This document shows positions 1 to 64,000 of a stretch of 64,000 nt of DNA, in pieces (within the stretch, counting starts at the first letter, position 1; the number at the start of each line of letters is the position of its first letter). The position numbers were made by a program, and so were the translations under genes. The stretch comes from Xestospongia bergquistia (taxonomy: Eukaryota > Porifera > Demospongiae > Haplosclerida > Petrosiidae), in the NCBI GenBank assembly GCA_963965975.1, contig OZ014412.1:10893849-10957848 (forward strand), read 5' to 3'. The notes beneath the pieces were generated by a model that saw nothing but the letters and a program-made list of their open reading frames with translations, ran no database searches and had not been told where the DNA came from.

Positions 1-629
1 GGAATATCATGTCATATCATGCCATTATTATGATATGTATTAGGAGAAACCAAACATAGACTGGAAAAATAAACCTTAGCCGATTCTATCTGCAAGAATT
101 CATACCATTATAAAAGCAAACCTCAAAACTAAGATCAAGATTGAGCCAGGAAACGAAGTGACTAATGGGACCATTAAGAAAGAAAATGGGTTCATATTCT
201 TGTAATTTTTATAATGAATCTCCAACTTATTTTCAACAATTTGGTACCACATAATTTGAAAATTTTCCCTGCATTTATTAAGTTTGTAATATGATCCCAC
301 CCTCTAAACCTATTATTATCTATACACAACAAAGTATGGGTTCTTACTGTTCGTATAGTCACTTTCTAATTCTTATCTCAAAAATTACTAATCTAGACAT
401 TTTAATTTATGAAGAAGGCATTCAAATGACTGCTAAGCGTCTGACTTAACAATATACTATTAATAAAAACTTATAACAACTGCATTACAATACTAAGTAT
501 CTAAAGTAACTTAGAAATACTTAATCACTTTATTAATACTATCATAATAACCACAATAATAGCTAGTATAGTATAACTCTATAGCAAACAGTTAACATCG
601 AATATACAAAGTCTAATTAGTGTTTAATA

Positions 630-760
630 TACACAAACACACACTAAAGGTGTAGTTAACAACATTACCATCAATGGCTATAGTTTCTCCTCCACATCCT
701 CATTTGAATCATGTACTGAGACAACACTACTATAGACAGCATTTTAAACAATAATAGTCA
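630..760. repeat. Conserved spacer module, first of six copies
   Basis: A block of about 120 bases containing TAAAGGTGTAGTTAACAACA and then a TTTCTCCTCCACATCCTCAT stretch recurs near 4920-5045, 8690-8815, 10110-10245, 13510-13635 and 19470-19590. It lies 3' of gene copies A-D and 3' of both NuSAP-like tails. It is better preserved than the surrounding spacer. No open frame is maintained across copies, so I treat it as non-coding; its role is unknown. The rest of bases 1-1790 is array spacer without a gene. Confidence 0.75.
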
Positions 761-1807
761 TAGACCAATTCATTAAATAAATAGAAAAGTTTAAATGAAT
801 ATATTGTTAGGTTTTATTGAAAATTAAACAAGTTATATATACATTAACATGGTCATGATCATCTTTGAAGTCAACTTTAACTTTGGAATGATTTTTTAGT
901 GGAGAAATATCATTGGCATATACTTATACCATATTGGAAAACATTCAACAGACTTCTCAAGTTGTTTATGTGTGTGAGACTATATGAACCGACTGAACAA
1001 GTCATGATCTATAATGACATTCCCAGTTGACATGGTTATATTATATAGTTATATTATATTGGAAAACATCTGACAGACTTCTAAAGTTATGTGAGTAAGA
1101 GACTATATGAAACAACTCAACAAGTCAAGATGTATAATGACATTCCCAGTAATTGACATAGTTTTAGGGAAAATTTTAAACCATATCACATTTAGACATG
1201 AGCAAGTCAATGCATGGACCTGTTTTGTGACCATTGTTAACATGACTTCTTAAATTCTTTTAATTTCACCATTTCTACTGCTGATCCACATGTATATTGC
1301 ATAATGGGTCAGCAGAAAATTCTTTTCTTGAAGTCATCCAGGTCTCCTTATTATGGAGTTCACTAACTGATTAATTGTTGTTGTTTTGTTTTGAGTATGT
1401 ACTATCTAGCTACTATGCATTAATAAAACATGACTCTAGCAGTATAGCATTAGCAGAAAGCATGACTAGCTTATTATACTTTTTAAATTATAACTAGATC
1501 TTGAGCTCTTTGAATAGGGTTGGTTGGAGTTAACATGTCATATTAGCAGCTGCATGTACGAATAGACACCAATTTGACATGTCATCCATATTATATATAA
1601 ATTGACATATTAACATTATAAACATGTACACACATCAACTACCAAAGAATAGTTTTAAGCATTACAATTGTGGTTTATGTGAATTTAGCCAAAATCAACT
1701 GTTAGTATTATGTTCATTTATAGATATAATTTAAGAATACTTATATTAAGTCAAGAATGTTAGTCTTATTATTATTCTGATCAACGTGCTCTTTTAATTT
1801 TTGATTG

Positions 1808-1960
1808 TCATTTAAAGGTCTTCAGAACATGCTGATCAACAGACTTAGCAAGCAGATTCTTACAGTCAGCTCAAATGGACTACCATAAAGTCACATAATT
1901 ACACATACATTAACAACCAATTTAATATGCCTTCATCTTTACCAGTTGAACCTGATCAAC
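1808..1960 (-). pseudogene. Relic of the last exon of the array gene
   Basis: On the minus strand this stretch resembles exon 11 of the array gene, ending in the same TTTAAATGA stop, and the short exon-10 end seen in copies C and D. No other exon is present between it and copy A. It is decayed and is the leftmost recognisable trace of the gene family here. Confidence 0.55.
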
Positions 1961-2033
1961 ATAGTGACTATACTCTCAGAGTGCTTAATCTAATTACCAC
2001 ATTGTTCATATAATTTACTGGAATTTAATACTA

Positions 2034-2052
2034 TATATATGTATGTACATAC

Positions 2053-2084
<32 letters not shown>
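2034..2084. repeat. ACAT/AT microsatellite
   Basis: Run of ACAT units passing into an AT dinucleotide run, in the spacer 3' of copy A. The matching spacer 3' of copy E has a pure AT run at about 16535-16566. Confidence 0.9.
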
Positions 2085-2262
2085 CCCTAAACCATTAACC
2101 TTAAACATTAGATCCCAAATTTCACATTCCAAATCAATTATTAGTATTGTGTTAATTGTTAACTAATAGGTATAATTCAAGAATACTTATATTAAGTCAA
2201 GAATATCAATCTTATTATTATGCTAGTCAAGGTGCTCCTTTCATTCCTGGTATTCCTGCTTA

Positions 2263-4026
2263 TCATTTAAAAGTCTTCAGAACAAGTTGAGCTACAGATT
2301 TAACAAACAGATTCTTACTGGTACGTAGTTGCTCCTTAGCCTTAGCTTGAACTACAGTAAAGTCACATAATAACATATACATTAACTACAAATTTAATAT
2401 ACCTCTGTTCACATAATCTGGACTAGGTGGCAGACCACAATTTCCAAAAGCAATGATAGTTTCTCTCTTGGCTTGACAGCTTGGACGTTTGAGAGACCTT
2501 GATAAAATTTGAGGGATACCTGGGACACCTAAAAATGAAATGAATTGCATTAGGCAATAATTTGTGAATAAAAGAAATAGTACCTGCAGAAAATGTGGCT
2601 GTTATAGGAGTATTGATGGCCTTATTAGCAGTTCTTAATGTTGTAAGAGCCTCTGACATGAACTGTCTTTCCTTTGATGTTGGTTTAAACTACAATGTTA
2701 TACATGAATATATTGGTATGGTCAAGAGCTATTAACCTGGTCTGGAATCCCTTGTTGATGATAATATATATGTGTACTTCGTATATACATAACTCCTGTT
2801 ATTAACAGTGTAGACTATATAATTATATTGTTATCAGATTAATTACTTACCATAACCAACAAAATGTCTCTGAGCAGCTCCATTAGAGATCACAACCCCA
2901 ATGATTTCATCATACACATGAAGTGTAGGAGTTCTTTTAGTTATTAATGTCCTATCCTATAGTATTATACATAACACAAGTCTTATATATCTACATATAT
3001 ACCCCTTTCTTCACAGTGACAATATTGTTTCTATAATATACTTTAGCTCCAACAGGTACCACAAATTTAGTCCTATCTGGGCCATGTCTAAATCTTTCAC
3101 CAAATATCTCAATCTAATATTTAAAAATTTATAAATGTCTAAATTTTATCTCTTACATTACTGCTTCTGCTTTCTTCTCTCTTTGTTACACCACCTGTAG
3201 AAAACATGTCAGAAGAAGGAACACATCTGGAATAAAAAATTCACATTGCTACATTATAACATGTATATCTTCTCTAACCTAACTGTAAAGTCATAACCAC
3301 AGCCATGACAACATTGACTACTTGTGAATGAGATCTGGAGTGATCCAATGATTGATTCAAAGTTTTTGCAATTTTGGTTAGTTCCACATAGTGAAATTTC
3401 TCCAATTTGATCATTCTTCAATCTCACCTCATCAAGACATTCACCTATTATTATTATAACACAATATATAAGATGTTTGACTGGATTATCACATTTTACC
3501 AGAAGAACTTTTGGGCAGATCCAGACCAGTACAATAAAATTGTATGGTTTGTTTCTCTTGACATTGGATGTTATGAACACAAAACTGTTGAGCTGGATAA
3601 CATCTGAAATAAATTATAAGGTATAAAACAATGTATTGCAACATTGTACTCAACTGTTTAAGATTAAAATGATTAGGATCCCTAATGTAGCAGTTCTTTG
3701 AACCATCTGATTCAGTATCACAATCAATGTTAGTGGCCACACCATTTTCTGGAAATTCACATATTGGAAGACTCTTCTTAACTTTGAAATTGTAGCCCAG
3801 ACAAACTTCTTTACTAAAATGCAGAACCAACTCATAGTTGTTATAATGATCATTATCAATCTTACTTTTTTCCATCTACTAACCCAATAATACCCTGATC
3901 ATTTGCAAAACTTTCAGCACAGTCTGCTAAGTTCTTGTCTTCTGGTCCACTAGAGCCACAAGAACATTTTTGAGAATTAGTTTTAATAACTCCATAAAAC
4001 AGAAATAAATAAAGAGAAATCTTCAT
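2263..4026 (-). CDS. Secreted CUB-like family protein, copy A (intact, 418 aa)
   Basis: Eleven exons (3866-4026, 3655-3813, 3500-3603, 3279-3444, 3157-3226, 3003-3113, 2851-2956, 2737-2795, 2584-2689, 2403-2528, 2263-2351) total 1257 bases in one frame with GT/AG introns of about 40-110 bases. Residues 1-18 are a signal peptide (MKISLYLFLFYGVIKTNS). A cysteine-rich part follows; exons 3-4 look like a CUB domain (ECLDEVRLKND, EISLCGT, SLQISFTSSQ, GYDFTVR). Exon 5 is basic with KREESR, a possible protease site. The C-terminal half, exons 6-11, I do not recognise; it contains VPVGAKVYYRNNIVTVK and HFVGYGVMYIRST. Probably extracellular; function unknown. The start is the ATG 3' of a small 5'UTR intron and is conserved in B, C and E. 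The CUB call is inference from the motif pattern. Confidence 0.8.
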
Positions 4027-4027
4027 T

Positions 4028-4330
4028 CTGATTAGAAAAAATGATTCATTCATTTAATTAGTAAACTTACAAAATACCTTAACTTTAGAGATGAGTTAGC
4101 AGTGACAAATAACAACTGTTGTGTTTCATTAGAAATATGATCTCTGTGAAATCCTTTTCATTGACTGACTTATATACAAACTTTGACTTTCCCTTATATT
4201 ATACTGTAAGAATAACACTCCTATTTCTTAAAGTGGGAAGTGTGTTGACTGATAAATCAATTAGGTGACAGGATATATATCCACTTAATCCTACAATCAA
4301 GTGGGTGATGTAACAAACTGGATTTGAAAA
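4028..4330 (-). promoter_or_regulatory. Promoter and 5'UTR of copy A
   Basis: Minus-strand TATATAAG at 4169-4176 lies 150 bases before the ATG. A non-coding leader exon ends at 4078, followed by a 50-base intron (4028-4077) whose acceptor abuts the start codon. An upstream block around 4245-4320, containing TGATAAATCAATTAGGTGAC on the plus strand, is conserved at the same place in B, C and E. The spacer from 4330 to 6000 is array repeat without a gene. Confidence 0.6.
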
Positions 4331-6008
4331 ATTTGGTCTAGTTACTCCCACAAAGGCACCTCCTATTATGACTATTGATAGAATATGTCATAAACATCAT
4401 TCAAATGTTAATATTACTGCTGTATTTATTACTGTTTAATAAGACTGAACTTATAAATAAATAAATATATGACTGTATAATGTAATATTAGATACATTTC
4501 TTAGGTTACTGTTGCTAGTCTTGTATTCAGACTATATACGTCCTGGCAATCTATTTGAGTTTAGTTAACATTGTCTTGAAGTAATTATTTCTTTAGAAGT
4601 CCATTCAGCTGGAGATTCTTGTAATTTTTATAATGAATCTCCAAGTTAATTTGGTACCATATAATTTGAAAATTTTCCCTGTAATAATTAAGTATGTAAT
4701 ATGATACCGATACCATCCTCTAAACCTGTCATTAAGCATCTGACATAATAATATACTATTAATAAAAACTTATAACGAATGCATTACACTAAAAGTACAA
4801 AAGTTAACTTAGTAAATACTTAACAACTTCATGAATATTATCATGATAACCACAATCTATAATAATATACTACAAGTATATAGCAAACAGTTAAAAATGA
4901 AAATTCAAAGTTTAATTGATGTTTAACATACACAAGCACACACTAAAGGTGTAGTTAACAACATTAACATCAATGGCTCTAGTTCTCCTCCACATCCTCA
5001 TTTAAATCATGTGCTAATGCAACACTACTATATACAGCATTTTAAACAATATTAGTCATATACTAACCCATTAAATAAATAGAAAAGCCTTAGATAAATA
5101 TATATATATCGCTTAAGTTTTTATAGAAAATTTAACAAGTTATATTCATTTATCAATACTTATAATCAAACTGGAAGTCAACTTCAACTTTATAATGAAT
5201 AATTAAGTGGAGAGATACCGTTGGTATATAATTATATTATATTGGAAAACATCCAAAAGACTTCCCATGTTGTGTGTGTGAGAGACTATATGAAACAACT
5301 TAACAAGTGAAGATCTGTACTGACATCTCCAGTTGACATAGTTTTAGGAAAAATTGTGAACCATTTTGTATTTAGATAGGTCTAGTCAATACATGGACCT
5401 GTTTTATGACTATTATTATCATAACTTCTTTTATTCTTTCAATTATACCAGTTATATAATGCATTGTGGGCCAGCAGACAATTCTTTTCTTGAAATCATT
5501 ACTGATGGATTTACTTTAATTGTAGAGTTGTGTTTTTCTTTTCAATATATATTATCTATTATGTATAAGCAGATAGAAAGCATGACAATAGCTACCACAA
5601 ATGTTTTTATATGATTTATATTAGAAGATATTGATTACTTTGTGTTGGATGGAGTCAACAGATCAACAAAGTGACTGTACTCCCAGAATGCTTAATTTAA
5701 CTACAATGTTGTTCATATAATTTAATGAGAATTTAATACTATAATCCCGAATCCCTAAACCTTAAACAATGGGACCTAAATTTCATATTACAGCATGACC
5801 TTCTATTACTAGCACTCTAGACGCTTCTTTATCTTTATTATAACTTGATATGACATTATAAACATGTACATATATCAACTATCAAAGAATAATATTAAGC
5901 ATTAATTGTGATTCTATGAAGGTAGTCAAAATCAATTATTACTATTGTATTAAGTTCTACGTATAATACAACAATATTTATATTAAGTCAAGAATATTAA
6001 TCTTATTA

Positions 6009-7804
6009 TTATCCTGATCGAGGTGCCCCTTTTATTCCTGGTGTTCCTGTTTGTTGTTTAAAAGTCTTTAGAACAAGCCGAGCTACAGATTTAACAAGAA
6101 AGTTCTTGCTAGTACGTAGTTGTTTCAAAGCTTCAGCTCGAACTACAAGTAAAGTCATATAATGACATATACATTAACTAATATTTAAATATACCTGTCT
6201 TAGGATCAGGTAGTTCTCGCGGAACCTTACAAGTTCCTTTAGCAACAATAGTTTCTCCTTTGCCTTGACATTCTGGACCGTTGCGAGATCCTGATAAAAA
6301 TGAAGGGACACCTGAAAATGAAAAGAATTGCATAAGGCAATAATGTCTAAATGAAAAATAGTACCTGCAGAAAGTGTGGCTATTATAGGAGTATTGACAG
6401 CCTTAGTACCAGTTCTTCTTAATGTTGTAAGAGCCTTTGACATGTACTCCCTTTCCTTTAATGTTGGTTTAAACTATGGTGTTACACATAAATATATTAG
6501 AAAGGTCAAGAGCTATTAACCTGGTCTGGAATCCCTTGTTGATGATAATATATATATGTACTTTGTATATACATAACTCCTGTTATTAACAGTATAAACT
6601 ATATAATTATATTGTTATCAGATTAATTACTTACCATAACCAACAAAATGTCTCTGAGCAGTTCCTCTAGAGATCACAAGACCAAAGATTTTATCATATA
6701 CACGAAGAGTAGTAGTTCTTTTCCTCATTAATGTCTTATACTGGAAATACTTCACATAACAAAAGGTTTATACATCTAGATACATACCCCTTCCTTCACA
6801 GTGACAATATTGTTTCTATAATATACTTTAGCTCCAACAGGTACCACACATTCAGTCTTTCCTTGAGAACATCTAAATCTTTTATCTAATATCTCAATCT
6901 AATATTTAAAAAATTATAAATGTCTAAATTTTATCTCTTACTGCTTCTGCTTTCTTCTCTCTTTTTTACACCACCTGCTGAAAATATGTCAGAAGAAGGC
7001 ACACATCTAAAAGAATATTTCACATTGCTACATTATAACATGTATGTCTTCTCTAACCTAACTGTAAAGTCATAACCACAGCCATGACAACATTGACTAC
7101 TTGTGAAAGAGATCTGGAGTGATCTAATGATTGATTCGAAGTCTTTACAATCTTGGGTTGCAGTTCCACATAGTGAAATTTCTCCAATTTGATCATTCTT
7201 CAATCTCACCTCATCAAGACATTCACCTATTATTATAACACTATAAAAAAATGTTTGACTGGATTATCACATTTTACCAGAAGAGCTTTTGGGCAGATCC
7301 ATACCAGTACAATGAAACTGTAGGATTTGTCCCTTTTGACATTGAATATTATGAACACAAAACTGTTGAGCTGGATAACATCTGAATTAAATTATAAGGT
7401 ATAAAACAATTTATTGCAACATTTTACTCAACCTATTAAGATCAGAATGATTAGGATCCTTGATAATACAGTTCTTAGAACCATCTGATTCAGTATTACA
7501 ATCAATGTTAGTGGCTATAGCATTTTTTGGAAATTTACATATTGGAAGACCATTCTCAACTTTATATTTGTAGCTCAGGCAAATTTCTTTACTGAAATAC
7601 AGAACCAACTCATAATTGTTATAATGATGATTATCATACTCACCTTCTTCTCTTTACCTGTCCAGTGATACCTTGTTCATTTGCAAAACTTTCAGCACAG
7701 TCTGCTAAGTTCTTGTCTTGTGGTCCACTAGAGCCACAAGTACACTCTTGAGAATTAGTTTTAATAACTCCATAAAACAAAAACAAACAAAGAAAAATCT
7801 TCAT
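6009..7804 (-). pseudogene. Secreted CUB-like family gene, copy B (one damaged splice junction)
   Basis: All eleven exons seen in copy A are recognisable, from signal peptide MKIFLCLFLFYGVIKTNS to a longer C-terminus ending in GAPRSG. The CUB-like part has ECLDEVRLKNDQIGEISLCG and CCHGCGYDFTVR. At the exon 5/intron boundary near 6945-6950 about five bases present in A, C and E are missing. The only GT donor left shifts the reading frame before exon 6, and I found no alternative site that restores it. Either copy B is a recent pseudogene or it makes a shortened protein ending shortly after the CUB-like half. All other exons stay open, so the damage looks young. An assembly error is also possible. 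Confidence 0.7.
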
Positions 7805-7949
7805 GCTGAATTAGAAAAAATAAGAAACTTATAATTATAAAACTTCCAAAATACCTTAACTTTGGAGATGAGTTAGCAGAGACAGAGAGATAACTACTGT
7901 TGTGTTTGATTAGAAAAATAATCTCTGCAAGATCTTTTTCACAGACTGG

Positions 7950-8105
7950 CTTATATACAAAGGTTGACTTTCACTAAACATTATGCTATAAGAATAACAC
8001 TCCCATTATCAAAACTTACTGAAAGTGGGATGTATTTTGACTGATAAATCAATTAGGTGACAGGAATGTCCATTTAATGCTACAATCTAGTGGGTGATCA
8101 AACAA
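7950..8105 (-). promoter_or_regulatory. Promoter of copy B
   Basis: Minus-strand TATATAAG at 7950-7957, 153 bases before the ATG, with the same conserved upstream block at about 8035-8105. The following spacer to 8940 is array repeat without a gene. Confidence 0.55.
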
Positions 8106-8944
8106 ACTGGATTTCAAAGTTTGGACTAATTACTCCCACAAAGGCACCCCCTATCATGACTATTGATTGTATATCATAAACATCATTCAAATGTTAATAT
8201 TATATATACTTATTAGTATTTATTAACATAAACTGTCAACATTAAAGAATGATTGGATAAGGAAATATTCGACATTTTTTATAGGCAGCTACAAGTCTTG
8301 TACATATCTAGATGGAATGCCTCTTGGCAATCCATCTGGGTACAATACTCCATATGTCCTATGTAATATGATATTGGTCCCGCCTTCTAAAATTAAACAT
8401 TAACTATATACAACAAAGTATGGATTCTCACTGGACACTATTCACTTGATAATTTTTGTTACAACATTTAGTATGATAAGTACAAAACGTTAACTGTGTT
8501 ATTTTAAATTTGCATATACAAATAATTCATCTAAAATATTATAGACATGAATTTATATGATGTGTAGAATATTTAGTAAATATTAATTACTAACTTCATG
8601 AATATAATTATAATAACCACAATCTATAATAGTATACTATAACTCTATAGCAAACAGCTAAAAATGAATTTACAAAATCACATCATAATTTAACATACAC
8701 AAACACACACTAAAGGTGTAGTTAACAACATTACCATCAATGACTATAGTTTTCTTTTCCACATCCTCATTTAAGTCATCTATTGTGAAAACATTACTAT
8801 ATATAGCACTTTAAACAATATTAGTCATATATCAGCCCATTACATAACAAGAAAGGTTTTACATGTATCTATAAAGTTTATAAAAAAATGTAACAAAACA
8901 GTATTCTTTAAATTAACATTAACATCCATGATTCTGTAATTCAG

Positions 8945-9752
8945 TTATGGTCTAAAGGGTGGTTTGGTACCTATAAAAACGAAAAAGGAGTATTAACTGT
9001 ACAATGGAATACTTATTGGTCAATAGACACTCTATTAATAAAATATTGAAAACATTACTAAACAATATATGATCAGCTCACTATGTTCAAATGGTAGAAC
9101 TCATGTGTATACTTTAACACTTAAATATAAATAATAGCATATTAATCTACACACACACACACACACACACATTTTAGTACTGTTAATAAATAAAACATTA
9201 CTATTAATACAAACCTTTATAAGGTGTAACTTCAGGCTTTACAGGCATTTTCTTCTTGACAGATGACAAGGTTAGTTTTGAAGACACCTTGTCTAAAACA
9301 GAATTATTATTTGTTATTATTACTGACTATTAGTACTTAGTATGTATTAAGGTACATCTGTCTATCTATTCATCTATTTATTCATCCATCCATCCATTTG
9401 ACAAGTCAGATACTTACTATTAGTGGTCTTTGTCTTTATCTCATGGCTCTGAGGTTGAACCTATACGATATGTATATCAAAGTACATATACTAACATCAT
9501 ATAGTTATTATATTAATAAATGTTATAGTAATCTACAGTAGATATTCTTATGTTATATAATGTAATTCAATCTACTAAATAGAGCTAAAACAGACCTTGA
9601 CTTTCTTTGATTTTTGTTCATTAGATGTGTTTTCTGGTCTCAGTCTTTTGCGTCTTTCAGTTATACCACTGATCGATAGCTTATCCTATAACACAATGTA
9701 ATATTGTATGATGTAATACTGTATGATATTGACACTGACTTGTTGAATTGCT
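8945..9752 (-). pseudogene. Relic of the last four exons of the NuSAP-like gene
   Basis: Minus-strand exons matching exons 9-12 of the gene at 19,723-25,022: ITERRKRLRPENTSNEQK, VQPQSHEIKTKTT, SSVKKKMPVKPEVTPYK and the ending GTKPPFRP. Introns and microsatellites (AC run at 9149-9170, CATC run near 9380) are also shared. Similarity stops at about 9750, at a point matching about 20,534 in the parent, right at the end of parental exon 8. It has no start or upstream exons and was copied passively with gene copy B. Its frames are still open, which suggests a fairly recent duplication. The stretch 9760-10,950 is array spacer without a gene. Confidence 0.85.
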
Positions 9753-10959
9753 GGACCCTCCCACACATATTGGTGAAATGACTAATAGATGGTTGTAATA
9801 AGCTCATAATAGAAATTGATCAAATATTGTTTTCATTTCTTCTTTATTCTTTTGTAGCCAATAATATTTCAGAAACCAAGGTGCACTAGATGATGAACTA
9901 CATGTATATATATGCTTTTGTATCTCAACACTTTAGAAACAAAACTATTGATTTCAATAAAAACTAGCGAATTGCCTATAGAACTAGCCCATTTGATTTT
10001 GGCATAACCTATTATAGACATTTTAATCATAACAAGTATTATTTCAAGTATATAGTATACTATAACTCTATAGCAAACAGTTAAAAAAGAATACACAAAA
10101 TCACATCATAATTTAACATACACAAACACTAAAGGTGTAGTTAACAACATTACCATCAATGGGTATAGTTTCTCCTCCACATCCTCATTTAAATCATGTA
10201 TTTGAATCATGTACTGAGACAACACTACTACAGACAGCACTTTAAATAATAATAGTGATACACCAAATAGAAAAGTTTAAATGAATATATTTTAGGTTTT
10301 ATGAAAAGTTTAACAAGCTATGTATACATTAACATCCTCATGACCATGTTTGAATTTTTGCAATGAATTTTTGCAATGAATTTTAAATAAAGAAATATCA
10401 TTGGTATACACTTACAACATAATTATTGGAAAGCATTCAACAGACGTCTCAAGTTGTGTGCATGAGAGACTATATGAAACAACTCAACAAGTGACCATGC
10501 ATAATGACATTCCTAGTAATTGACATAGTTTTAAGAAAAATTGCAAACCATATCCCATTTAGGTTTGAGCGAGTCAACACATGGACCTGTTTTGTGACCA
10601 TTGTTACCATGACTTCTTAAAATCTTTTAATTTCACCAGATCTCTTGCTGATCCAAATCTATAATACATAGTGGGTCAGCAGACACTTCTTTTCTTGAAA
10701 TCATCCGGGTCTCCTTATCATGGAGTTAATTAACTGATTTATTGTTGTAGTTTTGTTTTGAATATATACTATATCTAGCTACTATGTATTAATAAAAAAC
10801 ATGACTCTAGCAGTATAGTATTAGCAGAGAGCATGACTAGCTTATGAAATCAACTGTTAGCACTGTGCTAACTTATAGATATATTTCAAGAATAATTATA
10901 TTAAGTCAAGAATGTTAGTCTTGTTATCCTAATCAAGGTGCTCCTTTCATTCCCAATTG

Positions 10960-12513
10960 TTATTTAAAAGTCAGAACATGGTGAGCAACAGATTTAACAA
11001 ACAGATTCTTACTGGTACGTAGTTGCTCCTTAGCTTTAGCTCGAACTACAGTAAAGTCATATAATAACATATACATTAACCAATTAAATTATACTTTCAT
11101 CTTTATCAATTAGCCCTGTAGCAGTTCTTAATGTTGTAAGAACCTCTGACATGTACTGTCTTTCCTTTGATGTTGGTTTAAACTACAGTGCTATACATGA
11201 ATATATTGGTAAAGTTAAGAGCTATTAACCTGATCTGGAATCCCTTGTTGATGATAATATATATATGTATTTCGTATATACATAACTCCTGTTATTAACA
11301 TAGTAAACTGTATAATTATATTGTTATCAGATTAATTACTTACCATAACCAACAAAATGTCTCTGAGCAGTTCCATTAAAGATCAAAACACCAAAGATTT
11401 CATCATAAACATGAAGTGTAGTAGTTCTTTTAGTTATTAATGTCCTATACTATAGTATTATACATAACATAAGTCTTATACATCTATATACATACCCCTT
11501 TCTTCACAGTGACAATATTGTTTCTATAATATACTTTAGCTCCAACAGGTACCTCACATTCAGTCTTTCCTTGAGAACATCTAAATCTTTTATCTAATAT
11601 CTCAATCTATTATTTAACAAATAATAATTGTCTATGTTTTTAATCTCTTACATTGTTGCTTTTGCCTACTTCTCTTTTTTTTACACCACCTGCTGAAAAA
11701 ATGTCAGAAGAAGGCACACATCTGAAAGAAAAGTCATATTTCTACATTATAATATATGTGTCTCTCTAACCTAATTGTAAAGTCATAACCATAGCCATGA
11801 CAATGTTGACTACTTGTGAAAGAGATCTGGAGTGATCCAATGATTGATTCAAAGTTTTTGCAATTTTGGTTAGTTCCACATAGTGAAATTTCTCCAATAT
11901 GATCATTCTTCAATCTCACCTCATCAAGACATTCACCTATTATTATATCACTATATAAAAGACGTTTGACTGGATTGTCACATTTTACCAGAAGAGCTTT
12001 TGGGCAGATCCATACCAGTACAATGAAACTGTAGGATTTGTCCCTTTTGACATTGAATATTATGAACACAAAACTGTTGAGCTGGATAACATCTGAATTA
12101 AATTATAAGGTATAAAACAATATTTCAACATTTTACTCAACTTTTTTAGATCAGAATGATTAGGATCCTTGATAATACAGTTCTTTGAACCATCTGATTC
12201 AGTATTACAATCAATGTTAGTGGCTATGGCATTTTTTGGAAATTTACATATTGGAAGACCATTCTTAGTTTTAACTTTGTACCTCAGGCAAACTTCTTTA
12301 CTAAAATACAGAACCAACTCATAATTGTAATAATGATCACTATCAAACTTACCTTTTTCCCTCTACTAACCCAATAATACCCTGATATTTTGCAAAACTT
12401 TCAGCACAGTCTGCTAAATTCTTGTCTTCTGGTCTACTAGAGCCACAAGAACACTCTTGAGAATTAGTTTTAATAACTCCATAAAACAAAAACAAACAAA
12501 GAAAAATCTTCAT
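10960..12513 (-). CDS. Secreted CUB-like family protein, copy C (short C-terminus)
   Basis: Same order of exons as copy A, with signal peptide MKIFLCLFLFYGVIKTNS and CUB-like motifs EISLCGTNQNCKNFES and GYGYDFTIR. Exons 1-8 are open with good splice sites. The region of exons 9 and 10 is altered: the 3' half of exon 9, the intron and the 5' part of exon 10 are missing, so exon 9 runs into what was the end of exon 10 (LRTATGLIDKDE) and then splices to the final exon (LFVKSVAHHVLTFK, stop). The product would be roughly 40 residues shorter than A. Copy D has the same internal loss. The donor after KDE is not strongly supported, so the exact junction is uncertain. Confidence 0.7.
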
Positions 12514-12660
12514 GGCTGAACTACAAAAAATTATAAAATTATTTAATTAGTAAATTTACAAATACCTTAACTTTAGAGATGAGTTAGCAGTGACAGATAA
12601 GTACTGTTGTGTTTCAGTAGAAAAAAAAAACTCTGTGCAAACGTTTTTACTACTGACTGG

Positions 12661-12810
12661 CTTATATACAAACTTTGATTTCACTAAACAATATAATGTA
12701 GGAATAGCACTCCCACTACTGATAGTGGGAAGTGTATTGACTGATAAATCAATTAGGTGACAGGATATGTCCATTTAATCCTACAATCTAGTGAGTGGTG
12801 GGGATTTGAA
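12661..12810 (-). promoter_or_regulatory. Promoter of copy C
   Basis: Minus-strand TATATAAG at 12661-12668, 155 bases before the ATG, with the conserved upstream block at 12735-12800. The stretch 12,810-14,390 is array spacer with one copy of the conserved module. Confidence 0.55.
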
Positions 12811-14401
12811 AGTTTGGACTAGTTACTCCCACAAAGGCACCTCCTGTTATGACTATTGATGGATATGTCATAAATAACATACAAATGTTAATATTATATT
12901 TATTAGTATTAAACAAAACTGAACTTTAACATTAATGAATGACTGGATAATTTTATATTTGATATATTTCTTAAGCAGTGGCTAGTCTTGTATTGAGACT
13001 GTATGCCTCCTGACAATCTATCTGGGTTTAGTTATCATTGTCTAGAAGTAAGTATTAATTTTGTTTAAAAGTTGTTACAGCTGGAGATTCCAGTAATTTT
13101 TATAATGAGTCTCCAACTTATTTATTATAATAATGTATCATTTAATTTAAAATTTTTCTCTCCAATAATTAATATTTAATATGATACTGTCCTACCCTCT
13201 AAACCTATCATTAATTATACACAACAAAGTATGGGTTCTTAATGTATATATAGCCCTTTTGCTAATTCTTATCTCAAAAATTAATAATCTAGACATTTCA
13301 TTTTATGAAGAAGGCATTCAAATGACTGCTAAACAATGTACTATTTATAAAAACTTATAATGAAAGCATTACAATATTGAATATGTAAAGTACAAAAATC
13401 AACTTAGAAATACTTAATCACTTCATGAATACAATCATAATAACCAGAATATAGTATACTATAGCTCTATAGCAAACAGTTATAAATGAAATACAAAGTC
13501 TAATCAGTGTTTAGCATATACAAACACACACTAAAGGAGCAGTTAACAACATTACCATCAATGGCTATAGTTTCTCCTCCACATCCTCATTTGAATCATG
13601 TATTATGACAACATTACTATAGACAGCATTTTAAACAATAATAGTGATATACCAACTCATTAAATAAATAGAAAAGTTTAAATGAATATATTGTTAGGTT
13701 TTATGAAAAATTTAACAAGCTATATATACATTAACATGCTCATGATTATGTTTGAAGTCAACTTCAACTTTTTTAAGTGGAGAAATATCATTAGTATATA
13801 GTTATATCATATTTGGAAAACATCCAACAAACTTTTCAAGTTGTGTGTAAGAGAACCAATTGAACAAGTCAAGATCTATAATGACATTCCTAGTTGACAT
13901 AGTTTTAATAAACATTTTAAGCCATATCTTATTTAGATATGAGCAAGTCAACACAAGGACCTGTTTTGTGATCATTGTTATCATGACCTCTTATATAAAT
14001 TCTTTTAATTTTACCATTTCTCTTGCTGATCCACATGTATACTGCCTGGTGGGCCAGCAGACAATTCTGTTGTAGTGGTGTTTTTTTTGTTTTGAATATA
14101 TACTATCTAGCTACTATGCATTAGTAAAAAACATAGTAGCAGCTGCATGTACTAACAGAAATTTAATTTGACATGTCATCCATATTATATATAAATTGAT
14201 GTATCAAATTATAAACATATACACACACCAACTACCAAAGAATGATCTTAAGCATTAACAATTTTGGTTTATATGAATTTAGACAAAATCAACTGTTAGT
14301 ATTGTGTTAAGTTATAGATATAATTCAAGAATACTTATATTAAATCAAAAATATTAGTCTTATTATTATCCTGATCGATGTGCTCCTTTCATTTCTGATT
14401 G

Positions 14402-15228
14402 TCATTTAAAGGTCTTGTGAACATGGTGAGGAACAGATTTAACAAACAGATTCTCACTGGTACGTAGTTGCCCCTTAGCTTTAGTTCGAACTACAGTAAA
14501 GTCACATAATGACATACATTAACTATCAAAATGATATACTTTCATCTTTACCAGGTGGTCCTAAAGTAGTTTTTCTTATTTTTGTAAGAGCCTCTGACAT
14601 GTACTGCCTTTCCTTTGATGTTGGTTTAAACTACAATGTTATACATGAATATATTGGTAAGGTCAAGAGCTATTAACCTGGTCTGGAATCCCTTGTTGAT
14701 GATAATATATATATGTACTTCGTATATACATAATTCCTGTTATTAACAGTGTAAACTATATAATTATATTGTTATCAGATTAATTACTTACCATAACCAA
14801 CAAAATGTCTCTGAGAAGTATAGGGGTTCTTTTAGTTATTATTCTCCTATACTGTAGTATTAGACATAACATAAGTTTTATAAATCTACTTATACCTACC
14901 CCTTTCTTCGCAGTATTGTTTCTATGATATACTTTAGGTAACACAAATATAGTCATAGCTGGATCATATCTAAATCTTTCACTAAATATCTCAATCTAAT
15001 ATTTAACAAATAATAATTGTCTACGTTTTTATACCTTACGTTGCTGCCTCTGCCTTCTTCTCTCTTTTTTTACACCATCTGCTGAAAACATTGCAGAAGT
15101 AGACACACATCTAAAAATATAATGTCACATTGCTACCTAATAGCGTGCATGTCTCTTTAACCTAACTGTAAAGTCATAACCACAGCCATGGCAACATTGA
15201 CTACTTGTGAAAGAGATCTGGAATGATA
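14402..15228 (-). pseudogene. Secreted CUB-like family gene, copy D (5' half missing)
   Basis: Contains the end of exon 4 (up to the GYDFTVR region), exons 5-8, the fused exon 9/10 (ending LGPPG) and the last exon. Part of exon 7 is deleted near 14,815. Similarity ends abruptly inside exon 4 at about 15,228, where unrelated sequence begins. There is no promoter, signal peptide or first three exons, so this is a truncated gene. It shares the shortened exon 9/10 structure with copy C. Confidence 0.85.
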
Positions 15229-15239
15229 ATATATATTAG

Positions 15240-16145
15240 ATTTTGTATATACATGACTCCTAGGGACAAAGACATAAAATTTTAATAACAAACTTATTAT
15301 TTAATCGAATCTGGGAGTCTACATTTGTGACCTGCTACGAAGTCTTTGGTAACGTCTATTTGTGAAATACAATCAAGTTTTTCTTTGTGGACATAAAGGA
15401 CCATAATGTGGGTTTAGTGGTACCTGTGTCATATTAGATCATAAATATGACTTTACCCTCCTAAGGGTTATAAAAGATCTGCATTAGTTGCTTGCACAAC
15501 CAAGATAAGCTTCGTTATGATAAATACTTCTGACAAGTATTCTGAGGCCTCGCATTAACACTTTAAGTACTCAAGTACTGTGTCAAAATTAATGTTAGAA
15601 GATTCATTATCACCAAAGCAACTGGACTTGATATCGTCTCCATAAAAGCTACATGCAAATAAGTACTCTTCTTCAAAAGACTCTTCTCTACCAGCTTTAA
15701 TGAGTAGCTCTTGTAATTTTTGATAAATCTGATATCCAAGTTTGATTTTTGATAAGTCTGATATCTTTTCTCTACCAGCTTTAATGAGTAGCTCTTGTAA
15801 TTTTTGATAAGTCTGATATCTTGTTTTTATGGACTCTATAACAAAATCTAATGCTTCAAAATAGATTTGATAAAAATCTCACAGTGTTTCAGGCAAAATA
15901 GAAGCAGATCCTTCATCATATCGTCTTGGCCACTAAACAGGTTGAGCACATGTGAACAGATCATTGAATCCCTTGCTTCAAGATAGTGTAGCCATGTCCA
16001 AGATTTGTACCAAGATACTTGGAAAGGTCTAGAGACAACTTTTGTCTTTCCAAAACTGGCTCTTTGAATAATTAAAATCACATGGCTGATGTTTCTCTGT
16101 AAAATTCTCCATATTTCTAACAGCTGGTAGGCATACATAAGTGGT
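15240..16145 (-). pseudogene. Foreign coding-like segment interrupting the array; gene not identified
   Basis: This kilobase is absent from the matching place in the other array units. On the minus strand it holds protein-like stretches in more than one frame: one at 15,848-16,138 (with SWTWLHYLEARDSMICSHV) and one over about 15,583-15,880 (with TYQKLQELLIKAGREESFEE and YLFACSFYGDD, ending in a stop). A short open stretch (VHKEKLDCISQIDVTKDF) follows at 15,290-15,400. An 84-base in-frame tandem duplication repeats YQKLQELLIKAGRE. I do not recognise the gene. The FEEEY..ACSFYG pattern faintly recalls the DHR2 region of DOCK exchange factors, but this is too weak to name it. Confidence 0.45.
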
Positions 16146-16531
16146 TTTTATTATGTGTATAGGATATAATTTCATGTATGAGATAAACATATGTAATTAT
16201 TTACTTATTTTTATAGCAACTATTATTATTAACAATGAATATTCAATACATAGTGGGCCAGCAGACACTTCTTCATCCAAGTCTTTTTATAATAGAGTCG
16301 ACTGATTTATACTAATTGTTGTAGAGTTGGTTTTTTCAATATTATATTATCTACTATTTATTAGCAGATAGAAACCATGACAATAGCTAGTACATAATGT
16401 TTTTAGATGATTTATATGAGCATATTTTGATTACTTTGTATTGGATGGAGTCAACAGATCAACATAGTGGCTGTACTCTCAGGTGCTTAATTTAATTACC
16501 ACATTCTTCATATACTTTAATGGGAGTTTAA

Positions 16532-16568
<37 letters not shown>

Positions 16569-16843
16569 TCCATAAACCCTTTAACCTTAAACATTGGAAC
16601 CTAAATTCACATTACAGTATAATGTTCCGTTACTAGCATTGTAGACACTTATTTATCATTATTATAACTTGATATGACATTATAAATATGTACATATATC
16701 AACTATCAAAAAATAATCTTATGCATTAAATTGTGGTTTCTATGAATTTAGTCAAAATCAACTATTAGTATTGAGTCGAGTTATAGATATAATACATGAA
16801 TATTAATATTAAGTTAAGAATATTGATCTTATTATTATCCTGA

Positions 16844-18652
16844 TCAAGAACCTCCTTTCATTCCTGGTATTCCTGTTTGTTCTTTAAAAGTCTTCAGAAC
16901 AAGCCGAGCTACAGATTTAACAAACAGATTCTTACTGGTACGTAGTTGCTCCATAGCTTTAGCCCGAACTACAGTAAAGTCACATGATAACATATACATT
17001 GACTACAAATTTAATATACCTATCTTTTCAAAACCAGGACCAGGTGGTCCTGGCAGACCACGACAAGTTCCTACAGCAATGATGGTTTCTCCTTTGCCTT
17101 GACATTTTGGACGTTTACGAGATCCAGATAAAAATGGAGGGATGCCTGGGACACCTGAGAATGAAATGAATTGCATAAGGCAATAATGTCTAAATGAAAA
17201 ATAGTACCTGCATAAAATGTGGCTATTATAGGAGTATTGACAGCCTTATTACCAGTTCTTCTTAATGTTGTAAGAGCCTTTGACATGTACTCCCTTTCCT
17301 TTGATGTTGGTTTAAACTACAGTGCTACACATAAATATATTAGATAGGTCAAGAGCTATTAACCTGGTCTGGAATCCCTTGTTGATGATAATATATATAT
17401 GTACTTCGTATATACATAACTCCTGTTATTAACAGTGTAAACTATATAATTATATTGTTATCAGATTAATAACTTACCATAACCAACAAAATGTCTCTGA
17501 ACAGTTCCTCTAGAGATCACAACACCAAAGATTTCATCATATACATGAAGAGTACAGGTTCTTTTCCTCATTAATGTCCTATACTGTAGATATTATACAT
17601 AACACAAATTTTACATCTACATATATACCCCTTTCTTCACAGTGACAATATTGTTCCTATAATATACTTTAGCTCCAACAGGTACCACAAATTTAGTCCT
17701 AGCTGGGCCACGTCTAAATCTTTCACTAAATATCTCAATCTAATACTTAAAAATGTATAATTGTCTAAATTCTATTTCTTACGTTACTGCTTCTGCTTTC
17801 TTCTCTTTTTTTTACACCACCTGTTGAAAACATGTCAGAAGAAGGCACACATCTGGAATAAAAAATTCACTTTACTACATCATAACATGTATATCTTCTC
17901 TAACCTAACTGTAAAGTCATAACCACAGCCATGACAACATTGACTACTTGTGAAAGAGATCTGGAGTGATCTAATGATTGATTCAAAGTTTTTACAATCT
18001 TGGCTTGCATTTCCACATAGTGAAATTTCTCCAATTTGATCATTCTTCAATCTCACCTCATCAAGACATTCACCTATTATTATATCACTATATAAAAGAC
18101 ATTTTAATGGATTGTCACATTTTACCAGAAGAGCTTTTGGGCAGATCCATACCAGTACAATGAAACTGTATCACTTGTCCCTTTTGACATTGAATATTAT
18201 GAACACAAAACTGTTGAGCTGGATAGCATCTGAATTAAATTATAAGGTATAAAACAATCTATTGCAACATTGTACTCAACCTATTAAGATTAGAATGATT
18301 AGGATCCTTGATAATACAGTTCTTTGAACCATCTGATTCAGTATTACAATTAATGTTAGTGGCTATGGCATTTTTTGGAAATTTACATATTGGAAGACCA
18401 TTCTTAACTTTGAAATTGTAGCTCAGACAAATTTCTTTACTGAAATACAGAACTAACTCATAATTGTTATAATGATGATTATAACACTCACCTTCTTCTC
18501 TCTACTAACTCAATAATACCCTGATCATTTGCAAATCTTTCAGCACAGTCTGCTAAGTTCTTGTCTTCTGGTCCACTAGAGCCACAAGAACATTTTTGAG
18601 AATTAGTTTTAATAACTCCATAAAACAAAAATAAGCAAAGAAAAATCTTCAT
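16844..18652 (-). CDS. Secreted CUB-like family protein, copy E (intact)
   Basis: All eleven exons are present and open, joined by GT/AG introns; exon 1 is 18492-18652 with signal peptide MKIFLCLFLFYGVIKTNS. The CUB-like part has ECLDEVRLKNDQIGEISLCG and QCCHGCGYDFTVR. Exon 7 reads YRTLMRKRT, as in copy B, its closest relative. Exon 10 is longer than in A and contains a short collagen-like run (GLPGPPGPG). The C-terminus ends TGIPGMKGGS. The predicted product is slightly longer than A. It lies next to the NuSAP-like gene on the same strand. Probably secreted; molecular role unknown. Confidence 0.8.
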
Positions 18653-18804
18653 GACTGAATTAGAGAAAATTATAGAATCATTTAATTAGTAAATTTACAA
18701 AATACCTTAACTTTAGAGATGAGATAGCAGTCAGTGACAGACAGATAAGTATTGTTGTGTTTCATTAGAAATATAATCTCTGTGAAATCCTTTCCACAGA
18801 TTGA

Positions 18805-18940
18805 CTTATATACAAACTTTGACTTTCACTAAACATTATACTATAAGAATAACACTCCTATTTGGGAAGTGTATTGACTGATAAATCAATTAGGTTACAT
18901 GATATGTCCACTTAGTGCTACAATCTAGTGGGTGATCAAA
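18805..18940 (-). promoter_or_regulatory. Promoter of copy E
   Basis: Minus-strand TATATAAG at 18805-18812, 160 bases before the ATG, and the conserved upstream block at about 18,865-18,935. The spacer to 19,720 contains the sixth copy of the conserved module and an AC microsatellite lies further on at 19924-19952, inside the next gene. Confidence 0.55.
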
Positions 18941-19722
18941 GGAACTGGATTTCAAAGTTTTGACTAGTTACTCCCACAAAGCATCTCCTATTATGACTAT
19001 TAATGGAACATTATAAAAAGTTTAATATTACAACTGTATATTTATTAGTATATAACAAAAATAAACTTAATGAATGATTGGATAATGAAAACTCCTTAGA
19101 CAAGTCTTGTACATATCTAGATAGAATGCTTTCTGACAATCTATCTGTTCTATATGTCCTGTAGGTAGTCCTTTGTAATATGATATTGATCCCACCTTCT
19201 AAACATATTACTATATACAACCTGGTATGGATTCTCACTGGACACTATTCACTTGATAATTCTTAATACAACATTGAGCATGTAAGTACAAAACATTAAC
19301 TCTAACTTTGGATATATTCATCTAAGAATATTATAGACATGAATTTATATGGCGTGTAGAATATTTAGTAAATACTTACAAACTTTATGAATATTATAAT
19401 AATGACAATCTATAATACTATAGCTCTATAGCAAACAGTTAAAGATGAATATACAAAATTACATCATAAATTAACATACACAAACATACACTAAAGGAGC
19501 AGTTAACAACATTACCATCAATGGCTATAGTTTCTCCTCCACATCCTAATTTGAATCATGTGTATTATGACAACACTACAATAGTCAGCACTTCAAACAA
19601 TGACAGTCAACCAACCCATTACATCATTAGAAAGATTTTATATGAATATATTAAGTTTATGAAAAATGTAACAAAACAGTATTCTTTAAATTAACATTAA
19701 CATCCATGATTCTGTAATTCAG

Positions 19723-19921
19723 TTATAGTCTAAAGGGTGGTTTGGTACCTATAAAAAAATGAATAAGAGTATTAACTGTACAATGTAATACTTATTGGTC
19801 AATAGACACTCTATTAATAAAATATTGAAATCAATTACTAGACAATATATGTTAAATGATCAGCTCACTATGCTGAAATGGTAGAACTATTTTAATACTT
19901 GAATATAAATAATAGTACACA

Positions 19922-19956
<35 letters not shown>

Positions 19957-22900
19957 TAGTACTGTCAATAAAAAACATTATTAGTAATATAAACCTTTAT
20001 AAGGTGTGACTTCAGGCTTTACAGGCATTTTCTTCTTGACAGATGACAAAGTTGGTTTTGAAGACAACTTGTCTAAAACAGAATTATTATTTGTTATTAT
20101 TACTGACTATTAGTACTTAGTATGTATTAAGGTCCATCTGTCTATCTATTCATCTACTTATTCATCCATCCATTCATTCATTTGACAAGTAGGAAGAGTC
20201 ATGTACTTACTGTTAACAGTCTTTGTCTTTATCTCATGGCTCTGAGATTGAACCTATACGATATGTACATCAAAGTACATACTAACATCATATAGTTATT
20301 ATATTAATAAATGTTACAGTAATGTACAGTAGATATTCTTATGTTATATAATGTAATTCAATCTACTAAATAGAGCTAAAACAGACCTTAACTTTCTTTG
20401 ATTTTTGTTCATTAGATGTGTTTTCTGGTCTCATTCTTTTGCGTCTTTCAGCTATAGCACTGATAGATAGCATCCTATAACACAATGTAATGTAATGCTG
20501 TATGATATAATACAGGATGATATTGACACTGACTTGTTGAATTCTTTTTTATGAGCTTTATCAAATTTCATACTGCTAGTACTTTTTATTGGTATTTTAC
20601 TAGCAGTTGGTTTGGATGCAACATAAGTAGGATCATTTTCTATAACAAAAATGAAAGTTTATATTTTATCAAAACAACAGACAATTATAACTTTTTTTAT
20701 TGAGCAAATATCATATTTACTGAAGCAACATTGTTGTTAGCTATTATGTAGATTATTATGAGATAGTTTAGATCATTCTGTCTACTATAAATGATTATAA
20801 ATATATGCAAAACTTCAAGTTAGCTAATTTAAATTTAGAATAGAAAACACTGTATAACTGCTTAAATCTATTTCAGGTTAGTTCCAACTCATGTAATGAG
20901 AGGATTGACTTATAAATAACATTACAGTAGAGAAGAAACATGAAGAATGCTTTACTACTCAACAAAGTGAAGTATTGTATGTCTGATTATTTACATATAG
21001 TAGAGGGCATGTCCAACAGATGTTTATTTATTAGTTGATGAGTGGGCATGTCTAAGGAATTCCCCAAACTTTATTGACCATAAACAGGAAGTGTGCTATG
21101 TTTTGATAACATAGAACATTCTATAATATACTATATGATGCAGTTATCATGGTGAGTGTGGTTTTGAAACAATTCTGTCATTACTTTTTTGGTTTTGTAT
21201 TACTTATTGATTCCTTTTAATATTAGTGGTTTCTAAGGCAGGTTAAGTTAGCATTATAAATAACAATTAAAACATTTATGTTTCCCATATCTTATTTTTA
21301 ATGTTGATAGGTATCATGCCTTTAGCTGCTTCCTCTAATTCCACACCTCTAACTATGTGAAACACTTTACATGAGCAAACTTAAGCATGACAATGCTACC
21401 TGGATAAGTAATACATAACATTTTTAGAAAACTGCACAAAGGAAGAGTGATTAAAGCTTTAAAAGAAAAATAGGCTATTCAAACATTTGAAGACTCACAA
21501 TAAATCATATACTATACATGTGATTTATGGCACAAGAGGCGTGACATCAGCCTCTTAACCACACCTCTCATGCCATAATTATGCAGTACACATTGTCTAT
21601 AGTATAATAGTACAATATATAAATACAATATTCTACTAGTTTATCTGTATATAATTTAAACACACTCACTTCTTTCTTCCACTCTAGCCTCCAATAATGC
21701 CATTATCTCATCATGATGACTATATATAACAAGAAATCATATACTATATTCAAATGTATATACATTATATCATACAAAAACAAACAACATAAAAGAAATG
21801 GACACAATAATACTACTACTAATATTATTAGTATTATTGTGTATACTATATATAATATATATATTTCCTACATTTCTGTTAAAGTGATGATGACTATTAC
21901 ATCATTTAATCAACAATAGCAGTATATGTACATGTAGTACAAATTAATACACAGAGTTTACCTAGCTGTGTTCTCCTTCTCTTGTGGCAACGTTGATTTT
22001 AACAGAGGAGACTCTAGAGATACCATTGAAAACTCCTTCATCATTGAAATGGGAACAGGAGAGAAAGGATGTTCTTTGTCATATGTAGTATTGAGACCAG
22101 TTGAAGGCCATTTATTTGTAGTCTCATTTCTGAATGCCCATGATCCATTTAGAGCAGTCTCTAAAATTTAAGAAATATGTCAATTATTTAAATAACAAAG
22201 TTATTTATTTATCATTATATCATCTACTTGACTAATTACAAGTCTGTTTAAACTTTACTATTTAATTAAAAGAGTAAAATAGATTACAGAACTTGTATAT
22301 TATAATATTATTTAATAATTTGAACTTCGTACAAAGATAGTCAATGATACATAATATGTATACAATTGTATTTTATTTTCAATAGAGAAGGAGAAACTAT
22401 AGCAATAATTCTTCTTTAAATCTCAAAAAGGTATCTAAGTAACTGGATATCTAGTACAGGCTATATGTACTGGTTGTGTGATACCTATATTAATAACTGT
22501 TAACAGTAATTAAACTGTCTGTGCCATGAATTGATTGTATTGTGTAATTCGTCTTTGTCATCATTTTTTCTATAATGATTTCAAGCTACTTATTATTATT
22601 ATTAGGTGTTCACTTCCCATTTAAACACATGACCTCTTGGAATTGGTAGAAAACTAAATTGTAATTATTTCTACCATCTATGTAGTCAATTGACCAATCA
22701 GATTCCCCTAATGAAACTTTATAAATCACTTATAAACCTAGCTACTAAAAGGCTTATAAGATAGCATTTATGAACCTGTACCTCAGGCACTTTGTGTGAA
22801 TATTAATATATAGCAAACAGTGAACAATGTGATGTACTATTGTATACATTGCTATGATTACTATGTTTAATGTGGTAACAGGAAATGTGAGAGGGAGTAT

Positions 22901-25022
22901 ACAAATTTGTTTAAGAATAAAGTTTTAAAGGAAACTAAATAAATTGATTCATTATGTCTTGAAGACTATGCTCTTTTGTAGTGTTTGGAATGCTAGTGCA
23001 CAATAGAACAAGTTGAAATGTTATTATTACTACATGGTAGAAGTCCATTATATAACTTTATGTTAATTTCCTATAGCATTTAAAGACCTCATGTCATTAG
23101 CCATCAGTTTATAAATGTTATAATGACCTTCACCTTGTTGTATAATTAACATATAACAATGAGTCATTATCCTTAACTGTGACTGTGTGACACTATGTGA
23201 TGTGTGGCTAACAAGTATGCTTTTCTGTCCTCTAGCTTTTGTATTCTCTGTTACTTCTCCAAATCAAAGAGAAATTACTATTATCAAAACAATATGGTTT
23301 GTTTTATTTTATGAGCCTATATTGTACATGAGACTGACCTGATAATCGAGGTGTATTACACAATGATTCAGAAAGAGCGGCAACAGGATCTGGGACTTGC
23401 TTCTCAGGTGATTCAATTGTAAATGTAGTATTATGAGCATTGTTACCAATATTAGTGGTCACGTCATCAGGACGTTGATGTGGAAGGGATTGACTACTAG
23501 TGAGATCATCAACAGAACAATTGTCAGATCTTGTATTATCAGAAGTAGTTGGTATAGAGTCAATTGTTGTGCTAACAGGCAAAGCATCTTCATAAGAAAT
23601 GTTGTTATTGATGGAGTTTTCACAGCAAGATAAAGTAAATACCGTATTAGTGACAGAGTCTTTACAAGGAGATGATGGTACACTGCTAACTGTTGTGATA
23701 ACTGGCGGAGTAAGTTCTGTATCTTTGATTGGAGATACACTCACTGCATGGACATTAATTTGGCCATCTTTAGTAGACTCTATTTGTACATTAACGAAGA
23801 TATTGTCTGAAGTATCACCAACATTTGGTTCAGTGGCATCCATATTGAAGTTAGTAGAATTAGCTCCACTTGAATTGAACTGTATAGATATTTGTATATT
23901 TGAATCGTCTAATGATGTATTAGTACTGGTCACCATTGACTCTATTTGACCTAAAATTGTGTAAAAGACGCAATGATACTTACTTAACTCTGCTGGTAAT
24001 TGTGTTTATTAAATTATGTGTTTTAAAAATGTTGAGTTTAGATTTATTCAATTATAAAGAGATGTCTAATGTAATCAAATGCTTTTTGTAACAAAATGAA
24101 GTTTTAATGCATACAAATTTAAAATTACCACACATAATTAATAGTAAGCTTAAAGAGTCATGTACAATAATCAATGTTGTATCACTAACCATTTGACTCA
24201 TTAGCATGAGATTCCAATGACCGTTTACTCCTAAAAGATATTGTACATATATAAATAATTCTACATTTACAAACTACATCTTACCTTGAATGCTTAGCTT
24301 CCTTCTTTCTCCTCTTCCTTCGATTCATAATTTGAGGAGGTGGACTATCTTCATGAACATCTTTCTCTAGGTCATCTCGTTCAATTGGTTCAGATCTAAT
24401 ATACAACAAGATATAACATTATGTAGTAATAGTTAGTAATCTTATGACATCTCTGAGCATTTAAAAAGATTATAAATCATCCTATGATTCTCCTACATTG
24501 ATGAACTTTAGAAAATTTATAAAAGCTATAAACAAACATCAAAGCACACATATATACAATTAAGACACATATCACTACTACTAAGGCAGTTCTGAGTTTA
24601 GGATTATATACCATTAATGTGTCCATTTCATGCTGTATTGTTGTAATGCAATTTTCAGTATACTGAAAATACAATACTGCTTATACACATTACAATCAAT
24701 GAATTTTGTTTTCTCTGCCACTAAAGCTAAAATGACAGGTGTGAATGATTGAAGCCATATCAAAAAACATCACCAACTTCACTTATAATATTATTTTGTC
24801 ACTCATTATTGATCAACTAAATAGAATTACTATTATGTACCTGAGCAACAAATTTCTTTGTTTTTCCAATTCAGCTATCATGACAACATTCTAACAATGT
24901 AATAAAAAATTACTAATTCAGTCAATACGACATACCTTTGTGTTAGCTTTAATGTTATACTTCTTACATAGCTTTTGAAGCTCTGATCTTTTGAGGTCAT
25001 TTAAATTTTCTGGAATATCCAT
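19723..25022 (-). CDS. NUSAP1-like: NuSAP-like SAP-domain spindle protein (496 aa)
   Basis: Twelve exons (24936-25022, 24841-24890, 24285-24395, 24190-24230, 23339-23950, 21962-22160, 21670-21719, 20534-20639, 20387-20474, 20211-20253, 19995-20072, 19723-19748) sum to 1491 bases in one frame. Residues 1-29 hold a SAP motif (LKRSELQKLCKKYNIKA), as in human NuSAP1, where it is also N-terminal. A basic stretch (MNRRKRRKKEAKH) could be a nuclear signal. Exon 5 is a 204-residue Ser/Thr/Asn-rich linker. Exons 8-9 read MKFDKAHKKEFNK then MLSISAIAERRKR, which aligns with the NuSAP1 segment FKKLHEAHFKEMESIDQYIE. The basic tail (SVKKKMPVKPEVTPYK) fits microtubule or DNA binding. NuSAP proteins bundle spindle microtubules in mitosis. 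Orthology is inference from the SAP motif, the FKKLHEAHF-like motif and overall layout. Confidence 0.75.
21526..21577. repeat. Short inverted repeat in a NuSAP-like intron
   Basis: TATGGCACAAGAGGCGTG and CACACCTCTCATGCCATA form 18-base arms with three mismatches around a 16-base loop. It may be a small foldback element or a structured intron segment. Confidence 0.6.
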
Positions 25023-26858
25023 TGTCTATTAAATAGTATAAGAGATGAACAAAATAGTGATACATATAATTATATCAAAAATATAACTGTAGAGGTAGAA
25101 AATTTTTTAAAGGTTTCTATTTTTGGCAAACTTGAAAAAAATTGATTTTAATAATTGTCAACGAACACTGACAGTTTCAATAAATTGCAAAATTTAACTC
25201 ATTAGACACCATTTTGAAAGGAAGCCATCAAATTAACCTGTTATACAGTAATATTTACTGTTATCTCACAGTGCTTTGCTGGGATTACTTTTTTTAGACA
25301 GTCAACAGCTATAACCTTGAAAGAACAAAGAAAGACTTGTACTCGGACACAATAAAGCATAAAGAACAAGAGCAATATGAAAGCAGATAGTTAGAGTGGA
25401 AGTACATAGTCAGTACACCATTATTTGGAGGTCTCCATTCGAGGAAATAAAAATATTATAACTTTTAAAATGTTCTTTAAAAGAAACTTCCATTCTCATA
25501 TAAATCTTAAGAGAATGACATTAAAATATTTTTATTTAAAGCTGACATCTTTGTTCTACATATAATTCTTAGTTGCAAGCAACTAGTTTTACAAGCAATT
25601 AAACCACATAATTCAATTAACATAATTACATTTTTGTTTAAGTGGTTGTTTTTAGGTATTTGTTTAGATTAAATCTACTCTTATGCTTTTAATGTCAAAG
25701 CTTTGATGATGTCACATTGTCACCTGTATTATATAAACTAGTCAGACAATATGCTTGCATATTATATTAACAAAACAGTGCCAATGGAGCATTAAGTGTC
25801 ATTAGATATCAGTCATATAGTGACTATTGGTCTAAATCTTAATAACCTCAAAGTATTCCATAAAAAACTTTAAGCCTGTACTATATAGCTTTGTGATCAC
25901 TTATCATATAAAGGTGTCATGTTTTAAATCACACTGTATGTAGAACAAATTATTGTAATTCCTTTAAATATTTATCATAAAAGATATCACAAAATAACTT
26001 TAAAGGCAAAATTTAGAGATCAGTTAGATCAAACACATACTAGTTAATATCAATTTGATGAAATTAGAGGGTTTTATCATTTAATCTACAAGTAAGGATT
26101 TGAAGATAGAAAGTATTGTGAGTTTGAAGCATTTTAACAAGGCTAAATAGTAAGGCAAATAGTGTTGCTTTCAGATTACTACACATGTTGTTAATGACTA
26201 GGGGTATCTGACAAAATTATTGTACAGTTTAATATTAATTTTTCAGATGAATTAAGAGAGGTGAAAGATTTGTGAACATATGTACCTATTTATAGCACAG
26301 AGATTTAGGGTGTGGTTAAGTCGTGGTTAAGTCATGGTTTAGCTAATATCATCAAATTTTAAGGTAGTGTCTAGAGTACCAGTAATAGAATGCTGTGCTT
26401 TAATGGACATTAATAATATTACCTTAAACATCAGAACCTACATGTATTAATTTCATATTAAAGCATGCTATTCTATCACTAGCATTCTTATATCAGGGAG
26501 TCTGGGGACTGAGACAAGATTAGGCACTTTCTTGGTATAGACTTTCTATGCCAAGTAGACAGAAAATGGGTACCTTGACACAACCTCAGAAGGCAAACCT
26601 CAATAGCTAGCCAATCAAAGAGATTAATATTACATACTGGGGATAACAAAGTGAATAGTACTATACAGTATTCTCTGACGTAGTTATTATCTTCATAGAG
26701 AAATTGTTAAGGTTAAGTTATATTATGTGGAAGTTTAACTTACACTGTTCGAGATAATAATACTTACAAGTCACAATAGAATTGGAAGATGTCACACAAA
26801 GTCCAAAGCAAAAATAAAAGACCGCCAAAATATGAATTTATACTACGGGGTCCAATGA
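25023..26858. other. Divergent intergenic region
   Basis: About 1.8 kb between the start of the NuSAP-like gene (minus) and the leader of the PTPN14/21-like gene (plus). It should hold promoters for both. I see no clear TATA box, CCAAT box or open frame. The only structured item is the foldback element at 26369-26490. Confidence 0.5.
26369..26490. mobile_element. Foldback MITE-like element
   Basis: Imperfect inverted ends of about 30 bases: AGTACCAGTAATAGAATGCT on the left answers AATGCTAGTGATAGAATAGC read on the other strand at the right. The interior ACCTTAAACATCAGAACCTA resembles spacer sequence in the array near 2095-2130, 5760-5830 and 16580-16650 (CCTTAAACATTGGAACCTAA), so this is a small dispersed family. 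There is no coding capacity. Confidence 0.55.
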
Positions 26859-27102
26859 TGCAGATAATATTCATCTCGTGAGTGTTTGGGGGTTCCCAAT
26901 GGGCGTAGCCCGTAGGAGGAACATATAAACAAAATAGAGCTGTAGGAGGAGGACTACCTTTATTACTACTACGCTGTTAGTCGACTAGTAGTAACTGAAC
27001 TATATTGAACTGCACTACTTAGAATTGATAATAATCTAACTGGCCAATCTCTCTCTCTCTCTCAATTACTCTATCTCGTTTTATGTGAAGACACCAGAGC
27101 AA
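26859..27102 (+). promoter_or_regulatory. Probable 5' leader exon of the PTPN14/21-like gene
   Basis: A GC-richer stretch (GGGCGTAGCCCGTAGGAGG near 26,902) and a CT run near 27,048-27,063 precede a strong donor, AA/GTAAGT at 27,102/27,103. The next acceptor (TTCTCCAG, 27,272) lies ten bases before the start codon. I infer an untranslated first exon ending at 27,102; its 5' end is not visible. Confidence 0.45.
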
Positions 27103-27282
27103 GTAAGTAAAGATAAATACATAACTACTTTATATAGCATCAAAAACAAGGAAATCAAACTACATGTACTAGTTAAGACTAATGTTCTTTGATTTCAGTC
27201 CTTTTGTACAAGAAAAAGACTAAAAGTCACTTATTAAACTAGTCTTATTATTTATGTCTTAAAATTCTCCAGGTATCTCAAA

Positions 27283-29576
27283 ATGCCTCGTTTATTTCGT
27301 AAGAGTCAACGTTACAATGTTGCAAAGAACTCATGGCTGGCCAGGATAGTTTTATTAGACAATACAACTATTGAAATCAATTTACAGCCTGATGTCACAG
27401 GAGAAGACTGTCTAGAACGTGTTGCACAGTGCATGGATATAAGAGAGGTATGTAATTAATACATAGTTAAAATAACTAAAGGTAATTATTAGTATAACAG
27501 TTAATTCTACAAGTTATTTTAATAGAACAATATGTTAGGAATGCAACATTTATATATTCTCTCTATAATTTTTACATATTACTACTTAACATAGATTTTG
27601 ATATTTAGAGGATGTTGACTTAAAGGATATAATTGTGTGCTTTTGGCTAAACATTCTTATCAGCAATTTTACTATGTCCTGTCTCAACCTGCAAACAACT
27701 AACACTGTTATCTATAACAAATGAAATTACTTTTATCTTCATTGAGCTGGTTATTTTCAAGACAAATAGATTGTCCCTAATAATTATATTATTTAGGAGT
27801 GCCCCCAATATATTATGTTCATTAAATATTATAGTTAATTTGATCTCTAAAAATTTGACTCCAATAGATACATTATTGCATTTTAATCACTGCTATTAAC
27901 GGGAGATTATAGTCATGATATTATATTGAGTAAATTATCACAAACAAGAGACTGTAGTTCTCCAATCAAAATTAGCACATTACCATAATTAATTAATTAA
28001 TTATCATAATAGCGTTAATGACCTGTTAATATTGTTATTATAACAATGCATAAAATAATCCCATAAGTAGTGTTTCAATTTTTTTTTCTAATATTTGATG
28101 TAGATAAAAGAGACCAATAATTAATACATTATCATACTTTATATTTATATCATATAATCATAAGCTATTGTATAAACACTATTAATAACATTGTATCAAC
28201 ACAATGTACTTGTCATTTGTCAGACTGTCAGGTCTTCCGTTCATCTATTTATCTTCATTTCTTACTATATAAAATTGTGGACAGAGATGGATGAAAAGCA
28301 AATGGATTGATGGATGGATGGAGATTAATGGATGGATGAGTAGTAGTATATTTGAATGAGGATACAGTTAATATTACTCCTCTCAGTTTTGACAATGAAT
28401 AGTTATGGAGTCATTACAATTGGATATATACTATAATTCTATTCATTGTGTGACCACAAATATGATTGGAATGTTTATGATTTCAACGACACTTAGTGAA
28501 CAGTTGTATGTTATCACCATGACTATCAGTTCTATCATTGATATATAGTACAATAGCCTAAATATACTGTACATAGTTATGCCCCATATCATGTAATATT
28601 CTCTTTAGATAATTCTTTAATGATGGCATCTCTTTAATTAGGATATCCTAAGAGCCTCATAGTCTCCAGATGAAATTAGTGTTAATTTAACTCTTTACAC
28701 TTATACCTGACAATTAAATATATGCCAACACAGCAGCCACTGTAGCAATAAATACATTGCTATGTCAAAATAAGTTATAACATAGTATAAAGATACTGTG
28801 TATATAGTGTAGTATGCTGACATGCTAAAAGGTCACTACTATCAGGGAGGTTATTGTAAAAGTAATTTTTTACTTACCAACGTACACACACACACTCCTC
28901 CTGTCACTGTGTATACAATGACAACTCCTCTCTCTTACCTCATATGTGTATCTATAACATTGAAATCATAATTGATAGAGATATTTGCTAATTGTCTTTA
29001 TTCCAATATGTCTTTGGTGTAAAATTGTATCCTCTCTTTAATTGTGTTTACAGTAAATAATGGCTTCTGTATTGATCATATTTGGTGATAATAACTTAGC
29101 AATCACAAATATAGTCAACTACCACTTAGCATAAAGTAAAATACTAATGGTACTACATATACATGATATAGGATTACCACTTAACATTAAGTATGTGGTA
29201 GTTTATGTACTACATATACATGATATAGAATACAGTTATAGCTAAGTTAATAGTTCAAACAACACTGCATTACTTGTGGATGGTATTGGTGTGTTAACAG
29301 GATATCAGTGGTCAGGTCCAATGATTTAATATCATATGATAACATTATAGTTCACTCTAGTATGGTTTTAGTTATGTCTGTTATATTGTATGGTGGTAAA
29401 GGGGATTTATATCTTGTCAGTGAACACTTTCTCATGTTAAAACATAAGAACAACTCTAGACAGTTGTCATTGACATCTATAGGTAGAACATTGTGTAGTT
29501 AGAAATCCCTGACATGTTTCTTGTTGCCAAAAGCTATACATGGGAACAAGCATCACTGTGAGCATCTTGATTTGAA

Positions 29577-29622
<46 letters not shown>

Positions 29623-30969
29623 TGCTCTTTCTCTTTCTCTCTGTAGATTGATTATTTTGGTCTACAGTACATTAGTAAAGATGGATATAATCGATGGGTT
29701 GATAGAGACAAGTCTTTAAGGAAGCAACTTGACAAATATCATGTTGATGGAGCTAGAAATGCTGAGTTGAAGTTTGCAGTTCAATTTTATGTGACCAATG
29801 TTACTAAACTGGAATATGAAATTACAAGGTACACATTACAATGGCATACTATAGAGCTATGTATATCAATATTTAGTTGCTATGGTTTGAGAGTTATAGA
29901 CCTGAGTTATATTATCAGATAATTTATACATTATGTCAACAGATATACTCCATTTGTAATATAAGCTTATACTTGGAAAGTAATATTATCAAAACTATAA
30001 TATTACAATATTTAGATTAACTCTCATTTATCACATGTTCTTTTCTTCCAGATATTTGTATTTTCTACAATTGAAGCACTCAGTGATAACAGGAGAATTA
30101 AAATGTTCTAATGAGATAGCATGTAAACTAGCATCATATGCACTACAAGGTATATGGCAGGCATAATATATCTCACTTGTTTAATAGCATGTAATAAGTT
30201 ACTGTACATGTTTATATATATATATAGTCTAAGTAATCTCCCTTTTACTATTTGTAACTCTATCCGCTTGTAATTTAGTAACATCAGCCAAATATTATAT
30301 AGTATATACATAACATGAGTTTGTTGTGGCAACTAGAAGAGTCATCTTGTCTATAGTTCCATTATATTAGTGACGATACATATATGATCTTTTGGATCAT
30401 GCATTTGGCAAAGTACAATCTTTTATCTCTCTCTCCTGCACTCTGTAGCCGAGTTTGGTGATTACGATGAAATGACACACACTCCAGCCTTTCTTGATGA
30501 CCACATTCTTTTCCCTCCTGTATGTCTCTATTCATTTATCATTAATTAATACATCAATCAATGTTATCATTGTTTATCAGAGCAGTTGATTACTTTAGAC
30601 TCCATATTATCAACAATAATTGTTTTGTTTATCATACTTTAGACAATTGAGCCTGCAGCATTAGCTGATGTATTACATGACAAAGTATCAAAGCTACACC
30701 AAAAGCACAGGTATGTCAACTAATATAGGAAGTACTATATGTACTACTAATGTACTATACTAAGTCAACTGTATTGACATAACCTCCCACATGTTAACTA
30801 TTAGGGGAATGTCAGCTGCTTCTGCTGAATTAATTTATATCAAACTAGCACAGCAATTATCGGAGTATGGACATGAGGCACTTCAAACACTAGTAAGAGA
30901 CAATGAACTGATATACTATTTGAACCACATATTGTATTTGGTATAGTACATGTGTAATTTGTCATTCAA

Positions 30970-31012
<43 letters not shown>

Positions 31013-34000
31013 TCTCTCCAGGAAGTAAATGGTACAAAGATATGGCTTGGTTCTTGTTTTATTGGTATTTTTATTAAACACGGTAATGGACAACCTACTG
31101 TATACTTTAAATGGCCAGAGATCTTGAGAATGAAAGTTAAAGATCGTAATTTTGGCATTGAAACATATCAGGAAACAGTATACTTCAAACTAGTAAGACA
31201 ATGTGTTTAATATATTAAGTTAATTGTGACATGTTCATTTGTTCTGTACTGTGTTACCTGTAATCATTATTATTGTTACTATGATCTCATTTCCCTCATA
31301 GCCTGATGCTCAGACTGCACAATATGTACTCAGGATGATGGTACATCAACATATGTTCTTCCAGACAGAGTATCAAGGACTTGATGTCAAATGGAGTGCT
31401 ACTAAACACAGGTAAGTCCCTATACTACAATATCTAACAACATGGCTTCAATATTGGGGATTATCATGTTACCCAATGATGTATATATCCTGTTTATCCA
31501 AAGTCCCAATAGATAATACATTATGGTTTCTGAATAGTGTGTACTTTGAATTATTAGATGTTGAATGAAGGTTTTTGAATATTGAATATGACTTGAGTAC
31601 TAGAATTTTATTGTCCAAGTAAAGATATTTTTAAAAATTTAAATTAAACAGTATTTTCAACATTGTATATTTTTTTAATAGTAGAAAGAAGTCTGTCTCA
31701 CTTCATGATATCAGAACTAATACTATAGAAAGGTATTAATATAATATGAAATGTTGTACTATTGATACTCTCACTAAACTATAGTGCAAAAAAACCTAAA
31801 GAAGGCGGCAGTCTAACAAAACCAAGAAGACCATCAAAGTTCACACGTAAGTTAATCAATAATAAGACTTTGTATTGATTCTATATATTGTGAACACTTT
31901 CATAGGTCCACTGGGTCTTCCAACTCAACGAGATAGTTTACTAGACCCACTATCTCCTACTCATTCAACATACACCAGGTAAATTACCAAGAAAAGGAAT
32001 GACTACAAACAGTTTGTTATACTAGACTTTTAAATACAGTAATTATGAATTAGTTATATAATGCATATAATTATGATCTATAATCTTAGTTGTAAGTTTA
32101 ATACTATGCCTTAATCATATTAACATGAATTTATTATCTGTAGACCTGAAGAAAGCCCTCTACCAGAATTTCTGGATGTTGAAGTAACTTTATCGCATGG
32201 TTCATCTGTAGGAGGCAGTCCTCAAAGACATACTCCTGTTGCCTGGCAGGAGGAAGATAAAGATAAAGGAGATACAGCCAAGAGAAAAAAAGAAAAGTAT
32301 GTAATTATCAATAATGTAATGATAATTGTATATCTACAATTATATTATTATTATTATATCTGTCAATTTTAGTAAATTATATTGAGCAAAACTATAAATA
32401 AAAATACAACTGACTTCTAAAATCTATAATTCTAGGCTTTTTCATGACTTAACAGACATACAATTAATAAAAAAACTCTTTTGAATTTGTACATTAATAT
32501 ATTTATAGTAAATATATTAAGTAGTGACTATTGTCATTATATACAGAGGTCTTGGACGTACAGGTGTTATCGAATGTATCCCAGTAGAAGAAGATGACAT
32601 TGATATTGGACAACCTCTTATCTCCCTACCTCCTACTCTTACAATGAGTGACAATGAACTTATGATAACCCCTAATAATGTAACAACAGATGAAAGAAAA
32701 GATCAAGGATGTAAGTTATGTGATAGACAATATATAATAATATATAGATATGCTGGATATGTAGAAATGCTAGAATATACATGTACTTTCTACATGTATA
32801 TGAAAGAAAGATATTGCATAATAGACAATGGAAAATGTATATTATTATCAGATAAACCTTACTATTGATTTTATTACTTCAGTGTATATATAATGAGTAT
32901 CATTTTTTTGTCTTTTAGTGTCTACTTTTCCACGTACAAACCACACCCATCATCAGTTTCCCTCATCCAGTGTTGAAGTTCATGTGTCAGAAGGTAGTCA
33001 AGAAAGTGTTGAAATTTCTCAAGCAAAGAAGCGTCCATTTGGAGGTAAGAGATACACTTAACCATTGCAAACAATTAAGTAATTATGCTTTGAATCTATG
33101 AGTACAATATCTAGTAAGGTCTTTAAAAATTAAGATAGTAATCCAAATTAATTCAGGATTAGGATAGGACACATTAAGTTGTTATGCTTTTTTGTCTGTA
33201 ACAAGCAATGTACCAGGCATTCCTATAATTGTTTTGGACCACATATTAACTATATATACTAGTATGTTTATTTTCATTGTTTTAATATATTGTTATATGA
33301 GACTTTTGAGAATGAAAAATGAAATTAACGTTATCTTTTAACTGCTGACATATCTATCAACCAATGATAGTAATAACTCTATCCTCAAGCAGTATGACAA
33401 TAAATGTGACTGACAATACTTGAAGCTTCTCATTAGTTTACTCTTCTATATTTCTAGCATTAATTATAGCTATTAGTCTTCCACTAACACTGCTGTTAAT
33501 TATGTAATCTTTATATATCTAGTTAGTGTTATACTATAAAGTCAGTATCTTCTAAAACAATTATAGGATGATTTTTTAATTGTAGTATTGTTTTCCCATA
33601 TTCAAGCATGTACCCTATCATTTGTAATATAATTATATTGAAATTATATTTTATACGAGTTAATAGTTGTTATAATTATCTTGACATCCAATAGGGTCAG
33701 TTGGTCAATTGGACTCTCATACTCCTCCTCGTTCATTAAAGATCAGACAATACTCACCCGAAGAACAATGGGAACAAGAAGCAACAAGTGGTACAAGAGA
33801 TCAGAGAGTAAGTTGATAACTTCCTATATGTAGTACACATATAAGGTATTGATAGTATTCTTATTATTGTGGTTACATATAATAGTAGTTACTTCAATAC
33901 ATAATCTACAATAGCAGACAATGGGTATAGATACCATATGTTTATTATTAAGAATAGAGGAAATTATTGATAAATTATCTAATATTTGTTATTTATATTA

Positions 34001-37000
34001 TGTATAGGGTCAACGTCTAGAGAGAGTATTACAAAGTAATAAAGTCTACTCTGAATTTGAAGAGATACCTAAACTTAAGCTGGTACAAACAACACACACA
34101 CACACACACACATGTACTATTAGTATAGACATTATGATATTATACTAATTAACGTCTAATTACATGTGTGCATGTACTAATGAATATTATTCTTCCATCA
34201 ATTTAGGACTTAGATGTTAGTGCTGGCTCACATCCTAATAACACTTGTAAAAACAGATACAAAGATATCCTTCCTTATGAAGTGAGTAGTCCAATATATA
34301 CTTCATACCATATTATGTCTCAGACATACTGGAATAATAAATAATATGTGTTTTATTATACTATATCACAATATATCTATTCTTTAGTATAACAGAGTCA
34401 AATTGGATCCAACCAACAATATCAATAACAGCGATTATATTAATGCCAGTCATGTATCAGTAAGTACATTGTAACACACTTTATATGCTGAGAATAACAC
34501 TATAAAATAAATGCTTAACAATACAGGATAACCATAATCAGCTATAGTATTATAATGCTAATAATAGTTGATGATATTAGAACATTATACAATATATAAC
34601 ATTTTAAAATTTATCACATTCTCTTTTATTTCCTTTTACTAGTTTACTGTCAAACATCATACTCATTATTATATAATATCTCAAGGACCAAACGAACATT
34701 CATGTGCTGACTTTTGGCAAATGCTATGGGAACAAAGAACACAAATTATATTAATGTTAACTAATGAAGTGGTTAGTTCACATTTAATGCACACAGAAAC
34801 CTTGTATTATTAGTGGGTGTAATGGAGTTGACTATACATGTAGACTGTAGACTCAGTTTGCTGACTTTGAAAAATGGGCACCACCCTTGATGTTAATTGA
34901 TATGTCTCATGTTCTTTATCGTGCTTTATTTAGACAGCATTTGCTGATGATTTACTACTTTCATATGATGTTAAGCCTTTAAATCATCACACTAGTATTT
35001 TATAGAATATAAGCCACTGTGTGTCCTCTAAACCTTTCATGTCATCACTACAAGTTTGTATCAAGATATGAATGCATAAGAAAAGAAAACTGTTTCTAGA
35101 ATAAAACTGGAATGAGGTTTAATGTAGTCTTTAACAATTTGGGAATTGCCTACTACCCTTGTATTAAAATAATATCATAATTTATACTTTTTAGATATGC
35201 TCTCATTTTAATTTCAAAAGTGTTTTAATATATTACATATTTATTTTGTATTTCTTATTTAAATGAATTGCTGTTTATTTTATTTTTACAGGAAAATGGT
35301 AAGCAAAAATGTCATCGATATTTTCCTGATGATCAGGACAAATCGGCTCATGTCCAATTTGAACAAGTAAACACACAAATCATAACATTTCTTCTTTTCC
35401 TTGTAACATACTGTAACATCTGGCACTCTAGACAGTTTAAAAATATATAACAATTTCATAAGTACATTTAGTAACATATTGGTCTAAACATTGTGATGTA
35501 ATATACTGTAAAATGTCTAAATATTTAGCACTCTAGCGTCAAAATAAATAATTATTTCAAAGAAAATTCATCAATGCCTCCATAAATTTACCTCTGTTGT
35601 TATGTATTACTCTAATTTCAACAAATTCCTCTAATTTTGACAAATAAACAAGACTATTATAGGAAATACAAGCTTGGGAACACAAGCCTGTCATATTAGA
35701 GATTGTTTGCTGAGGTCTGTCTGTGTCTCAGATTTGAAACTTCCAGTTATGTTTATTAGTTCATTTTCTTATACTTACTGTCTTAACAAACATTTCTACC
35801 ATCTACAATTAATTCAGAAGTGGTGACACTCCCTAATAAAAAGTTAAAATTAATTATTCAAAGAATGAATATTCTTAAACATCACCCTTAAAATTTACTA
35901 TGCAAACATCTAATATGCCAAATTTTTATAAGTTTTACAGTAATATATTTCACAGTTTTAAAATCTTGCCTATAATGATCAATGATGTCACTGCATTGGA
36001 AACAATTAAGAATATTTCTAGTATTTTAATATATTAGTAATAATGGATTTCATATTTTTTTAGTATCGTGTGTCTTCAAAATTTGTGGAAATGTCTAATA
36101 CTACAATAACAAGAGGATTAACAGTGAGACATATACCTTCAGGAGAGGTAAGATATTAAAAGAAAATATTCTTATAAAATGTGTAAAATAATGACATCAT
36201 AATGAAATCATAATGACATCATAATAGGTTGTAGTGTTAATTATTATAAGTGATATTTTTTTCAGGAAAGAGAGATAATGCACATCCAGTATATTCACTG
36301 GCCTGATCATGGTATTCCTGAAGATCCACAACCTTTCATTAGTAAGTCATTCATTTACATATATATAAATGTAGATAACAATCAAATATGTACTATCTAT
36401 GTAATACAAACTTCATATGTTAATAATTAGTAGATTATATTGATAGGAAGAGCATCTGTTAGTAAGTTATATACAACTGAGATATTTATAATAACTAGTT
36501 TATTATTACTTGTGTGAATGTATTAAGGTGCATTTCAACTTTTAATCTGTATTGTATGATTCTTGAATTTGACATATTATTGTTAGTACATTATTAAATT
36601 GTCTTTTCTTTACTCTAGCATTTCTCAAGATGGTGAAGTCATTAAAGTACAAGTTTGATCGTACTATTCCTATTGTGGTACATTGTAGTGCTGGAGTAGG
36701 ACGTAGTGGTGTACTAGTACTAGTAGATATGTTAACAGAAACTTATGATGCTGGAGAGGTAAGCATCAGCTTCCTATTGTTAGCACTAACACTACATGCT
36801 ATAACAGAATTTCGCTACATTAGATTGGAGTCTAAGCCCAAGGGAACTTTGGAATTTAGAAGCCCAGAAAATGTTATAATAACGTCTATGAGCGAATGCA
36901 CATAGACTTCTTACTCTCCCAGAGTTCTAAAGTTCCCATTGGTTGAGGATTCCAATTGATTTAGAGTATAGCATTATAACATTTACTATATTCAAAACTT

Positions 37001-37265
37001 GAGAAATAACTAAACAATTTAATTAACCATACCTAACCATATTGCCTGGTTTTTCCAATATAATATATTATGTTCTAATATTCTGCTTGAAACTCACATA
37101 TATTATAGTTAAAATGTTATATTGATCATTTTATAGGTTATTGATATTCCTTTATCTCTTCAACATCTTCGAACTCAGAGAATGCATTTGGTCCAGACAC
37201 TTGGTCAATATCGATTTCTCTACACTGTTATTATTCAATACATAAAAAATGCCAGACTTATCTAA
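27283..37265 (+). CDS. PTPN14/21-like: FERM-domain protein tyrosine phosphatase, PTPN14/PTPN21 (Pez) type, 849 aa
   Basis: Twenty-four coding exons from 27283-27447 to 37137-37265 keep one frame (2550 bases). Residues 1 to about 320 are a FERM domain; [28 protein letters not shown] and [18 protein letters not shown] align well with human PTPN14. Residues from about 545 form the phosphatase domain: SQGP substrate-loop region, WPDHG with Asp749, and the P-loop [11 protein letters not shown] with Cys783 and Arg789, so it should be active. The C-terminus [10 protein letters not shown] mirrors the PTPN14 end. The linker is about 230 residues, much shorter than in vertebrates, and I see no PPxY motif. 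Family members act at junctions and on Hippo/YAP signalling. The first intron is 2.2 kb; others are mostly under 700 bases. The divergent neighbour is the NuSAP-like gene. Confidence 0.93.
28283..28345. repeat. GGAT-type microsatellite in intron 1 of the phosphatase gene
   Basis: Imperfect GATG/GGAT units. I see nothing else distinctive in this 2.2-kb intron (27448-29646). Confidence 0.8.
29580..29619 (+). repeat. CT microsatellite at a 3' splice site
   Basis: About 20 CT units ending 27 bases before the exon at 29647. Together with CTCTTTCTCTTTCTCTCTG it forms the polypyrimidine tract of the intron. Confidence 0.95.
30972..31018 (+). repeat. CT microsatellite forming a polypyrimidine tract
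   Basis: A nearly pure CT run of about 47 bases directly abuts the CAG acceptor of the exon starting at 31022. A third, shorter CT-rich tract precedes the exon at 30449. Confidence 0.95.
34092..34112 (+). repeat. AC microsatellite next to a 5' splice site
   Basis: AC run starting ten bases after the donor of the phosphatase exon 34008-34082. Confidence 0.9.
36796..36974. mobile_element. Foldback MITE-like insertion in the last phosphatase intron
   Basis: The ends ATGCTATA and TATAGCAT are inverted. Inside, CCCAAGGGAACTTTGGAA (about 36,838) answers TTCTAAAGTTCCCATTGG (about 36,925) on the other strand, and the centre has a small GTCTATG/CATAGAC hairpin. The whole 179 bases fold on themselves. 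No coding capacity. Family not identified. Confidence 0.65.
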
Positions 37266-37527
37266 ATAGCAACAAATGTCCTGTCTTATATTACTATTAT
37301 ATTAACATTTTTATCTTTATATATTACATGTAAAATGTCTATTGTTCTATTACATCAAATCTTTTTTAAAATTAATTGTTATTGTTTAAATGTAATTTAT
37401 TTAAGAAATAACCATAACAATTTTTAATTCAATGTAATTTTTAAAACATCTTACTTTAACACTTGAGTAAAAATCGTCATACACATTAATTATATATTAA
37501 TCATAATAAATTATACTGAATTATACA

Positions 37528-37818
37528 GCTGGTCACTGTGTACACAAAGGTAACAAAGTCCAAATGGCTGGTACAAATATCTACAATTTTGCTGTGCAAA
37601 GAACTGCAATCCAAATAATGGATATTACTACAATTGGAAACTAGCTGTCACCTATTATAGATGGTATCATTACAATGGTAATGGTATCGTATGATATTGC
37701 AATAATCATAAGTAATAAGTATGTCAACTGGATGGCATTTGGATGGCGCAGACCAATGCCAAATTACATCATTAACATCAATGGTTATCCCGGTGACAAA
37801 CCTGGAGCCATCATTTAG
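37528..37818 (+). pseudogene. Broken fragment of an S1-family (V8-like) serine protease
   Basis: The first readable piece is AGHCVHKGNK, matching the catalytic-histidine motif (TAxHC) of S1 proteases. A second is NPNNGYYYNWKLAV. A third, YVNWMAFGWR followed by ININGYPGDKPGA, matches the GYPGDK motif of V8/glutamyl-endopeptidase-like members. The pieces lie in order over 290 bases but not in one frame, and no signal peptide or complete catalytic triad is present. Family assignment rests on short motifs. It could be a decayed host gene or an old transfer. Confidence 0.5.
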
Positions 37819-38239
37819 TCTACCATACAGTCATACAAGTTTACTTACTAATGACAATAATACTTACTAATGAAATCAAAATTGTCACTAGTGAGATATT
37901 CCTAGTATATTGTTTACAGCTGTAGGAAATTCTCAATTGTTTAGAGCTGTAAAAAGTTCTTAGTTTGATGAAAGAAAATTCATCAAACTATGTTCATCAT
38001 CAAATTTTGTTTCTACAGTGACAATTACTAATACAGTCAATCAATTACATACGTCATATCTACTAACAATTGACCATGTTGTCTGAGTGCCAAAGGATTT
38101 ATAAAAATTCTCACAATTGTTTATAATTACTTTTTATTATTCATTAGTCTATAATTATTCAGGTCTACCTTGAAATCAATGAATGGATATATGTACAAGT
38201 AAATAAATAAAAACATTTAAAAAATTCAAGTAAATGTAG

Positions 38240-38630
38240 GGATGGTTAATATTGTAGTTAATATACCCAGTGAACTCCAAATACAAAAGACACAAGTACA
38301 GAACAGAGAGAGAAGAAAACAAGTACTATATGACAAGAAACAATATGCTAACTAGAGTCTATCATAACAAATATATGGATATAGCAAACTCCAAATTAAT
38401 TAAATAGTCCATTATCATTCATACAACATACAAATACAACATTCACTTTCCCATAAGATATTACTAGTGAGCAACAAAAATCAATTCTGTGTAGATCATT
38501 GACGTTCATAATTAGAAGGTTTATTTGAATCAGTTGAGGTTGGTGCAATATCAACAATTCTATCCAATTATGATGTCAGAATGTTATTGGACAGTGGGTC
38601 AAACTTTTCTGAAATGAATTGGGTTCACTG
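38240..38630 (+). mobile_element. Possible LTR-retrotransposon fossil fragments
   Basis: Two short peptides recall a pol polyprotein: one basic stretch like the tail of an integrase (RERRKQVLYDKK) and one like a retropepsin active-site region (MLLDSGSNFS). They are tiny, in unusual order and heavily decayed; no terminal repeats were found. Old and broken in several places if real. Confidence 0.25.
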
Positions 38631-38768
38631 TTAACAAAATCTTCCAAAGTATCAAATCGCGAAGAACATTAGCTACCTGTGTGTACCAAGTTAGGTCTAT
38701 TGTTGCTATTCAACACAATCATAACTACTTGTACATTATAATATGTTTTCTATCAAGCTAGCTATGTA

Positions 38769-38900
38769 TACAGTAGTGGCCAAAATCTTTAAGTCAGAAA
38801 ATATGCTGAAGTTTGCAAACAAAGTAAACAGCCACTTGCATGAATTATTAGGCAAATCTTACTTGGCATAAGAAGGGTACATGGTCTCAATATAAATCAT
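38769..38900 (+). mobile_element. Possible terminal relic of a Tc1/mariner-like DNA transposon
   Basis: TACAGTAGTGGCCAAAATCT followed by an ATTATTAGGCAAA stretch resembles the outer end of many Tc1/mariner elements (TACAGTGGTGGCCAAAAGT). I did not find the opposite end or a transposase frame. Confidence 0.3.
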
Positions 38901-40261
38901 CACATGCTAAATACCACATTGTTGGGATTATTAGAAAAATTGTTAGTTAACTCTACAAAGTTATGTGAAATCGACAACTATGCAATGTTGCATATGGTGT
39001 TTTATAATAAGTTATGATGTTGAATCTCATGTAGTATTTCTCAAAAACATATGGAATGGAGTGGATCTGAAGGAATAGGACGAAATGAAAGATCATTTAT
39101 AAATTTTTCATCTCTCTCTCTCTCTCTTTTCACTTGGATTCCCAGAGACTAAGCTATTATTCCTAAAGGTGAATAACCTTCATCTTCTCTTTAACATTAT
39201 ATGGACACTCTCTGCTTTACAAAAACGAAAATATATATTTTTTTATTTGACTGGCAAATACTACAGTAAGACTACTCTCTATATATTAGACACTATCAAG
39301 ATATGAGAGCTGCCCTCCATTAGAAAACTAACATGTTACTAGAAAACAGATGTCTTAAAATCTGTGATTCCATAATAAATGTAATTTGCATAATAATGCC
39401 AAGTCATATGATTGTCATGTGATGAAGCATGTGATCATGTTATTTACAGGCTACATATAGAACTTACTAAATACTTATTAGGCAACAAGATTGCAATATT
39501 ATTTATGCATAGTATTTATCTAACAAACAATACATTTACACAACATTACTTACATTATTTTATCTCTGTGTTATTAATGATATTATATACTGTACTTTAA
39601 TACTGTTTTGTTTATTATTGTTCTATTCTGTTTGTGCTCTTTAAACTAGCAGTAGCTATTTGGCATTCATTTTGTCAATAAAAAAACTGTTTTTAAAATG
39701 ATTGTGATAGTCAATTGTTGCTTATAATGTTCACTAGTACAAATTAAAACATCATTTATTTTGCAGTATATAGATCCTATTAAAATACTCACAACTACAT
39801 TGTGATTGGGTAAGACTGGGCTGTGGCTGTTAGTCTGTGGTAAAATTTCCAGCATTTACAGATTATATCATAGTTATAGTTGGGCGTTTACAGATCTATA
39901 CCAAATTTGAGACTAACCTTGCGTCTTGTTATCCCTTGCAGCAGCATTAATGGAAGGCATTCAAGTATTCATGTTATATATAAAATTTCCATATGGTTGC
40001 TTTATTTGACTGAAATTATGACTTCAAAGTCAAATGTGTCATTAAACTAGAACTGAGAACTTATATCAGAATTTTTCATTAATAACTTTCATTAATTTTA
40101 GACTCAAATGGAGATAGCCTGAACTTGACACTTTGAAAACTAATAAGCTATGATTTAATCCAGAGAAAATCTTCATGTAGTGTTTTGTCATAATTAAGAG
40201 ATATTAATTAAATTAAAAAGTAATAACTGTTACACGCTTGCGCTGCACGTGATCCTTTAAT

Positions 40262-40371
40262 TGACCAATCGGATTGCTTGTTAATGTGAAGCGTCTCATT
40301 TATAATATTGGGCGTGAGCAAATTCAAAAAGGTTCCTTTTAGGTGTCTTGTTCATGCTTTCAACATCGTAG
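40262..40371 (+). promoter_or_regulatory. Promoter region of the CD225-like gene
   Basis: An inverted pair of CCAAT boxes (CCAATCGGATTG, 40265-40276) lies about 100 bases before the start codon, with an AT-rich TTTATAATATT motif near 40,298. Paired CCAAT boxes are typical NF-Y sites. The transcription start is not determined. Confidence 0.4.
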
Positions 40372-41925
40372 ATGGAAGGTAAATATTATAAATGTAGCTT
40401 TTATAACAGTTATTTTTGTTCGTGTATTGCTTTAGTGGTAATCTCGTCAATATATAAGTACGTGACTTTAAGCACATGTAATCCTTTATGCAGGCATGTC
40501 ATCTTTTTGAATAAGTAATACCTGTAAGTATTATTTTTTAATAATTCCAATATCTATACTTGGATTTTTACCTAATCATTGTGATAGAATATTTTAAACT
40601 CTCACTGTAAAGCAGATAATCCAGTGAAGATTTATTATAGTCATTGTGCTGTAAAGGCAACTTAATATTGCTTGTTAAATATATAAACTGTTTAGCATAT
40701 TGTCTATAAGATTAAGTCACAAACAATATTCATAGATAACATTCCTGTTGAGAAATAATGAAAGAAATAACTAAAAATACTGGAAAGAAAATGTTTGTTA
40801 ATAAGTTACAAAGCTAGGCTCTATCCTGAGAACAAAATTCTCAATAATATTAATATGTTATTCTATTTTTGATATTAGCAGCTATAAAAATGTTCTTAAA
40901 TTAATATTTTTCCAGGTGTTGGTCATTCACCATCGAGTCAATCTGTAAGTACCAGTTATTAATAATATAATAACTTATTATATTATGATAATAACTAGGT
41001 GCACTTAGTTACATATTATTGAATGGTAAAAAATAGTAAACATCACTGTACATATGTTTATGCATATACAGGAATTTCCTCCTCCATATAGTGAAAGGTA
41101 TTATCCAGCTGCAGATTCACAACAATTCAAAAGTATGTTACATTCTATTTAAATGAATTAATAACTAATGTATCTATAATAATAAATAATGAAGAATTAT
41201 ATTCTCATTGTAGCTGACAATCCACCTCCTCCATATTACAATGAAAATGCCTATACTGGAGGTCATCATCCTCAACAGGAGGTGAAGATAACAATTGTTT
41301 AAAATTACAATTAATTAACTGGCAAATTAACATATTTTATTTAAGTCTATGACATCTATTAAACATTATCAAATTATTTTATTTCTTCCTTGTTGTATAT
41401 AGCCATCTGTCAGAGAAAATGTGGCACAACCTCAGACCTCTGTTATGACCACTCCCACAAATTATGTTAGAGATCACTATTTTACATTGGGTGTCATAGT
41501 CACAGTCTCTTCTTTAATTATTGGAACATGGTATTCTCTCCTCTGTACTATTCCAGCAATAATCTTCTCTACTATGGTAACTGAAGTACATATATAATGG
41601 ATTATAATATAACAAATAAAATAAATAAAATTACAAAACATACTTAATAAGTACTGAATAATAAGTATTAAATCTCTTGCAAGTCAAACTATACCACTGA
41701 ATAACTTATATCTCTGATTTTCTTTTTTTCTTAGTATTACTTACCGTATGCACCTTCTATGTTGATAATATCATATTTGTCTTGTAGGCACGTGATGCTG
41801 ATGCAAAAGGTAATAAAACAACTGCTACAAATCATGGTCATATTGCCCTTGGTTTAAACATTGGTGCTTTAGCGTCTTGGCCTATCTTTTTTGCTGTTGT
41901 TATTATTATTACTTTTTATTTATAG
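40372..41925 (+). CDS. CD225/dispanin (IFITM-like) two-helix membrane protein, 158 aa
   Basis: Six exons (40372-40378, 40916-40944, 41072-41132, 41214-41281, 41403-41576, 41788-41925) give 477 bases in frame. The N-terminal 85 residues are proline-rich and hydrophilic with two PPxY motifs (FPPPYSE, PPPPYYNE), which can bind WW domains such as those of NEDD4 ligases. Two hydrophobic segments follow: GVIVTVSSLIIGTWYSLLC and, after a polar loop with ARDADAKG, LNIGALASWPIFFAVVIII. The loop and HGHIALGLNIGA match the CD225/dispanin pattern, in which the first helix re-enters and the second crosses the membrane. The first exon codes for little more than the start. Dispanins alter membrane curvature or fusion; the specific role here is unknown. 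Confidence 0.7.
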
Positions 41926-42164
41926 TATTTATTTAACAAATAATATTTTTACATAACATTACTTCTGGAATGGTTTATTTGTTGCTTGCTTTTAAATATA
42001 TATTTTAGTACCAAAAAGCTATTAAATAAATTATTGTTAATAAGCTGATTAAATGTTGCCACCCAGCCGCCATTGCATGAAGACAATTTATGCAATCAAT
42101 GGATAATGTCAAAACTATAGGCGTGGCAAGTGCCACCAGCCATCTGTAGGACTTTGTTTCTTAT

Positions 42165-43775
42165 TATAACGTGTGTAGCTTTTATAACATTTACTACATC
42201 AGTGGTCTCACGACAGCAACATCTTCTAGATGTATCTACTTAGTGCTACAACTATTGGCAAAGAAGACTGCCAAGGTAAGTAAAATTTACCATAATTTCA
42301 AAGGGATTTATACCTATTTCATCTAAAATTGAAATAAGTGAAATTAAATAGTACCACAATTTATACATCATAAAACAATTTATAATACATAAAACAATTC
42401 AACCAATTAATATGTCATCCAATAACTATAAGCTAATTTGTTCAGTGAGGGTGTACTCACCTGCCCCATACTTTTCAAATGTCATAATCAGACTCGTCTC
42501 ATGTTTCCTATACTTCCTCCTCTTTTTCCTGATTGGCAATCCTCTTGTTTCCAACTGTAATTTTAGATGAAATGGACATGTATACATTTTGTTAAACGAA
42601 ATAGGATTAGACGAAATGGCATGACACTTTCAAAGGGAAACATTTTAATTTGTAGATAATTATATTTTGTTGAATCCAAAGTAGTGTCATTGGAGCAAAC
42701 ACTAGTTCCATCTTGCCTGTGCTGTTTTAAAAGATCTTTTTGACTTTCCAAATTTTTGTCTTCTATTGACAACCTTTTTTGTAGAACAACTTGCTAGTAC
42801 TTAATTTTGTCATTACTCTGCCAAGTGTTATAGGTATAGATTACTGTTTTTGCTAAGTTAGAGCAGTTCAAAGTGCATTCCCAAATAACTCACTCACACA
42901 CATGCTGTAACATTCACCCTTGCAGTGAGTGCCGAGGGTTAATGAATGGAAGACTGACTTACTGAATGGATGGATATTGGATCAATAATTCATTGATGTA
43001 TGAATGGATGGATATTTGAATATATTATGAAGAGACTATTATGTCATTTCCTAATCTAGGCCTCATATACAATGTGTGATAGCAATAAGTCAAGTCTGCA
43101 ATAAAATAGTAAAACTGGAGTTACAATCACAAGTGAGTGTAGATTTTGTAGCATTTACTATGTCAATAGTCTCATGACAGCAACATCTTATACATGTATC
43201 TACTTAACACTACAACTGGCAAAGAAGGTAAATAATATTTACCATAACTTCAAAACTAAACATTTAAATGAAAATTCCCACATTGAAATTGTAGATAATT
43301 ATATTTTGTTGTACCCCATAGTACTTCTATTAGAACAAACACTTGTTCTGTTTGCCTGTGATTTCTGAAAGGTCTTTCAGACTTTTCAGGCTTTGTCTTC
43401 AATTGACAGCCTTTTGTCTAGAATGACTTGCTAGTAGTTAACTTTCGTCATTACTCTGTCATGCTTTGTAGCTATAGACACTGTCATTGTTATGTTAAAG
43501 AATTAAAAGTGTGTGTCTGTTAACAGACACACACAAACATGCTGTAACACTCACCCATGCCGCAGTGAGTGACGAGGGGTTAATGAATGGAAGAATGGCT
43601 GAATGTATGTTAGACAATGGCCAATAATTTATTGATGGATAGATGTATATTTGAATATATTATGGACAGATATTTCATTATCTAGGCCTCATATACAATG
43701 TGTAATAGGAATAAGTCAAGTCTGCAATGAAATAGTAAAACGAGTTACAATCACAAGTGAGGGTTGTCATGACAA
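42165..43775. repeat. Two-copy non-coding tandem duplication
   Basis: Sequence at about 42,170-42,300 (CAGCAACATCTTCTAGATGT...) recurs at 43,130-43,255. Sequence at 42,890-43,140 (TAATGAATGGAAGACTG..., AGGCCTCATATACAATGTGT) recurs at 43,545-43,770. The first unit is longer by roughly 300 bases. Both contain a conserved AGTGAGTG(C/A)CGAGGG block preceded by TCACCC, which can form a small stem in the second copy. Imperfect GGAT units are present. No frame is conserved between units. A possible donor (AAG/GTAAGT) in unit 1 is weakened in unit 2. Confidence 0.75.
43509..43534. repeat. Perfect 26-base palindrome
   Basis: A GTGTGTCTGTT arm runs directly into its exact reverse complement, centred on GTTAAC. 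It is in the second unit of the tandem duplication; the first unit has no such palindrome at the matching place. Confidence 0.9.
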
Positions 43776-44743
43776 CAGATGCAACTCAATTAGGATAAAC
43801 AGTGAGTTCTTTTTCTATATTCCCAGTAAACAGTGCTGACAACTGTATTAACATTAATTTATATGTATTAATATGTTGTGGACAAACAATTTTCTATATT
43901 ACAAAACTATCTTTTCATATAAATTTATAAATATTAGTATGAAGTCATTTAATTTAATTTAGTTGTTTTGAGAATTATTGTTCAAAAAATTTTATTAAAA
44001 AATTGTAAATGCAAATTAATAAAAAACTAAAGTCCATTTCTGCTAACTTCTGGATCTACAGGGTAAGAAAGAGAAGGAAATAATAACTGAACTGAATGGA
44101 TTGGAGAGAAAAAGAGAGAAGGAGAGAGGTATAAAGGACCACCTAGCTATACACACATGCTGGGTGAGAATAAAAATTAAAGGAAGTCCTCAAGTGAGGT
44201 TGGGAGATGGATTATAGGATTTATGTGCATATAGAGGAAGTTGGAAGATGGTTTGAAGTAAACAAGATCTAGTTTATTCAATTGACCATACCATCAACAA
44301 GTATTGGCAATATTTAGTGTAAGTTGTGTTCATAGGATTATGTCATTATCAAGAGATCTTGACCCTAAACATGAATATAATATTCTGTAAGTCACTTTCT
44401 AAAAATAGTAGTCATATCACATGACATGTTGCTATGTAACCAGTTATACATCCAAAAACATAAACAATTCATAGTTTTAACTGTTTATTTCTTTATTAAT
44501 AGTACATACTTTAAGTCATATCATCATTTCACTTTAAATTGTGCAATCCCACAGTTTGTAATGATGATGTCATTATGATGTAATCTACAATCTGTTTATT
44601 CAAAACAGTACTGTTTATATTATATTCAAGTCTGAAAGGTATGTACTTAGACATAATTAGGTATACTCAGTTCATAATGTTAATTTTAAAATAATTGAAC
44701 AACTAAGTGATTAGGATTAAAATTGAAAAACATAATTATTGTT
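43776..44743. other. Intergenic stretch
   Basis: AT-rich, with a purine-rich block (AGAAAGAGAAGGAAA..., 44,065-44,135). I see no supported gene, RNA or element. Confidence 0.5.
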
Positions 44744-45652
44744 CTAATTTCCTAAATACGTTTGCCAGCTATGATAGAGTCCATCAACTAATAGAGCTGC
44801 TACAAGTGATGGTTCCTTGTTAGAATGTCTTGTACAGGAAACTATAGCATTTATATAATCTTGTCTACTACTACCACTACTCTGTGTATCTTTTTGAACA
44901 TAGTATGGATGAATAGGAAATGGAATTATTACCATCATTGTATAACCAGCTAACAGACGACACATACGACCATTACCATCAGTAAAAGGATGAGTATCAA
45001 CAAAGTTAAATAAGAGCCAAGCGGCAGCTTTGATTAGGAACACTAACTTATCATAACTGCTTAAGGTAGACTCTTGTAACTGTTTCATATGGATATTATG
45101 ACGATCAATTACATTATATAATCTGTCTTCTACTAGTTCGTGTGATGGATAGTTGTATCGCTCACCATCAGGTTTTATAGTGTATACATTAGTGTCTCGT
45201 ATCTCACCACATTTATGATGTAAGCCAGCCATTAGTATTCTATGAATGTCTGTTATTTGTTGTACAGTGATCATTCCTGTACGCTCCATTTCATTACTTA
45301 GTTCATCTATAGTTGTTAGAGCTCTGTATGTGTTCACTGTTTCACACCTTTCACGCTGTAATGGAGTAGACGACTCTTTCTTTCTTAAAAGTGACCCAAG
45401 AAGCTCTGTTGTCTCTTCTCTCGTTTGTGTGCCTACGTCTTCACCAAGATTAGATTGATGTACAAAATCAATAAAGAGAGAGTGACGCTTCTCTTGCGGT
45501 AGTATTTCATCACCTTGTAAAAATTCTTCCATCCATGTTACTATATCCATAAGCATCTCTGATGACGATTTTGCATCTTGATTTGATCTCCAAGGCGGAT
45601 TCTCCACAATCGAAAATCGAGTTCCCTCGCTCATTTTGTTTGAAAATTGCAA
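44744..45652 (-). CDS. Fic-domain protein (predicted AMP-transferase), intronless
   Basis: A single uninterrupted frame gives 302 residues. The catalytic motif HPFTDGNGRMCR starts at residue 221 and matches the Fic consensus HPFx(D/E)GNGRxxR with its histidine. The upstream GEIRDTNVYTIKPDGERYN fits the Fic flap region. Fic enzymes transfer AMP or related groups to target proteins. I see no signal peptide, membrane helix or clear (S/T)xxxE(G/N) inhibitory helix, although TTIDELSNE near residue 113 lies about where one might occur. An alternative start at 45,634 (MSEGTR) matches the start region of the neighbouring paralogue better. The lack of introns, in a region of intron-rich genes, suggests a retrocopy or a transferred gene. 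It is divergent from a second Fic gene about 100 bases away. Confidence 0.9.
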   Translation of the reverse strand: MQFSNKMSEGTRFSIVENPPWRSNQDAKSSSEMLMDIVTWMEEFLQGDEILPQEKRHSLFIDFVHQSNLGEDVGTQTREETTELLGSLLRKKESSTPLQRERCETVNTYRALTTIDELSNEMERTGMITVQQITDIHRILMAGLHHKCGEIRDTNVYTIKPDGERYNYPSHELVEDRLYNVIDRHNIHMKQLQESTLSSYDKLVFLIKAAAWLLFNFVDTHPFTDGNGRMCRLLAGYTMMVIIPFPIHPYYVQKDTQSSGSSRQDYINAIVSCTRHSNKEPSLVAALLVDGLYHSWQTYLGN

Positions 45653-45758
45653 CTGGTAATCAAACTACTATAGTTCCACCCACCGGAGACTAACTGCTCA
45701 TATCATTGCTGAGTCATCGTCATCATTAGGGAATTTCCCGCCAAGTTTAAAGAATTGA
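45653..45758. promoter_or_regulatory. Shared bidirectional promoter of the two Fic genes
   Basis: Only 106 bases separate the two start codons. The stretch has a TGAGTCA (AP-1-like) motif at 45710-45716 and a TTTCCCGCC (E2F-like) motif at 45734-45742. Both matches are short and their use is inference. Confidence 0.45.
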
Positions 45759-46545
45759 GTGATGGACAGTAGACTTCACTATAAAATCACAGAAAATCCT
45801 TCATGGAGAAGTTCAGCATCGTCAAAAATGATCAAAGATGTAGTAAGACTGATGACTGATACTAATCTAACCATTCAAGGTGACTTTATGGATAAATTCC
45901 ACGTCTACGCGCGACAACATGCCATTCAAGAAAAAAGGGACGTGGATAGGCGATGTACTAAAGTTGCAGAGACTATGAAAATGTTATACGATTATAGAAT
46001 CGAACTGATGGAGGATGGTTCAGTCCTAAGATATTCAACTGTGCCACTCATCTGTAAAATTCACAGATCTTTAGTAGACCGTCCAGATGCTGGTAATTTC
46101 AGAGTATGCGAAGCATACACAGTTAGACCAGATAACTCTAGACATGACTATCCTACTGTCAATGACATTGAACATTTACTATATGGGGTAGTGGATGTCC
46201 ATAATCAGCATATGGAATTTTATTATGAAAATATGAACTCAGAAACACTTGAAAATAAGCTTACATATAATCGTTAAATGTGCTGCATGGTTTTTTTGTC
46301 GTGTTATCAGTGTTCATCCTTTTGGTGATGGTAATGGTCGTGTGTGTCGTTTATTGGTCAATAATGTATTAATGGAATTGACTCCTTTTCCTGTTCTCTT
46401 GTATAATGTTGGTAATGTAACAAAAGATCATTATTTTAATGCTATAGTACAATCACAAGATGATTATTACAGTCCTCCTTGTGATTTGTCTGCTATACTT
46501 GTGGATGGACTATGGTATGGTTGGAAAGACTACATTGCAACTTGA
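45759..46545 (+). pseudogene. Second Fic-domain gene, head-to-head paralogue, frame broken once
   Basis: The N-terminal part (MMDSRLHYKITENPSWRSSA) parallels FSIVENPPWRSN of the minus-strand gene, and CEAYTVRPDNSRHDYPT parallels its flap region. The catalytic half, with SVHPFGDGNGRVCRLL and a C-terminus VDGLWYGWKDYIAT parallel to VDGLYHSWQTYLGN, lies in a different frame from the N-terminal half. So the gene is intact in outline but has one break between the two halves. No intron signal explains it. It is also intronless. Either it is a young pseudogene or the assembly contains an error. A possible AATAAA signal lies at 46577-46582. Confidence 0.8.
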
Positions 46546-46582
46546 ACCTATTGCAATTTTCTATTTAATTTTTATGAATAAA

Positions 46583-47612
46583 ATTAATGTTTTTTGTTTA
46601 TAATTTTCTTGTTTTATGATTCATAAATGGTACTAATGAAACTATCATATGTAATTTTGGTATACTTTAGTGGTATCTCTGTCTGGTATCTCTATCTGAG
46701 TCATCTCTCTTGTTAGAGTTCTGTTACTAGACAACATAGTCAATAATTGTTTTAGTTTGTATTATCTGCAACTTAATAATAATTGCTATTAATGATTGAT
46801 TTTGTTTTGTTTTGTTATGACCATGATGTGTTCACATATAATTATAGATATACACAATTATTATTCAATTAAACTTTTGTAACACTTTGTATTGCTAATT
46901 AACTTTTACAACAATAACAGGCATGATTTTCATATTTATGGTAAATTGTGACACCCTGTGTACACATTACCATGCCAGAGATGTGTTAGTAAAGTGAATT
47001 TGACTTCAAAACTGACTTCAAAAAGTTTTACTTAAATAAAAATGTCCGATCAACAATTCCTGCATGTATAGCAGCTTCATAACTGGTATTAAACTAAGTC
47101 TTCGATTGTTAACATAACTTTATAACATAAATGATTAATCATAAAAACATTAACAATAGTCCTGTCTATCAGCTCTTGATATATAGTCAATATGTAGCAT
47201 TGATGAAAATTGAAAGGAGTTGACTATAAAATAAAAAAAAAGTCTTGAGATCATAAAAAGGTCGTGTCTTCATAAGTTAGACACATTATAAGATACATAT
47301 CATGATAACTGCCTTATTAAAATGCTAGTAAATTTGGACTTAGTACTTTTTTGCTTTTACAAAAGTATCGATAGTTTGATAGGGTCAGTGTGGACATATT
47401 ATCATCTTATTACTTTCACAAAACAATCATGGCTATCTGCATGTGTTCAATATATCAAACTGACAAATTATAATTATGTCATATATACTATCACATAATA
47501 AATTCAGTACATTCGCTATATCAGCACAATAACTACTTGCTACAATATAAAAAAACCAGTCACAGTACAGTATTTTATAATATACCTTATATCTTATACT
47601 CTATACTCCATA
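46583..47612. other. Intergenic stretch between convergent genes
   Basis: About 1 kb of AT-rich sequence between the 3' ends of the plus-strand Fic gene and the minus-strand ankyrin/ROCO/Death gene. I see nothing I can support in it. Confidence 0.6.
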
Positions 47613-50600
47613 TCATAAGGTATCTAAATAGAGAAAACGATAGAAAATTATATACAATAGAATAACAGAAAAGTATGTACTATCAATATGTAATATGATG
47701 TACATACCAAGACTCTTACGAATTGCATCAGCGACTGATTTTTTCTTAAGGGGGCCATCTAATATCTTGAGAATGTTTTCCCAGGTAACGGGAGTTTGTT
47801 CATTGTCTAACCACTTTTGGAGCATCTTGGACAACTTAACATCATTAGAAAAATTAGAAGTAGATAAGCCCTCTAGAGTGTTGGAATCTACTCCAAGAAG
47901 ATCACCCATCTCGTACCACTTAGCAGAAACACATGTAAGATGTGTTAAAATGGCAGATTTCTCTGGTTTTGTGGCTACAAAAGAAAATATGACATTCTTA
48001 TGCTTCATAAAATACTGGCATACCATATAAATTTCTGGCACATTTACCCTCCTCTACAGAACAATAACATAACAATGTAACACCAATAGTACAACATACC
48101 TTCATATCTCTTAATCCAGGGTGCTTCTCTCTCTGGGTCAAGTGGTATCAATTCTGATTCATTTTCCAGTGTACATTTGACTTTTCGAGTCCGGGGATAT
48201 AGTTCCGCAGGATGCGGTGGGATACTCCTGTGATCAGCATGTCTACAGAGAAAGGCAACTGTAAACTTGAGAGCACTAGGTTCATAACATAACGGCTCAG
48301 CACATGAGGTAATTGCTTCTTCAATAATATCAAAAATGACACTGCATTTGTTTGGATCTCCAGTGAAGTACACTTCAATCCAGCAAAGGGAATCTACTAG
48401 TAAGACTGATCCATGTACATCATCAAGTGATATAGATGTCAGCTTTACACCATAGCGCCGTTGATGGTCAAAATTCTTTGATGACACATCCAACTTGAAG
48501 ATTGGAGACTGTTTTCTGTTTAAAAGAGCTACCACAGTGGCCAAAAAAACACCCTAATAATAAAATAATGAAAGTATGATTGATATTTCTACTTACTTGA
48601 GGTAAAATTCCATTCTCAAATTGAAGTAACAATGGTTGACATGTCTTTGTGAAACGTGACTTTACATCTTCTTCAACTTGACAACCTTTAAGAGCAACAG
48701 GAATGAAATATTGTTGCAACTTGTCATCTTTTAAAGGGCTAAGAATGAGAAGATGCTCCATTAATAAAAGGAAGTCCTTTTTGGTAAATAAACCATCCAC
48801 AAAATTGAGATCCAAAGCATCTATTAAGTCGCTATCAAATATTCCTTCTTCATGAAGTTTTCGATACCAATTTACTGAAAGAAAACTAGTACTCTTGAAA
48901 ATATTGCATTTCTGAGAATCAACAAATGATGCAAGAATGAGTTTTGATACCAGGTCAACTAGGTATTGTGGATTGGTAAAAATAACTTTTTCAACTACTT
49001 CAGGGAAATATAGAAATAGGGACAAAGAGTGAAGATGTTCAATAGTGTGATCAATATCAGTAGGTGTCATTCCCAATTCACTTCCAATCTTGAAACACGT
49101 TTGAACAAGGATCATCCCATGCTCTTCCCTTTCTGCTTCTTCTTTAACACGAAGTTCAAAAACATACCATCTAATAGGTATTTCCACTTGTACACTAACA
49201 TCTTTATAACTGGTCATACGTTGCCGAATGTCTCCTGATATCTTCTCTCGATCTTTAGAACACATGTTGTTAACAGGAAATATTAAACTATTATTTTCTT
49301 CATCATAGAAAATGAGATGATCCTTAAACTCTTGTAATGCATCTAGAAGCTGAGTATTCTTATCTTCTAAAGGCTCCAAGGTCTTAAAAAAGGAACTTAT
49401 ACCTTTAGTGTTATCGTGGTTAGTACCAACAATACAGAAAAAAGGTTTCATTTCAACCTTATCTCCGTCTTTTTTAACGACTGTGTGTTTTGATGACACA
49501 ATGGAGCGAACAAAGTATTTGATCAATTGAAGATTGGTCATCTGAAGTGAACTATCTGCACTAGGTATATGTAGAGGTTTACCATCAATTGAATACAAAA
49601 ACTTTGGTATATCGCTAAGACACTCATTCAATTTTGTTACAATGACATTGAGGCAATTTCCACGTAGGAATGCTCGTGACACATCTGCAAATTGGGGCTG
49701 GCCTCCACTATCAAGGACGTGAATCCAAGTTGATTTATAGATTTCTTTTGATATATTCTGCTTTGCTAAAATACCAACAATTTGGTCAGAGTAATACGAA
49801 GGATCATATTTAGTTGGATCCACAGTAGTTGCTTCAGAACTAACGTCCTTATTTGGAGCATTAACTCCTAGAGAGCACAGTTCAGGAGTAGTATCTTGAT
49901 CTGTTCCTTGTTGATGCTCATCCTCAACAAGGGTATTTGGCAACATTATAGTGTCAACAATCTCTATATTACCAATTTCTAAAGAAGGCGCATCTTTGAT
50001 TTCACTTTCCTTCGTTTCGTCTTTGATAATCCCTTCGGTTTGCAAAAGTGCCTCCATCACTTTCTTCAATAAATCTGCACCTTCTGTTTTCTCCCAAACA
50101 GATCCTTCCCTTGCACCAACTATACGATCAATGGCACGTATTGGTCTGCTGGCAATAGCAGTGCTATTGTGGTGTTTAAGCGGTGCCATATTGAAGAGCA
50201 AACGAAGGAAAGATGTCTTACCAGCAGCGGGTGGTCCCATGAGTACAAGTTTAATGATTTCTATAAGAACATGACCTTCTTTCAAAGCTAGTGCAAAAAT
50301 CTTTTCAGACTCTACACAAGAAAAAGATTAACAGTACTTAATATATTAAAATCATAATAATAAAGTTGTATTTTATACCCACAAAGGCGTAACTTAAAAA
50401 TTAACATTTTTAAAACACATTTAAAAAGACTGATAAGCGATCACAAGTATGATATTGATGTCAAAGTCTGTACAAACTGTTAAACATTATATATATGTGC
50501 ATATAATTATTTAAGGATATAGTGAGTCTGTGCTAGTACATTGAGAAAAAAACAGGGCAATCTACTCTGAATAATTATAGTCTCATGTACTTATTATTTT

Positions 50601-53600
50601 ATAATTATTCTAGATAGACAGATATTCAGTAGACTATATTAAAAAACCAACTATTCAATTCAATAAAAGAAATAAAGGATAGATCTAATACAAGTACACA
50701 AATAAAGTAATATGGAGGTTTACTTCATATTTTTGATTTTTAATGTGTTTATTTGTTTGTTTAGTTTTTTCAATTAGTTTATCAACTCCCAGAGAAAGCA
50801 ATAGTTAAATGGAAAATGTGTAACACAATCAGATTTCAAGTGAAACTATTTATACAACAAACTTCTTATTAATATTGAAGTTGGGAGTTTCTTTACCACG
50901 TTATTCATGTTTTTAAGAAGAAAGATTATTTGAGCTATATGAATGTGATAAAATATATTCTGAAAAAAGGTACAGAACATTTCGACCAAAGGCCTTCATC
51001 AGCTGTATGAAACTAGGCAAAAAAGTCATGCTATTTATAGCAATGCATGATTGTTTACAGTTAGTAATTGGGCTAATTATTATGTAAAGGATACACTAAT
51101 ATAACTATGAGTATTGTAATGAAAGACATACTCAAAATGCATAGTCAGCACAGCCTACAATTTTAAAAACAAAACTACAAACTGCTGAGCAATATTTTGA
51201 CTTGTAGTGATTATTGTATTATTTTAATATTCTCATTCCATGAAATGAACCACCAATCATGTTATTATTATCAGAAATAAGGTGTGGTCATTCAACATTA
51301 GGGACTTTTGTAAACCATTTAATATACAGTGTACATGTACACCATTTATAATGTTGTCTATATGGAACTTCAACATAAACATACAAGTGTTATAACAGTA
51401 TACTATTTGACCTCTTTAAAATCATTTCAAGTACTAAACAGTCACACAAACAAATGATCACTGACTTTACCTTTTTTAAGACTGTCCTTTGTTTTAACAA
51501 TTTGCATTATCAACTCTTTATCTTTGCTAACTAAATCAAGTGGTGTTTTATTCTCGTTATTCTTTAAATTTGGGTCTGCTCCATTTGTCAAGAAAAATTC
51601 AATAGTATCTGTTTGATTCAAACGACATGCAAAATGAAGTGGGGTATCACCTTTCTATATGGTACAATAATAACACAAGATTATAACAATAAAAATTATA
51701 TCATATAAGTAATTACATTTTGAGGATGATAATTTCAAATTTCAAATGGATTAATATCATTGATAGTGATACGATAACTATCTCAACACTGACCTCATCG
51801 GCACCATTTAGATTCATTCCTTTTTGAATTAATAAATGACATATTTTAGTGCGACCTTTCCATGCAGCCAGATGTAGTGGGGACCTCTTGACCTAAATTT
51901 AAGAGATATCAAAAATATAATAATACAGTGTATCATAATCTATTAAGATACCTAATAACATACTCATAAATTATATAAATAAGTTTACATGAACAATATG
52001 CTTAATAAATATATTTAGTGGTTTAAGAAGAATATGCTAACATTGTTACAAATGAAGTTATAACATCAGCCTTTGAAAAAAATATTATTGAAGTGTAATG
52101 TTTGATATAAAGTAAAACAACAAGTAGCAAATATCAAGCAATAATCTATTTTTGTTCTGTCATTTTCAATTAAGAAGAAAGCTTGAGAAGCGGAGAAAGT
52201 CCCAGATGAAAGCCATAGAATTGAACACTATGATAAGTAGTAACCACAGACTAAATTAGTTAGGCTTGTCATGACAAATTTTCATTTTACTTGAAGACAA
52301 TTTTATTAGACACAGACCAACTTCTGTTAGTAACAATATATCATAAGCAGTAGGCTTACCATTACTGTTACTAACTATAATAGAAACTTACTGATATTGC
52401 TCAATAAACTCTAACTTTTAACTAATTGGTTGTCAAGATGGTAAACTTCATAAGAATTTTAATGACAAATCTACATCTTAGTATAAATGTTAAGTAGAAC
52501 ACAATGAAAAAGTTTTTCATTTGTTTACAAAGTTTGTATGTGCGCATGCACACGCACACGCACACACACACACACACACACACCCTAATACACACAAGAT
52601 GATCTATCATGTACAATAAACCTAGAAACCTTGCATGGTAGAAATAGTCTATGACTTGTGGTTCGTGGTAGACATTTGAAACTTTATAATTATCTTCTAC
52701 ATAATATGAAAGTTTAACATGTTTTCATTGTTGCTAGTACTAATATGAGTTCATTTTAATCAAAACAATTTTTGTCAAATGAATTGTAGTGTTGTTTAAC
52801 ACATAAATCAAGTTTTAAATTGTTACATAGATTTATCAACAACAAAATAACACATAGTAAACGTACACTAACTAGGTAACATTATACTGACCTCATCAAC
52901 AGCATCCAGTCGTGCACCTAACTGCACTAATTTATCAGCTACAGCATAGTGACCCCACCAGGCAGCACTGTGTAAAGGTGTAGTCTTGTCCTAAATAAGG
53001 AAGTGGTTACTTATAATACAACATGGAATTATCTATCTTGTTTTATTCAAATGTCCTTAATTACAAGGTATATACTCAATAATTATTAGTAACAATATTT
53101 CATATTAGTTACAAAGTTAGCTCTTAAAATACAAGGAGGTCAACTCTTAAAAAGTTGACACCTGCTTTAATAATCTTTGATATAAATGCTTTTTTAGTAT
53201 TATACAATAATTGTCATCCTACTAGCATATGTCTTCTTAACTATAGAGTTCCAGTGTTTGTAATTATTCATTAAATATAGTATTGTATTCCTTAATACAA
53301 AACAGTATATAAATACATAAAAATGACACAAATGTGTAACATCAGTGTTATAAAGGTTAGGCATATCACTGTTCATCACATTATGTCTCTAAGAGGTTAT
53401 ATGAACAACTCTAGCATATATAATATATTAGGACTTTAAGTGCATCATTATGTTTCTACTATATAGTTCATTAATAGCTACTATATTGAGTGTCCTATAC
53501 ATCGCTAAAATACACTAACAATACTTATCTTACCAGTAACAAAGTAAATATGTCACATAGTAACACTCACTTTAGTTGTAGAGTTAGGGTCTGCCTTCCA

Positions 53601-54757
53601 ATCAAGTAACTTGGACACAACTGCAGTGTGTCCATTCCTGGCTGCATGATGTAGAGGTGTATAAGAGAACTAAGAGAGAGGGAACATTACTCGGTAACCC
53701 AATATAATACATGAACATGTATATTTGTATCAGTACATTAAACGAGGAGGTATAGTATAAACTTGACCAAAATAAATGACTAAAAGATAACATGATCACA
53801 AGGATAGATCATATTGACATTGTCATTTGGAAGCTGATGATACAACAGAGGCTACAGTAAAGCTATAGAAACATATACATGTGATTGGAAGAACTTATTA
53901 AAAGGCTCAAGGTATTCTTATGACTGAAATCACTGAATTACCAATAATATTAGTATCTTTATTACTATACGATGAATAACAAGTGGTCATCAAGTTGGTA
54001 AATGGTAGATACTAAATATCACTCCATATACATTATTAATTTAAAGTGGTAGGCAGATCAAAAGATACCTTAAAAAGAGTCATTAGCCATGTCAAAGTTT
54101 AATAAACAACTATATACAATCAGCAAGTTGACATAACTAATTGAGTTTATATAAATTTGAAGGGTGGTTAGGTTGTATACCATTAGATACATAATGTAGA
54201 CAATGTTAGTATGTTAACATTACAAGAGTTATATTATAAACTTACAGGAGGTTGTCTTTTGTCCAGAGTGTTGACATTGGCTCCTCTCTTTAGAGCAAGC
54301 TCTACATTATCAACATGTCCACTTTTAGCTGCATCCAATAGTTTCTCATCCTATACAGTAAAAGCATACATTATAAAGAGACATAACATTATTCATTACT
54401 ATACAGTGAGCATTAAATAGAGTAAAGTTGTAAACTATATGTAGTCATAGTTAAGAAATATGTGATAATTATTACTTATATAGTGACTCCAAATCAAATG
54501 CAAAATGATCATTCACCCTGTCATTAAATTAATTAAAGGTAATAATATATAAAAATACATTAGACAACTTGGGCACTATGATAATACTGTAATGTAATGA
54601 AGACAAGATTAAAGACTAAATGACTAAGTAATATAGACTATGATGATGTTTGGCCTTAATTCGTACTTGTATATGACATGTTAGATCGCGCAATTAAACT
54701 ATTTTTACTATATGACAATTGACAAGTAAGTTATAGACTTACTTCCTTTTGAGACAT
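47613..54757 (-). CDS. Ankyrin-Roc-COR-Death protein (DAPK-like, no kinase), 1015 aa
   Basis: Ten coding exons: 54743-54757, 54246-54350, 53571-53669, 52892-52990, 51794-51892, 51471-51654, 48597-50311, 48100-48553, 47708-47974 and 47613-47623, together 3048 bases in one frame. Residues 6-200 are five ankyrin repeats, about one per exon (DEKLLDAAKSGHVDNVELAL, TPLHHAARNGHTAVVSKLL, TPLHSAAWWGHYAVADKL). The Roc GTPase has the P-loop GPPAAGKT (Lys232), a long acidic insert, DSGGQPQF near 401 and TNHD near 498. A COR-like region follows (IPIRWYVFELRVKE, then LHSLSLFLYFPE). Residues 924-1012 are a Death domain (WYEMGDLLGVDSNTLEGL, KMLQKWLDN, TWENILKIL). DAPK1 has the same order after its kinase, which is absent here. 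A possible 6-base microexon near 48,048 would keep the frame. Likely a cytoplasmic signalling scaffold; partners unknown. Confidence 0.85.
50980..51002 (-). ncRNA. Hammerhead-ribozyme-like core in an intron
   Basis: On the minus strand CTGATGA is followed by A, a GGCC/GGTC stem with a TTT loop, and then GAAA. These are the invariant core elements of a hammerhead in the right order and spacing. Sequence such as GATGAAGG..GAAAYGT is known from the ends of Penelope-like retroelements, which carry hammerheads with very short helix III. No reverse transcriptase was seen nearby, so this is probably an end relic sitting in the host intron between the ankyrin and Roc exons (50312-51470). The rest of that intron shows nothing else. 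Cleavage activity is untested. Confidence 0.5.
52549..52583. repeat. CA microsatellite in a ROCO-gene intron
   Basis: CA run with a few CG interruptions. Confidence 0.9.
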
Positions 54758-54960
54758 GCTCAGCTACTGCGTTGTCGGTAGACGAGGTACTCGTTGCCTG
54801 CAAAAGCCACTTTATTCATTTAACAGTTCACTAATTATTTATCTTATAGTTATTTGATACGATAAGAACTGATTTACCTGGGTTTGAGGAGTCCTTTACA
54901 AATTCTGCGCTAAGTAGGATGTTTTGTCGGAGTTATTGGTGAGAGCCTCGATAGTATCCG
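54758..54960 (-). promoter_or_regulatory. Untranslated leader and 5' intron of the ankyrin/ROCO/Death gene
   Basis: On the minus strand a donor (CCCAG/GTAAATCAG) near 54,880 and an acceptor (CTTTTGCAG) near 54,799 frame a short 5'UTR intron, leaving about 40 untranslated bases before the ATG. The transcription start is not visible. Confidence 0.45.
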
Positions 54961-55916
54961 TACATCAAATTGAACGAAATATGGTTGTGTTTAAATAAAA
55001 TTGGAATTAACGATAATACTGCTAATTAACAAGAAACAGGAAGTTGTTTTAGAAACAGCAAGTGAAGGGAGGCACTTAATTTTAATACTACTCTCTCTTT
55101 AGGAGCTTTTGTTATTTAGGAATGTTTTGGGTGAGGTCTAGAAACCTTGTGAAAAATTGTATAATGAGCATTGATTACTGAATTTTGGCATGGAAACCCC
55201 CTCAAAAGTTTGGCATTACCTGTGACATGATCATATACACCATTATAAAAGTAAATTCAAGGAACCAAAACATTTAATTTAATATAGTTCTAAAAGTTAC
55301 TTGGATATTTGATGTGGATCACCTCCCATGCATACCTAAAGAGTGAACATTATACATGGAACTTTATATTTAAGAATGTGTACCTAAAATTTGGGATCTA
55401 GGATCTAGCTAAGAATATGTTTACCTATATATACTTAATTGAATATTATATACTAACTGTTATGCTGCAATATTTGTACAGAATGATAATTCAACTACCC
55501 TAATTGTTATATATAACAACAAGATGAGGTGGTCTAGTCTAGAAAATCACAAATATTCAATTTTTCTTTTATACACTAAATAAAATAACTATTTATGATA
55601 TGAGAAATTCAAGCAGTTAACACTAAAGAACAGGATTAGACTCTTCATCCATACCTGTTTATACATAATTAAACTGTAAGTAATCAAGCACCTATATAAA
55701 ATATTTAATTTCACAAATACTATTTATTTAAGCTTATCTATACTGGATGCATTGTTCCTAGCTATAATATGATTTCAAATTGTTTTAGCTTTGTACTACA
55801 AATCAACATGTTGAGGTTTGTTAGTACTTATTGCATTTATTAAGCAAGAGCTAATACATATGAAGTTCCAAATTTTTAAATAATGTTATTAAGAGCATAT
55901 TAAAGTTAAGTGAGAT
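54961..55916. other. Intergenic stretch
   Basis: AT-rich, no supported gene or element seen. Confidence 0.5.
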
Positions 55917-56175
55917 GCATGCATTTAAATGTGAAGAATACCTTATTGCTTCTAGTGATATAGCAAAAGCTCGTAGTCTTGTCAATGAACAGACACTTTA
56001 TAATGCATCCACAATCTTGTACGAAACATATAATGTAACCATTAACATTCTCTTTGAATTATGTGGAACTGACCAGTACTAGTGGAAAGCCAATCTGTCA
56101 GACTTTGGTTCAGCTAATATTGCTCAAAACACATATATAGAGATGTATATATTTAATCCCATTACTCCTTATTAA
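55917..56175 (+). pseudogene. Protein-kinase fragment
   Basis: A readable plus-strand piece, WKANLSDFGSANIAQNTY, matches the DFG segment of a kinase catalytic domain (KxxLSDFGSAN is common in tyrosine-kinase-like kinases). Upstream, in the same frame but across a stop, lies CEEYLIASSDIAKARSLV, which I cannot place. No glycine loop, catalytic loop or APE motif is visible, so this is an isolated remnant. Confidence 0.4.
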
Positions 56176-56219
56176 CCAATGTCAATCACAGGTTGTCCTT
56201 CCATTTTAATGTCTTTGTT

Positions 56220-57774
56220 GAGACCTGTTAATTGAGGTCTCTTTGTTATCTATAAAATTGATAATAAGGTAAATATTAATTTTTGTTTGTTTTTCTTGAT
56301 GAGGTTGTCTGGCAATTTGCTGGTACAGTCTTGTGTATTTTTCTCTAACAATTTCAAGATGTCTTCTTAACTCTTCTGTTGATGGTATCTTGAAGTTTCT
56401 GAGCCAGACAACTGATTACCTGATTATTCTCTTCTAGTTCAGTCAATAACAATAGAAGTTGTAAGAGTTCAAAAGGGGAATAAGTCTAAGAACAATGCGT
56501 CACGATACAATGTTTCTGTCGATATTCAATTTTTCTTTTATACACTAAGAACACAGAAACAATTAATACAAAAGTAAGCATATAATTTAACAAGCTATAG
56601 GATGGCCATTGAACTAGAATGGTATTTTATATAATAAAGAACCACTGTACGAAGTACTGTCTGTAAAGTATGTGTAACACTATTCTCATATACTATAATG
56701 AATGCATAGTGAAAGTGATGTGTTGTTTTACAAGTGTTATCCCTGGCTTATGCTTAGGAAGGTTTAGGGGGTGGAGATAGGAAACAATATAAACATCCTA
56801 TTATGATACAAGTGGCATGCATAGTTTACAGATGGCACTTGGTACTGCTGTTTTGATTATACGTGTATACTTCACTTAATATAATATGAGTTTGCTGTAA
56901 CTACCTTGTTTGATCTCTGTTCACTTTTGGTAATTTCAAAAATGACGTATTTATTCCTGTCACTAGCACAAACTGTGTCTGCAGGTGTTTTCCTTCCAAA
57001 TTATGTGACAATAGTACTTGTATCATTGTACACAAACAATTGGATACAGTCAACTTGACACAACTGACAGGCAACATGAAAAGGAGTATCACCAACCAAT
57101 ATATGAAAATTATATAGGTTGTTACACCATTTTACGATTTAATAGAATGAGAATATTTAGTAGATCAAAAGGGCAAAAAGCATAAATTTAATGACTTGTC
57201 CACAAGTTGTGGAAGACAACAATTTGTAATGTCAGTAGATGTCCTCTATTTCACCAAACATGCCAATAATACATACATTATAGTACTAATAATTCATTTG
57301 ATTTATGAACATGTGACGAATAATTACTTCATTGCATGCTCACATAATCAATAGTATAAGAAATGCACATGCTAAATGAGAGAAATTAAGTTAAAGTCAT
57401 AAATTATAACGACACTAAAAATTTGGATGTTATATGTGCTGATAGTAAGGTCATTGGTGTATATGAATAGAACTGGATTTTCTAACGTTGAATCATTTAC
57501 TATACATAGCATTAAAGTCAATAGCCACAGCATGAACAAACTAAGTACTCTGATTTGAAGTAATGCTAGTATGTATTCTATATCTTTCTTGATTGGATTA
57601 TATTTATAATCATCAGAAGAATCTTTAACTTACTAGTCCACAATTAATTATTGATAAGAGCTTCTTCAATGCTTCCTCTCATAGCTGCATGTAACAATTC
57701 TCTGTTCTGTAATCATGAATAATCAAATATATATTAGTAATTATCATCAGACTCACCATCTCTTCTTTAGACAT
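56220..57774 (-). pseudogene. Decayed ankyrin-repeat paralogue of the adjacent ROCO gene
   Basis: Three pieces mirror the start of the gene at 47.6-54.8 kb. MSKEEM at 57757-57774 with a GTGAGT donor corresponds to MSQKE. NRELLHAAMRGSIEEAL from 57,706 corresponds to DEKLLDAAKSGHVDNVEL but stops early. GDTPFHVACQLCQVDCIQLF near 57,100-57,040 corresponds to GDTPLHFACRLNQTDTIEFF and is also interrupted by a stop. Further 3', at about 56,270-56,510, a coiled-coil-like stretch (STEELRRHLEIVREKYTRLY) and a leucine-rich one (PFELLQLLLLLTELEENN) lie in different frames. Roc, COR and Death parts are not visible. Regions between the pieces are AT-rich without signals. Confidence 0.6.
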
Positions 57775-58333
57775 CTTTCATATATATTTTACTAATTTAT
57801 ATGAGTACTTGTACTCAAGAAACAACTTATCATTCTCACTGCAAATAAATAATGAAACTCTTGCATAGGATAATCAATAATTCTGTTATAACTCACAATA
57901 CCTATATATACTAAATGATAGTATTTCATTATACATAATACTTCCTTATACATTACTTATTAGTATATATCACTGGATACATAATATTTTTAATAGCATT
58001 AAATTTGTTAAGCTTAGTTTATTGGTAAAGCAATTTGTATCTTCCTTATATTGTGATAGTATATACTATATATGTATGTACCTATAGTACTATAACATAT
58101 TCTAAATTGACTTACATTAATTTCCTGTAGGATTAAGTGAATTATATAATAGACTAGATGCTTCTAACTTCCAATGCTATACACTAGCTATGTTAACTAA
58201 CACTCAGCCACTTGAACATTAGATGGGCTTATAATTAAACAGTTAAAAACACCATAACAGTATTACATTGTGTATACTTTAATGATCATGTCATTGAAAT
58301 AATATGTACAAAGAAGTCAAAGCAGAAAATTTT

Positions 58334-60482
58334 TTATGACAGTATTAAAGCTGTTATGATCCCTCCTGCAAACATCGCTGGTACAACCAGTAGTGACATA
58401 TCTGCTAATAAACCCATGCCAGAGATACCATGGCCACTATAAATAGATAGAATTAAAAAGAATTATGATTAATTATCAAAATTCCCACAGAGTACTTATA
58501 GATCGATAAGTACATTGTTATTGTATAAATTATCCATAATCATTTGCATTACATAGTATATAATCACATTGATTTTTATAACATGAGACATTATCTTATC
58601 TGATCTTGTGATCATGAGATTATGGCAGCAAAATATGTCATTAGGCAAAATATGCAAGCTTTTATTAATATTTAACTTAATTTTCATGTTATAAAATGAC
58701 AAAGGCAAAGTGAAAAAGCTTTATTATATCAATTAACATCATACTTTAAGTTATACCTTGTGCAGCCAGATGCCAATCTTGCTCCAAATACTAAAAGCAT
58801 TCCTCCAATAAATACTACTATAGGATCAAAACCCATAACACTGCCCCATGATCCTGACAAGGTAGCAGAAATAGCTCCGCCCAAAATGGCTCCACCTGCA
58901 TAGAAGACCTGTGGAAAGTAATTAAATGCATTTAATATGAACATCTATATATATTATGTATGTTGTCATTATATTAATATGTTTATTAATTTTATATACC
59001 TGCCACCAGGCATCCATTCCATGACGAAACATAGCAAAGTAAGAAAATGTTCCTGTTGTTGAGACACCAAGTATATCCAGGGCTTTGGCTATTAATGTAC
59101 AATAAAATGAACTTCCTCCTATAGTATCTTGTAACACAAGAACCAATGGAATCTGGAGACTGCCCAAAATAATTCCACTAACTATTGGACTCCATGACAG
59201 TTGAAATAAAGGTGATATGTAGTCAGATGAAGTCTAACAATAAAGTATGTATTAGAGTAAAATAAATATCTGAACAGTATTAAAGGATACAAACCACATT
59301 AAACATACCATCACTTCTGACCTCCAAGGTATCACAATGTCTACAAGAACTGCCACACCTCCCAAAAAGAGAGAAAAAGGTATAGCCAGTTGGAAATGAG
59401 ACATTGAAAGGTGCTCATCAACACTGCATATATACAAATGATTGACTTTAATCATAAAAAAGTTTTAAACAAACAATTTATTTTCATTATTTCTTTTTGG
59501 AGGTACATAATGGTAAATCACACTGTAGAGCAAAGCTCCTGTCAAACAACCAGCAAATGTGAACCCTATATATAATGTTGTCAGATACTGTGTACAATTT
59601 ACATGATATGTGTATATACCTGCATGTTGTGTTGCTGTACCAACTTGTATTAAAACCATTCCTGGACACTATACAACAAAAATTAATGTTCGTAGTTATT
59701 ATTATCCATATACAATACATGTTGACATTTCTCTGCTTGAATGTACATGTAGAGGGCTTGATGACTATGTTCTATTCAAGTCTACCACTACTAAGTTAGC
59801 ACTATGGTATACAACAATATTATATAGCCTATGCTATGATATATCATAATGCTATATAGACTACACTATGGTATAGCACAATGTTAAATAGACTATAGCT
59901 AACAACAAATTAAAATTACATCTTACTGAGCCAGATAGTGTCATTCCTATTCCAATCATTGCTCCACCAAGAATGCTTCTTAAAACAGTCAGTGATGTTA
60001 AGCCTTTAGCAAACGTTTTACGAGCAGATTTGAAACAATCATGTGTTAGTGGTAAATAAGATAAAATGGCTAAAACACTGGCACCTGTTTAGAAATCAAG
60101 ATAATGCGAAGTTCATAACACAATGAACATTTACTTGTAGCAGCTGATGTTAAGAACATTTTCAACATTGTATATTGAGAAAATAGCATTTGGTTCAATA
60201 TTACTGATGGAACATACACTATAAGAGAAACAATATTTATTTCATATTATTTAATAATAAGGCAAGAATTAATTAGACTAAGAGGAAGAAACCTTTTGCT
60301 TTCTCAGCTACTACACCAAATATTACTCCACATGTTATGCTAACAGAGCAGGATACAAAACCCATCTTAATAGTCGTGGTTTTGTTGCCATCACTTGAAT
60401 ATGTCACCATATTTGTTTGATTCTTGCTTATTGATATTGAAGAAGATGATATGTCTTTCTTTATTCCTGAGTAACTGTCCAT
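58334..60482 (-). CDS. YeeE/YedE-family sulfur (thiosulfate-type) transporter, 391 aa
   Basis: Nine exons (60293-60482, 60135-60218, 59927-60084, 59620-59668, 59475-59565, 59309-59423, 59000-59233, 58757-58908, 58334-58436) give 1176 bases in frame. The protein is strongly hydrophobic after residue 40, with many glycine-rich helices. Two internally similar halves carry the family signatures: GMTLSGSCPGMVL with Cys145 and GARLASGCTSGHGISG with Cys356. In the bacterial thiosulfate transporter TsuA, cysteines in such motifs carry the substrate. The N-terminal 40 residues are Ser/Thr-rich and probably cytosolic. The length is normal for the family. The family is mainly bacterial; eight spliceosomal introns show the gene is long settled in this genome. 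The substrate is inferred. Bases 57,775-58,333 show nothing I can support. Confidence 0.88.
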
Positions 60483-62515
60483 ATTGATAGCAATATATTT
60501 AAAGACTTGATGTATATCTTCTGTTAATAGGAAGTTATGTTACAAGACAGTTCACTGTCAGTCACTAGTATACACCCACACTGACTTATAACAACTACAG
60601 TAATACAGTTCTAGCCTTTAACTGCCTTCACTAGCTGTATAACTAATATCATGTTGACTGCTAAATTTGGCTGTCAATATATTCTTCTTAAACATATAGT
60701 ATGCATGTAGTGTGAAGTGGTGTCACATGAGATTATTTTCTGTTACTAACAAATAAAGTATGTTGTATTAGCTTATTGTAGTGAATAGTCATTTAATAAG
60801 ACACTGTAATAGAATGTTACAAATAAAGATAGTTATGCCCATAGACTATGTAACTATAACGAGAGGGAAAAAGGCAGGAACATTGTACATATGAATGCTG
60901 TAATGAAATGCAGGATGCAATAGTACAAGTGAAGATGTCTTTGAATCTGTTGTATATGTATATGTGTGTGTGTGTGTGTATTTATACATGTATGTATATA
61001 TGTATGTATAGTTGTATGTATGGATATATGCATTTATGTATATGTGTATGTCTTCAATGTCTTCAATTTCAACAATTATGTAATTATAATAGTGAAGGAG
61101 CTAATTACTTGGATCATACACTCAGTGACCATGAAACATTCAAATAGACTGTCCTTTTTTATTATAACAGGAAATACTATTACTATAATGACAGTAAAAT
61201 AGTTGAAAACTGTATCAAACTGATAATGTAATAACAAGAAGAAATATAAAAAAGACAAACCTGTTAGAAAAATTATGTATAATGTTTAATTGTTAAACTG
61301 ATTCATTTCATCTTTCTCATATGAAGTGGATATGGTTTTTGAATCTTGTCCTTGATATCCTTTATCTCACTGTTGCTCCTTTATTAGTTCTACATAAGAT
61401 TGTGTTATATACATAATAATAAGATATTATCTTATAATTTAATAATATTAATAATATAACTCTTGATAAATGAACAATTCCTATTCTTATAATATACACT
61501 TATTACATTGTTTTGTCCTAGTAATTACAACAAATGTAGCACAACTGAGACCTAATAGAGTAGCAATATCCAACTAAGAGAATTATATCAATCATTAAAA
61601 TAATATTATTTAACAATATTAATTGATTTCTTTAATAGCTTGACTAAACACTTTACATATACAGTACCTTTTAGCATTTTAGTCATGTATATTATATGGT
61701 CATTTTCACCACACCCTCTAATTCACTAATATTAGATGAAGAAAGCTACATGTGTGTACATGTAACAACAGGAGCACTCCTGGTAATTACTCAGTAACAT
61801 AACATTATTGTAATATATTTTTCTCAATGATAATAAACTGTCATATAATTTCTGACAGCCCTATGTAGGAATGGCAGTATTGACATCCCTACATGGTAGC
61901 TACTATCAAAGATATGATGTTTTGTTGCTATTGTTTTATGAGACAAACAGTCCCATAAGGGATCTAATGTAAAAGACTCTTTCATCATTATATAGAAAGT
62001 TTTCATTATCATCATTCATACCTTTAATAATTAAATGAATTACTTTAGTTGATTTGTTTAAAGTATGTACTGACAAGCTGTAAAAATATCTTTCAAATAG
62101 TGTTCATGTACTTCTATGTGGCTACTATATAGTAATGTCCATATTCAGATTCCTATGTTGGGCTTGTTTGAGATGTTTTACTGCCATCACTATATTTAAT
62201 CATTTTAAAAATTTTATTTGCTTATAATAATTCTGAATTTGTTTCACTTCAAAAACTACTAGATTATTGTTAATGAGTGTTGTTAAATGCATCAACAGCT
62301 AATACAGTTTAATAGTTTACTTGTGTAAATTTATTTATTCTTATTGATTCAACTCTGAGTATTTTCAAAGACAATAACAAAATATTAATAAGATTAACAA
62401 ACGACTTCAGCTCTAATAAAAGGGTTCAATAAAAAGTAAACACTACAGCTGTTCTAATAATACTATATATCTATTTTATTTATATCATAAAAATGACAGT
62501 TAGCAAACTTGTTTA
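60483..62515. other. Intergenic stretch with a GT repeat
   Basis: About 2 kb. A GT microsatellite at 60959-60979 leads into GTAT-rich sequence to 61,050. On the minus strand an exon-like piece at about 61,497-61,571 (LDIATLLGLSCATFVVITR) and a possible tail at 61,290-61,360 (YQGQDSKTISTSYEKDEMN) could be gene remnants, but I cannot link them. The open frame at 61,824-62,015 has no support. Confidence 0.5.
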
Positions 62516-63973
62516 TTAATCCTGAGTGATAGACACACTTTGTGACTGATATTGTTTCTCTTCTTCAGCTTCCAACATTTTCTTTTCATTTTTATCTTCA
62601 GTAAATGTTGTCTCAGCAGACATAACAACTTCTATCTTTGATTCTGTCTTCATACTCTCTAGAGCTGTCTCAGTAACATTCTCCTCACGTTGTTCAGTAA
62701 CATTCTCCTCACGTTGCCCGATAGTTGATTTTAAACTGCCTCTAATACCAGAGACACGTTTATTTTGCTTAGTGAAAAATGCAGACGATGTGAGTTCATT
62801 GAAATCTTTGCCTGTAACACCAAAGAACCATCGCTTCCAAGTGTTCCTAACTTCTTTGGAACGAAGACAATGCATTATAAAAATGAACAGACCATGAAAA
62901 GCAGTGATAATCACAAACAATGCAGCAAAGAGATCTCGTATTGTCTTATTGGTATGAATATCCTGAGTAGCTAACAATCCAATACCCCATCCCAGACCAA
63001 GCAAAATAGATAATGTTACAGTTATAATAAGTTGTTGGCGGACAAATGTTATGTTGCTATTGTCCTTTGTTTTGATAGTTGACTGGAAGTTTTTTCTTAG
63101 AAGAGAAACAATGATGATGATGAACACCACCCAATTAAACAAATATATAATCAGAAATGGAACTATCATACCAATATAATATGGCTCATTAAAGACACGA
63201 CAACTATATAATAATAAAATGTAGACATTTTGTATACAAACATAACAAATGTACTTACAAATGATCACTCAAGTAGTTTTTATAATTGGGAGCAAAACAG
63301 AACAAGACAATGAACAATGGAGTAACTAAAAGTAAGAAATAGTTATATAGTATATTATGTCAATGATATTAAGTACTTACTCCATGATGATATGGTAGCT
63401 TTTAAAACAAAATAATGAATTTTTCTTCCAAGAACAATAACTAAATTCATATATAAATTGATAGCCTCAGCAGCCATGATCATGAAAGTTGCTAAAAAGA
63501 AATATTGCAATACAACAGCTGTAACAACACAGAGTCCAGGGATAGTACGACTATGGACAGCAAAAATAAAGGCAATATAGAGACCCATTAATGCAAAACA
63601 CAAGTTTAGAAGAAGCTGTCCATGATCAGAAGTGCGTAGTTTCCTATCAGGACAACATAATAAAGTGAAGATAAATTAATAACATACTTGTTAGCAAAGT
63701 AAGAGATGATAGTAATACTCAGACAAAAGATAGAGATAATGATACCAATGTAAGTCACAGAATCTAAGAACAATGTCAGTTCAGTTTGTTCTATTGGTTC
63801 ATTAATAACAGGAGATACATCCTATAAATCATAATAAGAAATAACAATATTAATTCTACCATTACTTACCATTAATATAGCAAAGTTAGTAAGATGATTA
63901 CATTCACATAGAATTTCTGTTTTATTATTAGTAGTGTTATGACATCCTTTATTAGACCAGTCTCCATATTCAT
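62516..63973 (-). CDS. Adhesion G-protein-coupled receptor, 3' part (runs off the window)
   Basis: Five exons are visible (63870-63973, 63688-63821, 63381-63643, 63259-63325, 62516-63203). The first encodes a GPS motif: WSNKGC, then CECNHLTNFAIL, where cleavage is expected between Leu and Thr. Seven hydrophobic helices follow, including VTYIGIIISIFCLSITIIS, NLCFALMGLYIAFIFAV, QYFFLATFMIMAAEAINLY, LSILLGLGWGIGLLAT and FHGLFIFIMHCLRSKEVRNT; the last two are typical of class B2 receptors. The cytoplasmic tail of about 115 residues is charged and has a repeated REENVTE element. The extracellular N-terminus lies beyond base 64,000, so its binding domains are unknown. Confidence 0.93.
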
Positions 63974-64000
63974 CTAACAGGAAAAGTTATCCTATAACAG

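Follow-up and report, generated by a model that had tools for sequence, protein, structure and literature searches.

A tandem family of predicted secreted proteins with a divergent CUB domain, a basic linker and an unrecognised C-terminal domain

Introduction

As set out in the introductions of two papers, PDGF-C and PDGF-D bind their receptor only after proteolytic removal of the CUB domain, and the activators named there are tPA, uPA and matriptase, not furin (PMC4816573, PMC6063412). The gene family that we describe here shares with these factors the order of its parts, in that the proteins are predicted to be secreted and carry a CUB-type domain, then a linker, and then a C-terminal module. 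It differs from them in that the C-terminal half contains between one and four cysteines and no sequence likeness was found; the PDGF cystine-knot growth-factor domain had no Pfam match in any member scanned. Because no growth-factor knot was found, we do not regard the family as PDGF-C/-D. At most, by analogy, it may work as latent PDGF-C/D do, as a precursor that is cut between modules.

The window is a stretch of 64,000 nucleotides (C2:10893849-10957848), and the genome that it comes from (146 Mb, 21 contigs) was searched for relatives. Our main reading, to which we give roughly even odds (about 0.5), is that the locus belongs to a multi-gene family of secreted precursor proteins that are cut between modules and whose C-terminal module is the active part.

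Results and Discussion

Five Copies of One Gene in the Window

The minus strand carries five copies of one gene in head-to-tail orientation, running from 18652 down to 2263 in the order E, D, C, B, A. The sequence-only reading had placed the array at 2263..18652, with signal peptides, phased exons (11 or 10 in A, C, and E), and 418 residues for A. The gene models return the same limits, since the ATG of E is at 18652 and the stop codon of A ends at 2263, and they give the same exon counts and the same length for A. The N-termini are hydrophobic and signal-peptide-like, the exons of A and E start in phases 0,2,2,1,2,0,0,1,0,1,1, and A, B, C, and E have GT-AG introns of 43-55 nt. The features, in window coordinates, are as follows.

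2263..4026, minus strand: copy A, intact, 418 aa, 11 coding exons (spliced model)
4026-3866, 3813-3655, 3603-3500, 3444-3279, 3226-3157, 3113-3003, minus strand: exons 1-6 of copy A
2956-2851, 2795-2737, 2689-2584, 2528-2403, 2351-2263, minus strand: exons 7-11 of copy A
4028..4077, minus strand: probable 5'UTR intron with its 3' end just ahead of the start codon of A (AAGTTAAG / gtatttt...ctaatcag / aATG), read by eye
6009..7804, minus strand: copy B, same 11 exons, frame broken beside the exon-5 donor (6942)
10960..12513, minus strand: copy C, 369 aa, 10 coding exons
14403..15236 (both ends approximate), minus strand: copy D, remnant with a disrupted frame, covering mid exon 4 through the last exon
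16844..18652, minus strand: copy E, intact, 435 aa, 11 coding exons
17905..18229, minus strand: exons 3-4 of E, encoding residues ~107-198, the greater part of the CUB-like domain
17629..17852, minus strand: exons 5-6 of E, basic linker (KKRE; furin motif RFRR, residues 228-231) and start of the C-terminal domain (VPVGAKVYYRNN)
16844..17739, minus strand: exons 6-11 of E, the unrecognised C-terminal half

Copy B, not named in the sequence-only reading, matches through exon 5. Beside the exon-5 donor it is missing 5 nt relative to A, which breaks the frame after residue 220; the predicted product is thus 220 aa long and comprises the N half only, with exons 6-11 open in their own frame. Copy C has 10 exons because exon 10 is missing, and its exon 9 terminates in new sequence. 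The cysteines had been thought to be kept in A, C, and E; this holds for A and E but not fully for C, in which the CUB core is short of two, two more are missing along with exon 10, and two others are present. The 5'UTR-intron pattern of A is also seen by eye in B, C, E, and in copy F, which lies outside the window.

A second duplicated segment (9192-9700 and 19972-20500, 95% over 207 nt) has been carried along with the array; by eye, it resembles exons of a basic low-complexity protein. Elsewhere in the window we note a protein tyrosine phosphatase exon (36573-36905, plus strand; Y_phosphatase, E 1.1e-9), a Fic-domain protein (44744-45664, minus strand; Pfam E 1.4e-15), and, adjoining the Fic gene on the opposite strand, a gene at 45759-46277 (plus strand) with an N-terminus that is similar by eye and with no Pfam match at E 0.01. 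A long open frame at 48468-50327 (minus strand) has sub-threshold COR-A and Roc matches and resembles a Roc-COR-like GTPase, and the end of a secretin-type 7TM receptor lies at 62516-63268 (minus strand; 7tm_2, E 4.1e-8). Two long open frames beside the array, in loci L010 (3323-5602, plus strand, 759 aa) and L009 (7782-9260, minus strand, 492 aa), look related by eye and have no Pfam match at E 0.01; they are perhaps another unnamed family.

Relatives Beyond the Window

The array continues to the left of the window with three intact genes, F, G2, and G1, and at least two remnants. Copy F (436 aa) has the full 11 exons, and G2 (435 aa) and G1 (453 aa) are older relatives that both have 9 exons: A, C, E, and F are 79-85% identical to one another, identity to the array is 29-34% for G1 and G2, and G1 is 27% identical to G2. 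Members are also present on two contigs other than that of the window. Three weak genome matches (E 0.1, 0.28, and 7.7), all confirmed by profile search, pointed to H (contig C11) and to I and J (contig C9), and an additional genome match led to a further relative, M. The full-length set thus holds ten proteins (A, C, E, F, G1, G2, H, I, J, and M) in six lineages. A further locus on C9, K, was left out of this set, as no in-frame start was found. A match at C9:4276450 (E 0.29, genome search) was dropped as a relative; its reading frames are what we take, by eye, to be transposase-like. Searches of viral and prokaryote collections gave 52 and 66 pattern matches, respectively, from which no relative was confirmed. 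We found no description of the family among the literature matches listed, and an earlier description is possible.

All ten full-length proteins have the same order of parts, namely, signal peptide, Cys-rich part, CUB-like domain, linker, and C-terminal domain. A second strong hydrophobic stretch was not found, as no 19-residue segment outside the N-termini scores above 1.5 (Kyte-Doolittle). The exon structure is likewise shared: G1, G2, H, I, and J have 9 exons with identical start phases (0,2,2,1,0,1,0,1,1), and M has this structure with small changes. Two extra introns (45-52 nt), one after the CUB part and one inside the C-terminal domain, occur only in the array genes and are absent from all six of the others. 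Depending on the root, the array could have gained both introns, or both could have been lost elsewhere. Two introns of G1 are GC-AG (C2:10881832 and C2:10881375), with the donor GCAAGT in both. The tree separates the array (99/99) from the dispersed group (97/97), with long branches for M, G1, G2, and J. The family is real and still evolving, and it consists of presumptive secreted proteins of an animal genome that join a known kind of extracellular domain to an unnamed tail.

A Divergent CUB Domain in the Middle Quarter

The N-terminal half had been described as CUB-like. The profile comparisons support a divergent CUB domain, but it spans residues ~104-200 and so covers the middle quarter only; residues ~20-103, the first ~85 of the mature protein, form a separate, unnamed Cys-rich part. 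Copy F passes the gathering cutoff of Pfam PF00431 (22.0 against 21.4 bits), E (20.9) and A (17.7) fall below it, and copy C matches the same entry at E <= 1; CUB was not matched in Pfam by G1, G2, H, I, J, or M. When the middle block of the family was aligned with nine CUBs from seven loci of the same genome, three of them near-identical, hhalign returned a probability of 72.9% (P 3.9e-6) over 91 collinear columns, and the N-terminal block and the C half gave 0.1% against the same CUBs. A profile of H, J, and M had a sole match among the PDB sequences, 2wno (TSG-6, E 0.0072, query 116-240), which we take to be the CUB domain of that protein. The family aligns collinearly with PF00431 from the second CUB cysteine onward, through to the end of the domain, whereas its N-terminal strands are unrecognised and the cluster on the window's contig has extra cysteines (CCHGCG).

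Clustering itself is shared with other CUB genes of this genome, on C1 and C13. Eight CUB exons lie on both strands within 41 kb at C13:5130373-5171113, and further groups are present at C1:5.64-5.71 and 10.52-10.56 Mb. These clustered genes were not recovered with the family proteins in searches at E up to 10, 1, and 5.

A C-Terminal Half Common to All Six Lineages

The claim that the C-terminal half matches no known family is upheld by the database scans, as its ~200 residues have no credible match in Pfam (all ten proteins scanned) or in NCBIfam and the PDB sequences (nine proteins each, I left out). The profile search of copy A that had been proposed likewise returned nothing credible for this half. 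The half is nevertheless common to all six lineages. A profile built from seven C halves of the cluster on the window's contig finds those of M (E 1.3e-12), I (2.3e-8), J (5.1e-8), and H (3.1e-7), against a best value of E 0.25 among 800 shuffled controls. Used alone, the C half of A found nothing outside that cluster at E up to 10 (37 matches, of which the best candidates were scored). The seven sequences share 23 invariant columns, and crude propensities suggest a strand-rich core followed by helical stretches joined by a variable linker.

Several weak matches were rejected as chance because they are far below the cutoff and are not common between lineages: DUF4835/PorD (0.03-0.2), the sialidase N-terminal domain (0.0089, G2 only), KH_PARP14 (0.11, G1 only), and three NCBIfam entries (0.09-0.14, one member each). 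The best PDB-sequence matches were also taken as chance, both that of copy A (a nucleoporin, E 0.11) and those of a six-protein profile of the cluster (glutamine synthetase, E 1.2) and of the seven-C-half profile (tRNA deaminase, E 1.2).

A Recurring Furin Motif and a Cysteine Pair Around the Linker

The motif R-X-[KR]-R, which is a candidate cleavage site for furin, is present in six of the ten full-length proteins (E, F, H, I, J, and M), and all six occurrences fall in the linker between the CUB-like and C-terminal domains, which makes up 426 of 4,231 residues (10%). That of M is placed later in the linker than the others. With the array represented by F, four of the six lineages have the motif in the linker, against a mean of 0.12 in whole-protein shuffles, and a count of four was reached in 0/20,000 whole-protein and 0/20,000 linker-only shuffles. 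The motif had been chosen with the sequences already in view, ahead of the shuffle test. If A or C represents the array, the count drops to three of six. Out of 20,000 shuffles each, whole-protein shuffling reached three in 4 cases for A and 2 for C, and linker shuffling in 16 and 6, respectively; on this count the placement is still rare, but the signal is weaker.

An uncut matrix or adhesion protein would have to be considered here, in which the CUB and C-terminal domains bind as a single unit, with the basic linker serving only as a hinge (flexible, protease-sensitive, or matrix-binding). CUB domains are frequent in matrix proteins, and A, C, G1, and G2 lack the motif altogether; the linkers of A and C keep only KR-type dibasics, and neither KR nor RR occurs in any part of G1. 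The short Gly-X-Y stretches that E and F have close to the C-terminus point the same way. These amount to about three triplets at most, however, with a shorter stretch at the end of B, and none is seen in A, G1, G2, H, I, J, or M; a long collagen-like repeat was not found. The confinement of every furin motif to the linker, at lineage counts that shuffling so rarely reaches, also speaks against a mere hinge, and we consider the uncut protein a possible but less likely alternative to a precursor that is cut in the linker.

An extra pair of cysteines is either kept whole or missing altogether. In H, I, J, and M, a GC immediately precedes the site in the linker and a Cys (SCN) lies in the last helix; at these places neither is found in A, C, E, F, G1, or G2. 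Two different cysteines are present at a later point in the linker of C and of B. Since the pair follows the main split of the tree, its distribution may reflect one event. The entire C half of M contains just one Cys; if that residue is paired within the chain, its partner therefore has to be on the N side.

Selection and Turnover in the Array

Conservation of the copies through repeated duplication had been read as a sign of selection. That conclusion survives in a milder form, as exon likeness by itself is weak evidence because the introns (12-17% different) and intergenic blocks are nearly as alike as the exons. The dN/dS comparison that had been suggested, run here as codon models on the five array copies with B included, gives omega of 0.52-0.66 for the N half and 0.55-0.69 for the C half; a run over three models gave nearly the same values, 0.49-0.66 and 0.55-0.70. 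Neutral divergence, which, together with a lack of expression, had been named as an outcome that would count against this reading, fits worse under two models: 2dlnL for omega = 1 is 4.7/10.4 (N) and 5.0/11.9 (C), with kappa for omega = 1 taken from a grid of seven values. As B is in the set, the selection signal should be weakened. Pairwise omega ranges from 0.32 to 1.04 in the N half and from 0.58 to 0.97 in the C half (ten pairs each), with intervals that include 1 for 5/10 and 9/10 pairs, respectively (14/20 overall); for H and I the values are 0.72 and 0.59, and both intervals include 1. Taken together, these values support selection on the array copies, probably of a mild, purifying kind.

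Two further explanations turn on these data. In one, the array is a decaying repeat in which the window copies are young, functionless duplicates and only the old members matter. The similarity of introns and spacers to exons would be expected on this account, as would the frame-shifted B, the broken D and left-flank fragments, and the loss of exon 10 and four cysteines in C. Yet A, C, E, and F are open over 10-11 exons with intact splice sites, and omega = 1 is the poorer fit in both halves of the array, which leaves this explanation very unlikely. In the other, the genes are an innate recognition or effector family whose copies bind or kill microbes, with copy-number turnover driven by a host-microbe contest. 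Turnover is fresh, as intact copies neighbour truncated and dead ones, and the N and C halves give different trees in the array, as expected if copies exchange pieces. Against this stand an omega below 1 in both halves, with no sign of positive selection at the level of whole halves, and the failure of the Pfam and NCBIfam scans to find a lectin or antimicrobial domain; we judge such a family unlikely.

Proposed Mechanism

Under the precursor reading, the signal peptide would be removed and the disulfide-rich N-terminal part and divergent CUB would fold first. A furin-type proprotein convertase would then cut the basic linker after the CUB domain, and the cut would free, or expose on a disulfide tether, a ~200-residue C-terminal module with a strand-rich core and helices, which we infer to be active and to bind the partner. 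In H, I, J, and M, the Cys before the cut probably bridges to the Cys in the last helix, so that the halves would stay linked. In the array, A-F, the pair is absent, and the C-terminal module could therefore be released. Tandem duplication would keep adding copies, of which some decay and the survivors remain under mild purifying selection. The role of the product might be that of a ligand or lie in surface recognition. The gene structures, the common architecture, the motif positions, the co-occurrence of the two cysteines, and omega below 1 are observations; cleavage, the disulfide, the active part, and the role are what we read into them. Roles in defence, matrix, or self-recognition, as the sequence-only reading had offered, are possible, and none is singled out. 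That the family amounts to a new class of extracellular ligands or recognition proteins, diversified in this animal lineage through tandem duplication, in which a CUB-type latency module is furin-cut from a new domain and which exists in tethered and free versions, is a suggestion that we put forward tentatively and with some doubt.

Conclusions

The array allows live, truncated, and dead copies of one gene to be compared, and one branch of the family is set apart by two short introns. With a CUB module that can be recognised, a candidate cutting site that recurs, and a domain that has no name, the family is a concrete and testable candidate for study. If the host is a sponge, its secreted ligands or recognition molecules would bear on the origin of animal cell-cell communication.
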